Shown piece after piece: positions 1 to 64,000 of a stretch of 64,000 bases of DNA (its first letter is position 1; every line of letters starts with the position of its first letter). Both the position numbers and the translations under genes were made by a program. This DNA is from Fulvivirga sp. M361 (GTDB lineage: Bacteria > Bacteroidota > Bacteroidia > Cytophagales > Cyclobacteriaceae), in contig NZ_VKDC01000008.1 of the NCBI RefSeq assembly GCF_007097395.1, positions 186,001 to 250,000 of the forward strand, in the 5' to 3' direction. A model generated the notes under the pieces. The model searched no databases. It worked only from the letters and a program-made list of their open reading frames with translations, and had not been told where the DNA came from.

Positions 1-169
1 GAGAAAACCCTTTGGATGAAAAAGATATAAACGTTTCTTTTAGCTCAGTATTGAGTAAATCGCAGAAACGCTGTAGCGCATGGACCAATCCATGAACATG
101 CAGGACACGTTGGATAAGGCTATTCATGCAACGATCAGAAATGAGCAACATTCTAATGTTCTCTTTCAT
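1..169 (-). CDS. Partial hypothetical protein running off the left edge
   Basis: On the minus strand an ATG at 169 opens a frame of 56 codons with no stop before the window edge. A GTG five codons further upstream (184) is an alternative start. A purine-rich GAGGAA stretch lies directly before the ATG. The visible protein starts MKENIRMLLISDRC and is rich in Leu, His and Arg; I see no signal peptide, membrane segment or recognisable motif. The remainder lies outside the window, so neither family nor function can be given. A chance open frame of this length is possible, so confidence is low. Confidence 0.35.
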   Translation of the reverse strand, partial: MKENIRMLLISDRCMNSLIQRVLHVHGLVHALQRFCDLLNTELKETFISFSSKGFS

Positions 170-503
170 TTCCTCATTTTTCACTTGACATAATGAATTC
201 AAGATCTTTTCCGAGGTGTCTGTATCAAATGTCTGTGAAAGTTGATGAAAGGGATCAGGTGTATCCATACAATCTGTTGGGTTTTACATTCAGGTTAAGC
301 AATCAAAACGTTATACAGAATGATTTTCATTGCCTGAAAATCATTCCGGTTAATAGCAGGTTATACCTTATAAATCCATGCTTTTTTCAAAGTTCATAGG
401 TTCTTCAGACTGTGTAAAAAAATCTTATCTACACAAAGAGATATGAATTGTTATATCAAAGAATAAAAACAATCAATCCTTAAAGTCAAACCTATGATCC
501 GGT

Positions 504-728
504 TCATTTGGCATTGGCCGACTTAACGCGGAATTCCTCAATACATTCTTCGCATGCATCTATTTCATAGAGATATTCTTCCGCTTCTCTAAGTGCGCTA
601 TAATAGTCAGGGTGCTCGCCAAGATAAAGTCCGTTTTTAAGTGGCAGATGTTGGCATCCTTCTTTATGCACTTCATGATCCTTGTTAGGATTACTATCTA
701 CCCAATTATTGACCCAGTACTTTTCCAT
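504..728 (-). CDS. Small Cys/His-containing hypothetical protein (74 aa)
   Basis: A 74-residue acidic protein starting MEKYWVNNWVDSN. It has an HKEGCQHLP segment at about residues 21-29 and a CEECIEEF segment at about 59-66, so one His, one Cys and a CxxC pair could form a small zinc or metal site. There is no signal peptide, so it is probably cytoplasmic. The spacing resembles small conserved Bacteroidota proteins of unknown function, but I do not recognise a named family. It stands alone on the minus strand, with no close neighbour that suggests a role. The metal site is inference from the residue pattern. Confidence 0.6.
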   Translation of the reverse strand: MEKYWVNNWVDSNPNKDHEVHKEGCQHLPLKNGLYLGEHPDYYSALREAEEYLYEIDACEECIEEFRVKSANAK

Positions 729-2066
729 GATGATAATGTTTTAGGGTTAGAAATGATATAATGAAGCTAATACCGAATAAAAACTTATACTAATTGGTTT
801 TCCGAATAATATAAATTAGTATCCGAAATATTGGGATTTTCCTACATTGAAGGTGCTTTGCCTGACTTATAACGAGCATATTTTGCGTTTTCAAATTTAT
901 GTATGACCCAATATCATCCGGCGATAAGCCTAAACTAAAGGTTATTTTAAACCTACGTGAACCTCCACTTTCTGGCACCAATCGACGCTATAACCAACTT
1001 AGGGGGTTGGCTACTTAAAAGAATTCCCAACCTGTTAGATTTTCGAAAAGTAAAGGACCTTAATAGTTACATTGCCGCTGTCAAGGACAAGTTTCTTCTG
1101 ACGATTTTTAATTTGTTTTTTGGACACTGGAAATTATAAATCACTATTTTCTGTGCGGGCTTAGGAACACTCAAATACAGTTAATTTTTTAAGTAAAAAG
1201 TGATCCAACTGAGGTTATTTATTAACTACCAAGGTCAAAAAAAATGTATATATGGTGATGAGCCTACTCAGTGATTTCCGAAAGCCCAGTACCTTACAGT
1301 TAACCAGGCTGCAAAACAAGGTATTTTAGTGGCAATTTTACTCATTAACCCGGGTCGGGTCATAAGACATCTAAAAGCTTAGATTAGATCCGTATCACTA
1401 CTAGAATTTATATTGGATTTATAATCAGAAAGTTAAAGTAACCCTCCCGCGAAAGAGGCTACCTACACTTCCTACACTAACAATCCGGAAATTGGTTTGT
1501 GACAACAATTGGGTAAATTGTAGTTATAATCCCAACCCAGGTTAACAAGTATGTAAGCATCATTTTTTAAAAGTTAAGAAGGCACATGCGCGAGGCACCT
1601 ACCTTCTATACCACCCTTTTCCATTCTGTCATTAAAACCTTCCAAAACCTATACGCCTACCACACAACCCTCCTTATACTATGAAGATCAGGATTAGTTT
1701 TAAATCGTTGTATTATTGTCAAAAAAGAGATATAACCGGATCATAAGAAAATGCATTTTCCCAATGCACCTCACTGCTTTCCGAAGAACTAACCTGAGTC
1801 ATGAATTTTTCTACGCTTTTAAAATTCAACGATCCCTTTTCTTTAAAGCAGTAAACTTTTTATCAAAGCTTTGAAGCGCTGTTTTATACTATTAAACCCG
1901 GATCATGCTGACCATATAAGTGTTATATTGACCACTTCTGGCTATACACTATTTGTGATAATCTCCATACGGACTGTTTTTGAATCAGCATTGACAGTCG
2001 AATCCTGGAAAATTTCGAGACACTTTCTTACTAATGGCAGGGTCAATTTATACAAAGGGAATCCTG
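729..2066. other. Long stretch without a convincing gene
   Basis: About 1.3 kb upstream of the small Cys-rich gene and downstream of the TIR gene. Only short overlapping open frames occur. The most protein-like is a 39-codon plus-strand frame at 899-1018 (begins MYDPISSGDKPKLKVILNLR), followed at once by a different frame, as expected of a decayed gene rather than a working one. I see no tRNA fold, repeat array or mobile element. It may hold remnants of lost genes. Confidence 0.5.
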
Positions 2067-2612
2067 CTAAAGGAAATACCATGCACTTATTAAAACCATA
2101 GCAAGCAAAAAAACAATACCAAAACGCACATAAAGCTTATTACGGATTTTGCCTACAGGACTCACGGCTTCACGCATTGCAGCGTTCTCATCATCTCCTT
2201 TTATACAATACACCAATTTTTCCACCACCCTGTCTACTCCTTGTTTGGTATCTATATTGTAATGGTCAACCAGTGCAGGATCATATTTACTTACTTCCTC
2301 TTCTGTAATCTTATGCCAAACAGGGAATACTCTGTATCCGGGTTTTGGCCATAATGTATGAAGTTCCTTTTCCGGCCAGTCTTTCTGAAAGTAATTATGG
2401 GTAAACAGAGCAATGCCATACCTGGACCTGTCAAGACCTTCTTTGATCGTTTCATCCGCTCCAGAGCCTACTCTCAACTTACGACTGGAATACCATACTT
2501 TGATGCCGAAGTCTTCAAGTTTTCGTACCAGTTCATTGGCAATATCTATCTTATCCTCAACTGCGTGAGAGATAAAAACATCGTATTCATACTTTCGAAG
2601 AGTCATGTACAT
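2067..2612 (-). CDS. TIR-domain protein with C-terminal membrane anchor
   Basis: A 181-residue protein. Residues about 8-135 form a TIR domain: strand A reads YDVFISHAVED, the BB-loop region follows WYSSRKLRVGSG (about 40-51), and a W-P-E-K-E-L segment at 79-84 carries the Glu (E83) at the place of the catalytic NADase Glu in enzymatic TIR domains. Residues about 163-181 are a single hydrophobic helix ending the protein, giving a tail-anchored layout with the TIR domain in the cytoplasm. The start could be M1 or M3. It is 79 bp downstream of, and co-oriented with, a LytTR regulator gene. Bacterial TIR proteins usually act in phage defence or NAD+ metabolism; no partner sensor gene is visible here, so the role is open. 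Confidence 0.85.
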   Translation of the reverse strand: MYMTLRKYEYDVFISHAVEDKIDIANELVRKLEDFGIKVWYSSRKLRVGSGADETIKEGLDRSRYGIALFTHNYFQKDWPEKELHTLWPKPGYRVFPVWHKITEEEVSKYDPALVDHYNIDTKQGVDRVVEKLVYCIKGDDENAAMREAVSPVGKIRNKLYVRFGIVFLLAMVLISAWYFL

Positions 2613-2691
2613 ATAATAACTACTAGATAACCAAATCTTAAGGATATGTACAAACCTGATTTCCGAAACTATGGAATCACTTTCCGTGTAA

Positions 2692-3417
2692 TCACTTGAC
2701 TGTGTGTATTTTACCTATTAACGCATCTTTATATTTGCTGCTCATTTGTACGGTATACTTATCTCCTAATTTGATAAGATTACCCTCAATGCCGGTAATG
2801 CGATTGATATTAATGATAAAACTACGGTGTACTTTAATAAAGTCAGGGCTTTCGAACTGGTCAAATACCTTTCTCATGTTACTGGACAAAACATGTTTTG
2901 CTTTATCGGTGACAACACAACAATAGGCCCTTTCCGCTTCCAAATAAAGAATGTCTGAATACCGGATCATTTCAACGGCCTGGTTGTCCGTCCTTATAAA
3001 AATACGGTCCGAAAGTTTACTCGGACGATTCCTCGAATTTTGACGTTTGGCATTGATAAAAGCCAGCTCCAGGGCACGCAACAGATCACTACTTTTATAG
3101 GGTTTGGAAAGGTAATTGGCAGGAAAGGTGTGTTTGGCTCTGTCCACCGTGTGCTTATCTACATGATCAGACAAGTAGATAACCGGAATGTCATACCGCC
3201 GGGTGATCTGTTCTGTCGTTTCTATCCCGTCAAGATCACCATCTAAATGGATGTCCATCAGTATCAAGTCAGGCATATTGATGTCGATCTCTGTTAAAGC
3301 ATCTTCACCGGAGGTATGGATGGCTGTTACTTCAAATTGATGTTCTTCCAGCCTGGCCTTCAGATCTTGCGCGATCAGTAATTCATTTTCAACAATAAGT
3401 ACTTTTATCTTTTCCAT
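2692..3417 (-). CDS. LytTR-family response regulator
   Basis: A 241-residue cytoplasmic transcription regulator. Residues 1-120 are a receiver domain: acidic pocket after strand 1 (VENE), phospho-acceptor D55 in LILMDIHLDG, and the conserved Lys in the YLSKPY motif (K105). Residues about 140-238 are a LytTR DNA-binding domain (RYSDILYLEAERAYC, KVHRSFIININRI). The start is three bases after the stop of the histidine kinase gene, so the two are co-transcribed and form a cognate pair. Genes controlled are not evident; regulators of this type often control their neighbours or secreted-product genes. Confidence 0.95.
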   Translation of the reverse strand: MEKIKVLIVENELLIAQDLKARLEEHQFEVTAIHTSGEDALTEIDINMPDLILMDIHLDGDLDGIETTEQITRRYDIPVIYLSDHVDKHTVDRAKHTFPANYLSKPYKSSDLLRALELAFINAKRQNSRNRPSKLSDRIFIRTDNQAVEMIRYSDILYLEAERAYCCVVTDKAKHVLSSNMRKVFDQFESPDFIKVHRSFIININRITGIEGNLIKLGDKYTVQMSSKYKDALIGKIHTVK

Positions 3418-3420
3418 GAG

Positions 3421-5304
3421 TTATACGACATTTAGATCAAGATCAAGTTTGAATTTAACGCCTTCACGGTTTTCCCAATGTATCTTGGCCCCTAACTGCC
3501 TGGCCAGTGTTTCTACAATATTAATACCCATAGAATCTCCGGTTTCCTTTTTTTGAAAACCTTCTCCATTATCTTGAATACTTAGCTCCAGGCGCCCATT
3601 GGTTCTCTCCAAAAGAACGGCAAGTTTAGGATGAAGAGATTGTGGAAAGGCATATTTAAAAGCGTTATTCACGAGCTCATTCACGATCAACCCAATAGGT
3701 ATGACTTTATCTACATCCAAATCCAGGTTATCCATCTTCACAAAGATGCTGTCCCCTTGATGGTCCACCCCATAACTTTCCGCTAACTCATGGATCAGTT
3801 CCGTCAGATAGTCATTGACATTCACCGTTCTGGCATCTGTTTGCCTATACAATTTTTGATGGATAATTGCCATAGCATTCACCCTGTTCTCTCCACTTTT
3901 CACTGCTTCTAATGCATCCTTATCTCTCACCAACCTGGATTGAAGGCTGAAAATACTGGATAATAATTGTAAGTTATTTTTTACACGGTGGTGCAACTCC
4001 TGCATGAGGACCTCAATTTTATGTTTGTCTTTCTTTTCACTTCTCCAACGTGTCCAGATAAGCAATACAATTGCCAAAACAAGTAAACTGAAGATGGTGA
4101 GCGCCCATATCCAAATTTGGCGTAGTTTCAGGTTAGTTTCCTGCAACGTTTGTTTTTGTTGCAATAGTTCTATTTCCTGTTCCTTTTTATGCGTTTCATA
4201 CCGGGTTTGCATCTGGGTTAAAGCCTTGATCTTATCTTCATTCAGTAAACTGTCTTTTATAACCGCCAAATGTTTAGAAGTGGAAAGTGCTTGTTCGGTC
4301 AGTTTTAAGGCCTCCTGAACGTCAAGCCTAATTTCTAAATTCTCTTTTAACTCTTCTAATAAGCCCTGTTTATCGATTATAGCTCTGGCCTGCTCAAGAT
4401 ATGATATTGCATCGTCGTACTTTCCAAGTGAATAATATAACCGACTAAGATTGTTTAATGTAATGGTTTTACCAGTCTCGTCCGTAGTATTCGAATGTAT
4501 GTCCAAAGCATTCTCAAGATATTTTTTGGCCTGGCCATATTCGCCACGTTTCAAGTAGATCAATCCTACATTATTCAGTGTACTCGCTATTCTTTTATTA
4601 TGCTTCAAAGAATTTTTTAATTCTATAGCCTTTAGGTAATAATGGAGTGCACTATCAATATTATCCCGTTTGCTATAGGTTGTACCTATATTATTAAGCG
4701 ACAAGGATTCTTCTTTCGCAAGGTTAAGGTCCCTTGCGATTTTTAGCGCTTCTTGCTGGTATCTAAGAGAATTATCATAATCTTCCTGGCTTGAGTAGAT
4801 CATGGCTATATTATTGTAAAAAGAAAACAAAGCTTTACTTTGCTCCATATCACTCAGATATTGAATCCCCTCCAGAAAATAATTTAGAGCCAAATCATAA
4901 AGTCCCTTTTCTTTGTAGATAACCCCGAGATTGTTATTTATGTAGGCCATCCGGAACTTATTGTCGAACGCCTTAAAAATCTCCTTGGCTTTGGTATAAT
5001 AATAAATACTACTATCAACCTTGCCAATAGAATAATAAAGCACTCCAATATTATTTAACATACGGGCATACTTCTTTGAATTACGCTCCAAACCGTCAGA
5101 ATGAATCGCTTTTTGATAATACTTCTTCGCGCTGTCATATTCACTATTTTTTAAATGCAGCTTGGCTATTTTCCTATACCAATCCTCATTTATACTACTT
5201 TGACTATACAGTGAATCTTTATACTTAAAAAGCAATGTGTCAGGATTAGCCTGACAATAAAAAATGGGTAAATGAAAAAAAAGGAGTAGGGGCCAATTGG
5301 ACAT
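3421..5304 (-). CDS. TPR histidine kinase (HisKA_2 type)
   Basis: Sensor partner of the adjacent LytTR regulator. I chose the ATG at 5304 (627 aa) over a TTG two codons upstream. A short N-terminal signal segment is followed by about seven tetratricopeptide repeats (residues about 40-315; recurring LNNIGxxY and ALxYYxKAI patterns), a coiled-coil stretch (about 360-395), one transmembrane helix (about 396-418), then a HisKA_2 dimerisation domain with the ELHHRVKNNLQ motif (phospho-His at 438 or 439) and an HATPase_c domain (NELVNNAFKYAF N-box, QDNGEGF G1 box, MGINIVETLARQLGA). The sensory TPRs should lie in the periplasm. There is no fused receiver. The signal sensed is unknown. Confidence 0.93.
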   Translation of the reverse strand: MSNWPLLLFFHLPIFYCQANPDTLLFKYKDSLYSQSSINEDWYRKIAKLHLKNSEYDSAKKYYQKAIHSDGLERNSKKYARMLNNIGVLYYSIGKVDSSIYYYTKAKEIFKAFDNKFRMAYINNNLGVIYKEKGLYDLALNYFLEGIQYLSDMEQSKALFSFYNNIAMIYSSQEDYDNSLRYQQEALKIARDLNLAKEESLSLNNIGTTYSKRDNIDSALHYYLKAIELKNSLKHNKRIASTLNNVGLIYLKRGEYGQAKKYLENALDIHSNTTDETGKTITLNNLSRLYYSLGKYDDAISYLEQARAIIDKQGLLEELKENLEIRLDVQEALKLTEQALSTSKHLAVIKDSLLNEDKIKALTQMQTRYETHKKEQEIELLQQKQTLQETNLKLRQIWIWALTIFSLLVLAIVLLIWTRWRSEKKDKHKIEVLMQELHHRVKNNLQLLSSIFSLQSRLVRDKDALEAVKSGENRVNAMAIIHQKLYRQTDARTVNVNDYLTELIHELAESYGVDHQGDSIFVKMDNLDLDVDKVIPIGLIVNELVNNAFKYAFPQSLHPKLAVLLERTNGRLELSIQDNGEGFQKKETGDSMGINIVETLARQLGAKIHWENREGVKFKLDLDLNVV

Positions 5305-5340
5305 AATCAAAATATAGAAGACAATTTAGAACTAAAAATA

Positions 5341-5369
5341 GAAAAACCACTTAAAATAAGTGGTTTTTC
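5341..5369 (-). terminator. Intrinsic terminator below the small acidic lipoprotein gene
   Basis: A near-perfect inverted repeat, GAAAAACCACTT / AAGTGGTTTTTC with a 5-base loop. Read on the minus strand, the stem ends in a T-rich run. It lies 57 bp downstream of the small lipoprotein stop and just before the kinase gene. It therefore separates, or attenuates transcription between, the two. The A/T-rich arms make it usable in both directions. Confidence 0.75.
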
Positions 5370-5425
5370 TTGTACTATATCAGTCTACTATTTATTGTAG
5401 TAAACAAAGGTTTATTACAGAAACT

Positions 5426-5566
5426 TTAATCATCATCATCCATAATCAGCACACTTTCATCTTCATCTTCTCCGCCATTCAAGGGAGTAACGGCTTCACC
5501 GTCACAAGCAAAAGCGAATGCACTAAAAATTATTACAAACACCGATAGATATTTTAACTTTTTCAT
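5426..5566 (-). CDS. Tiny acidic lipoprotein (46 aa)
   Basis: I use the internal ATG at 5566 because it begins a clean signal peptide (MKKLKYLSVFVIIFSAFAFA) and has an AAGGAAA ribosome-binding sequence just upstream; a longer frame to 5617 has neither. Cys21 follows an AFA segment and would be the lipidated residue. The mature part is only about 26 residues, starts CDGEAVTPLNGG and ends in a run of Glu/Asp (EDEDES, then DDDD). It lies directly upstream of the TPR kinase/LytTR pair in the same orientation, with a terminator between. No family is recognised. A structural, ion-binding or signalling role are all possible. Confidence 0.6.
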   Translation of the reverse strand: MKKLKYLSVFVIIFSAFAFACDGEAVTPLNGGEDEDESVLIMDDDD

Positions 5567-6164
5567 TTTCCTTGATTTTTTAGTTACACATCGGTCAAGG
5601 CTGGTTTTTAGAGGCAATAGGGGTCTGCTTAAGCAATTTTTTTAATTGCAAATAATTGAATATCAGATACTTATTGACTTGTGAATGCCTTAACCCTTAA
5701 GGTGTGGGAAGGCTCTTACTTTCAAGAACTGGCCTGATCAGTTCCCACAACTGATCTTGTCCGGGACTCTAAAGTTTGAGCAGGTTGAAACATCTTCGCG
5801 AACAATGTTTCGGTATGATTAATCAATCAATACTATGCAAAAGTGTATCTATCTTGTTGATTTTCAGAATTTTAACTGGATTCTCTTTCCCTTTTTCAAT
5901 ACCTTAAGTACACATGACTGTACCGCAGCCTTTGAGCATTGCAGAAAATCAGATATGTTGGAACACCCTTATAAATGGTTTGGCTTCATCAAATAAAGTT
6001 CAAACCGTAGCTCAGGTTGCTATCATCGAAATAGTTTCAGGCTAGTGTGAAGGTGCTATGTAATAGTAAAAGAAAGGGAAGGAAAACATCCGTAATGTCT
6101 GATTCCAAAAGCGCAGTAAAATATGATGGCATCAGTTTAAAGAAGTTAGACAAAATATTTATTA

Positions 6165-6179
6165 AACTGATAATCAGTT
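6165..6179. repeat. Palindrome copy 1 (AACTGATAATCAGTT)
   Basis: A palindrome with CTGAT/ATCAG arms. The 13 bases CTGATAATCAGTT recur exactly at 6492-6504, close to the start of the 6572 gene. Two identical palindromic copies in one intergenic region suggest a protein-binding site, but chance in A/T-rich DNA is possible. Confidence 0.4.
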
Positions 6180-6491
6180 ATTTACATTGAAATTATTCTT
6201 TTTTTTCATATATTCCATACTATACTGGCATGATACGATCCATGCAAACCTGAAGCCTCCACCGCGCAACTTTGATAAGTAATAAATGAGCGGAGAAATT
6301 TTATAAAAACGAATTTGATCGTCAGGCAGTCTGAAATCTTTAAGTATCAGTTATTACTGCCCTGAGTCCTGCATACCCGAATAAAACACAGAAGTAGAAA
6401 TAGAGGAAAAAGGTCCCTATCCCTTTGGGTGTCAAAACATGAAAAGCCTTACTACGCTTTTGAGTAGATAGCATTATTTCAAGTTAATTAT

Positions 6492-6504
6492 CTGATAATC
6501 AGTT
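6492..6504. repeat. Palindrome copy 2 (CTGATAATCAGTT)
   Basis: The second exact copy of the 13-base palindromic sequence, about 70 bp before the ATG of the gene at 6572, a position fitting an operator. A further GTTGATTAAC palindrome-like sequence overlaps its right end. Confidence 0.4.
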
Positions 6505-6571
6505 GATTAACTTGTTGATTTTTCTTTTTTTTGATATCTTCAATATACGTTTTTCATATCTCAGCACTACT

Positions 6572-7342
6572 ATGAACCTAGAAGCACCTATCGAGCAACT
6601 TCAACGGATGTTAGTTGAACTGTGTAAAAAACTAAAGGTAGACCTGGACAAAGGCGGCTTTATGACCATGTCGTCTAAAATCACCGGTGTCAGTCACCGA
6701 TACTTTCGGGATAACATGCATGGAAAAATGGTAGCCGCCAAAAAACGAGGCGACGCATTCATTAACCTCAGTCTCGAAAAGTTAAATGAAATTTCACGCT
6801 ACCTGGGCTATGACAGTTTTGTGGCCTTTCAGGATTCATTCAAGCTAAATCCCTACCTGGCTTATTTTGAGGGAAGCTACTATTCATTTATACGAAAAAA
6901 CAGTCGTAGTAAGGAGGTGATACAATCCCCTGTGAAAATTGAAAAAAAGGGCCCCGGAATGCGATTAACTTTAAAAGGAGAGGACAGGGAGTTTGAAGGA
7001 GACATAGAACTAAAGGAGGGTTGTATAACCTGTCTTATAAAATCCGTCGACGAGTCATTTTATCATGTCTATAAAGTAGGTAAAACGGTCAAGCCTAAGG
7101 TCATCCAAGGTATTTTTTCTGGTGTATCTTCAGCTCTTGACCCTATAGGCGGACGCTGCGTTCTGGTGCGACAAGAATCAGATTTCGAAACTTTGGCCAA
7201 CTCTAAAATAGTACTAAACAAAGTACCTGTGGCAGAAAACAGCTATCATCAACCACTCTGGCGCTATTTTAAAAAGAACCAGGAAAATAACCTTAAGATC
7301 AAAACCCCGGTCGGGTTTGACCTGGATGATCTGATGATGTAG
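6572..7342 (+). CDS. Unrecognised 256-residue protein
   Basis: The ATG at 6572 is preferred to one 23 codons upstream, whose extra segment is an A/T-rich Phe/Ile/Leu run that does not fit a signal peptide and overlaps a probable operator. The protein starts MNLEAPIEQLQRML. Residues about 1-95 are helical and charged, with a segment SSKITGVSHRYFRDNM followed by LEKLNEISRYLGYDSFVAF; the latter resembles the helical start of small helix-turn-helix or SinR-like regions in Bacteroidota proteins of unknown function. The rest (about 105-256) looks mostly beta (YFEGSYYSFIRK, MRLTLKGEDREFEGDIEL). No signal peptide, so cytoplasmic. I do not recognise the family; a DNA-binding N-terminus with a ligand-sensing C-terminus is only a guess. 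Confidence 0.75.
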   Translation: MNLEAPIEQLQRMLVELCKKLKVDLDKGGFMTMSSKITGVSHRYFRDNMHGKMVAAKKRGDAFINLSLEKLNEISRYLGYDSFVAFQDSFKLNPYLAYFEGSYYSFIRKNSRSKEVIQSPVKIEKKGPGMRLTLKGEDREFEGDIELKEGCITCLIKSVDESFYHVYKVGKTVKPKVIQGIFSGVSSALDPIGGRCVLVRQESDFETLANSKIVLNKVPVAENSYHQPLWRYFKKNQENNLKIKTPVGFDLDDLMM

Positions 7343-7796
7343 ATTTTCTCAAGCATGTTAAGAATTCAACTTCGTGCACTGAAAGGTTATACCTTCTCTT
7401 GGGTCTGATTTACAAAGGTAAATTCTGAAATTCAGTCTGTTTGCTAAATCTTATTTACAAGGCTGCCGATGGAATTTTCTATTTTCTGCTAAATCATATC
7501 GACGTAGACCGATAAGGCTGCGACACCAGGATATAAGACGATCAATCTACCTTCCCTGGGCTTCAAGCTTATGCTTCTGTATAGTTCATACTCATTTACA
7601 GACCCAGTCAATGTAGGTAGAAATGAACCAGGAATATATGACCTCAACAAAGAAAAACATCGGGTTTCTTGCATAATGGTACATCAAATAAGGTCCAAAA
7701 CCGGACAAATAAATGGACAGTTAACAGTATACTACAAATAATTTAAATCTAGTACGTAATTTTCGCTTTGGCTTTATTTTAAAATACTGTACTCTT
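7343..7796. other. Intergenic region, nothing recognised
   Basis: About 450 bp between two plus-strand genes. A 61-codon minus-strand frame is present but has no supporting start signal or protein-like composition. It presumably contains the promoter of the T9SS protein gene at 7797, but I find no sequence matching the Bacteroidota consensus well. Confidence 0.4.
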
Positions 7797-8993
7797 ATGA
7801 ATACAAAAGTAATCCCCACAATATTACTGTTTCTCCTATCTTCTTTAGTTGCGTACGGACAGATTGACTATGACTCCCACGACAATTATACCGGTGATTG
7901 GTTAAATAACGACTCCTGGGTCGATCTTGATCCTACTCAATCATGGGCTCCTCAAACCCCATCTGACCCAGACAACAACATTCTGACGAACAGAAATGCA
8001 AATAACATCGATATTTCTGGTTATATCACCCGACGAGGTGACCTGACTGTTGAGCAAGCTAACCCTGTCATCACAGTTTATGATACCTTATTAGTGACCG
8101 GAAATGTCATATTGGGATCGGGAGCTTCAATGAACGTACCTGCTAATGGCCTCCTGATAGTAACGGGAAACTTAACAACAAAAGGGTCATTTGAATTAGG
8201 TAATTCCGGTCGTGTGGTAGTCGGAAGAGATGTAAACGTAACTAACGGAAACATTAACAATAACCAGGATTTTTATGTATTCGGAACCACAAATACCTCC
8301 GGTGGTGGTAAAATAGACGGGTGCGATCAATATGATCCGAAATGTGATGTCCCAAATGCCCTGGATGATGAGGATGATCTGCGTAATAACGACCCATCTC
8401 TCGAACAATTTCTACAATCCCTGAATATTCTGCCACCAGTACTCCCGGTTGAATTAATTTCTTTTGATGCCACGATGCAGGAAGAAGAAATAGTTTTAAG
8501 CTGGACCACAGCCAGTGAGCTTAACAACGATTATTTTGAAATACAACGATCTGAGAATGGGATAGATTTTCATATGATCGGTAGCATGGACGGTTCCGGC
8601 ACTACGCAACAAATGACCCACTACAGTTTTACAGATGGGTCTCCTTTCAGAGGAGCGAATTATTACCGGCTTAAACAGTATGATCTTGATGGTGCATTTG
8701 AATACAGCGCTCCGGTCGTTAGGTTCTTTGATGCAGAACATAAGGATTTGACAGTACATCCTAATCCTGCCATTGGCCAACTTCACCTTTCACTAAGTCA
8801 TAAGTTCATCAACACCAAAGTGCATTTGAAATTATACGATAGTAACGGGGCAATAGCCCTCGAACATAAATTTGCACCACATACTTTTGCAGCGGCCATA
8901 GAGCTGGAAAGTGTGAAGACCCCTGGTTTTTATCTCATCCATGTAAGTAATGGTGCATTTGAGGAATTTGACAGAGTATTGATCTTGAAATGA
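7797..8993 (+). CDS. Secreted protein with T9SS C-terminal sorting domain
   Basis: A 398-residue exported protein. A Sec signal peptide (MNTKVIPTILLFLLSSLVAYGQ) is followed by a repetitive, Asn/Gly/Val-rich part (about 60-170) that looks like a short right-handed beta-helix (LLVTGNVILGSGAS, LIVTGNLTTKGSFEL, VVVGRDVNVTNG). A PVELISFDA segment at about 216 opens the linker domain common before T9SS tails. The last 85 residues or so form a type A sorting domain (TVHPNPAIGQLHLSL, LKLYDSNGAIALEH, PGFYLIHVSNG). It should cross the outer membrane through T9SS and be attached to the surface or released. No enzymatic motif is visible, so an adhesin or surface-layer role is likely but unproven. Confidence 0.88.
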   Translation: MNTKVIPTILLFLLSSLVAYGQIDYDSHDNYTGDWLNNDSWVDLDPTQSWAPQTPSDPDNNILTNRNANNIDISGYITRRGDLTVEQANPVITVYDTLLVTGNVILGSGASMNVPANGLLIVTGNLTTKGSFELGNSGRVVVGRDVNVTNGNINNNQDFYVFGTTNTSGGGKIDGCDQYDPKCDVPNALDDEDDLRNNDPSLEQFLQSLNILPPVLPVELISFDATMQEEEIVLSWTTASELNNDYFEIQRSENGIDFHMIGSMDGSGTTQQMTHYSFTDGSPFRGANYYRLKQYDLDGAFEYSAPVVRFFDAEHKDLTVHPNPAIGQLHLSLSHKFINTKVHLKLYDSNGAIALEHKFAPHTFAAAIELESVKTPGFYLIHVSNGAFEEFDRVLILK

Positions 8994-9003
8994 TTAAAAA
9001 TAT

Positions 9004-9032
9004 ATCAGGCAGGTGTTATACACCTACCTGAT
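9004..9032 (+). terminator. Probable terminator after the T9SS protein gene
   Basis: A stem of ATCAGGCAGGTGT and ACACCTACCTGAT with a 3-base loop and one mismatch, 10 bp after the stop at 8993. There is no strong T-run, so it may act as an mRNA 3'-end hairpin as much as a terminator. Confidence 0.6.
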
Positions 9033-9158
9033 AAATAAGAAAGAAGTCCGTGGAATGAAGGATTGACACAGTCTCTCAACGTAATTTGTTCCATTGCACC
9101 TTTTACTTCATAATGTTGTACTTATACTAAATCATTGTTACCAATTTGTTTTAGTACC

Positions 9159-10157
9159 CTAATCAACTTCACTTTTTCGAAAAACACCGGTAAGCGGCAA
9201 ATGATCACTGATAATGCGCATCGTATCGGGTGAGAAAAAGTACTCTACCCGTATGTCTTTAACTTCAGGATCCATATTTTCATTGACTAAGATATAATCA
9301 AGCCTGCGCCCGGGCTTATTGGAAGGATGCGTGTAAACCGTGGTATCCAACGGGTCAATAAATCCATTTTTTAAACCATTATTTTTCACCAAAAGACCAA
9401 TTTCTTCGCTAGTGGGAGTTGAGTTAAGGTCCCCCGCCACGATCATATTTTTATTAGGATCTTCAGCCAGCATCCGGTTGAATTGAGCGGTCAACAAATT
9501 CATTTGTCCTTTACGCATAGCAATGTTACGGTTACCTCTTCCTGCTTTCAGATGCAGCCCGGTAAGTACAAAGCTGTAGTCTTCTGACGGGTATACATCG
9601 ATGGACCACATCCTGGTATTAATATGGTTTTGTGTCTCTTTTTTGCCTTCGTCACTAACATATTCCGGCAAAGGGGTAGTAGCGCTTCCATATCCACGGA
9701 TGATACCCATCGGAAATCTACTCATTACGACTACATTCATATACCAGTTATGGCTCGGGATATCTGCAAAAAATTGATATTCCATATCCGGAAAAGAATC
9801 CTGAGCCAGTTTTTTGAGGTATTTAGCACTTTCAAACTCCTGCAGGACTACAATATCTGCATCAGCCTCTTTCAGCGCATCAATCAAAAGTTTCCGACGG
9901 AGCGGCATATTATCAGGAGGAGAATTTTCTCTATCATTATCAATGTAAGGATCATCATATGGATCGATGAAATGTTCTACATTCCATGAAAGTAACTTAA
10001 ACGTTGGTCCTTTCGGATAGTCATAATCATGGGGTGTAACTATTACGGAATTCCAGTCAAAAGGCTCATCCTTAAGAGATTCTGATTCTTTCACTACTTC
10101 AATGCAAGAAAAAGTAACGGCACAAATCAATATTAAGCGTATAAAGTTTCTGGTCAT
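9159..10157 (-). CDS. Endonuclease/exonuclease/phosphatase family lipoprotein
   Basis: A 332-residue protein with a lipoprotein signal (TFSC, Cys18), so exported and membrane-anchored. It carries the motifs of the EEP (DNase I-like) fold in order: LLSWNVEHF near residue 54 (metal-site Asn), IVVLQEFES near 97 (metal-binding Glu), TGLHLKAGRGNRN near 200, MIVAGDLNSTPTS near 240 (Asp and Asn), LDYILVNEN near 285, and SDHLPLTGVF at the end (general-base His). Members cleave phosphodiester or phosphomonoester bonds in nucleic acids, inositol phosphates or lipids. It is last in the ECF/FecR/SusC/SusD locus, so it probably processes the imported ligand or its precursor outside the cytoplasm. A terminator just upstream means its expression can be uncoupled from SusD. 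Confidence 0.9.
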   Translation of the reverse strand: MTRNFIRLILICAVTFSCIEVVKESESLKDEPFDWNSVIVTPHDYDYPKGPTFKLLSWNVEHFIDPYDDPYIDNDRENSPPDNMPLRRKLLIDALKEADADIVVLQEFESAKYLKKLAQDSFPDMEYQFFADIPSHNWYMNVVVMSRFPMGIIRGYGSATTPLPEYVSDEGKKETQNHINTRMWSIDVYPSEDYSFVLTGLHLKAGRGNRNIAMRKGQMNLLTAQFNRMLAEDPNKNMIVAGDLNSTPTSEEIGLLVKNNGLKNGFIDPLDTTVYTHPSNKPGRRLDYILVNENMDPEVKDIRVEYFFSPDTMRIISDHLPLTGVFRKSEVD

Positions 10158-10170
10158 GTTTTATTCAGTT

Positions 10171-10198
10171 AAAAAAAGAGCAGGCAAAAGGCCTGCTC
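10171..10198 (-). terminator. Perfect intrinsic terminator between SusD-like and EEP genes
   Basis: On the minus strand: an 8-bp perfect GC-rich stem (GAGCAGGC / GCCTGCTC), 5-base loop, then seven T residues. It starts 34 bp after the SusD-like stop and its T-run ends 13 bp before the EEP gene ATG. There is no room for a separate promoter between the T-run and the start codon, so the EEP gene must be reached by read-through, or by a promoter inside or upstream of the hairpin. Confidence 0.88.
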
Positions 10199-10231
10199 CT
10201 TACTCATAAAATTTGATAGATCGTTCGTTTG

Positions 10232-11698
10232 TTATTTAGACCACCATCCCTCGGAAAGCAAGTCATCCCCTTTGTCCAGTCTATTCACAGCGTCTGTATA
10301 ATTCGCTTCATTTACTGCTTTTAACAACGGTGGGTATACCATACGTTTCATAATCTGGTCCGTGAGCATAGCAGAACCAATATTAAATTCAGGAAACCGG
10401 ACTCTTCTGAAATTGAGCCAACCATCGTATCCCTGGTAGTAGAAATTGATGTAAGATTCTCTCCACACCTGGTTCAAGGCAACTTCTTTATCCGGTGATA
10501 GCTCAACATTGGTTTTGGCCAAATGACTGTCTATCTCATCTTCTTCCACCCCCCACCACAGGCAGTTGGAGCGGATACCGGCCTCATAGTGCATGGTTGC
10601 ATCTCCGGTCACATACCCTTGCAGAATAGCCTCTGCAATATAAAACTCTACTTCAGCGTAGGATAAAAGTACAGAAGGAGCAGTAACACCATTAAGCCCT
10701 GTAAAAGGCGCCGCAAGTCCATTGAATTCACGAATAATATCAGGGTCTTCACCGGAAGGAACCCCCAGGTAAATGGGATTACCACCGTTATCTACGTTTA
10801 TGGTATCACCATTTGTATCCACACCTAAAGCGGCCATTTTTGGTCTTCTTGGATCAAGTGTTTCATGAAGTAATTCCGCAAAAGTTTCAGCCAACGCCAC
10901 AGAACCGGCCGTTCCGGTAGCGTTAGCAGGTTCAAGCCCAAAACGACCGTCATAGATAATGGCACATGTTTCATCATCTGAAGCAATAAGTTCACCACTG
11001 TTAATAAGTGTAGCGATAGCATCCTCAAGAGATGGGTCCACATTGACCATTTTCATGAGCATTCTTAATTTCAGGCTATTGGAAAGTTTTCTCCATTTTT
11101 CGTTATCCCCAAAATAGAAAGGGTCACCTCCCCTGATAAAGTTTCCTCCCGGACGGGTTTCTAATAACCCATAGGCTTTATCCAGTGAGTCCAGGTTAGC
11201 CCGATAGATCTCTTCCTGCATATCAAACTTAGGTGTGAAGTTAAGCTGGTCTCCTTGTACAGACTCATTAAAAGGTACCGGGCCAAATACATCTGTCAGG
11301 TAATTTGTGAGATAAACATCCAATATCAACCCTGCCGCCAGGTAATCATCCAACCCTTCATTAATGGCGCGCTGTTTGAGGTCAAATATGTCATAACGAA
11401 TACCATAGATCACATCATACACGGCCTCTGAATCGGAACCTCTGAAATCATAGCGATGACGTTGGTCGATCAATGAAGTATTGGTCCAATATTGTCCGAT
11501 ATAGTTACCGATAGTTCCATAACTACGTGACCTCCTGCCTGCGTCAAAAGCTACCTGGGTAAGCAAAGATGAAGCGTCAATATTAGTCAAACGCGTGGGA
11601 TCGGTATTGATCTCTTCAAAATCGTAACAAGAAGTAAATGCCATGATCATAGCCGCAGCCCAGATCAATGATTTGTTTTTCAGGATAGTTCTTATCAT
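10232..11698 (-). CDS. SusD-like nutrient-binding lipoprotein (SusD_2 type)
   Basis: A 488-residue lipoprotein with signal and lipobox MAFTSC (Cys24). The mature N-terminus (YDFEEINTDPTRLTNIDASSLLTQ) is the hallmark of the SusD-like_2/RagB group, which often pairs with STN-containing SusC proteins. TPR-like helices follow, and the C-terminus has the WRESYINFYYQGYDGWLNFRR segment typical of the group. It would form the extracellular lid on the SusC channel encoded 11 bp upstream in the same operon. Ligand unknown; the adjacent phosphoesterase points to a phosphorylated or nucleic-acid-derived compound, which is inference. Confidence 0.93.
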   Translation of the reverse strand: MIRTILKNKSLIWAAAMIMAFTSCYDFEEINTDPTRLTNIDASSLLTQVAFDAGRRSRSYGTIGNYIGQYWTNTSLIDQRHRYDFRGSDSEAVYDVIYGIRYDIFDLKQRAINEGLDDYLAAGLILDVYLTNYLTDVFGPVPFNESVQGDQLNFTPKFDMQEEIYRANLDSLDKAYGLLETRPGGNFIRGGDPFYFGDNEKWRKLSNSLKLRMLMKMVNVDPSLEDAIATLINSGELIASDDETCAIIYDGRFGLEPANATGTAGSVALAETFAELLHETLDPRRPKMAALGVDTNGDTINVDNGGNPIYLGVPSGEDPDIIREFNGLAAPFTGLNGVTAPSVLLSYAEVEFYIAEAILQGYVTGDATMHYEAGIRSNCLWWGVEEDEIDSHLAKTNVELSPDKEVALNQVWRESYINFYYQGYDGWLNFRRVRFPEFNIGSAMLTDQIMKRMVYPPLLKAVNEANYTDAVNRLDKGDDLLSEGWWSK

Positions 11699-11709
11699 GA
11701 TGGAAAGTT

Positions 11710-14700
11710 TTAAAAGGTCAGTTTTATGTCTACACCAAAAGTGCGGGTGGAAGGCGAGCCTACAGCTTCAAGTCCCGGGGTCAAAGACCCGTTATTGGCA
11801 ACAGCAAGTTCCGGATCATAGGAAGGGAAATCTGTCCAAATGAAAAGTTCATTACCAAAAACAGCAAATGTTCCGCCTTTAAACATCCACAATGCAGGGA
11901 TCTGATATTCCAATCGTAAATCCCGAAGCTTTAGAAAGGTAGTTTCATGCACATTACCTTCTATTTGATCACGCTCGTACATAGAGTTATAATAATAAGG
12001 AGCACCTGCAGAAACCGTATTTTTAACATACCCACCTGCATCTTCATCCCACATCAAACCATCGCCAATTACACCGAATCGGCCGTCTGCATTTTGTATC
12101 CACTGCTGTGCAGCCATGTCATACTCCGCACCTGATTCAAAAGGAGCACCACTTTCTCTTCCGAGAACTGTTTTATCCGACTTCCCCGTGTAATTCATGA
12201 GAAAGTGCGTTATAGAGTAAGCATTTCCCCCATGTTGGTAATCAAACTGGAATGAAAGACGGAAATTTTTGTATCGAATAGAGTTAATGATGCCTGCTCT
12301 CCAGTCGGGGAACACATTACCCAGGTAGTCCTCATCATTATCACGCTGTGCCAGGCCGTCTTTAAAAATGATCTGCCCCTCGTGTTTATCATAGCCTTTT
12401 CCGTATATCCTTCCCAATTGTTCGCCTGGTTCAGCTTTGATCAGAACCCTTGACCCAACATAACGGCCTATAATATAAGTATCAATCACTCCGGGCACCA
12501 GCTCTTCTACCTTACCACGATTTGCTGACCAGTTGGCCGTAATGTCCCAGCCAAACGAACTTGAATTGAAAGGTTTCGCTCCAAGTTGCAACTCTATACC
12601 CCGGTTGGATACGGAACCTGCATTCATCAAAGCATTCAAATAACCTGATCCAGAATCTACCGGTAAGGTTAATATCTGGTCCTTCGTAACGGACCGGTAA
12701 AATGTGGCATCAAAATTAAGCCGGTGGTCAAAAAGGTGAAGGTCTAATCCCAACTCTACTGAGTTCGTTGTTTCAGGTTTCAATGCCGGATTAGGCAATG
12801 TGGAAGGATTAGAATAACCACCGGTAACACTATTAGATACCGCATAATACCTGTCCAGGCGATAAGGCCTGGTATCGGAGCCTACCTGGGCGGCCGAAGC
12901 CCTTAACTTCAGGTAAGACAATGGCCGGAAATCCAGTTTAAGGGCTTCAGTAACATCCACCGCAAGGGCTGCCGACGGATAGAAGTAGGAATTATTACCT
13001 TTAGGTAATGTAGAGGTCCACTCATTCCTTCCTGTAATGTCCAGGTAGATCATATCACGATAGTTTGCACTAACTACCCCATAGGTAGCGTAATTCTCTT
13101 CCTGGTTTCTTCCAGGCCTGACAATAGGATCGTCAATAGAATTAGCAATATTGAACACGCCTGGTATCCTTAAACCCCTGTCTCCGTTATTACTTCCCCC
13201 CGTGTCGGCAAACATATCGTTCCCATCCTTATAAAAATGATTGAAACCTGCTGTTCCGGTTAATTCCAGGGTATTCAACTTCCATTTTTTAGATAAAAAG
13301 ATATCTGTGTTCAACAGAAGTGTTTTGAGCGATTGTTCATTGTATTTACCAAATCTATTTCTGGGCTCTGACCAGGCCCTTTCCCGCGTCCTTAATTCCG
13401 TGTAGAAGTCAATACCACTTCTGGCCGTTATTTTAAAATCCTCAGCTATCTCATGATCAAACTGTAACTTACCAAAGACCCGATCCTTATCCAGTGTATT
13501 GATAGAATTCTGAAGGATCCAATAGGGATTGGCGCTCAATCCGGTTACCCTATCCTGCTGGATATTTTCCTGGCCATCAAACCAAAGGTTATCACGAAAC
13601 CACGCCAGGTTATCATTGGAATTAAGCCAGAATACCTGGTAATGTGCATTTTGTCTGTCATAACCTTCGGCAGGAAGATTATCTGACGTTTGATTCACAT
13701 AATTGATCTTAGTAGAAAACTGGGACTTACCTACCTTTACACCTGAAGAAATGGATAAGTTTAAACGCTCATAACCGGTATTCGCCATGATGTATTCATT
13801 GGTCAGATAATCCAGTGAACCTCTGAAATAGGCTGAGCTGTTACCTGCATCTACGGACACTCCTGTAACTTGTGTAAAACCAGTCTCATAAAAATCTCTT
13901 TCTATGTCATAGGGCTGCCACGGTGTCTGGCCTCCTACCTCATACTCCCATATTTCGTTTCTTCTGTCAGGGTCATATACAGCCGTATGTGGTGAGTTAT
14001 ATTGATAGAAATTCTGCCCCATGTATTTAGGTCCCCATGAATGGGAATTTTTAGTGTTACCACCATCAGGTGAGTCGCGGAAGGAGTAATAATCTCTCTC
14101 AGAACGGTTTCCTGAACCAAACATCTTCTGACGTGGCAACCACCGGTTGACTTGCTGAAAAGAGGTGGTACTTCTAAGGGTCACCCTTAATTTTTGATCA
14201 AACTGACCACTTTTTGTCGTGATCATAATCACTCCGTTGGCTGCCTGTGATCCATAAAGTCCGGCCGCTGTAGGTCCTTTTAGCACGGTTACATTTTCAA
14301 TATCATCAGGGTTAAGGGCCGACAGGCCATCACCGTAATCGACCACAGCCCCTAAATAAGACTGTTCACCATCTCCATTCTGATCATTGGTGACGGGTAC
14401 ACCATCAATAACAATCAGGGCCCGGTTATTATCAAGGTCTAAGGAAGATTCTCCTCTCAACACAATACGTGAAGACCCCATAGCACCGGAGGAGCGGGTA
14501 AGCTGTAAACCAGGCACTTTACCTGCCAGTGCAGTGGCCAAATTAGGGTTCCCGCTTCGCGAGACGTCATCACTGTCCACCTTGGTAATGGAATATCCAA
14601 GGGCCCTGGTCTCACGCTCAATGCCAATGGCTGTTACTACTATTTCCTCCAGGTTCACAGAAGATGATCGTAAGGTAACATTAATCGCAGACCGGTTCCC

Positions 14701-15225
14701 TACCTCAGTCTCTTCTGTTTCGAAACCAACAAATGAAAACTGCAATGTAGTTTTGGGAAATGTCATGAGATTGTAATTCCCATCCAAGTCAGTAATGGTG
14801 CCTTGCGTACTGCCTTTTATTAAAACAGTGACTCCTACCAGGGGCTCCCCGGTCTCAGCCTCAGTTACTTTTCCGGTTACTTTCCGTTTTTCAGGAAACT
14901 TTACTGAGACTTTACGGTTGGATAGCCTGTACTCAAACCCGCTTTGCCTGGACAGTTCATCCAGTATGTCTTTCAGCGTAGCATCTGTATAATCCAGGCT
15001 GAACTTCCGTTGATCACTAATAACGACATCTCCATAACCAAACTGGTAGCCTGACTGCCGCTCCAGTTGATTGAAAATACGTTCAAGTGAAGCATTTTTC
15101 ACCTCCAAGGTGATCTGCTCACTATTTTGGGCGTACCCTGAAAATCCTACTAATAATAGGATTACAACAAAAAGATTTTTTATTCGCTTTATAAATCTTG
15201 AATAAGTGGTTAATATAGCTCTCAT
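11710..15225 (-). CDS. SusC/RagA-type TonB-dependent transporter with STN signalling domain
   Basis: A 1171-residue outer-membrane transporter. After a signal peptide ending near SGYAQ comes an STN domain (about 38-110; TLEVKNASLERIFNQLERQ and TLKDILDELSRQSGF), which in FecA-type receptors contacts FecR in the periplasm. Then a CarboxypepD_reg-like domain (about 115-195; VTGKVTEAETGEPLVGVTV), a plug domain (about 210-335; EEIVVTAIGIERE, YGSQAANGVIMITTKSG), and a 22-strand barrel ending in Phe (VDIKLTF). The STN domain plus the upstream FecR and ECF sigma genes show ligand-induced control of this locus. The SusD-like partner follows at once. Confidence 0.95.
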   Translation of the reverse strand: MRAILTTYSRFIKRIKNLFVVILLLVGFSGYAQNSEQITLEVKNASLERIFNQLERQSGYQFGYGDVVISDQRKFSLDYTDATLKDILDELSRQSGFEYRLSNRKVSVKFPEKRKVTGKVTEAETGEPLVGVTVLIKGSTQGTITDLDGNYNLMTFPKTTLQFSFVGFETEETEVGNRSAINVTLRSSSVNLEEIVVTAIGIERETRALGYSITKVDSDDVSRSGNPNLATALAGKVPGLQLTRSSGAMGSSRIVLRGESSLDLDNNRALIVIDGVPVTNDQNGDGEQSYLGAVVDYGDGLSALNPDDIENVTVLKGPTAAGLYGSQAANGVIMITTKSGQFDQKLRVTLRSTTSFQQVNRWLPRQKMFGSGNRSERDYYSFRDSPDGGNTKNSHSWGPKYMGQNFYQYNSPHTAVYDPDRRNEIWEYEVGGQTPWQPYDIERDFYETGFTQVTGVSVDAGNSSAYFRGSLDYLTNEYIMANTGYERLNLSISSGVKVGKSQFSTKINYVNQTSDNLPAEGYDRQNAHYQVFWLNSNDNLAWFRDNLWFDGQENIQQDRVTGLSANPYWILQNSINTLDKDRVFGKLQFDHEIAEDFKITARSGIDFYTELRTRERAWSEPRNRFGKYNEQSLKTLLLNTDIFLSKKWKLNTLELTGTAGFNHFYKDGNDMFADTGGSNNGDRGLRIPGVFNIANSIDDPIVRPGRNQEENYATYGVVSANYRDMIYLDITGRNEWTSTLPKGNNSYFYPSAALAVDVTEALKLDFRPLSYLKLRASAAQVGSDTRPYRLDRYYAVSNSVTGGYSNPSTLPNPALKPETTNSVELGLDLHLFDHRLNFDATFYRSVTKDQILTLPVDSGSGYLNALMNAGSVSNRGIELQLGAKPFNSSSFGWDITANWSANRGKVEELVPGVIDTYIIGRYVGSRVLIKAEPGEQLGRIYGKGYDKHEGQIIFKDGLAQRDNDEDYLGNVFPDWRAGIINSIRYKNFRLSFQFDYQHGGNAYSITHFLMNYTGKSDKTVLGRESGAPFESGAEYDMAAQQWIQNADGRFGVIGDGLMWDEDAGGYVKNTVSAGAPYYYNSMYERDQIEGNVHETTFLKLRDLRLEYQIPALWMFKGGTFAVFGNELFIWTDFPSYDPELAVANNGSLTPGLEAVGSPSTRTFGVDIKLTF

Positions 15226-15375
15226 GAATATTTTTTTGATTTTAGACTGGTCGTAAGTTTGAAATCATCAAGATGAAGTCCGGAGCTGGTAACGACAGTT
15301 CCGGACCATTTTTTGTGATCTTTAGTAGTGGTTATTTTCTCATATATTTCTGATTTTTAAATTGTTATATTTCTT

Positions 15376-16335
15376 TTATTGATAAATGGAAATGGAGTCA
15401 TTCCTATGGGTATACCGAAAGTCAAGTATGAATTGAAGATCTTCCAGTACCGTCTCAATAGTTACATTCTTATATTGCGTTCTGATCGTTTGAGATAGCA
15501 GTTCTTCATCTTCGCAATAGATGGTGACATCAAAATGTTCCTCTATCCTATCTAAAGCTTCTGACAGTTTAATTTTATCCAGAACAAGCACTCGTTTCAT
15601 CCAACCATGGTACAGAGGACCTTCGATTTGGTTCACTGATATTTCTTTGGTTTCGGGATTGAACGAAGCTTGCTGTCGCCGGGTCAGATAGAAAGGTTGC
15701 TCATCACTTTGATCTTTTGTCACCTTTACTTTTCCTGAAGCTACTGTAACTTCCGTAAGTGCATCTTTATAGGACCTGACGGTAAATGAAGTCCCCAACA
15801 CAGTAGTTTTTAAACCTCTCGTTTTTACAATGAATAACCTGGAGGTGTCCCTTCGAACTTCAAAGAAAGCCTCGCCTGAAAGCGCCACTTTCCGATTCTT
15901 ATTGTCAAAGCTCCTGGGATAGGTGATCGAACTGCCCTCATTCAATCTCACCAGTGTACTATCACTTAATCTGATGATAGCCGTTTCGCCCACTTCCGTC
16001 GACTGAGTGATATAGTTTTCCGGCCAGGGTTGAAACCGGGTGTATAGTAAGGAGGCAATACCAACGAGCAACGTAACGGCAGCCGCAACCTTCCATAACG
16101 CCGGCATACTCTTTTTCGGAAGGTCAACTTCAGTTTCCTGCTCAATACTCTTGTTAAGCGACTGGTAGATAGCTATTTTGACACGTTCTTTGTCTGTCAG
16201 CGCCCACCCCGGCCAGAATATATCCTCTTTTTTTTGATGGTCATCAAAAAACTGATCAAAGAGTTTTTTCTCAGTTTCAGTAGCATCCCCTTTGAGGTAT
16301 CGATCAAGTAAATCAAGAAATTCTTGTCTCGTCAT
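15376..16335 (-). CDS. FecR-family anti-sigma factor
   Basis: A 319-residue inner-membrane signal transducer. The cytoplasmic N-terminus (about 1-80; FLDLLDRYLKGDATETEKKLF) should bind the ECF sigma factor. One transmembrane helix lies at about 84-102. The periplasmic part has a FecR domain (about 115-215; TEVGETAIIRLSDSTLVRLN, GEAFFEVRRD, FIVKTRGLKTTVLGTSFTV) and a C-terminal DUF4974/STN-like domain (about 245-318; DKIKLSEALDRIEEHF). It sits between the sigma gene (about 100 bp upstream) and the STN-bearing SusC gene, the canonical order. Binding of ligand by SusC would relieve inhibition of the sigma factor. Confidence 0.95.
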   Translation of the reverse strand: MTRQEFLDLLDRYLKGDATETEKKLFDQFFDDHQKKEDIFWPGWALTDKERVKIAIYQSLNKSIEQETEVDLPKKSMPALWKVAAAVTLLVGIASLLYTRFQPWPENYITQSTEVGETAIIRLSDSTLVRLNEGSSITYPRSFDNKNRKVALSGEAFFEVRRDTSRLFIVKTRGLKTTVLGTSFTVRSYKDALTEVTVASGKVKVTKDQSDEQPFYLTRRQQASFNPETKEISVNQIEGPLYHGWMKRVLVLDKIKLSEALDRIEEHFDVTIYCEDEELLSQTIRTQYKNVTIETVLEDLQFILDFRYTHRNDSISIYQ

Positions 16336-16437
16336 TAAATAATGTCTTTACCCTTAGAGTGTCATCAGCAGGAAAAAGCACGGGGGTAAAAACGACCAAA
16401 AACAGAAGGTTAATGATTTAGTAATACTACCAATGGT

Positions 16438-17022
16438 TTAGTAACACACTGATAAAATGGTGATAAAGATTATGGCAAGATGATCTAATGAAATACGGAT
16501 GTGTTTAAGTGCATTGGAAATGTGCCATTCCACCGTCCGATGTGACAGGTTCATTTGCTGTGCAATCTCTTTATTAGATAAATTATTGAATCGGCTTAAA
16601 CAAAATACTTCTTTGCACTTAAAAGGGAGTTGGTCCAGTATCACAAACAAACGGCCATTGAGCTCTTTATAATTGATCTCATCCTCGGTCGTGTTCGCCC
16701 ATCTTAAATTTATCAAATGCTCATCGTGTGATTGGCTCAGCTTACCTTTTTTCAGGTGCCTGGCCACCTGAAATTTAACAGACTGACCAAGATATGGCAG
16801 CAGGCTCTCGATCTGATGAACTTCTCTTTTACGCCATACATCCAAAAAAATGTCTTGCACGATATCTTTGGAAGCATCCTCGTCTTTTATAACATTGAAA
16901 GCCAAACGGTATAGCTTTTCCCAATATCGAAAGAAAAGCTCATTGAATGCTATTCGGTTATGCGCTTTGATTAGCACTAAAAGTTTTTGATCGGATGCCT
17001 CACTGAACTTTCCTGGTTCCAC
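16438..17022 (-). CDS. ECF-type RNA polymerase sigma-70 factor
   Basis: A 194-residue sigma factor. The start is GTG at 17022: an in-frame stop lies four codons upstream and there is no suitable ATG. Region 2 (about 20-85) includes AFNELFFRYWEKLYRLAF and the DASKDIVQDIFLDVWRKR segment. Region 4 (about 125-175) includes LPFKCKEVFCLSRFNNLSNKEIAQQMNLS, with the helix-turn-helix ending HRTVEWHISNALKHIR. The C-terminus carries a short hydrophobic tail (IIFITILSV), common in Bacteroidota FecI-like factors. It heads the FecR/SusC/SusD locus and most likely drives transcription of the SusC gene. Confidence 0.95.
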   Translation of the reverse strand: MEPGKFSEASDQKLLVLIKAHNRIAFNELFFRYWEKLYRLAFNVIKDEDASKDIVQDIFLDVWRKREVHQIESLLPYLGQSVKFQVARHLKKGKLSQSHDEHLINLRWANTTEDEINYKELNGRLFVILDQLPFKCKEVFCLSRFNNLSNKEIAQQMNLSHRTVEWHISNALKHIRISLDHLAIIFITILSVCY

Positions 17023-17244
17023 TTGTCCAAATTATTTTTCTTCCTCAGCACGAATATAAATGAAACACTACGAGGGTGTCAAGTGCCTGATTATTAAGGA
17101 ATTTTTAACTTTTAGTACATGAGGTGGTCTTGGTCAATGAGACTTCTGCCATAAAAACATGGTAAAGTTATTGTGGGTTTTATACATTGAGATCATGTCA
17201 CTAAAATGATCTATAGTTGTTATTTGTTTATAAACCCGTTCAGC

Positions 17245-18141
17245 ATGAAGCTCAATTACATTATTATTTCATTGATTCTTGTGAGTCTTAGTAGTTACAG
17301 TCAGGAAGTAGAATTAGTGAGGGAATATACCTATGAAGCAAGTGACCATGATAGCAAAATTTCTTCCAGGGAAAAGGCGATATACGCTCTCAAATCTTTG
17401 GCAATAGAAGAGATTGGATCAATGGTCTTATCCTTGCAAAACTATAGGGCTGAAGAAGAAAATTTCAATTTTAAGGACTATTACAAGAGTAAAACCAAAG
17501 TGTTGGCGAGCGCCATCACACGGCTTAGGATCATAGAGGAAAGCTGGACTGGCAAGGAATACTATCTAAAGGCTGCCATACAATTAGACCAGAACGAGAT
17601 CCGGGAGAAGTTCGACGACCTTGTTCAAAAATTCTTAGAAAACAGCGAGCAGGTTCGGAGTTATCCGAAATGGCTAAATGCTATTATGAATAAGGAGGTG
17701 CATTCCGGTGAAGGGATAGGAGAATTACAATTAGGTATGAATAAAGCTACTGTAGTTAAATTACTTGGTAACCCAATAGAGCGAAAAACCGAAAACCATG
17801 TAAATAAGAAGGGTATTTCCTTTTCTTCAGCTAAATTCTATTATAGGTACAAGGGAATACGGTTAATAGTAGGATTTTTAGTAGATACAGATGCGGTCAA
17901 TTTAATATCATATTCAGAGTCTTCATGGGATGATCATACGATCATCAATGTTTCACCCGTATTCTATGGTTTAAAAATTGGTTCCCGGATAAATCAGATG
18001 TTGAACGTTCTTGGGCAAGCAGAGAAAAAGGAAATCTATGAAAATGATTTGGTTGTTTTCCATAAATACAATGGGATCTCCATCGGTGAGGACACTACCA
18101 TAAATCAAATATATTGCTTTCAGATCACCAAAGTAGATTAG
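17245..18141 (+). CDS. Secreted protein of unknown function (298 aa)
   Basis: The ATG at 17245 gives a clean signal peptide (MKLNYIIISLILVSLSSYSQ); a start 13 codons earlier would spoil it. Residues about 40-130 (EKAIYALKSLAIEEIGSMV, RLRIIEESWTGKEYYLKA) resemble the helical/beta domain found in LPP20 or FlgT-N-like envelope proteins, where a conserved segment is followed by a YYLKAxIxLD strand. The C-terminal half contains two SmpA/BamE-like segments (GIGELQLGMNKATVVKLLGNP and YGLKIGSRINQMLNVLGQAE). The protein is likely periplasmic. It is divergent from the ECF sigma gene and convergent with the PorP gene; no functional link to either is evident. Confidence 0.75.
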   Translation: MKLNYIIISLILVSLSSYSQEVELVREYTYEASDHDSKISSREKAIYALKSLAIEEIGSMVLSLQNYRAEEENFNFKDYYKSKTKVLASAITRLRIIEESWTGKEYYLKAAIQLDQNEIREKFDDLVQKFLENSEQVRSYPKWLNAIMNKEVHSGEGIGELQLGMNKATVVKLLGNPIERKTENHVNKKGISFSSAKFYYRYKGIRLIVGFLVDTDAVNLISYSESSWDDHTIINVSPVFYGLKIGSRINQMLNVLGQAEKKEIYENDLVVFHKYNGISIGEDTTINQIYCFQITKVD

Positions 18142-18269
18142 TCGAAAAATGCTTCCGGTTGGCAAGGTATTTTTAACCCCGGATCATTCTGTTCACCAGA
18201 CAAAACTTTCCGGTGCTATTTGATATCTATCAACAAAGATAACAGGAGCATAAGTCATCATAGGATGGT

Positions 18270-19685
18270 TCAATCGTACTTATATATCCACGGCTGCCCT
18301 TCTATCAAAAACGATTCTAACGCTATGACGTCTTGTAGTCCTTGAATAAGTACTTCCTTCTTTTTAGATGACAGGGTATATATAAGATAATGGGTCTGTT
18401 CTTTGTTTTGTACTACTTTGGTCTGTAAGTCATGGTTTCTTATGAGCAGTTTTTGATAGTTTTTGGCATGTTTCAGGTCTTGAAAAGAACCCACCACAAC
18501 ATAATACAAGGCATTACTATGGACAAAATCCTCTATTTCAGTATCTATCGAAGTTCGCTCAATCAGTCGTAATGTATTAAACCTTTGTTCGGCTATTATT
18601 TTCTGTAAATTCTCAATTTCCTGTTGTTCATATTCGCTCATTGCCGCGCCTTGCCTTAATTGAGATTCGAGTCGGTCGACTTGCTGCGCCAACTGGTCCA
18701 TCTTTTCTTCCTGGACCTTAAAATCTTTGGTATAATCTTTTTGATCAATTATGGGTAGTTCCACTACCATGGGTTTTTGACTTTGCAATTTCTTCCCAAA
18801 CCGGTAGCCAATGATGAATTCATGAGACCCACCGCTATAATCACCAAAATTTCCCATATTCATTTCATACGAATAGCCAATGGTTATCTTGTCATAGACA
18901 AATGTGCCTAATGAGGCAGCCCAGTTATTTGCCTGTCGGTAGGTAACTCCCAACCAAAGATCTTTATCATAAGTGAATAGGACATTACCTTCAACTTGTG
19001 AAGGTAGTCCCTGTGTGGCCCTGACCAGCAGCTTGGGCTGTACGGTGATTTTTGGATAAACATCAAACAGGTAAGAGGCTGATACGATATATTGGCGGAC
19101 CAGGTCAAAGCTTACCGATTCCGTTCCGTCATTATTTTCATAGTCAAATCTACTGGCCAGCAGGTCATGAGCACCGAACCCTGCCCTCAATTTTTTGAAT
19201 TTATAGCTTATGCCAGCACTTCCTTCTGCCGCCGTTTTATTCTCCCGGCCATCCAATATGGCATTATCAAATTGCTTTTGTCGTGAATTGACTTTATCAA
19301 AATCAATCCTGTTTTGGAGCACCCCAAAAGAAATTCCAAAGCTAATATCGTGACCTTCAGCCAGTGGAACAGAATAAGAGAACGTACCCATAAATGTAGT
19401 TCTGGAAACAATATTTTCCGAATCATTGATCAGAATTATGCCAGCACCTGCCCTATCATTAACAGGTCCGTCAATGGTCAGAAATTGTGTTTGTGGAGCA
19501 TTTTGAATGTCACTCCACTGTTGCCGGAAAAAACCAAAAACCTGTGTATAATCGTTACGTCCAAAGTCTGCCGGGTTATAGAGGTTGGAATTAATAAAGT
19601 GTTGATTATAAACAGGAAAATGCTGAGCCAAAACACTTGAATGAAGTCCAACAGTAACGAGTATATAGAGTATTTTTTTGATCAT
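18270..19685 (-). CDS. PorP/SprF-family outer-membrane protein with coiled-coil and SPOR-like tail
   Basis: A 471-residue protein. After a signal peptide ending SSVLAQ comes the PorP/SprF barrel (about 22-305), with the family start HFPVYNQHFINSNLYNPA and the late motif GSHEFIIGYRFGKK. These proteins are T9SS-linked outer-membrane barrels that anchor a partner CHU_C protein at the surface. Unusually, a coiled coil (about 330-380; EEKMDQLAQQVDRLESQLRQ) and a SPOR-like domain (about 390-470; ALYYVVVGSFQDLKHAKNY) follow, suggesting binding to peptidoglycan. The upstream neighbour, 8 bp away, is a CHU_C protein gene that is now truncated, so the original pair is broken. Confidence 0.88.
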   Translation of the reverse strand: MIKKILYILVTVGLHSSVLAQHFPVYNQHFINSNLYNPADFGRNDYTQVFGFFRQQWSDIQNAPQTQFLTIDGPVNDRAGAGIILINDSENIVSRTTFMGTFSYSVPLAEGHDISFGISFGVLQNRIDFDKVNSRQKQFDNAILDGRENKTAAEGSAGISYKFKKLRAGFGAHDLLASRFDYENNDGTESVSFDLVRQYIVSASYLFDVYPKITVQPKLLVRATQGLPSQVEGNVLFTYDKDLWLGVTYRQANNWAASLGTFVYDKITIGYSYEMNMGNFGDYSGGSHEFIIGYRFGKKLQSQKPMVVELPIIDQKDYTKDFKVQEEKMDQLAQQVDRLESQLRQGAAMSEYEQQEIENLQKIIAEQRFNTLRLIERTSIDTEIEDFVHSNALYYVVVGSFQDLKHAKNYQKLLIRNHDLQTKVVQNKEQTHYLIYTLSSKKKEVLIQGLQDVIALESFLIEGQPWIYKYD

Positions 19686-19692
19686 TAGGTCG

Positions 19693-20388
19693 TTATTTTT
19701 TTCCGTCCCTGATTATGGTCAGCGCGCCCCGAAATATGGCATTGCTACTTTCAGAGACCACAATATAATAGTAGGTACCATCCGGAAGGATATCACTGCC
19801 ACGCGTACCCTGCCAATCGTTATTATAACCGTTGCTGGAAAAGACTTCCACGCCATTTCTATCAAACACCTGGACGCTTGGATTATTAATGGATTCGAGA
19901 TTATCAATCTCCCAATTATCATTTACTCCGTCCCCATTGGGCGTCAGTACATTGTTTATGTTGATATTGAAGTTCTCATTGACAAATATGGTAACACTGT
20001 CCTGATGTGTGCACCCTAAAAAATTAGTACCTTCTACCACATACATGGTTGTTGTGGATGGCGTAGCTATGGGGTTAGCTGCAAAAGGGTTGGTCAGGTC
20101 TTCCGTAGGTGTCCAGCTGTACGATTGCCCTCCCGAAGCTGACAACTGTACACTTGATCCATTATCAATGGTTTGATCATTTCCAGCCGATACACCTTGA
20201 AAATTCACAACGGAAATTGTCCTTGAAATGGCGTCAGAGCAGTTCTTATCAGTGGTAGCGGTAAGGGTTATCTGGTACACGCCCGATTCGCTATAGGCGT
20301 AATCAGGGTTGACCTCAATGCTTGAGTCGTTGTTCCCAAAATCCCAGGAATAATCAATCTTACTACTACTAAAAAAGGTATTATTATT
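19693..20388 (-). pseudogene. 5'-truncated gliding-associated (CHU_C) surface protein
   Basis: The surviving C-terminal 230 or so residues contain a PKD-like domain (KIDYSWDFGNNDSSIEV, SGVYQITLTATTDKNCSD), an Ig-like cell-surface repeat (VSAGNDQTIDNGSSVQLSASG, YVVEGTNFLGC) and the CHU_C sorting domain (NVLTPNGDGVNDNWEIDN, VFDRNGVEVF, LPDGTYYYIV), which directs T9SS export. The reading frame enters the IS1380 inverted repeat at 20388; an open frame continues to 20658 only because the antisense of the transposase gene happens to be open. Such proteins are usually many hundreds to thousands of residues, so most of the gene is missing. The PorP/SprF gene 8 bp downstream is its expected partner. 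Confidence 0.88.
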
Positions 20389-20409
20389 AACCCAAATTAC
20401 GCAATAGGA
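20389..20409 (+). repeat. IS1380 left terminal inverted repeat
   Basis: 21 bp, AACCCAAATTACGCAATAGG plus A; exact reverse complement of 21751-21771. Confidence 0.92.
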
Positions 20410-20416
20410 TTTTCTA

Positions 20417-21763
20417 ATGCGTAGCAATAAAGTATCTTTTGGTATGAATTGGGAGATACGCTTTAGTAGACAGCAAGTTACGGCATGGTCAGGTTTGGCA
20501 TTTTTAAGGAGAATGATGGATAAGATGGGGTTCAGCGAGCATCTTTTAAGCGGAGATATGTTGCCCGAACCAAAATCAAACAGAGGATATAGCCCATTGA
20601 CCATCATAGAGGCTTTTATGGTCAGTGTCTGGTGTGGTGCGAATCGTTTCCTGCACACCGAAATAACCCGCCACGATCATGCGCTTTGTAAGATTTTTGG
20701 ATGGAAAAGGGCCCCTGGGCACGATACGTTCAAGCGTTTTTTCAAGAAGTTTGACTTGGAAAGCTCAAGCCAGTTGTCTGATCATTTATTTGGCTGGGTG
20801 TTTAACAATATACAGTTTGATAATATCACGCTGGACTGTGACTCTACGATCCTGACTCGTTATGGAGACCAACAAGGTGCTTTGAAAGGCTATAATCCCA
20901 AAAAGCCGGGTCGTCATTCTCATCATCCCATCCTTGCTTTTGTCAACGATTTGAAGCTGGTAGCCAATTTTTGGTTAAGGAGTGGGAATACCGGCTCTTC
21001 AAATAACTTTCGGGCTTTTCTGGAAGATACTATGAGAAAGTTGGGGGAGAAAACCGTAGGGTTAATCCGTTTAGATAGCGGTTTTTACAGCAAAGAAGTC
21101 TTTGAATACCTTGAAGAGATCTGCCTGGATTACTTAGTAGCAGTCCGGTTTTATATCCCTATTCAAAAAATGATCTCATTGGAGCAAAACTGGTTGTACG
21201 TAGATGAAGGGATAGAAATCTGTGATACTACTTATCAAAGCCCTGAATGGAAAAAACCCAGAAGGATCGTTGTAGTCAGGCAGAAAGTTAAAGAAAGGCC
21301 AAAGGCTGCAGGAAAGACGCTAAGTATTTTTGAAGGCACTCAAGATCACTATACCTATAGATACAGTGCTTATATAACCAACTTAAAGCTTCCTGCAGCG
21401 GAAGTTTGGCGGTTATACAGGAGACGTGACGATTCAGAGAATCGTATCAAAGAACTCAAGCAAGATTTTGGCTTGAACAGCTTCTCACTGAACGAGTTTT
21501 ATGCCACTGAAGCAGCCCTAACAGTGGCCATGATGGCTTACAATCTAATGGCTATTTTCAGGCTCTTTATTCTTAAATCAGAAGTACAGCACACATTATC
21601 TACGCTACGCTTCAAAACTTTTGCCATCGGAGCGTATTTCCTGAAAGTAAAAGGAAAAACCGTACTCAAAATCGCACTAGCCAAACAACGAAGAAAATGG
21701 TTCAATGGACTTTGGAATACCTCAAATCAAGTCCAAACACCTCTGATATTTCCTATTGCGTAA
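20417..21763 (+). CDS. IS1380-family transposase
   Basis: A 448-residue DDE transposase, full length for the family. The N-terminal part (about 1-130) has the SRQQVTAWSGLAFLRRMM and GHDTFKRFFKKFD segments. The catalytic acidic residues are likely the Asp in ITLDCDSTIL (about 140), the Asp in GLIRLDSGFYSKEVF (about 220) and the Glu in the late RRDDSENRIKELKQDFGL block (about 345). The gene has no frameshift or stop, so it looks active. The stop codon lies inside the right inverted repeat, as is usual for compact insertion sequences. Confidence 0.95.
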   Translation: MRSNKVSFGMNWEIRFSRQQVTAWSGLAFLRRMMDKMGFSEHLLSGDMLPEPKSNRGYSPLTIIEAFMVSVWCGANRFLHTEITRHDHALCKIFGWKRAPGHDTFKRFFKKFDLESSSQLSDHLFGWVFNNIQFDNITLDCDSTILTRYGDQQGALKGYNPKKPGRHSHHPILAFVNDLKLVANFWLRSGNTGSSNNFRAFLEDTMRKLGEKTVGLIRLDSGFYSKEVFEYLEEICLDYLVAVRFYIPIQKMISLEQNWLYVDEGIEICDTTYQSPEWKKPRRIVVVRQKVKERPKAAGKTLSIFEGTQDHYTYRYSAYITNLKLPAAEVWRLYRRRDDSENRIKELKQDFGLNSFSLNEFYATEAALTVAMMAYNLMAIFRLFILKSEVQHTLSTLRFKTFAIGAYFLKVKGKTVLKIALAKQRRKWFNGLWNTSNQVQTPLIFPIA

Positions 21764-21771
21764 TTTGGGTT
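21751..21771 (+). repeat. IS1380 right terminal inverted repeat
   Basis: 21 bp, exact reverse complement of the left end at 20389-20409; contains the transposase stop codon. Confidence 0.92.
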
Positions 21772-21772
21772 T

Positions 21773-21901
21773 ATCCACTTTTGGAGCGGGGCGGCAGGTA
21801 CGGACCTTAAACCTTTGGCAGAAGAGGCCTTCGGGTGGTCTGATGAGTGGGAAACTCAATTATACACAGCAAAGATAGACTTTGATAAAATAACCTATTA
21901 G
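21773..21901 (+). pseudogene. 3' remnant of a plus-strand gene cut by the IS1380 element
   Basis: An open frame of 42 codons runs from the IS right end to a TAG at 21899. It has no start codon; a stop inside the inverted repeat closes it upstream. The peptide begins IHFWSGAAGTDLKPLAEEA and ends in YTAKIDFDKITY, with normal protein composition, and looks like the extreme C-terminus of a larger secreted or catalytic protein. I cannot name the family. The next gene on the same strand (BSP peptidase) starts 58 bp downstream, suggesting they were once neighbours in one operon. Confidence 0.65.
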
Positions 21902-21959
21902 TCCCTGAAGCCCTGCAACACTTAAATAATAACCCAAAGTATAGCAACTTATCTACATC

Positions 21960-22646
21960 ATGAAAAATAATAAAAATGTATTACTGGCCACGACGATACT
22001 CCTTTCATTCATTATTGTTTCTTTCACCTTTATGGAGGACAGCGATGAAGTCTATAAAAGAAAGGGATATACATTGACAGTGATCAATAAAGCTACAGGC
22101 CTTGATGGTGACGTAAAAAATGACCTGGTTGAAACATTTTTTACCGTATATCCGGTACTAGCCAGAAGTTACAACCAAAACACAGTTAAAGAGGTGGAAT
22201 TTTTTATCGATCCGGACTATAAAGGCGTAGCAGAAGCCGGTGGAGGAAGAGTAAGGATAAGTCCGCATTGGTTGAAAGAACATCCTACCGATTTTGATTT
22301 AGTTACACATGAAGTGATGCACCTGGTGCAGTCTTATCCTGGTAATTCAGGTCCATGGTGGGTCACCGAGGGGATCGCAGACTATGTGCGATATGTGAAT
22401 GGATGCGACAATGCCAGAGGTGGCTGGTCTCTTCCAGATTATAGCCCGGAGCAGAATTATGACAATAGCTATCGTGTTACTGCCAGGTTCTTTTTATGGA
22501 TAGAAAATAAAGTGAGTCCGGGCTTTGTTAAACGGCTTGACCACGCGATGAGAAGCAAAAGTTACTCCGAAAAAATATGGGTGAAACTAACCGGTAAAAA
22601 TGTGGATGATCTTTGGAAACAGTACAGCAAAGATCCTTCAATTTAG
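21960..22646 (+). CDS. Secreted BSP-family (basic secretory protein) metallopeptidase-like protein
   Basis: A 228-residue exported protein. An N-terminal hydrophobic segment (about 7-24) serves as a signal peptide. The core has a zincin HExxH motif in LVTHEVMHLVQSYPG (about 116-130), followed by GPWWVTEGIADYVRY, with the Glu/Asp of the second helix likely completing the site. This layout matches the plant and bacterial basic secretory protein family, which has a peptidase-like fold. The later RVTARFFLWIEN and WVKLTGKNVDDLWKQY segments also fit the family. It is first in the plus-strand run leading into the GH92 genes, so it may trim glycoprotein backbones while the mannosidases act on their glycans; that link is inference. 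Confidence 0.85.
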   Translation: MKNNKNVLLATTILLSFIIVSFTFMEDSDEVYKRKGYTLTVINKATGLDGDVKNDLVETFFTVYPVLARSYNQNTVKEVEFFIDPDYKGVAEAGGGRVRISPHWLKEHPTDFDLVTHEVMHLVQSYPGNSGPWWVTEGIADYVRYVNGCDNARGGWSLPDYSPEQNYDNSYRVTARFFLWIENKVSPGFVKRLDHAMRSKSYSEKIWVKLTGKNVDDLWKQYSKDPSI

Positions 22647-22666
22647 TACAGGGAGGGTTAACTTTG
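22637..22666 (+). promoter_or_regulatory. Candidate Bacteroidota promoter before the first GH92 gene
   Basis: TAACTTTG at 22659-22666 matches the TAnnTTTG -7 consensus. Nineteen bases upstream is TTC (22637-22639), two of three bases of the -33 TTG. The site lies just after the BSP peptidase stop and would give a leader of about 50 bases before the GH92 ATG. The weak -33 keeps confidence low. Confidence 0.3.
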
Positions 22667-22721
22667 GTTTACTATTCCGTCACACCACAAAATTAAATGA
22701 CTTTTTAAAATAAAAATTCAT

Positions 22722-25013
22722 ATGAAGTTCAAGTACTCTATTTTTCTGTTCCTGTCACTTAGCATTACCGGGCGGGCACAGCTCATAAACGACATCACTG
22801 ACCCGGTGGATTATGTCAACCCGTTAATGGGAACGGATTCGGAACCAGGCCTGTCAAATGGAAATACCTATCCTGCCATAGCCGTACCCTGGGGCATGAA
22901 TTTATGGACCCCACAGACGGGCCCTATGGGACACGGCTGGGCGTATACCTACGATGCTTATAAGATCAGGGGCTTCAAGCAAACACATCAACCTTCACCC
23001 TGGATGAATGACTATGGTCAATTTGCCATTATGCCGGTCATTGGTATGAAGTTCAACCAGGACGAACGTGCCAGTTGGTTCTCTCATAAAGCGGAGACAG
23101 CAAAACCTTACTACTACAAAGTTTACCTGGCAGATCATGATGTGACTGTGGAATTAACGCCTACGGAAAGGGCCGCACAGTTTCAAATCACATTTCCTGA
23201 ATCAGACAGTTCTTACGTGGTGGTGGACCCGTTTGATAAGGGTTCCTATGTGAAAGTGATCCCTGAAGAAAACAAGATCATCGGGTATACTACTAAATAC
23301 GCCAGGGGTAAGCTTATTAACTTCAAAAATTATTTTGTACTCAAATTTGATAAGGCTTTTGACAATGTTCATACCTGGGAGGGTGAGGAGCTGGCCGTAG
23401 GCGTGGCAGAAATGGAAGGCAATCATGCAGGGGCCATTGTCGGTTTTAAAACTTCAAAAAAGGAAACGATCAATGTACAGGTGGCTTCTTCTTTTATAAG
23501 TTTTGAGCAGGCGGAGTTAAACCTTGAAAGAGAACTTGCCAATGATGATTTTGAAGCTACTAAGAAGAAAGCCAGAAATCTTTGGAATGATAAACTGGGC
23601 AGGATAAAAGTAGCGGGTGGTACGATCGACCAGGTACGGACGTTCTATTCCTGCCTTTACCGGACCCTTTTCTTTCCAAACAAACTTTATGAGATCAACG
23701 AAAAGAATGAGAGGATACACTGGAGTCCTTACAATGGGGAGATACTGCCCGGTTATATGTTTGCCGGTACCGGTTTCTGGGACACATTCCGGGCGCTGTA
23801 TCCATTTCTGAACCTTGTTTACCCATCCATTAACAAGGAAATGCAGGCTGGTTTGGTGAATGATTTCAAAGAAGGAGGTTGGTTACCCGAATGGTCGAGC
23901 CCGGGGTACGCCAATATCATGGTGGGTAACAACTCGGCTTCGGTAGTATCAGATGCTTATATCAAAGGCCTGAGAGGCTATGACATCGAAACACTTTATG
24001 AAGCACTGACCCACGGCGCCAATAACGCCGGGCCAATGACCGCAGTAGGCAGGGCCGGAGCGGAGTATTACAACACATTGGGTTATGTGCCGTATGACGT
24101 GGGGATCAACGAAAATGCGGCCAGAACACTGGAATATGCCTACGATGACTTTACCATTTACCAATTGGCCAAGGCGCTGAAGAAACCAAAGAAGGAGATT
24201 AAATACTACGCAGAGAGATCACTTAATTACAAGAAGTTGTTCGATCCATCCTCCGGTCTGATGCGAGGGAAAAATAAGGACGGCTCCTTTCAATCTCCTT
24301 TCAGTCCTTTTAAATGGGGAGATGCTTTCACGGAAGGTAACAGCTGGCACTATAGCTGGTCGGTATTCCATGATGTACAAGGCCTTATTGAACTGATGGG
24401 AGGTAAGGAAAATTTTGTAATGAAATTAGACTCCGTATTTGATCTGCCACCCATATTTGACGAAAGCTACTATGGCGGTGTAATACATGAGATCAGGGAA
24501 ATGCAGATAGCCGATATGGGACAATATGCACATGGTAATCAGCCTATCCAGCACATGATATACCTGTATAATTATGCCGGAGCGCCATGGAAAACCCAAT
24601 ATTGGGCACGGGAAACCATGAACAGGATGTACCAGCCAACACCCGATGGGTATTGCGGAGATGAAGACAACGGACAGACTTCTGCCTGGTATGTGTTTTC
24701 AGCCATGGGATTTTATCCTGTATGTCCGGGCGTAAATGAATACGTTCTGGGAGCCCCTCTATTTCAGAAAATTACATTAACGCTGCAGAATGGGAATGAA
24801 TTAGTGGTCAATGCTCCCGGGAATAACGTTCAAAGCCGTTATGTGAATGAATTAAAGATCAACGGTAAAGTAAGCACTAAGAATTACCTGGATCACAACG
24901 AGTTAATGAAAGGGGGTACGCTGGACTTTAAAATGACAGATAAACCCAGTAAGAATAGAGGAATCGACAAGGAAGATTTTCCTTATTCTTTCTCAAATGA
25001 AAGTAAGAGATGA
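22722..25013 (+). CDS. GH92 alpha-mannosidase-like enzyme (first copy)
   Basis: A 763-residue exported enzyme with signal peptide MKFKYSIFLFLSLSITGRAQ. The GH92 N-terminal beta-sandwich opens with VDYVNPLMGTDSEPG, and the (alpha/alpha)6 catalytic domain contains the family hallmarks FWDTFRALYPFL, EGNSWHYSWSVFHD, GNQPIQHMIYLYNYAG and YCGDEDNGQTSAWYVF, the last holding the acidic residues that activate water. GH92 enzymes are calcium-dependent exo-acting alpha-mannosidases on N-glycans, yeast mannan or related structures. It shares all key motifs with the second GH92 but is diverged, so the two probably differ in linkage preference. Likely periplasmic or surface exposed. Confidence 0.95.
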   Translation: MKFKYSIFLFLSLSITGRAQLINDITDPVDYVNPLMGTDSEPGLSNGNTYPAIAVPWGMNLWTPQTGPMGHGWAYTYDAYKIRGFKQTHQPSPWMNDYGQFAIMPVIGMKFNQDERASWFSHKAETAKPYYYKVYLADHDVTVELTPTERAAQFQITFPESDSSYVVVDPFDKGSYVKVIPEENKIIGYTTKYARGKLINFKNYFVLKFDKAFDNVHTWEGEELAVGVAEMEGNHAGAIVGFKTSKKETINVQVASSFISFEQAELNLERELANDDFEATKKKARNLWNDKLGRIKVAGGTIDQVRTFYSCLYRTLFFPNKLYEINEKNERIHWSPYNGEILPGYMFAGTGFWDTFRALYPFLNLVYPSINKEMQAGLVNDFKEGGWLPEWSSPGYANIMVGNNSASVVSDAYIKGLRGYDIETLYEALTHGANNAGPMTAVGRAGAEYYNTLGYVPYDVGINENAARTLEYAYDDFTIYQLAKALKKPKKEIKYYAERSLNYKKLFDPSSGLMRGKNKDGSFQSPFSPFKWGDAFTEGNSWHYSWSVFHDVQGLIELMGGKENFVMKLDSVFDLPPIFDESYYGGVIHEIREMQIADMGQYAHGNQPIQHMIYLYNYAGAPWKTQYWARETMNRMYQPTPDGYCGDEDNGQTSAWYVFSAMGFYPVCPGVNEYVLGAPLFQKITLTLQNGNELVVNAPGNNVQSRYVNELKINGKVSTKNYLDHNELMKGGTLDFKMTDKPSKNRGIDKEDFPYSFSNESKR

Positions 25014-25120
25014 TCATGTCACATATAAAGAAGATCAAAAGCGTTTAATCGCCAAAGTTGATATCAGAAGCTTAAGGCGTGCGTGCTTATCTTTAGTTTA
25101 ATAGTCCATAATACTCAGTA

Positions 25121-25180
25121 CAAGACTAACTGAAAACTCATGACTCACAACTATAGACTTACGACTAACTACTAACCAAC
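25121..25180. repeat. Low-complexity ACT-rich stretch
   Basis: About 60 bp of degenerate repeats of GACT/AACT words (GACTAACT, CATGACTCAC, TTACGACTAAC, TACTAACC) between the GH92 genes, almost without G on this strand. It lies 14 bp before the second GH92 start. It may be a spacer with unstructured mRNA; no known element is recognised. Confidence 0.45.
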
Positions 25181-25193
25181 AAAACACACAGGA

Positions 25194-27506
25194 ATGAAAG
25201 CTAAAATTTATCCGTACATTATGCTATTGGTCGTTGTGGGATGTATCAGCAAAGAGCAGAATACCCAGCCATCCTCAGCCCCTGACCTCGTCCAATATGT
25301 CGACCCTATGATCGGTACTGCACGTATGGGACATACTTACCCGGGAGCTACCGCACCTTTTGGGATGGTACAATTGAGTCCGGATACGGATACGATACCC
25401 TATGCCGTAAATGGAAAATATACGGGAGATGTTTATAAGTATTGTGCAGGGTATCAGTATGAAGATAAAACAATTGTCGGTTTCAGTCATACGCACTTCA
25501 GTGGTACAGGACATTCAGATTTAGGGGACTTTTTGATCATGCCTACCACAGGTGAGTTACAACTCAATCCGGGTACGGCAGACCGGCCGGAGAATGGATA
25601 TCGGTCCGTTTTTTCTCATGACGATGAAACCGCTGAAGCAGGTTATTACAAGGTAAAGCTGGAGGATCACAATATTACTGCAGAACTCACGGCCACTACA
25701 CGTGTCGGGATGCATCAATATACATTTCCTGCATCTCAGAACGCACATATTATCCTGGATATGATGCACGGCATTTACAATTATGATGAAAAGACCACCT
25801 GGGCTTTTATACGAATGGAAAACGATACGCTCGTCACAGGGTACAGGTCCACTAACGGATGGGCCAGAACAAGGACACAGTATTTTGCCATGGCGTTCAG
25901 CAAACCGGTCAGGTCTTATGGTTTTAAGAGTTATGAAAAACATCCCTATAATGGTTTTTGGGGAAGGTTTGATCAGAAGAATAACTTTCCGGAGGCGGCT
26001 AATGAGAAAATTCGCGCACACTTTGATTTTGAAACGGAAGCAGATGAAAAGATCCAAATAAAGTTTGCTCTGTCTTCGGTGAGCACCGAAGGAGCGATCA
26101 GGAATATGCAGGCCGAAATTCCCGGATGGGATTTTGATGCAGTGAGATCTCAAACTCAAAAAGCCTGGAATAAAGAACTGAATAAAGTAACTGCCGATGC
26201 CGGTAGCGAAGGGGAGATGATCAATTTTTACACAGCCATGTATCACGCATTCCTTGGGCCTACGGTTTACATGGACGTGGATAGTCAGTATAAGGGTCTG
26301 GATCAAAATACACATACGGCGGATGGTTTTATCAATTACACCAGCTTTTCACTTTGGGATACCTATCGTGCTTTGCACCCCATGTTCAATATTCTGCAAC
26401 CTGCTCGTAACCAGGATATGATCCGGTCTATGCTTGCCCATTATGATCAGAGTGTTCACCATATGCTGCCGGTCTGGTCCCATCATGCGAATGAAAACTG
26501 GTGCATGATAGGCTATCACAGTGTGTCGTTGATAGCAGATGCCATCATTAAGGGCAATGCGGATTTCGATGTGGAACACGCATTGGAGGCTTGTATAGAA
26601 ACCGCCAATGTCCGCTATTTTGATGGCATCGGGGAATACATTGATCGAGGATACGTGCCGGAAGATAAGAGCCGGGCGTCTGTTTCCAAAACGCTCGAAT
26701 ATGCTTATGATGACTGGTGTATTGCTCAGATAGCCAAAAAATTGGGAAAAGAGGATGTCTATAAAGAATTTATGAAGCGTTCTGAAAGCTACAAAAATGT
26801 ATTCGATCCGAAAACAGGATTTATGAGGCCAAAATTAGTCAGTGGAGAGTGGGTGAAAGTGTTTGATCCGCTGGATACACACTGGCAGGGGTTTATCGAA
26901 GGTAACTCCTGGAACTACAGCCTTTATGTACCGCACGATCCGGCAACGATGATAGAGATGATGGGAGGGAAGCAGCAGTTTTCACAACACTTGGATTCTC
27001 TTTTTTCTATGAAACTTCCGGACAAGTATTTCGAACATACCGAGGACATTTCCCGGGACGGGATCATAGGCAACTATGTGCACGGTAATGAACCTTCGCA
27101 TCACGTAGCTTATCTCTACAATTGGACAGACCAACCCTGGAAAACCCAGGACAAGATCAGAATGATCTTAAAAGCCATGTACCGCCCTATGGCAAACGGA
27201 TTAGGAGGAAACGATGATTTTGGACAAATGAGCGCCTGGTACCTGTTTAGCTCATTAGGTTTTTATCCCGTAGCGCCAGGGTCTGATCAGTATATGCTGG
27301 GTAGCCCCTCTGTGGTTTCTGCTACCATTCATTTAGAAAATGGAAAAGAATTCATAGTGGATGCCAAAAATCAGCATGATAAGAATGTATTCGTAAAGAA
27401 AGTAGAACTGAATGGCAAAGTGCTAAATAGGCGATACATCACCCATGAGGATATTCAAAAGGGAGGTAAGCTAACCTTTTATATGACCAATAAACCTAAG
27501 AAATAG
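25194..27506 (+). CDS. GH92 alpha-mannosidase-like lipoprotein (second copy)
   Basis: A 770-residue protein with a lipoprotein signal (LLVVVGC, Cys17), so membrane anchored. It shows GH92 motifs: VQYVDPMIGTARMGHTYPG at the N-terminus, FSHTHFSGTGHSDLGD (calcium/substrate region), FSLWDTYRALHPMF, EGNSWNYSLYVPHD, GNEPSHHVAYLYNW and GGNDDFGQMSAWYLF. The fold and catalysis should be as for other GH92 exo-alpha-mannosidases. The GH43 gene follows with no real gap, so they are translated from the same message. Lipidation of this copy but not the first suggests different cell locations. Confidence 0.95.
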   Translation: MKAKIYPYIMLLVVVGCISKEQNTQPSSAPDLVQYVDPMIGTARMGHTYPGATAPFGMVQLSPDTDTIPYAVNGKYTGDVYKYCAGYQYEDKTIVGFSHTHFSGTGHSDLGDFLIMPTTGELQLNPGTADRPENGYRSVFSHDDETAEAGYYKVKLEDHNITAELTATTRVGMHQYTFPASQNAHIILDMMHGIYNYDEKTTWAFIRMENDTLVTGYRSTNGWARTRTQYFAMAFSKPVRSYGFKSYEKHPYNGFWGRFDQKNNFPEAANEKIRAHFDFETEADEKIQIKFALSSVSTEGAIRNMQAEIPGWDFDAVRSQTQKAWNKELNKVTADAGSEGEMINFYTAMYHAFLGPTVYMDVDSQYKGLDQNTHTADGFINYTSFSLWDTYRALHPMFNILQPARNQDMIRSMLAHYDQSVHHMLPVWSHHANENWCMIGYHSVSLIADAIIKGNADFDVEHALEACIETANVRYFDGIGEYIDRGYVPEDKSRASVSKTLEYAYDDWCIAQIAKKLGKEDVYKEFMKRSESYKNVFDPKTGFMRPKLVSGEWVKVFDPLDTHWQGFIEGNSWNYSLYVPHDPATMIEMMGGKQQFSQHLDSLFSMKLPDKYFEHTEDISRDGIIGNYVHGNEPSHHVAYLYNWTDQPWKTQDKIRMILKAMYRPMANGLGGNDDFGQMSAWYLFSSLGFYPVAPGSDQYMLGSPSVVSATIHLENGKEFIVDAKNQHDKNVFVKKVELNGKVLNRRYITHEDIQKGGKLTFYMTNKPKK

Positions 27507-27507
27507 A

Positions 27508-28494
27508 TTGGGAGGAGTGAAACGGCTACTCATTCCGGTATTGTTTTTTGCGTTAGGAGTACTTAATGCTCAGAACGCTAAAACTGCCGGTAACCCGGTA
27601 TTGGACGGGTGGTATGCGGATCCTGAGGGAGTCATTTTTGACGATCAATACTGGATCTATCCGACCTATTCGGATGCCTATGACAAACAGGTATTTATGG
27701 ATGCATTTTCATCCAAAGATCTCATCAAGTGGGTAAAGCATAAACGAATCGTTGATACTACCACCATCTCGTGGGCTGATAGTGCAATGTGGACTCCTTC
27801 TATTATCAGAAGGAACAATCGTTATTTCCTCTTCTTTGCTGCAAATGACATTCAGAACAATGAAGCTTTAGGAGGTATTGGAGTGGCTGTTGCTGACAAG
27901 CCCGAAGGGCCGTTTACAGACTACCTGGGAAAACCTCTGTTAGGAGAAATCCACAATGGAGCACAGCCCATTGATCAGTTTGTCTTTCAGGATAAAGATG
28001 GTCAGTATTATATGATCTACGGAGGCTGGAGACATTGTAATATGGTAAAGTTAAAAAATGACTTTACACGTTTTGAACCTCATCAGGACGGAAGCATTTT
28101 TAAAGAAATAACCCCTGATGGCTACGTAGAGGGTCCTTTTATGTTCATCAGGAATAACAAATATTACTTCATGTGGTCAGAAGGTGGCTGGGGTGGTCCT
28201 GATTATAAAGTGGCCTATGCTATAGCAGACTCACCTTTTGGCCCTTTTGAGCGTATAGGTATAGTACTTCAGCAAGACCCAGAGATCGCCACCGGAGCCG
28301 GACATCATTCAATGATTAAAGTGCCCGGCAAAGATGAATGGTATATAGTTTATCATAGACGTCCGTTAACAGAGACACATCATAACCATCGTGTGATCTG
28401 TATTGAAAAGATGCAATTTGATGATAACGGTTTTATAAAACCTGTTAAGATCACTTTTGAGGGGGTACAAATGAATCTCTTAGAGAAGTTATAG
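27508..28494 (+). CDS. GH43-family glycosidase
   Basis: A 328-residue exported five-bladed beta-propeller enzyme. The start is uncertain: TTG at 27508, one base after the GH92 stop, or GTG at 27517; both give the same signal peptide (RLLIPVLFFALGVLNAQ), and translation probably re-initiates after the GH92 gene. Expected GH43 residues are seen: the base Asp in GWYADPEGVIF (D38 from TTG), the pKa-modulating region in MWTPSIIRRNNRYFLFF, and the acid Glu in GYVEGPFMF. Family members include arabinofuranosidases, xylosidases and galactofuranosidases; subfamily cannot be set from reading alone. Confidence 0.88.
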   Translation: MGGVKRLLIPVLFFALGVLNAQNAKTAGNPVLDGWYADPEGVIFDDQYWIYPTYSDAYDKQVFMDAFSSKDLIKWVKHKRIVDTTTISWADSAMWTPSIIRRNNRYFLFFAANDIQNNEALGGIGVAVADKPEGPFTDYLGKPLLGEIHNGAQPIDQFVFQDKDGQYYMIYGGWRHCNMVKLKNDFTRFEPHQDGSIFKEITPDGYVEGPFMFIRNNKYYFMWSEGGWGGPDYKVAYAIADSPFGPFERIGIVLQQDPEIATGAGHHSMIKVPGKDEWYIVYHRRPLTETHHNHRVICIEKMQFDDNGFIKPVKITFEGVQMNLLEKL

Positions 28495-28700
28495 AACAGG
28501 ATGGGGACGGATGGGACAGGTACTACCCGCCGTTAGTCATCAAGAGAATGACCAAACCATGGGGGAGGTGTATATGGATGAATTAGCGTCCGGTGACTTT
28601 ACACAATGGTAGGAATATTCCGATTATATCCGGCCAGGCCTATTCGTCTCAGGAAGTCATTAGAAAACATATCAGCCATCTCATAGCTAAGCAGTCTGCT

Positions 28701-29025
28701 TCATTGGTCCACCCATTCGTCATCCTTCGTGTCTATCAATCGGGGATAATCCCATGCAGCATTTTTCCCCCAATGCAACGTAAATTCAATGTTACTGGTA
28801 ACTAAGGCTTTGATGATCTCCTTTTCATCGATTTCACGGCCCCATAGATTTCCTCTGGAGTCCCACTGAACCTCATCCATACCGATTATCACGGTCAGTG
28901 GGAATTTTGTGAATCCAATTCCAATCGAATGTTTTTTATGTATACTTTGAAACACCCGTATTAATGACCCTTGTATGATATCTCACTGCAAAATGGACCA
29001 GCCCATCCTCACACAAAATATCCCC
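28701..29025 (-). pseudogene. Decayed small gene between GH43 and SusC
   Basis: Two protein-like minus-strand frames overlap: 28936-29025 (begins GDILCEDGLVHFAVRYHTR, with no start codon) and 28701-28955 (84 codons from a GTG, ending KDDEWVDQ). The second contains well-composed sequence such as MDEVQWDSRGNLWGREID and FTLHWGKNAAWDYPRL; an ATG at 28880 would give 59 residues. The change of frame between them suggests one gene with a frameshift, or a truncated acquired gene. Family not recognised. It is opposite in strand to the PUL genes around it. Confidence 0.35.
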
Positions 29026-29184
29026 TAAAGTACCATTACGAGATTACCCCTTTTGTAAAGCGAATTTGCCCATTCGCTGAAAAAGATATTTCCGTGAAAT
29101 TTCCATTCGCATTGAAAGGAAGGCAAACCTACCCTTTCACCGCCTGATGAGGTACAAAAACAAGTTTTCACAAAACCATGTCAT

Positions 29185-32100
29185 ATGAGGCACTTTAACT
29201 TACTACTGTTTTTTATTGCCATTTCATGTTATTCCATGGCGCAGACCCTGGTCAGCGGAGTGGTAAGTGATGAGAATGGTGAGCCTTTACCGGGGGTTAC
29301 GGTCATTGAAAAAGGCACACAGAATGGCAGTATCACCAATGTTGACGGCACATATAATGTCAGAGTAGAGTCAGGAGCTACACTTATTTTTTCCTTTGTC
29401 GGGTACACCATGGAGGAAATCCAGGTCAATGGCAGGACCCGTATAGACCTGTCCATGATGTTGAGTATTGTCAGCCTGACGGAGGTGGTGGTGATCGGGT
29501 ACGGCGAGCAGAAAAAAGAAAGTGTGCTTAGCGCCATCGATCAGATCAAAAGTGAGGACATCCAGAAAGTGGGCTCTCCTAACCTGGCCAATGCACTCAG
29601 CGGCATTTCACCCGGACTGAACGTAGTGGTGGAATCCGGACAGCCGGGCGGCGAGGACGGTCAGATCTTCATACGTGGTAATTCAGACCCTCTTATTCTC
29701 GTGGACGGTGTCGAGATCGTGGGTGGTTTTTCCAATATAGACACCCGTGATGTCGAAAACATCAGTATCCTTAAGGACGGTGCGGCTACGGCGGTCTATG
29801 GGATCAGGGGGGCGAACGGTGTGATCATTATTACCACTAAAAGGGGGCAAAAAGGGAGGCCCAAAGTTACGCTTACTTCCGAATATACGATTAAGACCCC
29901 TACCACTACCCCTGACGTCCTGGGAGCGTTTGATGCACAGTCGGCCCTGAACTTGGGTATACTGAATGACCAGGCCTATAATGCAGGATATTCCAGTGCA
30001 GAAGACCTGGCCCGTTGGCGGGAAGGCGACGAACCCTACCTGTATCCGGATATAGACTGGTTTGACCTGATGATCAAAAAATCAGTGACCAGTCATAACC
30101 ATAACGTTGGTCTTCGCGGAGGGAACGATTTTGTGAAGTACTTCGCTTCAGTGGGGTATCTGGAAGAAGGGGATATCGTAAAGACTGCCAAATTCTACAA
30201 TTACGACCCGGAGTTTGATTTCAAACGTTACTCTTTCCGTGCTAATCTTGACTTCAAAATTACCAAAACTACCACCCTGAAAACCAGCGTTCACAGCCGT
30301 TTTGAAGATAAAAGTCAGCCACGGATACAAGGAGGCAGCCCGCAAAACCTGGGGCGAGTATTTGGAGGCCTGTATGCATCGGCGCCGGGAGGCGTGGTGC
30401 CACTTTATCCGGCGGAGGTCATGGAGGAGTATCCTGATGAGTTGTATCCGGGTCTAGCCGAACCCCGGTTTGGTGCAGGTGCCAATCCGTTTGCTGACCT
30501 GAATACTTTCGGGGTGGGCCGGAACTACAAAACGGTTTTTACGACAGACTTTGAGCTGAGACAAAAGCTGGATTTTTTTGTAAAAGGCCTTACCCTCGTG
30601 GGTAAATACAATTTTATTACCGACTACAGGAGTTCGGAAACTACTACCTGGAATGCAGTCTTGCATCCTCGTGTAGATGCCTATACCCTGGAAAGAGACG
30701 GGTCCTGGTTCTCATTTGAAGGCAGAAACTATGCCCGCCCGTTAGAGCACAACCTCAACAGTGAAAACCTCAACAGCAACCAGGAGAACATTTACTTCCG
30801 CGGCCAGTTGATCTATAAAAATGAGTTTGATAAGCATAGTGTCACGGGAATGGCGCTGTTCAGCCGGTTAAAAAGGACCATAGGTACCAGCTTTCCCTCA
30901 TTTAATGAAGATTGGGTAGGCCGGGCCACTTATAACTATGACTACCGCTACTTTGCAGAAGTAAGCGGTTCCTACAATGGGGATGAGACCTTTGCCCGTG
31001 GGGAAAGGTTTCAGTTCTTCCCTTCCTTCGCTGTTGGTTACAACCCGGCCAATGAAAAATTTATAAAGGAAAACATCCCCTTCCTGAACAATTTTAAGAT
31101 CAGGTATTCCTTTGGGCAAACAGGCCAGAAGACGGGCCTGAGGATAAGCAGGAACCCGGACCAGTTTGCCCGCTGGCAGTACCTTAGCTTTTTTGACTAC
31201 CTGGGGGGGAGAGAGCGAACACGCTATTACTTTGGAGAGGACTTCGACGTGCCACTCAGTGTGATCGGCGAGGACCAGATCGGAAATACTGCCCTGTCAT
31301 GGGCCATAGTGACCAAGCAGAATATAGGTATAGAGTTTGGCCTGCTGGACAGTAAAATAACCGGCAACGTCGAGTTTTTTAATGATCGGAGAGAGGATCT
31401 TATCCGCAGGCCTTCTGCCGCTGTACCGAGCTATGTAGGATCCATCGCGGCGCTTCCTTTTGCCAACCTGGACGAATCGAAAAGCCATGGGTGGGAGATA
31501 GAACTGACGTATCGTAATACCTTACCGGGTGGTTTCAAATATTCCATCGGTGGGTTTTATGGTTTTAACGAAAACCGGGTAGTAACCAGTGTGGCAGATG
31601 GGGCCGGTACCCCGGAGTATGCAAAGGCAGGTGGTAAACCTCGCGGTGTTACCTCACTGTTGCAGGCTGATGGTTACTTCCAAAACATTGATGAAGTGGT
31701 CAATTACCCCGAATTTGCCGGTAATCCGGGGTTGGGTGATTACCGTTACATCGATTACAATGCCAATGGAACCGTAATAGGTAATGAAAATGAAGACCAG
31801 GTAAGGTTTGATCTGCCTAACTCACCCAAAAATAGTTATACCTTCAGATTGTCGGCCTCCTATAAAGGAGTGTCTGTTAATGCTGCCTTTAACGGTGTGT
31901 TTGGGCATAAGGGACTCATCAGGGAAAATCTGGCATATGCACTGCCCACCGGAGAAGCTGCCGGCCGGCCGGAACAACTGGATTACTGGACACCTGATAA
32001 TCGTAATGCACCTTACCCGGCGCTTCATGCGGAAAACAATCCTAACCTGTTTGCGCCGCACACGGCAAGGGTCATAGACCTTGATTATTTCAAGTTGAGA

Positions 32101-32289
32101 AGTCTGAGTATAAGCTATGACTTCAAAATGGATAATGTGAGGAACATCAGCAATCTGACCCTTTATGCCAATGGTAATAACCTTTTCACCATTTCAGACA
32201 TCGATTTTGGCGACCCTGAAGGGAATTCTGCCGGCAGCTTGTATCCTATAGTCCGGCGTATCAACCTTGGTGTAAGGGCGTCTTTCTAA
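29185..32289 (+). CDS. SusC/RagA-type TonB-dependent transporter (pair 1)
   Basis: A 1034-residue outer-membrane transporter. Signal peptide ends near YSMAQ; a CarboxypepD_reg-like domain follows (about 22-100; VSGVVSDENGEPLPGVTVIE, YTMEEIQV), then the plug (about 110-220; LTEVVVIGYGEQKKESV, ILVDGVEIVGGFSNID, YGIRGANGVIIITTKRG) and a barrel ending in an aromatic residue (RINLGVRASF). No STN domain, so control is not through FecR; the nearby HTCS is the likely regulator. The SusD start overlaps this stop, showing tight coupling of the pair. Confidence 0.95.
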   Translation: MRHFNLLLFFIAISCYSMAQTLVSGVVSDENGEPLPGVTVIEKGTQNGSITNVDGTYNVRVESGATLIFSFVGYTMEEIQVNGRTRIDLSMMLSIVSLTEVVVIGYGEQKKESVLSAIDQIKSEDIQKVGSPNLANALSGISPGLNVVVESGQPGGEDGQIFIRGNSDPLILVDGVEIVGGFSNIDTRDVENISILKDGAATAVYGIRGANGVIIITTKRGQKGRPKVTLTSEYTIKTPTTTPDVLGAFDAQSALNLGILNDQAYNAGYSSAEDLARWREGDEPYLYPDIDWFDLMIKKSVTSHNHNVGLRGGNDFVKYFASVGYLEEGDIVKTAKFYNYDPEFDFKRYSFRANLDFKITKTTTLKTSVHSRFEDKSQPRIQGGSPQNLGRVFGGLYASAPGGVVPLYPAEVMEEYPDELYPGLAEPRFGAGANPFADLNTFGVGRNYKTVFTTDFELRQKLDFFVKGLTLVGKYNFITDYRSSETTTWNAVLHPRVDAYTLERDGSWFSFEGRNYARPLEHNLNSENLNSNQENIYFRGQLIYKNEFDKHSVTGMALFSRLKRTIGTSFPSFNEDWVGRATYNYDYRYFAEVSGSYNGDETFARGERFQFFPSFAVGYNPANEKFIKENIPFLNNFKIRYSFGQTGQKTGLRISRNPDQFARWQYLSFFDYLGGRERTRYYFGEDFDVPLSVIGEDQIGNTALSWAIVTKQNIGIEFGLLDSKITGNVEFFNDRREDLIRRPSAAVPSYVGSIAALPFANLDESKSHGWEIELTYRNTLPGGFKYSIGGFYGFNENRVVTSVADGAGTPEYAKAGGKPRGVTSLLQADGYFQNIDEVVNYPEFAGNPGLGDYRYIDYNANGTVIGNENEDQVRFDLPNSPKNSYTFRLSASYKGVSVNAAFNGVFGHKGLIRENLAYALPTGEAAGRPEQLDYWTPDNRNAPYPALHAENNPNLFAPHTARVIDLDYFKLRSLSISYDFKMDNVRNISNLTLYANGNNLFTISDIDFGDPEGNSAGSLYPIVRRINLGVRASF

Positions 32290-32306
32290 TGTTAATTTTT
32301 ACCAAT

Positions 32307-34220
32307 ATGAAAAAAATAGTTTACAGCATAGTTTTCTCTTCTTTCTGGCTGCTTTCCGGGTGTGAAGACTACCTGAACAAAGTAGAGGAATTCGAAGGGC
32401 TCCAGGAAGAAGATGTGTTTTCCGATATTCAATTGGCCAGCGATTTTCTGGATGGCGCCTATACACGACTCATTGCAGAAACCAGTGCCCGGGATCATCG
32501 CTCAGACTGGTTGCCCGGTATGACAATGTCGGACGAGGGGTACTCCGGGAGACTGGACAGGAGCCTCCCGGAGACCTTTAGTATCTATGCGCAGGGAGAT
32601 TATCTGAGCCTGATGAACAGACCCTCCAATGCGCAGACCACTCCCTATTTTGTAGACCGTTACTACCAGGGGTGGAAAGGGATACGGACGGTGAATACAT
32701 TCATCGACAAAGCAGATCAAATACAGAATAGCAGCCAGGAGGAGATTAACAGTTTGCTAGGCCAGGCTTATTTTCTGAGAGCCTATTTCTATCACCTTAT
32801 GACCAAACGCCATGGCGGGCTGGTATACCTGAAAACGAACCTTGATTTAAATGCTTCATTTGATCGCGAAAGGGACACCTATGCGAACAACGTAACCGAC
32901 ATGCTGACGGACCTGGACCTGGCGATCAACCTGCTTCCCACCTCATGGGATTCGGGCAGATATGGAAGGCCTACCAAAGGCGCTGCTATGGCCCTAAAGT
33001 CCCGGATCACCCTGTTTGCAGCCAGCCCTCTCGCTAATACATCGGGAAGCCAGGAATTATGGGAAACTGCAGCTTCGGCAGCAAGGGACATGATCGACCA
33101 CGCTAATACAACCGGCTTGTACCAGTTCACTGATGCCAGTGACGCCATTAATATGGACGTGGATCTGGGTGGGACAGATCTCCTGGTATCTGAACCTGTA
33201 CAACTCACATCCTACCGCAGTATGTTTGTAGGTGCGGGTACCGCCAAGATTATCCCGGAAGAAGTCATTCTGATGGAACTGAATCCATTGTTTGATCTGC
33301 CCAACGGCAATTTTTTGAACCCTATCCCACGTCTGAGTCTCACTGCAGGGTTTGATATTATAAAGGGCAATACGAACCCCATGAATATTGGTGCTCTGGC
33401 AGGCTTTATAGACTATTTTGAAACAAAGAACGGACTGGATATTGACGATGATCCTTCCTATGATCCCCAAAACCCTTTTATTAACAGAGACCCCAGATTT
33501 TACAATGCGATATTGTTTGACGGGGTACCCTGGCAACATACCATAGGCGCCATTAATAAGACAGGATTTGCTGACCTTGCACTGGTGAATGAAGAAGGGA
33601 AGAGGGGGCTGGACCTTCATGATCCTGCGACCCCGGCATCGCGCCTGTGGCGGGTGATGAACCTGACAGGGCTCAGAATACGGAAGTGGGTGCCCAATGG
33701 TGCCTTTTGGCAATCCGGTGCCAGTGGCTCCTGGGATTTTTACGTGAACAATATCCATTTCAGGTTGGCAGAGATATATCTCAACTACGCTGAAGCCGTC
33801 AATGAAGCTTTCGGACCTGCGGGTACTGCACCCGGTGCTTCCCTAACTGCCCTGCAGGCAGTGAACAGGGTCCGTAACCGGGTAGGTATGCCCGATGTCA
33901 ACCCGCTTTACAGTGGTTCCAGGGAAACGTTGCGGGAAAGGATCCGGGCAGAGAGGGCCGTGGAACTGTGCTTTGAAGGACATCGCTACGACGACCTGCG
34001 CCGATGGAAGATAGCACATCTGGAAGAGTATAAGAAAGTGGAATTCCTGGTTATGCGCTGGGAAGGTGGTCCTACTCCAACGTATCCGACAGGGTTCAGT
34101 TTTACAGTTGAAGAACAGGACAATCTGCGTAAGACGTTTAACGAGCGCCACTACTGGTGGCCTATTCCTTCCAGTGAAATTGCAGCCGTTCCATCCTTCA
34201 GACAAACACCCGGATGGTAG
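32307..34220 (+). CDS. SusD/RagB-type glycan-binding lipoprotein (pair 1)
   Basis: A 637-residue lipoprotein. I prefer the ATG at 32307, which gives a tidy signal (MKKIVYSIVFSSFWLLSGC); an ATG six codons earlier overlaps the SusC stop (TAATG) and may serve for coupling. The mature protein starts EDYLNKVEEFEGLQEEDVF, typical of SusD. TPR-like helices (LLGQAYFLRAYFYHLMTKRHGG) and the C-terminal RERIRAERAVELCFEGHRYDDLRRW block confirm the family. It would cap the pair 1 SusC barrel at the cell surface and bind the target glycan. Confidence 0.95.
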   Translation: MKKIVYSIVFSSFWLLSGCEDYLNKVEEFEGLQEEDVFSDIQLASDFLDGAYTRLIAETSARDHRSDWLPGMTMSDEGYSGRLDRSLPETFSIYAQGDYLSLMNRPSNAQTTPYFVDRYYQGWKGIRTVNTFIDKADQIQNSSQEEINSLLGQAYFLRAYFYHLMTKRHGGLVYLKTNLDLNASFDRERDTYANNVTDMLTDLDLAINLLPTSWDSGRYGRPTKGAAMALKSRITLFAASPLANTSGSQELWETAASAARDMIDHANTTGLYQFTDASDAINMDVDLGGTDLLVSEPVQLTSYRSMFVGAGTAKIIPEEVILMELNPLFDLPNGNFLNPIPRLSLTAGFDIIKGNTNPMNIGALAGFIDYFETKNGLDIDDDPSYDPQNPFINRDPRFYNAILFDGVPWQHTIGAINKTGFADLALVNEEGKRGLDLHDPATPASRLWRVMNLTGLRIRKWVPNGAFWQSGASGSWDFYVNNIHFRLAEIYLNYAEAVNEAFGPAGTAPGASLTALQAVNRVRNRVGMPDVNPLYSGSRETLRERIRAERAVELCFEGHRYDDLRRWKIAHLEEYKKVEFLVMRWEGGPTPTYPTGFSFTVEEQDNLRKTFNERHYWWPIPSSEIAAVPSFRQTPGW

Positions 34221-34266
34221 ATCAGACAAGTGAACAGTATATCAATGTTACTATAAATAGTCATAC

Positions 34267-37149
34267 ATGAGGTTGAATTTTACACAAATAAGCATCTGCA
34301 TCTCTGCGATATGTTTCAGTATGTTTATGCAGGGCAATACATATGGACAGGGAAAGAAAAATAAGGAAAATGTGCCAGGTATCGCTCTGGCTTCCTCCCA
34401 TGCGTACTCTGGAGATCCTGTGCACGTGCCTGCCGCGGACCGAGCCCAGGTGCAGGACTCTTCACGGTTTGGAGGAACTGGCGGCGACAGGGTTTTGAAA
34501 ACACCTTTTGGTACGTTTAATCTTAGCCAGACCACAGGCTCCGTATTCAGAGTGTCTGGCGACGAGCTGAGAAAAACACCGGGAAACAACCTGTCGGAAG
34601 CACTGAGGGGCCGGGTGCCTGGATTACGGATCACACGGGGTACCAATACTCCCGGCAGTGACGGGGGGTATTCGTATATTCTCAATGGAGGCACCCCATT
34701 CATCCTGATCGATGGACAGCCGAGAGGACTTCAGGTAGACCTGCGTGAGGTGAAGGAAGTGCTGGTACTGAGTGATGCTACTTTTAACTCCCTGATGGGT
34801 ATCCTTGGCGATAATGGACTTATCTATGTGGTCACTAAAAGTGGTAATACGGAAAAAGCTGTAGTAGAGGTAAACTATCAGCACGGCGTCAATCAGCCTA
34901 CCCGTTTACCGGAGCTTTTGAATGCGTATGAATATGCCACTGTTATTAACCGGGCGGCCAGCAACGATGGTTTTGGGAATATTTACAGTCAGGAAGAATT
35001 GGATGCCTGGCGGAATGGTGCTGCCGACCCGGTCCTTCTTCCGGATGTGGACCACATGGATGAATTTGTTAAAAGCTCGACCCCATCAAATTTTGCCTCA
35101 CTGGGCGTTTTTGGAGGTACAGATAATACCGTATATAGTGCATTTGTGGGTTATAGTGACTGGAAGGGATTGGAGCGTGTAGGCCGTCGGATCAATGGCC
35201 GGGACATAACCTTCCGCACAAAGATCAGGGCGAGACTGAGTGACCTTATTTCCACGCACGCCAGTGTCTACGGCCAGTTTGGTGAGAATGAGCGCCCTGT
35301 TATAGGCGCCGACCAGATGTTCCAGTGGATCACTACTACGCCTGCCAATGCATTCCCTCTTACGTTTGGTGATACCACGTACATTGTGAACAATCAATTC
35401 AAGACCAACGTACTGTCGGAACTGAAGGCCGGGGGTATCCGCACGGATTATGACGCCAATATGTTTTTCGACTTTGGGTTTGATTTTGATTTCAGCGAGT
35501 CTGTGCCCGGGTTGAATTATCAGACCTACCTGCTGCTACGGACTTTTAATTCCCAGTCTTTGCAGGCTAACAATACGCCAGGTACCTACACTTTGGAAAC
35601 CCTTACCGATCAAAATGGGGACGATTCTCTCGCATTGAGGGTAAATACCGTAGAGTTCAGACAACTGGATGTGGGCAGAACCAGCTCCGGCGTAGCAAGG
35701 AATTTTACCTATGGCGGAAATCTTAGCTATTCCGGATCCTTTGGTTCAGACAAGCTAAATATCAATTTAAGTCACCTGCTTTACTATGTTCCTACGCGCT
35801 CTTCCAGCCAACCGGATGTTCGTAATCTGACTTTCAACCTGAATGCTTCCTATGCTTACCGGGATAAATACATTCTATTTGCCAATCTGAACTCAAGCAG
35901 TAGTTCTAAATTCATTGGAGATAACAGGACGAGGATGTTTCCCAGCTTTGGCGTGGCATGGGTAGCATCGGAGGAAAGTTTCCTGGAGGACAGTAAGGTG
36001 ATTGATTTCCTCAAGTTCCGCGGATCGTTTGGTCAGATCGGCACCGAATACACGGCATCCACGTTTCTTTACCTCGATACATGGGCAGGTGGCCGGAACA
36101 ACAGTACTCTTTATACAGGAATAGCTGATACGCGGCAAAATGAATTTGGATTCAGGGTCAGCCAGATTGGCAATCCGGACATCGACTGGGTTACCTATGA
36201 TCAGCTTTTTGCAGGGATGGATGTAAGACTTCTTGGCAGGCTTTCACTCGCACTGAACTATTTCAATATCTCTATCAATGATCAGGTGATACAGGCCGGA
36301 ACGCTGTTTTCCGATGCTTTGGGTAACGATGCCTACCTTCCGTTCATTAACTATACAAAAAGAAAGAGTGAAGGATTAAATGCCGCCCTTACCTATGATG
36401 CACAGCGAGGTGATTTAAAATACTATGCCGGTATCAACGTGGGATACAATAAAAAGACGTTGAAAAAGGTGGCAGAGGTACAGCATCCGGATACTTACCG
36501 CCTTACGGTGGGACGTCCCGACGATATGATTATGGGTTTCGAAAGTGATGGGCTCTTTACAGCTGAAAATATTGCTGATGCCCTGCCCCAGTTTGGAGAT
36601 GTGCAGGTCGGTGATATTCGGTATGTGGACCAAAATGGTGACAACGTTATTGACGTCCGGGACCAGGTAGAGATCGGGAATAACAGCCCCAGAGTGAATT
36701 ATGGTATAAGCCTGGGAGCAAGTTATCGCGGTTTTAACCTTGACGTAGTGGGCTCGGGGACCGCCGGCTATGATATCGACCTATCAGATATTTCCTATTA
36801 CAGGCATTCAGGACTGGGCACTTATTATGGCAGTGTGAACAAAGATCTGCCCAACGGAAATGCTAACCCAAGGTTGAGCGCTACGGTCAATGATAATAAT
36901 TTCCGTACCTCCGATTATTGGCTGGTAAAAGGTAATTACTTCCGGATCTCTTTTGCAGAACTGGGGTATTCGCTGCCCGGGTCGTTGATATCCGGGATCC
37001 GGGTGGACAATGTCAAGGTATTTCTCAGGGGCAGTAACCTCGCACTTTTCAGTAAAATGAAAGGGCTGGACCCTGAAGATACACGGTCCGGTTTATTCGA
37101 GTATCCCATGATGAGGAATTTCACCCTCGGGGCTTCCATCAGTTTTTAA
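34267..37149 (+). CDS. Divergent SusC-type TonB-dependent transporter without N-terminal regulatory domain (pair 2)
   Basis: A 960-residue protein with signal peptide (MRLNFTQISICISAICFSMF). Unlike pair 1, there is no CarboxypepD_reg-like domain: a low-complexity linker (about 28-80) leads straight into the plug (about 85-200; VFRVSGDELRKTPGNNLSEA, FILIDGQPRGLQVDL, LGDNGLIYVVTKSG). The barrel ends FTLGASISF. The plug is diverged but has the normal order of elements. With the SusD at 37175 it makes a second complete transport pair in tandem, perhaps for a second size or branch form of the same glycan. Confidence 0.92.
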   Translation: MRLNFTQISICISAICFSMFMQGNTYGQGKKNKENVPGIALASSHAYSGDPVHVPAADRAQVQDSSRFGGTGGDRVLKTPFGTFNLSQTTGSVFRVSGDELRKTPGNNLSEALRGRVPGLRITRGTNTPGSDGGYSYILNGGTPFILIDGQPRGLQVDLREVKEVLVLSDATFNSLMGILGDNGLIYVVTKSGNTEKAVVEVNYQHGVNQPTRLPELLNAYEYATVINRAASNDGFGNIYSQEELDAWRNGAADPVLLPDVDHMDEFVKSSTPSNFASLGVFGGTDNTVYSAFVGYSDWKGLERVGRRINGRDITFRTKIRARLSDLISTHASVYGQFGENERPVIGADQMFQWITTTPANAFPLTFGDTTYIVNNQFKTNVLSELKAGGIRTDYDANMFFDFGFDFDFSESVPGLNYQTYLLLRTFNSQSLQANNTPGTYTLETLTDQNGDDSLALRVNTVEFRQLDVGRTSSGVARNFTYGGNLSYSGSFGSDKLNINLSHLLYYVPTRSSSQPDVRNLTFNLNASYAYRDKYILFANLNSSSSSKFIGDNRTRMFPSFGVAWVASEESFLEDSKVIDFLKFRGSFGQIGTEYTASTFLYLDTWAGGRNNSTLYTGIADTRQNEFGFRVSQIGNPDIDWVTYDQLFAGMDVRLLGRLSLALNYFNISINDQVIQAGTLFSDALGNDAYLPFINYTKRKSEGLNAALTYDAQRGDLKYYAGINVGYNKKTLKKVAEVQHPDTYRLTVGRPDDMIMGFESDGLFTAENIADALPQFGDVQVGDIRYVDQNGDNVIDVRDQVEIGNNSPRVNYGISLGASYRGFNLDVVGSGTAGYDIDLSDISYYRHSGLGTYYGSVNKDLPNGNANPRLSATVNDNNFRTSDYWLVKGNYFRISFAELGYSLPGSLISGIRVDNVKVFLRGSNLALFSKMKGLDPEDTRSGLFEYPMMRNFTLGASISF

Positions 37150-37174
37150 CATAACATCGCTAAATCGTATCTAT

Positions 37175-38917
37175 ATGAAACGTTTACCTAAGCAGCTTAC
37201 TATAATCCTTCTGATCACCTTATGCCTTGCCGGTTGTGAGGAATTCCTGGAGGATGAAATACAGACTTTGAAGACAGAGGAAGTGATCGACTTCAGGGAG
37301 CAGTCACGAGGCCTGATCAATGATATTTATTCGGATTATGCCTTTAACTATTTTAGTGACTTTTCCATAGAGTACCTGACAGACAATGCTGTCAATCGTA
37401 GCTCTCCCCAGCATTTGGCTACCGGTTTTTGGGGGCCTACTGATAATCCGTTCGGCAACCTATGGAAACGATCCTACAACAATATCCGGCAGGTGGTCCA
37501 ATACATAGAGGAGGTCCATAACACCGGACTCCCTTTTAAGCCTGCCGCCCAGGATTCGCTGGAGAACGTACGAACGCTTAGACGTTACTTTGGGGAAGCC
37601 CATTTTTTGAAAGCCTTTGCAGAGTGGGAGTTACTCAGGATCTACAGCGGGCCATCTGCAGCCACAGGAGATATGTTGGGATTTCCCATCATCAACAGTA
37701 TTTTGGCCTCCGGTGACTACACCACTCTGTCCCGGGCTTCTTTTGAACAATGTGTAGATCGTGTTATGATGGACCTGGATACTGCCATTCAGTACCTTCC
37801 TTTAATCTATTCCGGAAAGGGGAACAGCAATCCCGGATACAGTGTCATAGAAACAGGCAGAGCCAGCGGTCTGGCTGCTCATGCGCTTAAGGCCAAAGTG
37901 GCGCTACTTGCAGCGAGTCCGGCATTTAATCCTACGAATGACGTGAGCAAATGGGAGCGTGCAGCCCAGTTGGCACATGAATTGATCATCCAAAACGGAG
38001 GGTTAAAGACCCTTCAGCCCTATGATTTCAGAAGGGAGGACAACCCGGACCACATCTGGAGGCTGAGATTGTTCAGACAGAACAACAGCCTGGAGCGACG
38101 TTTGTATCCTCCGACCTTGTTTGGCCAGGGTGAAGTGAACCCATCACAAAATCTGGTCGACGCATTTCCGGCAGTCAATGGATATCCCATCAGTGCCGTG
38201 GAAAGCGGTTTCGATCCTGACAATCCCTATGCAAACAGGGACCCGCGCTTTAACCGGTTCATTTTCTTCAACGGGGACCATTGTTTTGACAATTCCTCCG
38301 GATGCCAGAACTATGACACCCTGGAGATCTTTGAGGGTGGAAGGGACTATTTCGGTGGTTTTATCCCTAATGTGGGTACCCGTACGGGGTACTACCTGAA
38401 AAGATTTCTGAATGACCTTGATTTTGATCCTTCTGTGAATGATGCCGTCACTAATCTGCCAAAGGTTTACGTGCAGCTGGGACTGACAGAAATGTATCTG
38501 ACCTATGCTGAAGCAGCTAACGAAGCCTACGGCCAGCCCAATACCATTCCACCTGGAATGACTTTTTCTGCCCGGGAGGCGTTGGCCTTCGTTCGGCAGC
38601 GTGCCGGCATCAGTCCTGACCCCTATCTGGATGCAGTTGCCTTATCGACAGATGATTTCAGGGAGCTGGTTAGAAATGAACGTAGGATAGAACTGTCCTT
38701 TTCAGGTGAGCGGTTTCATGACCTGAGGAGATGGAGGATTATTGATACTATGGATAATGTACGTGGTATGAAGATCCTCAGAAATGACAACAATACCTTC
38801 AGTCATGAGGAGATCAGTGTGGAAGATCGTGTTTTTGATGCAAAGAACTATTATCTGCCACTACCCTATGAAGAGCTGTTGTTGAACACTAACCTGGAAC
38901 AGAATCAGGGATGGTAG
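37175..38917 (+). CDS. SusD/RagB-type lipoprotein (pair 2)
   Basis: A 580-residue lipoprotein, signal MKRLPKQLTIILLITLCLAGC (Cys21), mature start EEFLEDEIQTLKTEEVI. Helices include RRYFGEAHFLKAFAEWELLR, and the C-terminal family block FRELVRNERRIELSFSGERFHDLRRW is intact, ending with the NQGW tail seen in SusD proteins. It follows the pair 2 SusC gene by 25 bp. Sequence divergence from the pair 1 SusD suggests a different ligand. Confidence 0.94.
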   Translation: MKRLPKQLTIILLITLCLAGCEEFLEDEIQTLKTEEVIDFREQSRGLINDIYSDYAFNYFSDFSIEYLTDNAVNRSSPQHLATGFWGPTDNPFGNLWKRSYNNIRQVVQYIEEVHNTGLPFKPAAQDSLENVRTLRRYFGEAHFLKAFAEWELLRIYSGPSAATGDMLGFPIINSILASGDYTTLSRASFEQCVDRVMMDLDTAIQYLPLIYSGKGNSNPGYSVIETGRASGLAAHALKAKVALLAASPAFNPTNDVSKWERAAQLAHELIIQNGGLKTLQPYDFRREDNPDHIWRLRLFRQNNSLERRLYPPTLFGQGEVNPSQNLVDAFPAVNGYPISAVESGFDPDNPYANRDPRFNRFIFFNGDHCFDNSSGCQNYDTLEIFEGGRDYFGGFIPNVGTRTGYYLKRFLNDLDFDPSVNDAVTNLPKVYVQLGLTEMYLTYAEAANEAYGQPNTIPPGMTFSAREALAFVRQRAGISPDPYLDAVALSTDDFRELVRNERRIELSFSGERFHDLRRWRIIDTMDNVRGMKILRNDNNTFSHEEISVEDRVFDAKNYYLPLPYEELLLNTNLEQNQGW

Positions 38918-39041
38918 ATGGAGGGTAAGTTATTGGGTGTGAGGTTATTTTGTCTGTAGAATGCCTTGGTATTTTAATAACATCGTAACTAAATGTCTGT
39001 ACAGAAGAAATTAAATGACAAAGTATTAAGTAATCAGAGAT

Positions 39042-39947
39042 ATGCTTTACAATAACCAGAGAATGTTTACGATCATCCTGTTAGCCATGGGAGCCTTGCT
39101 TGCCTCCTGTGGTTATGATGATTTTGTCGAGAACGAATTTGAATATACGGCAGTCTACTTGCCTAAGGCAGAAATAGCACGGACTTTCATAATGGATGAA
39201 GGGATGAAGATTGGTGTAGGTGTGGTGCTGGGTGGGAGATTGTCAAATGACAGAGACGTAGAGGTCACTTTTTCACTGGACTCGACAGCTACCGTGGATG
39301 CAGGGTATGCTGTGCTTCCGGAAAGTCACTACAGGCTGGAAGGGCCTGACGGACAGCCTGTAAGTAACACCATAATCGTGCCTGCCGGAAAAGTACAGGG
39401 GTTTGTATACATCAAGGCAGATTCGGCTATCTTTTTGTCAGACCCTGTTGCTCTTGGACATAATTATGCATTGAGTTTTCAACTGGAAGAAGTCATAGGA
39501 GCAGATTCGATATTGGCCGACCTCACCACGACCACCATTTCTTTCTCTTACATCAACCAGCTCTTTGGAAACTACGTGCAGCGCGGGCGGATCACCCGAA
39601 TGGAAAAGGGTGATCCTGTTGAACCCGTCATATACCCCGGAGGTATAGATGACGTTATAGCGTTGACTATGCACGCTCCGGATACACTCATTGTAGAAGG
39701 TATTGGGGAATCGAGGCAGTCAGGTGATAAAATGAAGATAGCTATTGGCGATGACAATACGATTGACATTATCAGCTTTCCCGGGGCAACACCGGTTACG
39801 GATGACGGGGGATCCAGGGTGAACAGGATGGCCAGAGAGGTGATACTTAACTATACCTTTGAAGTCAACGATATCATCCATACGGCCAGAGATACACTTG
39901 ACTTCAGGAACAGGGTGGTGGACGGAGTGAATCAGTTTAACCTGTAA
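39042..39947 (+). CDS. DUF1735-type surface lipoprotein (SusE/F-position glycan-binding protein)
   Basis: A 301-residue lipoprotein; the signal ends LLASC (Cys23 from the first ATG; a second ATG at 39063 is also possible). The N-terminal part (about 25-160) has the DUF1735/BT_3987-like pattern (YTAVYLPKAEIARTF, YAVLPESHYRLEGPDGQ, VPAGKVQGFVYIKAD), and the rest (about 165-301) looks like a DUF4361-type beta domain. Such proteins follow SusD in many utilisation loci and are expected to bind the target glycan on the cell surface. It lies downstream of pair 2 and upstream of the HTCS gene. Confidence 0.85.
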   Translation: MLYNNQRMFTIILLAMGALLASCGYDDFVENEFEYTAVYLPKAEIARTFIMDEGMKIGVGVVLGGRLSNDRDVEVTFSLDSTATVDAGYAVLPESHYRLEGPDGQPVSNTIIVPAGKVQGFVYIKADSAIFLSDPVALGHNYALSFQLEEVIGADSILADLTTTTISFSYINQLFGNYVQRGRITRMEKGDPVEPVIYPGGIDDVIALTMHAPDTLIVEGIGESRQSGDKMKIAIGDDNTIDIISFPGATPVTDDGGSRVNRMAREVILNYTFEVNDIIHTARDTLDFRNRVVDGVNQFNL

Positions 39948-40039
39948 TCCGTGACAAAGTACAGGATCTGATCGTTGGATTGCTTTTTCCAGCGAGAATG
40001 ATTAAGTTATCTTTCAATTTTGATGGATAAGTGGTTGAA

Positions 40040-43000
40040 ATGAATGCGATGAGCCCGATACATAGTCCGAATGAATGTAATGACTTGTTTAAGATATACA
40101 AGGAACGGGTTCTGAAGTGCTGCTTATTAAAGCGGCATGTGGTATGGCTTTTCTGCCTTCAGGTTGTTTCCCAGGCTGCATTTTCTCAATACAGCCTGAA
40201 TCATCTGTCCGTTAATGATGGGCTTACTCACAGTGACGTGGTGGCCATCGTACAGGATATATCCGGTATTATCTGGCTGGGTACTAATAACGGATTGAAC
40301 CGGTACGACGGATATACGTTTCAGACCTTCAAGCATGATTTTGAAGATAGCCTCAGTTTGCCGAACAACCGGATGAAGGACTTATTTTGTGATTCCCGGA
40401 ACAGGGTATGGATGGTTACAGAGAAGAACTTCATTTCCTACTATGAGTCAGAGACCGGCCGTTTTTGCAATATGTTAATTGGGAATAGCGAAAGCGAAGA
40501 AATAGAGCAGATCGTGGAAGACGACGAAGGCAATATATGGTATTGGACAACCCAGGGCCGTCTGAACAAAATAACGTGGACCGATGATGGGTATAATCTC
40601 ACACACTTCTCAATGCCTTTGGAAGTCACCATTTTGGAAATCCTGGCTTTTGATTCAAAGGTCTGGATAGGTACAAAGGCCCATGGCCTGTGGCAACTTG
40701 AGACGGGTAATGGTAAGATCAGTAGAGTACATACCGGGCTTTTCAGGTCCGCGTATTCCATGGGGGTGTTGGACGATGTCCTGATCGTTGCTACAGATCG
40801 AGGATTATATAGGATGTCAGGCATGGCAGGTTGGGAAGCGTTATTTCTATGGGAGGACCGTTCTATTAGTGATATAGTGGTAGATTATCATAAGAATATC
40901 TGGGTCGGGGTATACGATGGGGGTGTAGTGCAGTTAAAAAGAAAGCAAGACGGCAAATATATCCTGGGGTATACCTATACTGTATCCAATCAACTTAGCA
41001 CGAACAGAGTAAATGACCTGATGATAGATTCCTTCGATGTGCTATGGATAGGTACTTCCGGAGGTGGCGCATATTTTATTGATCTGCAAGCCAAACCATT
41101 CCAGGTCATTAACAATACCAATACCACAATTCCTGATAATTACGTCACAGCAATCCACGAGGACCATGACCAGCTTTGGGTCGGTACCCGTCACGGTCTT
41201 GCCAGGGTCAATGCGGCAGGAGAGGTTACTGTTTATGAGCCTGAGCGACATATATCGGCCCTCCACAGGGACCGTACCGGACAGCTTTGGATCGGTACCC
41301 GCTTCAATGGGCTCAGACTTTTACAAAAAGACGGGACGATACAGGAATTCTCCAGTAGGGGAAAACAGGGACTATGCAGTGACAAGGTGATAGGCATCAG
41401 TGAAGATGCCTTTGGAAGGTTATGGATAGCTACCTTCAATCAGGGAGTGACATTGATGGACATAGCTACGAAAAAGATACTGGCTTCCCTGAATGAGAAC
41501 AACTACCTGCCTACTAATAATCTGACATACATATATTCCGATCCGCAAAATGCTCATGTGATATGGCTTGGAACACGGGATGCCGGATTACTGAAGCTTT
41601 CCTTTCCCGGGATTTCGAAGATGGCTGTGGAAAACTACCGGTTCAGTGTGACAGACAGGTCGTCGATCAGTTCCAATTATGTGTGGCCTGTTTTGAGGAC
41701 CAGTAGCAATACCCTTTGGGTGGGCACCATTGGAGGGGGTCTAAATAAAGCCGTTGAAAGTCCCAGTGGTGTTGTATTTCAGCATTTTACAGAGAAAGAC
41801 GGACTTGCAGACAATGACATCGAGTCTATACTGGAGGATAATTCAGGAAGCCTGTGGTTAGGAGGCAAGGGACTTGTAAGGTTTGATCCTAAAGACAGCA
41901 GCTTCGTGGCTTATGATGTGAATGACGGACTGCAGTCAAATTCTTTCAAAATAGGCGCGGCATTCAAAAATGATAAGGGACAGTTGTACTTTGGCGGGAT
42001 CAACGGGCTGAATTACTTTGATCCTGAAAAGATCATCCCTAACCCTCACAAGCCGAAGGTGATCTTTGACGATCTTAAGATCTTCAACCGTTCGGTAAGT
42101 GTAGGGGAGCGTATCCATGACCGGGTATTGTTGCCTAAAAAACTCGACTACCTTCCTGAAATTACCCTGAAGGCTGCCGAAAATGAATTTACGATTGACC
42201 TGCTTGGGTTGCATTACGCCAATCCCGGTCAGAACAAATATGCCTACAAGCTGGAAGGGTACAGTCAGGATTGGGTTTATCAAAATGCGGACCAGCGTCG
42301 TGTAACATTTTCCAATCTTCGGGCAGGAAGCTACCGGTTCATGGCTAAAGTGTCTAATAGTGACGGTCAATGGAGTGAAAACCGCATTCTCCGGATCAAC
42401 ATCTTGCCACCCTGGTGGGCTACCTGGTGGGCGTTTTTCGCCTATTCCCTGCTCATCCTGGGACTGTTATACCTATACGGGTTTTTGATGAGACGCCAGT
42501 CTGCATTGCGGCATGATCTGGTGCTGGCAGAAAAGGAAAAGGACCTGAATAAGCAAAAAATAAGATTCTTCACTAATATATCACATGAGATCCGAACTCC
42601 TCTCACCCTTATCCATAGCCCGCTGGAAGAGATTATTGAAGAGGGCCCCGGAGTGATTGGTTTTTCAGAAAAACTGGGCCTTATCCAGAAAAACGTCAAT
42701 CGCCTGCTGGCGCTTACCAATCAGCTTCTTAACTTCAGAAAAATGGAAAGTGGCAATATGGTCCTGCAGGTAGCTGAGGGGAACTTTATAAAATTTGCCC
42801 GTGAGATATGTCTGGCCTTTCAACATATGGCCCATGAAAAGAAGATCCGTTACAATTTTCAGATAGACAGAGAATCCACCCAACTGACCTTTGACCGGGA
42901 TAAATTTGAGATCATTTTGACTAACCTGATATCGAACGCCATTAAATATACAAAAGCCGGCGGCAGGATTGATATACAAATGAGGTCCGTGGGGAATGAT

Positions 43001-44200
43001 GCTGAAGAAGCAATTTTTGAAAAAATAAAAGGAAAGAACAGATTATCCAATCATTACCTCGAGATAGGCGTCAGGGATAACGGCATTGGCATGTCGAAAG
43101 AGGAGGTAGGCAAGATATTTGACCGCTTTTACCAGGTCGGGGGACTCGATACATTATCTATTCATGGCACGGGCATTGGCCTGGCTCTTGTAAAGGGGAT
43201 CATCGACCTGCACAAAGGGGAGATTAAAGTAAAGAGTATAAGAGGCAAAGGCTCTGAATTTATAGTGAAGATACCCTTTGGCAGCGCCCACTTTGATAAG
43301 TTACTGCTTTTGAAGGATTTCAGAGATAGTGATGATCGTATTCACTACCCTTCGATGGAAGAGGAACCACAGATCATTGAGCATAAAAGTGAGCCTTCTG
43401 CCATAAAGCAGTGTGTCCTGATCGTTGAGGACAATAAAGATGTACTCACTTACCTGGGTAAGCATCTCAGACAGCGCTACAGGGTGGTATGCGCTGCTGA
43501 TGGTAAGGAGGGCCTTAGCAAAGCACATCATTATCTGCCGGACCTTATCATCAGTGATGTAATGATGCCGGAGATGGATGGTCTGGAGATGCTTTCCGCC
43601 ATAAAACGTGATCCGGACCTTTCCTTTATCCCTGTTATTCTGCTGACGGCAAGGACCGCCACAGTTTATGAGTTGGAAGGAGTAGGTATAGGAGCCCATG
43701 ACTATATCACTAAACCGTTTAATATCCGAATATTGTTGGCCAAGGTAGCCAGTATATTAGCGACACGGGAAAACTTCAAGCGCTATTACGAAGCCCATAT
43801 TCGTTTACAGCCCGTTACCGAAGCGATATTGCCTAATTCAGAGCAGAAATTCCTCGATGAGATCACCGGCCTGGTCATAGATAACCTTACCACTGATAAT
43901 TTCTCCGTACAGATGATGGTAAGGGAAATGGGAATGAGCCAGTCCGCCTGCTATAAGAGAATAAAGGAGCTTACCGGTCGGTCTGCCGTTCAGTTTATCC
44001 GGGATATCAGGCTGAAGAGATCCGCAGAGTTACTCCTGACAGGTGAGTTGAATGTATCGGAAGTGGCCTACAGTGTAGGCATCAATGACTTGAAATATTA
44101 CCGGGAGAAATTTAAGGAGCAATATGGGTGCAATCCAAGTGATTACCCTTCCGGTGATACGATGAATGACAAGGAACCGGTTCCTCATAAGCTTGAGTAG
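40040..44200 (+). CDS. Hybrid two-component system regulator (HTCS)
   Basis: A 1386-residue one-protein sensor-regulator. The ATG at 40040 is chosen; a GTG three codons upstream is possible. The N-terminal segment holds an internal signal/anchor (HVVWLFCLQVVSQAAFSQ). The periplasmic sensor consists of about 14 Reg_prop beta-propeller repeats (IIWLGTNNGLNRYDG, VLWIGTSGGGAYFID, QLWIGTRFNGLRLLQ) and a Y_Y_Y domain (about 740-795). A transmembrane helix follows (about 805-825), then HisKA (FFTNISHEIRTPLTLIHSP), HATPase_c (NLISNAIKYTKAG, IGVRDNGIGMS), a receiver (LPDLIISDVMMPEMDGLEM) and an AraC-type HTH (VSEVAYSVGINDLKYYREKFKEQYG). HTCS proteins bind glycan oligosaccharides and activate the adjacent locus. 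Confidence 0.96.
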   Translation: MNAMSPIHSPNECNDLFKIYKERVLKCCLLKRHVVWLFCLQVVSQAAFSQYSLNHLSVNDGLTHSDVVAIVQDISGIIWLGTNNGLNRYDGYTFQTFKHDFEDSLSLPNNRMKDLFCDSRNRVWMVTEKNFISYYESETGRFCNMLIGNSESEEIEQIVEDDEGNIWYWTTQGRLNKITWTDDGYNLTHFSMPLEVTILEILAFDSKVWIGTKAHGLWQLETGNGKISRVHTGLFRSAYSMGVLDDVLIVATDRGLYRMSGMAGWEALFLWEDRSISDIVVDYHKNIWVGVYDGGVVQLKRKQDGKYILGYTYTVSNQLSTNRVNDLMIDSFDVLWIGTSGGGAYFIDLQAKPFQVINNTNTTIPDNYVTAIHEDHDQLWVGTRHGLARVNAAGEVTVYEPERHISALHRDRTGQLWIGTRFNGLRLLQKDGTIQEFSSRGKQGLCSDKVIGISEDAFGRLWIATFNQGVTLMDIATKKILASLNENNYLPTNNLTYIYSDPQNAHVIWLGTRDAGLLKLSFPGISKMAVENYRFSVTDRSSISSNYVWPVLRTSSNTLWVGTIGGGLNKAVESPSGVVFQHFTEKDGLADNDIESILEDNSGSLWLGGKGLVRFDPKDSSFVAYDVNDGLQSNSFKIGAAFKNDKGQLYFGGINGLNYFDPEKIIPNPHKPKVIFDDLKIFNRSVSVGERIHDRVLLPKKLDYLPEITLKAAENEFTIDLLGLHYANPGQNKYAYKLEGYSQDWVYQNADQRRVTFSNLRAGSYRFMAKVSNSDGQWSENRILRINILPPWWATWWAFFAYSLLILGLLYLYGFLMRRQSALRHDLVLAEKEKDLNKQKIRFFTNISHEIRTPLTLIHSPLEEIIEEGPGVIGFSEKLGLIQKNVNRLLALTNQLLNFRKMESGNMVLQVAEGNFIKFAREICLAFQHMAHEKKIRYNFQIDRESTQLTFDRDKFEIILTNLISNAIKYTKAGGRIDIQMRSVGNDAEEAIFEKIKGKNRLSNHYLEIGVRDNGIGMSKEEVGKIFDRFYQVGGLDTLSIHGTGIGLALVKGIIDLHKGEIKVKSIRGKGSEFIVKIPFGSAHFDKLLLLKDFRDSDDRIHYPSMEEEPQIIEHKSEPSAIKQCVLIVEDNKDVLTYLGKHLRQRYRVVCAADGKEGLSKAHHYLPDLIISDVMMPEMDGLEMLSAIKRDPDLSFIPVILLTARTATVYELEGVGIGAHDYITKPFNIRILLAKVASILATRENFKRYYEAHIRLQPVTEAILPNSEQKFLDEITGLVIDNLTTDNFSVQMMVREMGMSQSACYKRIKELTGRSAVQFIRDIRLKRSAELLLTGELNVSEVAYSVGINDLKYYREKFKEQYGCNPSDYPSGDTMNDKEPVPHKLE

Positions 44201-44347
44201 TATCGCACGGTTTTTTAGCTTTTTTATACAAAAACACTTGTCTGGACTCGGTGAAGGATTTACCCCTTAACACGTCTCAAAATCCCCCCCTGCTGTCACT
44301 AAGATTTGGCGTTCCTTTAGATCAGGTAATATTTAAAAACCATCAGT

Positions 44348-46822
44348 ATGATAAAACACTCCGTAAGCCCCTATATAGTGGTCATTTTCTTAACGATGCT
44401 TGGCGGTTGTTCTGTGAACCCTATGCCGGTGAGTGAGCAAAAAGGACGCTATTCCTATGACTTTAACTTGAAATGGAAGTTTAACCTGGGTGATTTTCCC
44501 GGAGCTTCCGGCGTAGATTACCCGGATGAGGACTGGAGAATGCTGAACCTCCCTCATGACTGGAGCATTGAAGGAGACTATGACAGTCTTAACCCGGCAG
44601 GCCCGGCAGGAGGATTTCTGCCTGCGGGTATCGGATGGTACCGCAGGTACTTTGAATGGAATCCGGAATGGCAAAACAAGCGGGTGGTGATAGAATTTGA
44701 TGGTGTCTATTGTAATTCCACTGTTTGGATCAACGGTGTTGAGTTAGGCATAAGACCCAATGGATACATAGGCTTTTCCTATGATCTGACCCCACATCTT
44801 CAACAAGGAAAGAACCTGCTTGCTGTACGTGTTGATCATTCCAAAGTGCCGAGTGGAAGATGGTATACTGGGTCCGGTATTTACAGGAATGTCAGACTTG
44901 CCGTCATGGAGCAGCTTTACATCCCCGCCGGAGGTTTATTCATACGTACGCCCGAAGTAGATAAGAAGTCAGCAGAAGTAGCAGTCGATCTTGAAGTGAT
45001 CAACGAGGTTCCTGAAATGGATGAGATACGGATCATCTATACAATAACAGATCAGAATGGACGACACCAGGCGGATAACACCCAGGTGGTGGAGCTTGTA
45101 CAAGGCGAAAACCAAACACAGACGATACTGGAACTGCCTGACCCGTTACTATGGTCACCGGATACTCCAAACCTGTACTACCTGACAGTGACGATTGCAT
45201 CCGGAGGGAAAGTCTGGGATGAATACCAATCTTCTTTTGGTGTGCGGACTATTTCTTTCACCACTGAAAACGGTTTTTTACTCAATGGTGAAAAAACCAT
45301 CCTGAAGGGAGTCTGTAACCATCATGATGCCGGGCCGGTAGGTGCCGCTGTGCCGGTGGATGTATTGCACCGAAGACTGAAGATCCTTAAAAACATGGGG
45401 TGTAACGCCATCCGAACATCTCATAACCCTTTTGCCCCGGAGTTTTATGCTCTGTGCGATTCCATGGGGTTTATGGTCATGAACGAAGCATTTGACGGAT
45501 GGGAGGCGGAAAAGGCGGCGTTTGATTACGGACTGAATTTTGAGGAATGGTGGGACAAAGACCTGGAGGCCTTTATAAAAAGGGACCGTAACCACCCCAG
45601 CGTGATTATTTGGAGCATAGGCAATGAAGTAAAGAAGTATACTGATGCTACACAGCGTAAGCTGACAGGTTTTGTTAAAAAACTGGACAATACCCGGCCT
45701 ATAACACAGGGAAGAGGATATAATGGCCCGGCAGTTGACCTGGCGGGATTCAATGGTCACGGAGAGTACAGGAACGGACTGAAGCATTTTCATGAGAAAA
45801 ACCCCACAAAGCCCATAGTTGGGACGGAAATCACACACGGAATGCAGACCAGGGGGATCTATCGGACTAAAACACAGTACAGACGGAGAGATTATCCTGC
45901 GCCATGGGAGATAGGAAAGCCCTTTAGCGGGATAGCCAAAAAGGTCTTTCTCGTGGAAGATCTGACAGACGAAGAGCTATTTGCAGACATCAACCCCTTG
46001 TATCATTCCTCCTATGACAATTCCATCGTACGCATGAGTATTCGTGATTATTGGAGAGAAACCAAAGACCTGACGTATTTCATGGGTTCATTTCGCTGGA
46101 CAGGCTTCGACTATCTTGGTGAGTCCTTTAGCTGGCCCGCCAGAACAATGAGTTTTGGGGTGATCGACCTGGCTGGCTTCCCGACAGATAGCTATTACCT
46201 TTATCAGAGTATATGGTCAGACAAACCTATGGCGCATATGCTTCCGCACTGGACCCATCCCGGTTTGGAAGGAGTGGAGATACCGGTGGTAGTTTATACC
46301 AACTGCACATCGGCAGAGCTGTTCCTTAATGGCAAATCTTTGGGTGAAAAGCCAATGACTGATGAATTAAGGATTATTTGGAAGGTGCCTTATAGCGCAG
46401 GAGAGTTGAAAGTAGTGGCTAAAACAGACGGTGAAGTGATGGCCACACAAACGTATCGAACAGCAAGAGAGCCTTATGCCATCGCCATTGATATGGACAG
46501 GAGCATACTTTCTGCCAATCATAAAGATGTAGTTCATGCAGAAATAACGATTGTAGATAGAAACGGAGTAGCAGTACCCGGTGCCGGTAACCTGCTGAAC
46601 TTTGAGATTGAAGGCCCTGCAAGACTCATCGGAGTGGAAAACGGGGATATATTAGACCTGAGTCCGCACAAGGTGAGTTACAGAAAGACCTTCAATGGAA
46701 AGTGCCTGGCAATTATACAGTCCACGGGAGCTGACGGTGATTTCGAGTTGAAAGTCACTTCGGAAGGGCTGAAGAAAAGCAGTGTGAAGGTAAGGGTCAA
46801 ACCCTCTCAAAAGCCAATCTAG
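44348..46822 (+). CDS. GH2 beta-galactosidase-type lipoprotein
   Basis: An 824-residue exported lipoprotein (signal ending TMLGGC). Domains in order: sugar-binding jelly roll (about 30-185; LNLPHDWSIEGDYD, VVIEFDGVYCNSTVWING), Ig-like (about 190-300), and TIM barrel (about 305-600) with acid/base E427 in VIIWSIGNEVKKY and nucleophile E494 in PIVGTEITHG. A DUF4982-like domain and a C-terminal Ig-like domain complete it. This is the arrangement of Bacteroidota GH2 beta-galactosidases and beta-glucuronidase-like enzymes. Both catalytic Glu are intact, unlike the GH2 protein at 48960. It starts just after the HTCS gene. Confidence 0.93.
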   Translation: MIKHSVSPYIVVIFLTMLGGCSVNPMPVSEQKGRYSYDFNLKWKFNLGDFPGASGVDYPDEDWRMLNLPHDWSIEGDYDSLNPAGPAGGFLPAGIGWYRRYFEWNPEWQNKRVVIEFDGVYCNSTVWINGVELGIRPNGYIGFSYDLTPHLQQGKNLLAVRVDHSKVPSGRWYTGSGIYRNVRLAVMEQLYIPAGGLFIRTPEVDKKSAEVAVDLEVINEVPEMDEIRIIYTITDQNGRHQADNTQVVELVQGENQTQTILELPDPLLWSPDTPNLYYLTVTIASGGKVWDEYQSSFGVRTISFTTENGFLLNGEKTILKGVCNHHDAGPVGAAVPVDVLHRRLKILKNMGCNAIRTSHNPFAPEFYALCDSMGFMVMNEAFDGWEAEKAAFDYGLNFEEWWDKDLEAFIKRDRNHPSVIIWSIGNEVKKYTDATQRKLTGFVKKLDNTRPITQGRGYNGPAVDLAGFNGHGEYRNGLKHFHEKNPTKPIVGTEITHGMQTRGIYRTKTQYRRRDYPAPWEIGKPFSGIAKKVFLVEDLTDEELFADINPLYHSSYDNSIVRMSIRDYWRETKDLTYFMGSFRWTGFDYLGESFSWPARTMSFGVIDLAGFPTDSYYLYQSIWSDKPMAHMLPHWTHPGLEGVEIPVVVYTNCTSAELFLNGKSLGEKPMTDELRIIWKVPYSAGELKVVAKTDGEVMATQTYRTAREPYAIAIDMDRSILSANHKDVVHAEITIVDRNGVAVPGAGNLLNFEIEGPARLIGVENGDILDLSPHKVSYRKTFNGKCLAIIQSTGADGDFELKVTSEGLKKSSVKVRVKPSQKPI

Positions 46823-46861
46823 TCACCGGATCTATTAACCAAATTATAAGAAGGTTGGAAA

Positions 46862-46987
46862 ATGAAAAACATTAACTGGCAGGAAACAGAGAGAAAACGA
46901 AAGGCGCTAAGTAACTCATTGTTCATTATATCCCTGGTAATAACGGGGCTTATATTATTGATCATCTATCTGAGTTTTGTTATTTGA
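46862..46987 (+). CDS. 41-residue single-pass membrane protein
   Basis: ATG at 46862 preceded by AAGAAGGTTGG, a plausible ribosome-binding site. A charged head (MKNINWQETERKRKALSN) precedes one hydrophobic helix (about 19-41) up to the stop. It sits 39 bp after the GH2 gene and 12 bp before the sulfatase gene, in the same direction, so it is co-transcribed with both. Small membrane proteins of this kind are common but unstudied; function unknown. Confidence 0.6.
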   Translation: MKNINWQETERKRKALSNSLFIISLVITGLILLIIYLSFVI

Positions 46988-46999
46988 TACTTTGACACA

Positions 47000-48931
47000 A
47001 TGACCAGTCAACTATTTATCCGATCACTTTTTCTTGTTTTATTGCTTTCCGGGTGTTCCAGGCAGTGGCAAGAGAAGCCTAATATCATCCTTGTTGTGAT
47101 TGATGATCTTGGTTATGCTGATCTTGGCTTTTTACCTCATGCGGCTTCTGATGTCAGCACACCTAATATTGACAGACTTGCTTCCACGTCTGTATTTTTT
47201 TCCCGGGCTTATGCTACATCACCGATATGCAGTCCTTCCAGAGCGGGTCTCATCACCGGTAAGTACCAGCAACGCTGGGGAAACTACTGGTATGGAGAAG
47301 GCGGGCTTCCCGAAAGTGAAAAAAAGCTCCCACAGTTACTGTCAGAACAGGGCTACTATACTGCCAAAATAGGGAAAACCCATATGAATGGCGGACCGGT
47401 GGAGCATCCACTTGACCATGGTTATCAGTATTTTATGGGTTTTATGGACCACACATGGGATTACCTCAGGCTCAGCGAAAAGGACGAAAAAGCCTATGGG
47501 CTCAAGAATGCGAAAAGGGCACACATAGGTGCACTAATCAAGAATAGAGATAAGGTTTCCTTTGAACAGGACTACACTACGGATATTTTCTCCAGGGAGA
47601 CGGTCAGAGTCATAGAAGATCAGGACCAGCCGTTCTTTATTCACCTTTCCTATAACGCGGTACATCATCCTATTTATGTTGGTCACCCGGCATACCTGGA
47701 GAAGTATGGCTTACAGCAGTTCCCTTTTTGGGACCCTGCCCGGGAGACCTACGGGCAGTGGCACAAAAAATGGGGGCACCTTGGTGAGGTAGATTCGGAT
47801 GGGAGAAAGCGCTACTTACTGCAATTAAATGTACTGGATGACGGTATCGGAAAAATCTGGCAGACCCTGGAAAGATCTGGGAAATCAGAAAATACGGTGA
47901 TAGTTCTGGTTTCCGATAATGGTGGAACGATCAATACTTATGCCAATAATCAACCGCTTAGCGGTTATAAATACATGTTCGGTGAAGGGGGTATCAGGGT
48001 ACCTATGATGTGGTATGTCCCGTCGATAAAGATGGGTCGGCAGGAAAACAAACAACTGGTTTCTGCCATGGACATTATGCCTACACTATTGGAACTGGCA
48101 GGTGCTGAAGTGCCTCCTGATCTCGATGGGAAAAGTCTGTTGAAAATATTGGAAGAACAGAAAGTGCCGGCACAGACAGTACATGACCGGCTTTTCTGGT
48201 CTGATGGTCGCGACCAATGGGTGGCGATGGACCGTAAATGGAAGCTGGCCCATAATATCGGGTGGACCCACTTGAACTACAAAACAGAACAGGGCCGGCA
48301 GTTGAGGGCTGATCCTTATGAATACGGCGGGGGCATACAGCTTTATGATCTTGAAAAAGATGAGGCGGAGAAAACGAATCTGGCTGCGCGGCATCCCGAG
48401 ATCGTCACAGCACTGACCGATAGCTACTGGCGGTGGAGAAACAGCATGTCAGACCCAAAGACGGGCAAGGGTGAGTTGAAACCTTTGACTGGAGGGTATC
48501 CCCGTCAAAATACTTTGCCAGAGGGAATTGTTAATACCTATAGCAATAGTTCGCCGATCAACCACTATGCTGCCTGTGCATTTGACGGAGATCCTGCTAC
48601 CTCATGGCAAAGTAAAAAGGGAAATGATGCGGCTATACTCCCCTACTTTATTGTGACCGCACTGGATCAAAAACGTCTGATACGGGGGCTTCGACTTTTT
48701 CCTAAGAAAGGTAAGAGGACGTCAGCGATAAAAAACTATAGCTGCTATACCTCTGAAAACGGTACGGACTGGCAGTTGATCACTCAGGGTTCATTTGAAA
48801 ATGATACATTTCAGAAGCGAGTAACATTTCCGGAAAAAGTGGAAACGGCGTTTCTTAAATTTCAAATGGATGCCTTATATGAAGGTCCGGAGGCCACCGC
48901 TTTGTCTGAACTGGAGTGGTTGGTAGAATAA
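47000..48931 (+). CDS. S1-family sulfatase lipoprotein with F5/8-type C-terminal domain
   Basis: A 643-residue lipoprotein (LLLSGC, Cys19). The alkaline-phosphatase-fold catalytic domain starts KPNIILVVIDDLGYADLG (D35/D36 metal ligands) and has the sulfatase signature CSPSR at 77-81, where C77 would be oxidised to formylglycine; other residues appear in YYTAKIGKTHMNG and VLVSDNGGTINTY. From about 500 a discoidin/F5/8-type C domain follows (AACAFDGDPATSWQSKKG, LRLFPKKGKRTSAIKNY). It should remove sulfate from the carbohydrate target outside the cytoplasm. The Cys-type maturase gene is not in the window. It indicates that the glycan processed by this locus is sulfated. Confidence 0.95.
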   Translation: MTSQLFIRSLFLVLLLSGCSRQWQEKPNIILVVIDDLGYADLGFLPHAASDVSTPNIDRLASTSVFFSRAYATSPICSPSRAGLITGKYQQRWGNYWYGEGGLPESEKKLPQLLSEQGYYTAKIGKTHMNGGPVEHPLDHGYQYFMGFMDHTWDYLRLSEKDEKAYGLKNAKRAHIGALIKNRDKVSFEQDYTTDIFSRETVRVIEDQDQPFFIHLSYNAVHHPIYVGHPAYLEKYGLQQFPFWDPARETYGQWHKKWGHLGEVDSDGRKRYLLQLNVLDDGIGKIWQTLERSGKSENTVIVLVSDNGGTINTYANNQPLSGYKYMFGEGGIRVPMMWYVPSIKMGRQENKQLVSAMDIMPTLLELAGAEVPPDLDGKSLLKILEEQKVPAQTVHDRLFWSDGRDQWVAMDRKWKLAHNIGWTHLNYKTEQGRQLRADPYEYGGGIQLYDLEKDEAEKTNLAARHPEIVTALTDSYWRWRNSMSDPKTGKGELKPLTGGYPRQNTLPEGIVNTYSNSSPINHYAACAFDGDPATSWQSKKGNDAAILPYFIVTALDQKRLIRGLRLFPKKGKRTSAIKNYSCYTSENGTDWQLITQGSFENDTFQKRVTFPEKVETAFLKFQMDALYEGPEATALSELEWLVE

Positions 48932-48959
48932 ATATGATCTATGCAGAAATGGAGACATT

Positions 48960-51809
48960 ATGACTTACAATAAAAATATAAAAATCAGTCTTCTACTGAT
49001 GTTGATGGCCTTTGGATTGTCAGCACAAAACAGGATTTTTCTTTCAGGAAAAGATGCCGGCCATGCAGAGCTTTGGGATTTCAGGATATCTACAGGGCGA
49101 AACAGCGGATACTGGACTAAAATTCCGGTACCGTCCAATTGGGAGCTGCAGGGCTTTGGCTATTATACCTACGGTAAGGACCATAAACAGTATCGTGAGA
49201 ACCCTGAAATAGGGTACTATAAAAAGGACTTCTTCCTGGAGAATGTACCTGGTAAACGTTACCGGCTGACTTTTGAGGGGGTGATGACGGATACTCATGT
49301 CAAAATAAATGGTAAAAAGGCCGGTATGGTCCATCAGGGTGGATTCACGCAATTCCAATATGAAATCACTGACCATATCAGAGCAGGCATGAATACCCTG
49401 GAGGTGGAAGTACATAAATCTTCGGCACATCCCAGTGTGCAAAGGTCGGAAAGGAAGGCAGATTATTGGCTGTTTGGAGGAATATACCGCCCCGTATATA
49501 TCGATGCATTGCCTTTGGAATATACAGAACGTGTGGCCATTGATGCAAAAATGGATGGCGCTTTTCATGGGACAGTTCATGTCGATGGTGTAACAGGTGC
49601 TGTGCAGGTAGAGGCCAGGGTAATTTCATCCGATGGTAAGACGCTAGGTAAGCCTCTGACTGCCGTTGCTGACAAAGGAGATAGTCTTGTTATCATGACC
49701 GGCAAATTTTCAGGTATCAAACCATGGTCACATGAATACCCTAATTTGTACAAGCTGGTAGTGGAATTAAAAAAAGCAGGTAAGGTGGTCCACACGTATT
49801 CACAAAAGTTTGGCTTCCGCACATTTGAGGTGCGTGATAAGGATGGGTTCTACCTCAACGGCAGACGAATTTTACTCAAAGGAGCCAATATGCATAGTTT
49901 TCGTCCTGCTGGCGGACGTGCCCTGTCCCGTAAAGACATTGAGCAGAACTTCAGGTTACTGAAGGAGTTGAATTTCAATTGTGTGAGACCATGCCATTAT
50001 CCTCCGGATGCTTATTTTTTCGATCTGTGCGATTCGCTGGGGCTGCTGGCTATGGATGAATTGCCGGGATGGAATGCGCCCCTGCAAACCGGTGTCGGTG
50101 CCACGATGGTGAAAGAATTGGTGGTTCGTGACGTTAACCACCCCAGTATTGTCCTTTGGGGTAATGGAAACCACGTGTCACATAATCCTGAATTGGATGA
50201 GCATTTTTTCAAATGGGATATCCAAAAACGCCGTCCACTGAAAAACGCAGCGAAAAAGGAGGATATCTTTAAAAACTATCGTCCCTCCTTTGATATTGTT
50301 GACACACGTTTTTATCCTTCCTACGATAACCTGATCGATCGTCTGAATGGCGAGCACATCGTTTTACCTAATGAAGCGCTTCATGCCCTCTATGATGGGG
50401 GCGGAGCGGCCAGTCTCAAAGATTACTGGGATGCCTTTAAAGCATCAAAGGTAGGCGGAGGGTTGATGATATGGGCTCTATTTGATGAATGTGTGGTACG
50501 TTCGGATGAAGGCTTCCGGCTGGATTGTCAACAAAATAAAGCACCAGACGGTCTTGTAGGGCCGAATGGGGAAAAAGAAGGCAGCTACTATGCTGTTAGG
50601 GAAATATGGTCGCCGGTCCAGGTAGACCCTATGGTGGCGGATAAGGGCTTTGATGGCACGCTTAGTGTCTCCAATGAATTTACGTTTGTGAATTTAAAAG
50701 AGTGCCGGTTCGAGGGTAGTTTGCTCCATTTTAGCACCCCTAATGCGGCGGCTATCGGGTACCGGGAACGCGGGGTTTCTGTGGTGGTGGACGATTTACC
50801 TGCAGGAGAAAAAGGAAAAATCAAGGTCAACCTCCCTCATGATTGGGAAAGCTATGATGCGCTCCGGCTCACCGTATGGGATAACCAGGGAAACGAGGTG
50901 GATACATGGACCTGGCCGATAGGTGTGCGCAAAGGCCTCGCTTCCTGCTTTGTTGGCACCTTAAAAAAGCAGCTTGTCCGGGACCCGGAAGATGCTTTTT
51001 CGGTAAAGGTTGGAAGTACAGTTTTTAAATTTGATGAGGCTACGGGAGCTCTTACAGAAGTAGTTACAGGAAATAAAAGATTCCCTGTAGGAGCGACACC
51101 CTTTTTAGTCTGTCATGCTGAAAATGATCTTGAGCCAACTGCCTTGCCAAAAGGTAAAGTGACGGTCCGTAAAAAGAACGACGCCATTGTAATAGAAAGC
51201 AGTCACATCAACGGTTTTGACCACCTTAAGTGGACGGTCAGGCCCGAAGGGTATCTCACACTTGATTATGCCTACACCTTGCCCAGGGGAGAATACTATT
51301 ATGCCGGCATAGGGCTTAGACTTCAAAACGAGGATGTTCTTGGGAAGCGTTGGCTTGGGGAAGGTCCGGCAAGGATATGGAAAAACAGGATGGAAGGCGG
51401 AGAATTGAATGTGTGGGATCAGGCAAAGAAATTAAATGTCCCCGGAGAGGTCTACGACCCTCCTGCATTTGAAGGCTGTTTTGCACCTTGGTATTGGAGT
51501 ATATTCAGGCTTACAGGTAACCGTACCCTGGGGCTTTCCACAAATTCCGAGGGGCTGGTACTGGGGGTATCCACACCGGTAAATGGAAAAGATCCAAAGT
51601 TTGCCACCTGGCAGTATCCTGAGGAGGAAGGTATATATATCTTCAATTACATTTCTCCGGTGGGTGCCAAATGGAGAGGAGCACGTGAGTTTGGTCCTTC
51701 CGGCCAGCTCAACCGGATAGATGGGACCTGCACAGGTTCGATAAATCTTTATTTTGACTGGAACCAGGCTGATCTGACTACAGAAAAGTTTGAGGTCGAA
51801 ATTGAATAG
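48960..51809 (+). CDS. GH2-like protein with missing acid/base Glu
   Basis: A 949-residue exported protein (signal ending MAFGLSAQ). Sugar-binding domain (about 50-180; IPVPSNWELQGFGYYTYG), Ig-like domain (about 190-285), TIM barrel (about 290-560) and long C-terminal beta domains follow the GH2 beta-galactosidase plan. The nucleophile region is normal (E472 in VLPNEALHALYDGG). The acid/base motif, which in this group reads GNGNEGG, is GNGNHVS here, so residue 405 is His. Other barrel motifs (FNCVRPCHYPPDAYFFDLCD, GGGLMIWALFDECV) are intact. The protein may be inactive, a binding protein, or use another acid. It is between the sulfatase and the broken alpha-galactosidase gene. Confidence 0.9.
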   Translation: MTYNKNIKISLLLMLMAFGLSAQNRIFLSGKDAGHAELWDFRISTGRNSGYWTKIPVPSNWELQGFGYYTYGKDHKQYRENPEIGYYKKDFFLENVPGKRYRLTFEGVMTDTHVKINGKKAGMVHQGGFTQFQYEITDHIRAGMNTLEVEVHKSSAHPSVQRSERKADYWLFGGIYRPVYIDALPLEYTERVAIDAKMDGAFHGTVHVDGVTGAVQVEARVISSDGKTLGKPLTAVADKGDSLVIMTGKFSGIKPWSHEYPNLYKLVVELKKAGKVVHTYSQKFGFRTFEVRDKDGFYLNGRRILLKGANMHSFRPAGGRALSRKDIEQNFRLLKELNFNCVRPCHYPPDAYFFDLCDSLGLLAMDELPGWNAPLQTGVGATMVKELVVRDVNHPSIVLWGNGNHVSHNPELDEHFFKWDIQKRRPLKNAAKKEDIFKNYRPSFDIVDTRFYPSYDNLIDRLNGEHIVLPNEALHALYDGGGAASLKDYWDAFKASKVGGGLMIWALFDECVVRSDEGFRLDCQQNKAPDGLVGPNGEKEGSYYAVREIWSPVQVDPMVADKGFDGTLSVSNEFTFVNLKECRFEGSLLHFSTPNAAAIGYRERGVSVVVDDLPAGEKGKIKVNLPHDWESYDALRLTVWDNQGNEVDTWTWPIGVRKGLASCFVGTLKKQLVRDPEDAFSVKVGSTVFKFDEATGALTEVVTGNKRFPVGATPFLVCHAENDLEPTALPKGKVTVRKKNDAIVIESSHINGFDHLKWTVRPEGYLTLDYAYTLPRGEYYYAGIGLRLQNEDVLGKRWLGEGPARIWKNRMEGGELNVWDQAKKLNVPGEVYDPPAFEGCFAPWYWSIFRLTGNRTLGLSTNSEGLVLGVSTPVNGKDPKFATWQYPEEEGIYIFNYISPVGAKWRGAREFGPSGQLNRIDGTCTGSINLYFDWNQADLTTEKFEVEIE

Positions 51810-51869
51810 GTGGAGGTTTCCTGATGATCACCCCGGTGTACGAAACATAAGACAAAACATAACACTATA

Positions 51870-53890
51870 ATGAAATACACAAGGTTGGTCATGCTACTTA
51901 CTTTTTGGCTTTTGTCCTGTTCGGATAACAGGCTTTCCCGATTGGAATTTACCTGTGGAAATGCAAGCGCTTTTACAAAAGGTGACCAACTGGTCCTGTC
52001 GACTGGTCTGGTGGAAAGAGTTTATAAAATTACAGACTACGGACTGACTACCATACAACTAAGTAATGGTTTGTCATCCGGGGAATGGGTCAATTCGGAC
52101 AGAGGTTTGTGCGATTGGGCGATAGGGGAGAATGTGCGGGGCAACTTGCTTTCGCTAAGAGCACGGGTATCTGATGATGAAAGGTTTACTAACGAGCACA
52201 TTTTAGTGGAGGCGGAGTTTGAGTACCCGGAAAAATTTATGATCATTAAATACATTGCATGGGTCTATCCTGACGCTTTGGGTTTAAGAACACAACTTCA
52301 GATAAAAGCTATGCCGGGTTATTCTGCACGGAGTGAAAGATTTTCTGCTGATGTTACGGAAACACTGGAGTTGTCTGAAATGCCGGATGAGATGATAGCA
52401 TTTGGACTGATGCAGGGAATAAAGACTAACATGACCGAAAGCCTGCTCACCGAACGCAGCCTGGAGCTTAAAGATCAAAAAATTAACTGGGCCAGCGGTA
52501 TGGTCCTGTCCGGTGATGATGACGGCATAGTATTGATCAAGGAATCCAATAAATCTACCAGCCTGAAGAGTGAAGGGGACGTGGCGACAGGTGATTTTGA
52601 GATAAAAAAGCAAAAAATCAGTACGTCAGGAGCAGGTATGTTCCCCTCTGATCTGAAAGAGGATGAATATACCAGCATGTGGGCCAATTGGATCGTACTT
52701 TATGCCGGAGATCGTGACGATGCCAACCTTGCCTTGAAGCAGTTTGACAGATTAAGATACCCTGTGCATCCTGACCGCGATGTATTTATAATGGCCAATA
52801 CCTGGGGTAGCGAGGATATGCCAACAGAATGTATTGCCGCAGCAAGAGAAGAAAATGTGTTAAAGGAGATAGAAAGTGTGGCTGACCTGGGGATAGATAT
52901 ATTGCAGATCGACGAAGGCTGGCAGAACAATGAATGGCTGCCTGCAAAGCATTCACGCGAGTTTCAACGGCTAAAATTCATCCAACGCGACTACCCGGTT
53001 TACCCACAGGGATGGAGAAAAGTACGTAAAAAAGCAGATTCTCTGGATGTGGAACTAGGGCTATGGGCGGCATGGACGATTCCCGAAGATAAGCTCAAGG
53101 TCAACTATGACAGTGGCAACTTCGCCTCCTTCAAACTTGATTTTGCCCATCTTAACTCCGCTGGAAAGCGGGATGATCTCATGAAAAAGGCCAGGAACCT
53201 TATAAAATATTCCGGCTATAACACCATAGTCAACTGGGATGTAACAGAGATAGCGCCCAGGGCCGGATATTTTTATGGACGGGAGTATGGAAATATTTAC
53301 CTGGAAAACAGAAAGATCAATACCGCGAGGGAAAACGTAATGTATGTACCTTATAAAGTGATGCGTGGCAGCTTTCCAAATATGTGAACCTCAATAAATT
53401 TCAAATTACCGTTCAAAATATCGACATGACCGGTGATAAGACCAAAACAGATGCTCACCTTCACAATCATCCCTACGTTGTGGCCATAACTCTCATGGGC
53501 AGTCCTATCTTTTTCCAGGAGACACATTATTATACAAAGGAAGCACGAGCAAAGATCAAACCATTGCTGGCCACATATAAAAAACATCGGGCGGAGATGT
53601 ACCAGGGATATGTTTTTCCGATGGGTGATGAGCCAGATAATAGCCAATGGACAGGATTCCAAAACCATCATTTGGAAAAAAACACCGGCTACCTGTTAAT
53701 TTTCAGGGAACTGAACAACCATGAGGTATCGAAAGAGGTTGCGCTTAAACACGTAAGAGCTGCTGAGATAAGACTGACCGATCTTATGACCAATGAGAAA
53801 CGAGTAGTGAGAATGAACGGAAGCAATGTTGTATTTGACATAGACGAACCCGCGGATTACAGGTTTTTCAGGTATGAAGTGTTGGATTAA
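51870..53890 (+). pseudogene. GH36-like alpha-galactosidase lipoprotein, frameshifted
   Basis: The first frame (51870-53387, 505 codons) encodes a lipoprotein (LLSC, Cys17) with an N-terminal beta domain and a TIM barrel of the GH27/31/36 clan: DILQIDEGWQNNEW, WAAWTIPEDKL, the nucleophile region FASFKLDFAHL (D424) and IVNWDVTEIAPRAGYFYGREYG (D457). It ends abnormally after VPYKVMRG. The second frame (-1, to 53890) continues the same protein with WQLSKYVNLNKFQITVQN and a C-terminal beta domain. One missing base near 53363-53366 explains the break; the joined protein is about 673 residues. Catalytic residues precede the break but the truncated barrel would be incomplete. A sequencing error is the other explanation. 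Confidence 0.85.
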
Positions 53891-54606
53891 ACCTGATGGC
53901 ATCGCAATTGGGTATATTTATTCGGATAAATGAATTTCCTGCTGCTGACATTTATGGCTTCAGTCTAAGTTACCTGGCTTTTAAAAATAGTGGATGATTA
54001 GATTAGGCTTTCTTTTAGATTAAGAATTTGAAAACGATTGATTTATGAGTTAGGGTAAGCAAGACAGTTTTTTACCCTGTCTTTCCATATGGCAATTGGA
54101 AATTGAGAATCCGAAACAATACCACCTAAAAAGACGAAGTCGCCACAGGTTCAGTGATGAGGAAATTACTTCACCGCTGCGTACAAAGCCTTAGACTGAC
54201 GTAATAGCGATCTCTGTTATGAGTAGTCGCTCAGGCTCTAAAACCTTTTGAAAACCTCACAAGGATAGTTGTATGATCGCTTTAAAGCAGGTTCAAAACG
54301 AGTTTGTCTCACAAAAGAACCCACACCAGCTAAGCCAGTGCGGGTCGCCACTAATCAAACCTTGTATTATTATCTTCTCAGTTCCTTATCACACATATTT
54401 TGACACCATTTTGTTTTCAGTTTACCGTAAAACCATACGTACTCATCCCATTGTCGTCGGCAGTCTATAAGTAGTTGAAACTAAATCATAAGGAACCATT
54501 TGCTTATTGCTCTTTGCCTGCGGCTAGTTTATCAGGGATCCCCTTGTCCTGAAGAAAGTGTTCATTACATTATCTTTCAATTCATCGTTTCACACATTAC
54601 GTGACA
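53891..54606. other. Intergenic region between convergent genes
   Basis: About 700 bp between the broken alpha-galactosidase gene and the large minus-strand GH2 gene. Short open frames (for example 33 codons from 53898 and 65 codons from 54273) have no protein-like character. The one structure seen is the hairpin at 54318. Confidence 0.45.
54318..54345 (-). terminator. Possible terminator of the minus-strand GH2 gene
   Basis: On the minus strand ACCCGCAC / GTGTGGGT form a stem with one mismatch, an 11-base loop and a TTCTTTTG tail. It is about 260 bp beyond the GH2 stop at 54607, far for a terminator, and could belong to a lost gene. Confidence 0.4.
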
Positions 54607-57600
54607 TTAGTGATCAGTTACCATCATTTTTGCAAATAGAAGCAGGTCGTCAGAGTAGATCCTGACCACATACACCCCTGGAGACATGTTGGAGTAGGAT
54701 AGCCGAAAGGAAAGAGGGTTGACTCCTTGTTTAGCTTCAACCGATTTTATGAAATTTCCACCGAAGCCGTATATCTCGGCCGTGCCATGATCAGAATCCA
54801 GTCCATTGATCAGGATATTAAATTCTTTGAGGTGAGTATCTTTCCAAACCATTACCTTATTTTTTTTCAATGGAAACAAGGTATTATCCAGGCCAGTGAT
54901 AACGGCAGAAGTAAATACCTTCAAAGTAACAGTGTCCATAGGCATAAGAAAGCCTATTTGGGTAGAGTCCCCGCTGAAAGTACCTGATACACCGGACAGC
55001 TCCAGTGAAGTGATCACAAAGTCAGTAGCGTTACCTTTATTCAGTACAACTTCCAACGAGTCTCCAGTTACCACAAGGTCCCCACTGTTTACCATCACCC
55101 CGTCATTTATTGCTTCAATTGATCCGCCACCTGTCAGGTCAAAATAAAACGGGTAAGCGAAAGTTTCTGTAATCACCTGTACGTTTACATCATTTTCAGG
55201 CATCTCAAAAGAGAACGTCGTCGTAGGCTGAAATACATCAGGTATTCCGGTCACGGTGATACTGTTGATCCTTTGATTTTCGGCATTAATGTCAATATCG
55301 AAAAATAGGGAGTCACCCGGGAAAACAAAGTTTCCTGATGGAACGATTGTATGGTCTTTTAGCCGGGCAGTGAGTATACCTGCTTCCACAATTCCATACA
55401 ATACCGTATACTTTGAGGTCAGTAGAATATCCATAGCTACCGGGTTATCCGGCATGATAAAACTGATTTCAGACCGCTCTTCATTGAGAATGCCTGTAAC
55501 TCCTGAGACTTCCAGTGAGCGAAGTCCGTAGTTCATCGTTATACCATTGATTTTCACTGTGACCGTGTCTTTGTACTTTATAAGATCCCCTATGTTAACC
55601 TGTTGCCCATTCACTATTACCTGGGTGGATCCGTTTCCTGTCAGATTAACGGTTAGCGGGTTTGACGGTAGCCCGACTTTATCATAGTGTGCATTGAAAA
55701 ATTTATTGGCAGAAACACTAGCTGCCGGATTGAAATCTTCAGAGACCATATAGTCTAAAAAGCGTCCGAAAATATGCATGGCGTCCACATCACCGGGATC
55801 TAACGTAAAGCCTGTGCCAAGTAGTTTTCCACTTTCAATGTGGGTTTGATAAAGATAGCTCCATATTCTGATGAGAGACTTGTTGACTCGTGGAATTCCT
55901 TCCACACACGATTCAATTTCCGTCTCTGTGAATTTGGTGCTCATGTCTGCGGCACTTGATTTCCACAGCAGATTCGAGAAGGCATTGTCCATAAACGGAA
56001 GCGAATCGGCGACAATAGGAAAATTACTTCCGAAAGGCGCTTTGTTGGTCACAGGGAGTCCAAAAATATCTTTGCTTCCTGTTCCGTATCCGCTGGCCAA
56101 CAAATAGGTGGCATACTTGACCGGAACGCGTGAAGCATCCCTGCCTTTTTCCCAGATAATTTCCTCAAACAGGCCCTTGGACATTAAGAATACTTTTTTA
56201 CCGGTTCTAAGAGAGCTTTTGACCAGGGGAGTCAGGCCGGCGCTGACAATCACCCCGTTCGCATCGATTAACGCCGTATCACTGACAATTCGGGCGTTGG
56301 GGAAGTAACGTGTGAACTCCGTCACCAGATCAGTGGATACATCCGCCGTGAAGAAGACCTTTTTGTCGTATGAATCGAGGTTGGGGTAAAGCATGTAAAA
56401 CCAGTCATTTGTATAGGCTTTTCCTTCAAAGTCCATGCTCACCTTAAACTGTAATCGTTTCATTGTTGTCACTTGGGGCAGGGTAGCGGTAATGTCAGCA
56501 GCTGACCGTCTGCCATTCTCCACATTCATAACTTCACTGCCCGATGCGATGACTGTTCCCGTCGGATATTCGGCCAATTGCCAGTTGACAGTTTTACCGG
56601 CAATATTCACTCCTGAAGTATTGTGTATTTCGAATGATCCGGTGAATAAGGAGTCTGCGTACAAAACCCTTTTTCTGAGATTTACTTCTTTGGTGCCAAA
56701 TCTTGAGTTATCACCCTGATTGTCTGTAGCTACATCATGACGGTTCATAAAAATGATGTCGCCGTTGTATTTTTGAAGTTGTTCAGCAGAAGCTCCTTTG
56801 CTGTCACCAAAATTATCCAGCATCCCCATGATGTATTCGGAGTCAGTCCCCTGCCATAAACTGTATCCATCTGCGTTTCTTTTTTTCTGACGGAAGAATT
56901 CAACGCTGGCCTTTCGGTTGATCTCCTGGAAAGCGCGGGATACTTTTACCCAATTTTCATACCTGTTGGTAAATCTTGAATTTATACCGTTCAGGATACG
57001 ATCATAATACCACATGTTTCCTGATGGGTGGTAGGCCGTATACCTGCCCTGGTTGGCCACATTTGGAAATGATGAACTGTGGCAGTATTCATGTCTGAAA
57101 TAGGGTTTGTCACTATAGTCTTTATTGCTTTCAATGATATGGCTGTTATTAACGGTAAGGGCTTGTTCGTGATGCGCAGATCCTGAGAAAAGAGCATTGG
57201 CCCCCAGCGTGTCATACATTTGCCTGAGCCGGGGTACGAGCGCCTGACCACCGGCCTCATTACCCATCATATAAAGAAACATCGAAGGATGGTTCATGGT
57301 CCGTCTTACCACCTTCTCCATTTTGCTGAACCGGGTGGAGTGATTAAGGGTATAACCACCGCTGGAGGTCCATTGTCCCATCATGGTCATCCCTACTTGT
57401 ACTAATACACCAATGCTGTCAGCTACTTCGAGGTACTCTTCATTCGGCACCATACTATGATGCCTGACCTGGTTGAAGCCTGCTTCCTTCATGGCGGTGA
57501 TGGTCTTTATATAAAAAGCTTTGTCAGTAGGAGGGGAAGCGGTTTCGGGAAAGACGTTTAACTCTCCATATCCCCTAATGTAAAGTTCTTCACCATTGAG

Positions 57601-59457
57601 AAAGATTTTTTGACCACTGGATTCAAAGTTACGAAAACCAATTTTTGTTTCATAACTATCCAATACAACGTCGCTCTCAAGCTCCAGCTCTACACGGTAC
57701 AGGTTAGGGGTGTCCGGTGACCAGGGTTCTAAAAGCTGAGAAGATACAGCGTCCCATTTGATGGTATGGACTCCGCTGGTGGCCAATTGTATGGGCCGGG
57801 TAAAGGTCTCTATAACGCTGCCCTCACTTGTCTTCAACATCAGCTTAAGGTTACCGTCAAACGAACCAGCGGTCATGTTGTTGACCTCCAGGTTCATATT
57901 CATACTTTTTCCCGCATAGCTGGTGCCAATGTTCACCCGATTCAGTATTACCTTACCGGTGGTTTCTACTTCTACATCGCGATAAATACCACTCCAATAA
58001 GTGTTTTTGTTGAAATGACCGCCTAATATCCGCGATACTATATTCTCTTCCACTTTAACGATCACCGTATTCACTTCTCCGGCGCCGTTCACTGCATCCG
58101 TTATGTCCAGTTTGAAAGGTACGTTGGGAAGTTTGTGGCTGCCTACCTGTATACCGTTTAAGAATACCTTGCAGGAAGGGTGTACTGCTCCAAATTCAAG
58201 CCAGATACGTTTATCGGGATCAACAGTATTTAAAATGAATTCTTTTTTAAGCCAGGAATTCCTTAGATCTTTTGTTTGTGCCGTTACATCCTTCCATCGC
58301 ACACTTCTGTAAAAGTCCTGTTTCAGCCCACTTGCCTGTATCGAAGCAGGCACTTTGACGGTTTCAGGGAAGGACACCTTACCCGGGACATACCATTCTT
58401 CCAACTCTCCGGTAGCGGTAAGGGCCTCGTCAAGATGGTCCCAGTCACCTCTTAGTGAGATCACCTGGCGGTGGGGGGACGGAAAGCGTTCATTGACATA
58501 AGCAGATTCATATTTAGGTACCGTGTTGATCGGTGGTCCGGTGGCATCCTGTTTAGAGGAAAACCAGCCCAGGTTGTCAATGATAATAGGCTTGACTTTA
58601 GCAGAGATAATGATTTCGACTTTCCCGGGAAGGTCACCCAGGTCGGAAGTGAAGGTCTTAAAGCCATCAACGGTCGTGTTACCTGCGATTTCCGATGTAC
58701 CTAGGGCCAGGGTGGTACCATAATCCACGGATCGTAATGAAACTTCAAAGTAGCCTGCCCGGTTGTCAAATGCTTTCGAAAACTCAAAGGATACGTGCCT
58801 TGCGCCTTCGGGTACCACGCCGACAAGTCTGGCATCATCCTGTCCACGCATCATCAGGCTTTTTCCTTCTGCGCCATACGCCTGCCCGTCCCGGCAATGT
58901 GAGTAGGTCCATTTAATGCCATTGTCACCGGTGAAGGAACCATTCACGTTGGTTGCGCCTGCACTGATGTTGAGCGAGGAGAAGGTTTCCAGTTGACTAG
59001 CAGCCAGAAAGCGCATTTCAGCGAACGAGAGACTGGATGCTGCTGTGGTATATTCAATACGGATAAAAGGGTAGTACACATCGTTTGGGAAAGTGACCTT
59101 GGTGCGCTTACTGCCGGATAGGGCCAGGTCGGGATTGGTGTGAATAGGATCAAATGTAAGACTATCGACAGATCCCGAAACGGTAACTGATATCGTATTG
59201 CCGGTGGCTTGATTATTTGTGATCATATAACCGTTAACCGGCAGGTCCATACTCTCACCAGGTTTTACCACCAACCAGGCCGTATTTTGGTCAACGTTCC
59301 AGGTAGATTGGATATCGTTATCAAAAAGATTATCCAGGTTCACGTCATCTTCAGATCCGTAGATAGTAAAGTGACGGTCCGAAATGATCACCTGACCATA
59401 GGAGGAACTACACAACAACAGAAGGGGTATTATTACCTCAAAGTAGATTTTTTTCAT
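54607..59457 (-). CDS. Large T9SS-exported GH2 glycosidase with C-terminal repeats
   Basis: A 1616-residue secreted enzyme. Signal peptide (ends SSSYGQ), an F5/8-type domain (about 22-155; DNLFDNDIQSTWNVD), a second beta domain (about 160-300; NGIKWTYSHCRDGQAYGAEG), then GH2 sugar-binding (about 330-500), Ig-like and TIM barrel domains with acid/base E734 in MMGNEAGG and probable nucleophile E790 in FRHEYCHS. From about 1266 to 1520 there are three or four copies of an 80-90 residue repeat (VNLTGNGSTQVIVNGQQV; FDLTGGGSIEAINDG; LEVSGVTGIL, LELSGVSGTF). The last 90 residues are a T9SS sorting domain. Substrate unknown; galactoside or glucuronide are usual for GH2. Confidence 0.92.
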   Translation of the reverse strand: MKKIYFEVIIPLLLLCSSSYGQVIISDRHFTIYGSEDDVNLDNLFDNDIQSTWNVDQNTAWLVVKPGESMDLPVNGYMITNNQATGNTISVTVSGSVDSLTFDPIHTNPDLALSGSKRTKVTFPNDVYYPFIRIEYTTAASSLSFAEMRFLAASQLETFSSLNISAGATNVNGSFTGDNGIKWTYSHCRDGQAYGAEGKSLMMRGQDDARLVGVVPEGARHVSFEFSKAFDNRAGYFEVSLRSVDYGTTLALGTSEIAGNTTVDGFKTFTSDLGDLPGKVEIIISAKVKPIIIDNLGWFSSKQDATGPPINTVPKYESAYVNERFPSPHRQVISLRGDWDHLDEALTATGELEEWYVPGKVSFPETVKVPASIQASGLKQDFYRSVRWKDVTAQTKDLRNSWLKKEFILNTVDPDKRIWLEFGAVHPSCKVFLNGIQVGSHKLPNVPFKLDITDAVNGAGEVNTVIVKVEENIVSRILGGHFNKNTYWSGIYRDVEVETTGKVILNRVNIGTSYAGKSMNMNLEVNNMTAGSFDGNLKLMLKTSEGSVIETFTRPIQLATSGVHTIKWDAVSSQLLEPWSPDTPNLYRVELELESDVVLDSYETKIGFRNFESSGQKIFLNGEELYIRGYGELNVFPETASPPTDKAFYIKTITAMKEAGFNQVRHHSMVPNEEYLEVADSIGVLVQVGMTMMGQWTSSGGYTLNHSTRFSKMEKVVRRTMNHPSMFLYMMGNEAGGQALVPRLRQMYDTLGANALFSGSAHHEQALTVNNSHIIESNKDYSDKPYFRHEYCHSSSFPNVANQGRYTAYHPSGNMWYYDRILNGINSRFTNRYENWVKVSRAFQEINRKASVEFFRQKKRNADGYSLWQGTDSEYIMGMLDNFGDSKGASAEQLQKYNGDIIFMNRHDVATDNQGDNSRFGTKEVNLRKRVLYADSLFTGSFEIHNTSGVNIAGKTVNWQLAEYPTGTVIASGSEVMNVENGRRSAADITATLPQVTTMKRLQFKVSMDFEGKAYTNDWFYMLYPNLDSYDKKVFFTADVSTDLVTEFTRYFPNARIVSDTALIDANGVIVSAGLTPLVKSSLRTGKKVFLMSKGLFEEIIWEKGRDASRVPVKYATYLLASGYGTGSKDIFGLPVTNKAPFGSNFPIVADSLPFMDNAFSNLLWKSSAADMSTKFTETEIESCVEGIPRVNKSLIRIWSYLYQTHIESGKLLGTGFTLDPGDVDAMHIFGRFLDYMVSEDFNPAASVSANKFFNAHYDKVGLPSNPLTVNLTGNGSTQVIVNGQQVNIGDLIKYKDTVTVKINGITMNYGLRSLEVSGVTGILNEERSEISFIMPDNPVAMDILLTSKYTVLYGIVEAGILTARLKDHTIVPSGNFVFPGDSLFFDIDINAENQRINSITVTGIPDVFQPTTTFSFEMPENDVNVQVITETFAYPFYFDLTGGGSIEAINDGVMVNSGDLVVTGDSLEVVLNKGNATDFVITSLELSGVSGTFSGDSTQIGFLMPMDTVTLKVFTSAVITGLDNTLFPLKKNKVMVWKDTHLKEFNILINGLDSDHGTAEIYGFGGNFIKSVEAKQGVNPLSFRLSYSNMSPGVYVVRIYSDDLLLFAKMMVTDH

Positions 59458-59798
59458 AATGGATTTGATCTTGTGATAAGGGTTATAATAAATCTAAACA
59501 ATGAAAATGTGGCTGAACAGGGGGTGATTTACATAGCAGATTATACCCCCTGGGAAAAACCAGAATGACCATCGGTTGTCGATAATCCTTGCTGTAATAT
59601 CGGGTAGTGAGTAGGTGTGTTAGTGCCACACTCCGGATAAACTTACTGGTATTACAGTAATCGTTTAGCTAAGCTGTGCAGGCTTAGCCTTTCAGGTATG
59701 AATAAAAGCAGCTTTTCGTTCTTGCTTTTGCGAAATCTTTGTCAACCTATGAAGTTGAGCATCTATTATTTGCTGTTGTTGTGATGTTCTGATTTATA

Positions 59799-59844
59799 AC
59801 AACAAATTGTTTTAAAAGAGAACAATGGGTATTTTTGTATTGTT
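59799..59844 (+). promoter_or_regulatory. Promoter and probable autoregulatory operator of the toxin-antitoxin pair
   Basis: TTG (59807-59809), a 19-base spacer and TATTTTTG (59829-59836) fit the Bacteroidota consensus TTG-N19-TAnnTTTG. Overlapping it are AACAA-A-TTGTT (59801-59811) and the inverted pair AACAAT-N12-ATTGTT (59821-59844), likely the binding site of the XRE domain of the antitoxin. Transcription would start at about 59842, which excludes the ATG at 59825 as a start codon. Confidence 0.7.
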
Positions 59845-59863
59845 AAAAGTTGAAAGTCCTATT

Positions 59864-60667
59864 ATGAAAGACAAATTGTCACAAGTGAAAATTGGTCAAA
59901 GACTTGCGGAGCTTCGTAAAAGACGAGGTTTCTCGCAAGAAGATCTAGCTAAAATTGTTCAGATCTCAAGGCCTTCCATGGCCCAAATTGAATTGGGTAA
60001 CAGAAGTGTAAATATTATGGAATTGCAACGTTTTTCGGTTGCACTTAGCTTTTCATTGGACGATTTCGTTTCGATAGATTTTCTTATGGATCAAGATGTG
60101 GAAACCCAGCCTGTGAAGGAAAAAGATGTAGTAAGGATTTCTGTACCCTCGCTTAAGGTTAATAAGTTCAAAAATGTACTGCTATATATTCTTGAAAAGT
60201 GTGCGGGCAAGCCAAATGTTGGAGAGACGGTGCTATACAAGCTTCTTTATTTTTCTGATTTCAATTATTACGAATTATATGAAGACCATTTGACCGGAGC
60301 CAGGTACAGAAAACTACCGTTCGGACCTGTTCCCCAAAAACTGGATGCTATAATCCAACAAATGATTGAAGACAATCAACTACAAAGAATAAAGACTGAA
60401 TATCACGGATATCCCCAAACCCGTTATTTACCCTTGGAGAAATCCGATTTGACAGAGTTGAAAGCTAGTGAGAAAGAGGTTATAGATAGGGTGATTGAGC
60501 AATTAAGTGACTGGTCAGCTTCAGCTATAAGCAACTATTCACATAAAGATATGCCATGGCTGGCTTCAACAGAAGGAGAAGATATTGACTATGAATTGAC
60601 GTTTTACAGGGAAGCTCCATTTTCAGTCAGGAACTACGGGGAGGAAATGGAAGAGCATGAAATATGA
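59864..60667 (+). CDS. Panacea-domain antitoxin with XRE DNA-binding domain
   Basis: A 267-residue cytoplasmic protein. I use the ATG at 59864 because the upstream ATG at 59825 lies inside the promoter. Residues about 8-65 are an XRE helix-turn-helix (IGQRLAELRKRRGFSQEDL, SRPSMAQIELGNRSVNIMEL). Residues about 105-255 are a DUF4065/Panacea (SocA-like) domain: VLLYILEKCAGKPNVGETVL, KLLYFSDFNYYELYEDHLTG, YRKLPFGPVPQKLD and the late SWSA-like segment WSASAISNYSHKDMPWLA. Panacea antitoxins neutralise many unrelated toxins by direct binding. The toxin gene overlaps its end by 11 bp. It probably represses its own promoter with the palindromes found there. Confidence 0.92.
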   Translation: MKDKLSQVKIGQRLAELRKRRGFSQEDLAKIVQISRPSMAQIELGNRSVNIMELQRFSVALSFSLDDFVSIDFLMDQDVETQPVKEKDVVRISVPSLKVNKFKNVLLYILEKCAGKPNVGETVLYKLLYFSDFNYYELYEDHLTGARYRKLPFGPVPQKLDAIIQQMIEDNQLQRIKTEYHGYPQTRYLPLEKSDLTELKASEKEVIDRVIEQLSDWSASAISNYSHKDMPWLASTEGEDIDYELTFYREAPFSVRNYGEEMEEHEI

Positions 60668-61007
60668 TGAACTGGAAGAATTCAGGAAAGATATAAAGAA
60701 GCTTCTTAAAAAGTACCGGACCTTAAAAGATGATTTAGAAGTAGTCAAAAAAGTTTTGGATATAAAACCTGAAGCGAGACCACCTTTTAGTTTCCGGATT
60801 GACGGCTTAGGAATTGAGACGTGTGTAATTAAGGTTAAAAAAATAGCTTGTAAGGCCCTGAAGGGTAGAGGAGTGAACTCAGGTTTACGACTTATATACG
60901 CTCATTTTATAGAAAGTGAGCGTATTACATTTATTGAATTATATCATAAAAGTGACAAACACAACGAGGACAGGCAAAGAATAATTAAAAACTTCAAACA
61001 AGATTAA
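60657..61007 (+). CDS. RelE/ParE-superfamily-like toxin paired with the Panacea antitoxin
   Basis: A 116-residue basic protein whose ATG overlaps the antitoxin stop by 11 bp, so translation is coupled. N-terminal helices (LEEFRKDIKKLLKKYRTLKDDLEVVKK is about 6-32) are followed by strands (FSFRIDGLGIETCVIKVKKI, GLRLIYAHFIESERITFIELY) and a basic tail (KHNEDRQRIIKNFK), the layout of RelE-fold mRNA interferases; SGLRLIYAH and the ELYHKSDK segment fit toxins that cut ribosome-bound mRNA. No membrane segment. Alternative: a ParE-like gyrase poison with the same fold. Its position after a Panacea antitoxin supports the toxin call strongly. Confidence 0.85.
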   Translation: MKYDELEEFRKDIKKLLKKYRTLKDDLEVVKKVLDIKPEARPPFSFRIDGLGIETCVIKVKKIACKALKGRGVNSGLRLIYAHFIESERITFIELYHKSDKHNEDRQRIIKNFKQD

Positions 61008-61048
61008 AGATAAGACCGGTACGTCTGTTCCAACCAAGTAAAGTGTAG

Positions 61049-61165
61049 TTGCATTCTTATAAATCAGCTTCTGAATTTTACAGGAAGTGTGGATTTGAAA
61101 ATCCGTATCCGGGTAAAAATGATCTAAAGATTATTGATGGGTATCTCAGTCGTAATATAGGATGA
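61049..61165 (+). pseudogene. Possible acetyltransferase C-terminal remnant
   Basis: A 38-codon frame with no ATG encodes a segment including SASEFYRKCGFENPYPG, resembling the end of a GNAT acetyltransferase (the AxxFYxKxGF motif), and closes at TGA 61163-61165. A stop immediately upstream shows that the rest is gone or shifted. It sits just after the toxin gene. Short length leaves doubt. Confidence 0.35.
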
Positions 61166-61293
61166 TGTATTTAGGAGGGAACAATTCCAGTTGGATCGTC
61201 CCTGTTGCAGTTCGATCTCTGATGTGCACATGAAAAAGAGGAGATCGTCTCAAAAACCCGATCATGAAAGTTGGAATAAGGTTGTTTTCAGTA

Positions 61294-61325
61294 AAAAGAG
61301 GCTGCCCTTCTTGAAGACAACCTCC
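61294..61325 (-). terminator. Intrinsic terminator of the CBM3 glycosidase gene
   Basis: On the minus strand a 9-bp stem (GAGGTTGTC with GGCAGCCTC, two G-U pairs) and a small loop are followed by TTTTT. It lies 39 bp downstream of the stop at 61364 and faces the right way. Confidence 0.78.
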
Positions 61326-61363
61326 CCGTTCGGCGGACCCTCTGCTTATTCTGTGTTCAATTT

Positions 61364-64000
61364 CTATTCGTTTTTCACTACTTTAAAGTTAACCGGAGTA
61401 TCATTGTCAGGAATGACCTGTAGCATATAAATACCTGCCCGGAGATTAGCGGATATATTCAGTTCTCTCTGCCCCATGGGAATGGGTTTACGGTAGAACA
61501 ACTGGCCGTTGATGTCTCGCAGTTCTACCCGGCCGCTCTCGATGTGGTTTGGAATATAAACAGTCAGAATATCATTGAATGGGTTGGGGAAAACCGTCAT
61601 GGTCTGGTTAGCCCTGTTTTCGTTTGGTTCAGAAGAGGTAATACTTACTTCAATAGGTTCAGCCCCCCAAACCAACATGTCATTTTGGTACAGGGTGACC
61701 TGATCATTTTTTATCCATACATCAGTGGGCAGGAAAGAGTGATCATCGGTTTCATTGAAGGCCGTTGAGTTGCTTTTTGTAACCCGTACCTGGATAGTGC
61801 CTGACACGGCGCCAGTGACCAAAACCCCCGCCCCTGCATCGAAAGTAAGCTCCAAATACGTGTCGGCACCTTCCCGGGCCGGATCAAGTGCCACAAAAGC
61901 AGCTTGAATGTGTTCTATTCCAGGTCCGGCCTCCTGGATGAAAACTTCCAAAGGAGAAGGGCCTTCATTCGTAAACCAATAGCGTAATTTGATATCCTCG
62001 TAAGGCACGTCTACTTCCCTGTCGTTAACAATGCGAAAGAAAAGCGTCAGTTGATCGTCTTCGGGGCTGCCTTCGTTGCGGGATTCCACCCAGATCTCAT
62101 CTGTGAAGCTACCCTTGTTTTTATTGATGGTCAGTATATTAGACGGATAAAAACTCTCGGAACTCGTATTCTTAGCTTTTACTACATAATAATGTGATCC
62201 CGGGCGACTGTTTGTAGTGTCTACAAATGAAGTTCCATTTATTTCATCAGCCACTTGTTGATAATTAGTCCACGGCGTACGACTGCGGAATATCTGGTAA
62301 GTGGCATTGTAAGAGGAATCAGATTCGGTCCATTGCAGTGATACGTCTCCGTTGGAGGTTTCCGAACCTCTCAGGTCATGGGGAGCAAAAGGAACTTCCG
62401 CTTTTGGTGTAGCTGCGAGTACATTTGACCACGGGCTGTCGCCTTCACCATTGTAGGCCACCACTCTAAAATAATATTTTGTGTCATTCGTAAGGTCTTT
62501 TATTGTAAATCCTGAGGCATTCCGCGCATCCACTTCCTTGTCCGGAGACGATTCGTTCGTTCCATAAAGGACCCGGTATCCGGAAGCATAGGGTACACTT
62601 TTCCAGAGCAAAGTTACACGACTATTTCTTTCATGGGTTTTTACCAGTGCCGGAGCTTCGGGTTTTGCCATTTTCACATCGATAGCTTTGGATAATGGGC
62701 TTTCTCCGGATGAATTAAAGGCAGCAACAGCGACATAGTTGACAGCATTTTTGGGAAGGTCCAGTATATGGCTATTGTTATCTGCTCCTTCGATGGTAAC
62801 CGACTGGTTCAGTTGTGACGGACTAGTCCCATAGTATAAGGTATACCCTTCAGCATTGTCCCGCTTCCACCATTTCAGTTCTGCTCCGGACGTGGATACC
62901 TCAGCCTTAAATATACGTGGTGCGGGCGGGACTTTCATACCTGAGTCCCATTCCAGTCTGCAAACGCTATAACCGGGGATAGTGACGACTCCATCAATCA
63001 TGTCAACGATGTCGCTTACGGTGCCAAAACCTTGATTTGCCAGCGGACTGGAGCTACTCACGATTACTCTTGTAACATTTGCAGGAAGGCTTAACCCCCG
63101 GATAGTAATATCGTGAGGTATATCTGATTTGTTTGTGAGCAAAATATAATCCTTATCGTAAGCGCCACGATAGCTATTGGCGTAGATGGCCGGGATGTTA
63201 TCTACCTGGCTGTTAGAATGCTCTGCCAATACCGTTTCTCCCCCCGTCACCTGCGTATCCCAGCTATAGTTACTCCGGTTCAATGCTTCCACCGCTGTGA
63301 GTATAGCGCTGCCTGCAGGCACAATGTCAAAACCATATTGGATCGTATCTGCATTAAGTTCGATGTCACCATTGAAGGCCGCTTCCAGGAGGCTGTTATG
63401 GTTGAATTCGGGTCTTATTACATTGGTATTAAAAACGTGGAGCCCCAGGTATCTGGCATTAGGAAAGGCAGTATTGCGCATAAGGTATTCCGCGTTGTAT
63501 AACCCACTGTAAAAGGTACCACCCAACGTATTGTTGAATACATTATACTCGGTAATGATATAAGGCATATCTGTTCCGAAGCCGTTGCGTACTTTTAGAG
63601 GAGCATCTGTACCCCCGATCTGCAAGCCTGCATTCCCATTTCTGATCGCCAGGGCGTCCGAAGGATTACTGTTATTAAAGGCAGCGTAGGAGTGCATGGA
63701 GTATATGTCCCAAAACCGAGGAGTAAAGTCGCGTACCTGTTTGGAAAAACCTGTTTCAATATCAACACCCCAACTGGCGCTGGGCGCTGTTAAAGCTTCC
63801 GGATAGTTCAGTTTGATAGCATCACTGATGGGGCGCATTTTAGCGGCGTAATCCGTACCGCCATTATAAAAATAATGATTAAGACTGGGGGTAAAGAAAA
63901 AGGGCTCATTGTTAAGTTGCCAGTACTCCACTTCTATGTGATTATCCTTACAGAACCTGGCGAAAAGACCCGCCTCTTCAGGGTCACCCATGAAGCCGGG
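61364..64000 (-). CDS. T9SS-exported clan GH-A-like glycosidase with FN3 and CBM3 domains (5' part outside window)
   Basis: The frame continues past the right edge; at least 878 residues are visible. The visible start is the second half of a (beta/alpha)8 barrel with WQLNNEPFFF (acid/base Glu in the NEP motif) and PYIITEYNVFNNT (nucleophile Glu), as in clan GH-A families such as GH39, GH44 or GH51. An all-beta domain follows, then three fibronectin type III repeats (about 350-640; AEGYTLYYGTSPSQL, ASGYRVLYGTNESSP, YQIFRSRTPWTNYQ), a CBM3 (about 645-790; LTLFFRIVNDREVDVPYEDI, FVALDPAREGADTYLELTF, DDHSFLPTDVW) and a T9SS sorting domain (VFPNPFNDILTVYI). CBM3 indicates binding to cellulose or a crystalline glycan. 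Secreted by T9SS. Confidence 0.9.
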   Translation of the reverse strand, partial: PGFMGDPEEAGLFARFCKDNHIEVEYWQLNNEPFFFTPSLNHYFYNGGTDYAAKMRPISDAIKLNYPEALTAPSASWGVDIETGFSKQVRDFTPRFWDIYSMHSYAAFNNSNPSDALAIRNGNAGLQIGGTDAPLKVRNGFGTDMPYIITEYNVFNNTLGGTFYSGLYNAEYLMRNTAFPNARYLGLHVFNTNVIRPEFNHNSLLEAAFNGDIELNADTIQYGFDIVPAGSAILTAVEALNRSNYSWDTQVTGGETVLAEHSNSQVDNIPAIYANSYRGAYDKDYILLTNKSDIPHDITIRGLSLPANVTRVIVSSSSPLANQGFGTVSDIVDMIDGVVTIPGYSVCRLEWDSGMKVPPAPRIFKAEVSTSGAELKWWKRDNAEGYTLYYGTSPSQLNQSVTIEGADNNSHILDLPKNAVNYVAVAAFNSSGESPLSKAIDVKMAKPEAPALVKTHERNSRVTLLWKSVPYASGYRVLYGTNESSPDKEVDARNASGFTIKDLTNDTKYYFRVVAYNGEGDSPWSNVLAATPKAEVPFAPHDLRGSETSNGDVSLQWTESDSSYNATYQIFRSRTPWTNYQQVADEINGTSFVDTTNSRPGSHYYVVKAKNTSSESFYPSNILTINKNKGSFTDEIWVESRNEGSPEDDQLTLFFRIVNDREVDVPYEDIKLRYWFTNEGPSPLEVFIQEAGPGIEHIQAAFVALDPAREGADTYLELTFDAGAGVLVTGAVSGTIQVRVTKSNSTAFNETDDHSFLPTDVWIKNDQVTLYQNDMLVWGAEPIEVSITSSEPNENRANQTMTVFPNPFNDILTVYIPNHIESGRVELRDINGQLFYRKPIPMGQRELNISANLRAGIYMLQVIPDNDTPVNFKVVKNE

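Follow-up and report, generated by a model that had tools for sequence, protein, structure and literature searches.

Family 2 glycoside hydrolases with a conserved histidine in place of the acid/base glutamate

Introduction

Histidine in place of the acid/base carboxylate has precedents in several glycoside hydrolase families. In GH3, according to the excerpt of PMC8950772, the phosphorylase activity of Nag3 is attributed to its histidine acid/base, and the His/Asp dyad of some enzymes of this family is said to allow the approach of phosphate. For GH117, QM/MM calculations support a His/Asp general acid, and GH3 and GH156 are named as similar in the excerpt of PMC11574756.

Two GH2 enzymes of galactan degradation have also been described: a member of the lambda-carrageenan pathway is active only once its substrate has been desulfated (excerpt of PMC12549532), and GH2C of the agarose pathway has its catalytic residues placed like those of other GH2 exo-enzymes (excerpt of PMC5849685). 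Judging from these two, galactan loci per se do not seem to require a histidine. Because the acid/base glutamate serves to recognise active GH2 enzymes, proteins with a histidine instead would be called dead or annotated as ordinary galactosidases. A natural GH2 protein with a histidine acid/base was not found in the literature that we searched, which comprised titles and the beginnings of abstracts, with thin coverage of subscription journals. The histidine acid/base of other families and the GH2 fold are both known already, and it looks, tentatively, as if their combination is new.

Results

His405 occupies the acid/base column

The window, by which we mean the whole stretch of 64,000 nucleotides analysed, carries on its plus strand a gene (48960..51809) for a GH2-type protein of 949 amino acids. 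The reading frame starts with ATG and has no internal stop, in agreement with the earlier note on this DNA, which had called the gene intact. A signal-like N-terminus (residues ~1-22, judged by eye) is followed by three GH2 domains, PF02837 (63.6 bits), PF00703 (49.3 bits) and PF02836 (91.9 bits), each above its Pfam gathering cut-off, and by a C-terminal region.

From the letters alone, the earlier note had read a histidine at the position of the acid/base glutamate next to an intact nucleophile, and it had called for an alignment with characterised GH2 proteins. In a MAFFT alignment of 129 rows, including LacZ of E. coli K-12 (NP_414878.1), His405 (CAC, 50172..50174, plus strand) falls on the column of the LacZ acid/base residue E461 and Glu472 (50373..50375, plus strand) on that of the nucleophile E537. 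A phmmer comparison with solved GH2 structures agrees with this register (alignments shown for 3bga and 6s6z, where the E461 column again meets His405), and both parts of the reading are thus confirmed. An alignment slip at residue 405 is ruled out by LacZ and the solved structures.

The five members of the His clade described below all carry histidine at the acid/base column, against glutamate in 78/78 sister proteins, which makes a sequencing error at His405 very unlikely; the nucleophile column reads Glu in 5/5 and 78/78, respectively. The occurrence of the histidine in four other genomes, the open frame and a low dN/dS together rule out a sequencing error or a pseudogene. Another glutamate can also be dismissed as acid/base, since the neighbouring glutamates vary within the clade (E, E, G, A, A at residue 411; E, E, E, K, N at column 465). 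With its acid/base glutamate replaced by His405, we file the gene as a GH2 variant and not as a canonical GH2 hydrolase.

The histidine is conserved in a small clade

The earlier note had also proposed a search for homologues with histidine at this position. When 390 genomes from the family-level group of the source were searched, four relatives stood far above all other matches (L031, L032, L033 and L034, with 79, 71, 70 and 51 % identity). All four contain the GNGNH motif, and of the five clade members four use the histidine codon CAC and one uses CAT. No further member was present among the matches read from 395 phylum, 395 class and 390 order genomes, sets that overlap and include the source genome. 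Against the 390 order genomes, a profile of the clade scored 1940 bits for the window gene and 829 bits for the best other match. On the viral contigs scanned no relative was found; a scan of genome contigs returned a protein of Flammeovirgaceae bacterium BBD 1991-12 (L060, LYSV01000138.1), which from its position and identity is probably on the same contig as L031, and one distant GH2 protein. An AlphaFold model built from three sequences (the window gene, L060 and the neighbouring GH2 protein of the window) had a mean pLDDT of 34.5.

The next-best proteins form a large family, roughly 33-41 % identical to the window gene where identity was printed. These BT4156-like exo-beta-1,4-galactosidases are the sister family used throughout; their glutamate counts are 73/73 once identical rows are removed and 78/78 with five plasmid proteins added. 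In one of our alignments, all 30 members (25 sisters and the five His proteins) match the BT4156 model NF049891 at E 0.001, and in the tree the His clade groups with 24 sisters (99 % SH-aLRT). The clade is small, with five genomes found, and confined to one family-level group, so that its traits count as few independent events. On the sequences compared, the Glu-to-His change is conserved in the clade and not a stray mutation.

Other active-site positions have switched as well

According to the earlier note the protein lacks only its acid/base. The loss of the glutamate stands, but the "only" does not: T471N, H451F/Y and a loop insertion after residue 428 came with it. Residue 471, beside the nucleophile, is N in the clade and T in 78/78 sisters, and residue 451, beside the catalytic Tyr, is F or Y in the clade and H in 78/78 sisters. 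The stretch from R425 to P442 (50232..50285, plus strand) contains K428 and the loop (~429-442), which is absent from the sisters. Residue 428 is K in the clade and mostly H (69/78) or Y (7/78) in the sisters, residue 315 is R in the clade against W in 56/78 and R in 6/78, and residue 527, in the LacZ F601 column, is K in the clade with K or R in 8/78; the placement of K428 and K527 depends on a gapped alignment.

We looked up 14 LacZ positions, for which we assume the roles commonly given. The columns of D201, H391, N460, Y503, E537, H540 and W568 are kept in 5/5 clade members and that of H357 in 4/5, with Asn in L034. Besides E461, the clade has lost N102, M502 and F601 and both Mg ligands, E416 and H418, whose columns read W and A/S/R; at these last five positions, the commonest residue of the Glu sisters also differs from LacZ.

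Several acidic residues are invariant in the clade. D413, D420 and D445 are among them, only the last being rare in the sisters (2/78), and so are D326 and E328, which like D445 are rare or absent in the sisters, and D293, where the sisters often have Glu. H408 is likewise invariant, and occurs in 20/78 Glu sisters too. Residues 395-460 carry a net charge (K+R-D-E) of 0, -1, 0, 0 and 0 in the clade, compared with a mean of -4.28 in the 78 sisters (sd 1.71, range -9 to -1). Over the whole barrel the clade has -5, -8, -6, -5 and -12 and the sisters a mean of -13 (sd 4.1), L034 with -12 being about as acidic as that mean, while the regions on either side of the barrel stay within the sister range. 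By this count the clade, five proteins that share one ancestor, has a less acidic barrel near His405 than the sisters have, most clearly at 395-460. Basic residues probably line the active site, as placed by the LacZ columns.

The barrel is the most constrained part

For the pair of window gene and L031 we estimated dN/dS by NG86 and YN00, taking residues 290-560 as the barrel. The whole gene gave 0.105 (NG86) and 0.146 (YN00), and the adjoining sulfatase of these two genomes 0.095-0.140. The barrel was lower, with 0.037-0.053 against 0.129-0.181 before and 0.117-0.158 after it, at a dS that is high for this pair (0.9-1.2) and saturated for most others. Sisters that are 65-85 % identical likewise resemble each other most in the barrel (68/68 pairs), and the barrel of the clade thus behaves like that of the Glu-bearing family.

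The gene lies in a SusC/SusD locus with a sulfatase

All genes of the locus are on the plus strand. Two pairs of SusC-like transporters (29185..32289 and 34267..37149) and SusD-like proteins (32289..34220 and 37175..38917), in the order SusC-SusD-SusC-SusD, are followed by a protein with a BT_3987-like N-terminal domain (39042..39947), a hybrid two-component regulator of the HTCS type (40031..44200), a second GH2 protein (44348..46822), a sulfatase (47000..48931) and the His gene. The second GH2 protein (L011) has Glu at the acid/base column and matches GalA/GalB models below their cut-offs. The sulfatase (PF00884, with an F5/8-type C domain) ends 28 bases before the His gene and contains a CSPSR motif, which we take to be the formylglycine motif. 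This arrangement would suit the operon with a sulfatase that the earlier note had proposed. Downstream lie proteins of 505 aa (51870..53387) and 168 aa (53384..53890) without Pfam or NCBIfam match; no counterpart of the former was seen beside the gene in the stretches of the relatives.

A sulfatase adjoins the His gene in 3/4 relatives. One of them (G159) has the same locus order at 70-79 % identity, with three more sulfatase-like genes downstream, and the short contigs of two others (G285 and G280) show a sulfatase, the His gene and a second sulfatase-like gene, the latter checked against Pfam in G285 only. The neighbours differ in the fourth (G169), where a GH3 gene lies directly upstream of the His gene and a sulfatase precedes the GH3 gene.

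A second His lineage appears to have arisen separately

In the source genome 24 other GH2-like genes were found (repeat hits removed), 23 with Glu and one with His at the acid/base position. The latter (G000:C35; L136:9168-12032, minus strand) has its His in an INHRG motif and belongs to a separate GH2 lineage. Eight relatives were obtained from 196 searched genomes, making nine with the source genome, together with five plasmid proteins, four from Persicobacter and one from Catenovulum. Both the histidine and the nucleophile Glu are present in 14/14, one member reading LNHRG; at most 13 rows are independent, because two (L138 and L146) do not differ in the columns used for the tree. Of four weaker plasmid hits, the three that were read have Glu (L151, L157, L158; H8 left out). 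The site of this lineage departs further from LacZ than that of the window clade, since the Y503 column is gapped and the residues printed at the H540 column include no His.

In a tree from a quick search, with the acid/base columns left out and long branches at L018, L022 and L024, a single branch separates each His group from all other rows (100 % SH-aLRT in both cases). Constraining both to a single clade lowered the log-likelihood by 144 and was rejected (p-AU 7.03e-9, quick tree), which rules out a single origin of the two lineages on this tree. The sequences compared make it appear that Glu changed to His at least twice in GH2, and two changes suffice. Separate origins are our strongest argument that the histidine was selected for and not merely tolerated.

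In the source genome, the INHRG gene is flanked on one side by a sulfatase and on the other by genes for GH43 and porphyranase domains, a setting which, by its predicted domains, is that of red-algal galactan. In Persicobacter psychrovividus and Catenovulum adriaticum a DUF5060 gene comes after the INHRG gene, and the incomplete gene tables of the stretches examined list no sulfatase. The idea of a sulfated substrate consequently rests on the window clade and the source genome and not on every member of the second lineage.

Discussion

We propose that the window gene encodes an active, periplasmic beta-galactosidase-like enzyme in which His405 donates the proton and which is tuned to a galactan fragment that is anionic and perhaps sulfated, and we give this reading an even chance. 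The protein would be secreted or periplasmic, retaining and exo-acting, would be a neighbour of the BT4156-like GH2 branch and would work in a utilisation locus that includes a sulfatase. The conserved LacZ-like residues D168, H346, N404, Y452, H475 and W505 would bind a beta-galactosyl unit, and Glu472 would attack its C1. His405 would have taken over the role of the ancestral glutamate: protonated, it would pass its proton to the leaving oxygen and then, neutral, activate water. To the pairing of His405 as acid/base with E472 as nucleophile we give about even odds. Charge may have driven the swap, as a carboxylate would repel an anionic group close to the bond being cleaved and an imidazole would not, and the clade-specific basic residues (R315, K428 and K527 among others) would make the site less acidic for a sulfated galactan oligosaccharide. 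By analogy with the GH3 and GH117 precedents, to which the same reasoning applies, such a fragment would favour His. We infer the activity of the enzyme and the proton donor from sequence, and likewise the substrate and its charge. Some of the charges gained by the clade are acidic (D293, D326, E328 and D445), an observation that runs against this reading. Also of note for the sulfated substrate, and counting against it, is the prior desulfation needed by the GH2 enzyme of the lambda-carrageenan pathway (excerpt of PMC12549532).

The earlier note had offered three explanations: a retired binding protein, a transglycosidase-like enzyme, or an enzyme that can do without an acid. Its interpretation is supported in part, for the column and the conserved nucleophile, but what we regard as the likeliest, histidine itself as acid/base, was missing among the three. 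If the protein were a catalytically retired GH2, it could bind or sense sugars in the periplasm, for instance by presenting galactan fragments to the HTCS regulator. The canonical acid/base is lost, the clade is rare, and the second GH2 protein of the locus, with its Glu, could perform the hydrolysis. Against this, the nucleophile and most LacZ columns of the -1 subsite are kept in 5/5, the barrel evolves most slowly, the replacement is always His in five genomes, without drift, and the second lineage has the same His with its nucleophile Glu in 14/14. A sugar-binding pseudoenzyme could keep its -1 subsite as well. On these comparisons the evidence leans against retirement, which we consider unlikely, and the His-bearing GH2 proteins look less like the products of dead genes than like a variant of the chemistry that works.

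Also unlikely, and slightly more so, is a hydrolase or transglycosidase in which an acid is dispensable or comes from the substrate (through a good leaving group, through a sulfate or carboxylate on the +1 sugar, or with an external base instead) and His405 only positions substrate or water. Myrosinases exemplify the replacement of the acid/base by an external base, and both the adjoining sulfatase and the less acidic barrel near the site would suit such a mechanism. However, a residue that merely leaves space might vary, yet His is found in 19/19 proteins of the two lineages, and the linkages of polysaccharides are poor leaving groups, for which an acid is normally required.

We regard it as improbable that the protein is a retaining beta-galactoside phosphorylase whose histidine, like that of GH3 Nag3, admits phosphate in place of water. 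Glycoside phosphorylases are usually cytoplasmic, whereas the signal-like N-terminus (by eye) and the SusC/SusD locus point to the periplasm, in which phosphorolysis would be of little benefit to the cell. The excerpt of PMC8950772 explains the phosphorylase activity of some GH3 enzymes by a His/Asp acid/base that admits anionic phosphate, but it places retaining phosphorylases, among GH families, only in GH3 and GH13_18.

Least probable of all is a metal-assisted enzyme in which H405 and H408 hold a divalent metal near the site: in LacZ, E461 helps to hold Mg together with E416 and H418, an engineered E461H LacZ reportedly has an altered metal preference, and H408 is invariant in the clade, but the E416 and H418 columns have lost their ligands and H408 is shared with Glu sisters.

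A wider proposal, tentative and somewhat short of an even chance, is that GH2, otherwise a textbook case of catalysis by two carboxylates, evolved a working histidine acid/base at least twice, in marine galactan loci, so as to tolerate anionic groups at the scissile bond; one member might even turn out to be the first retaining phosphorylase of GH2. Two separate, conserved Glu-to-His swaps in GH2 offer a natural test of why GH3, GH117 and GH156 use histidine, be it for the charge of the substrate, for phosphate as acceptor or for another reason. Should they act on sulfated galactans, His-bearing GH2 enzymes would also be useful as tools.

Among the closest described systems is BT4156: its equivalog model NF049891 is the best NCBIfam match of the window protein (residues 21-933), at 700 bits against a cut-off of 1700 bits, and it is from the BT4156-like sisters that the clade differs by His for Glu, T471N, H451F/Y and the inserted loop. 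From E. coli LacZ the clade is set apart by E461 to His405 and by the changes at N102, M502, F601 and E416/H418, whereas the nucleophile and the other columns listed above are shared. The INHRG lineage (e.g., WP_338399551.1 of P. psychrovividus and WP_268076891.1 of C. adriaticum, both annotated as GH2 only) resembles the window gene in its His at the same column and its nucleophile Glu, but belongs to another branch of GH2 with a separate origin, and its member in the source genome has DUF4982 and Glyco_hydro2_C5 domains. GH3 Nag3/NagZ, a retaining type, has like the window protein a His at the acid/base place (excerpt of PMC8950772), but belongs to another family and uses a His/Asp dyad, for which D413, D420 and D445 are the candidate partners here. 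In GH117 and GH156, too, a His together with an Asp replaces the carboxylate, and the GH117 substrate is a red-algal galactan; in contrast to the window protein, which would be retaining, these enzymes are inverting, and they are of other families, and the dyad of GH117 is backed by simulation (excerpt of PMC11574756).

A second GH2 paralogue with His at the acid/base column

The genome of Fulvivirga sp. M361 encodes a second GH2 paralogue with His at the acid/base column, which carries an INHRG motif (L136:9168-12032, corresponding to G000:C35:92171-95032, minus strand) and whose gene adjoins a sulfatase gene as well as genes that encode GH43 and porphyranase domains. It belongs to a lineage separate from that of the window gene, and His occupies this column in all 14 members read.

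On one plasmid each of Persicobacter (L146:14844-16490) and Catenovulum (L147:14949-16565), hosts from different phyla, the INHRG GH2 gene is directly followed by a gene encoding a DUF5060 protein. The two products possibly form a functional pair.

Another gene (window 54607-59457, minus strand) encodes a 1616 aa protein whose central part contains GH2 domains, with Glu at the acid/base column, and whose N-terminus gives a weak F5/8 type C match. A further GH2-like paralogue (G000:C105:471336-471851, minus strand) retains the acid/base Glu and shows Val at the nucleophile column, which may reflect an alignment slip, this paralogue sitting on a long branch.

Unmatched and other genes near the carbohydrate loci

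Two adjoining window genes (51870-53890) encode proteins of 505 and 168 aa that matched neither Pfam nor NCBIfam; no convincing relative of the 505 aa protein was found among solved structures. A helix-turn-helix and SocA/Panacea antitoxin-like protein is encoded close to the carbohydrate genes (window 59825-60667). In the locus of the same gene order in a related genome, G159, two genes (L063:3344-8030) lie beside three sulfatase-like genes. Their 789 and 769 aa products, for which no Pfam match was found, are candidate polysaccharide enzymes of unknown type.
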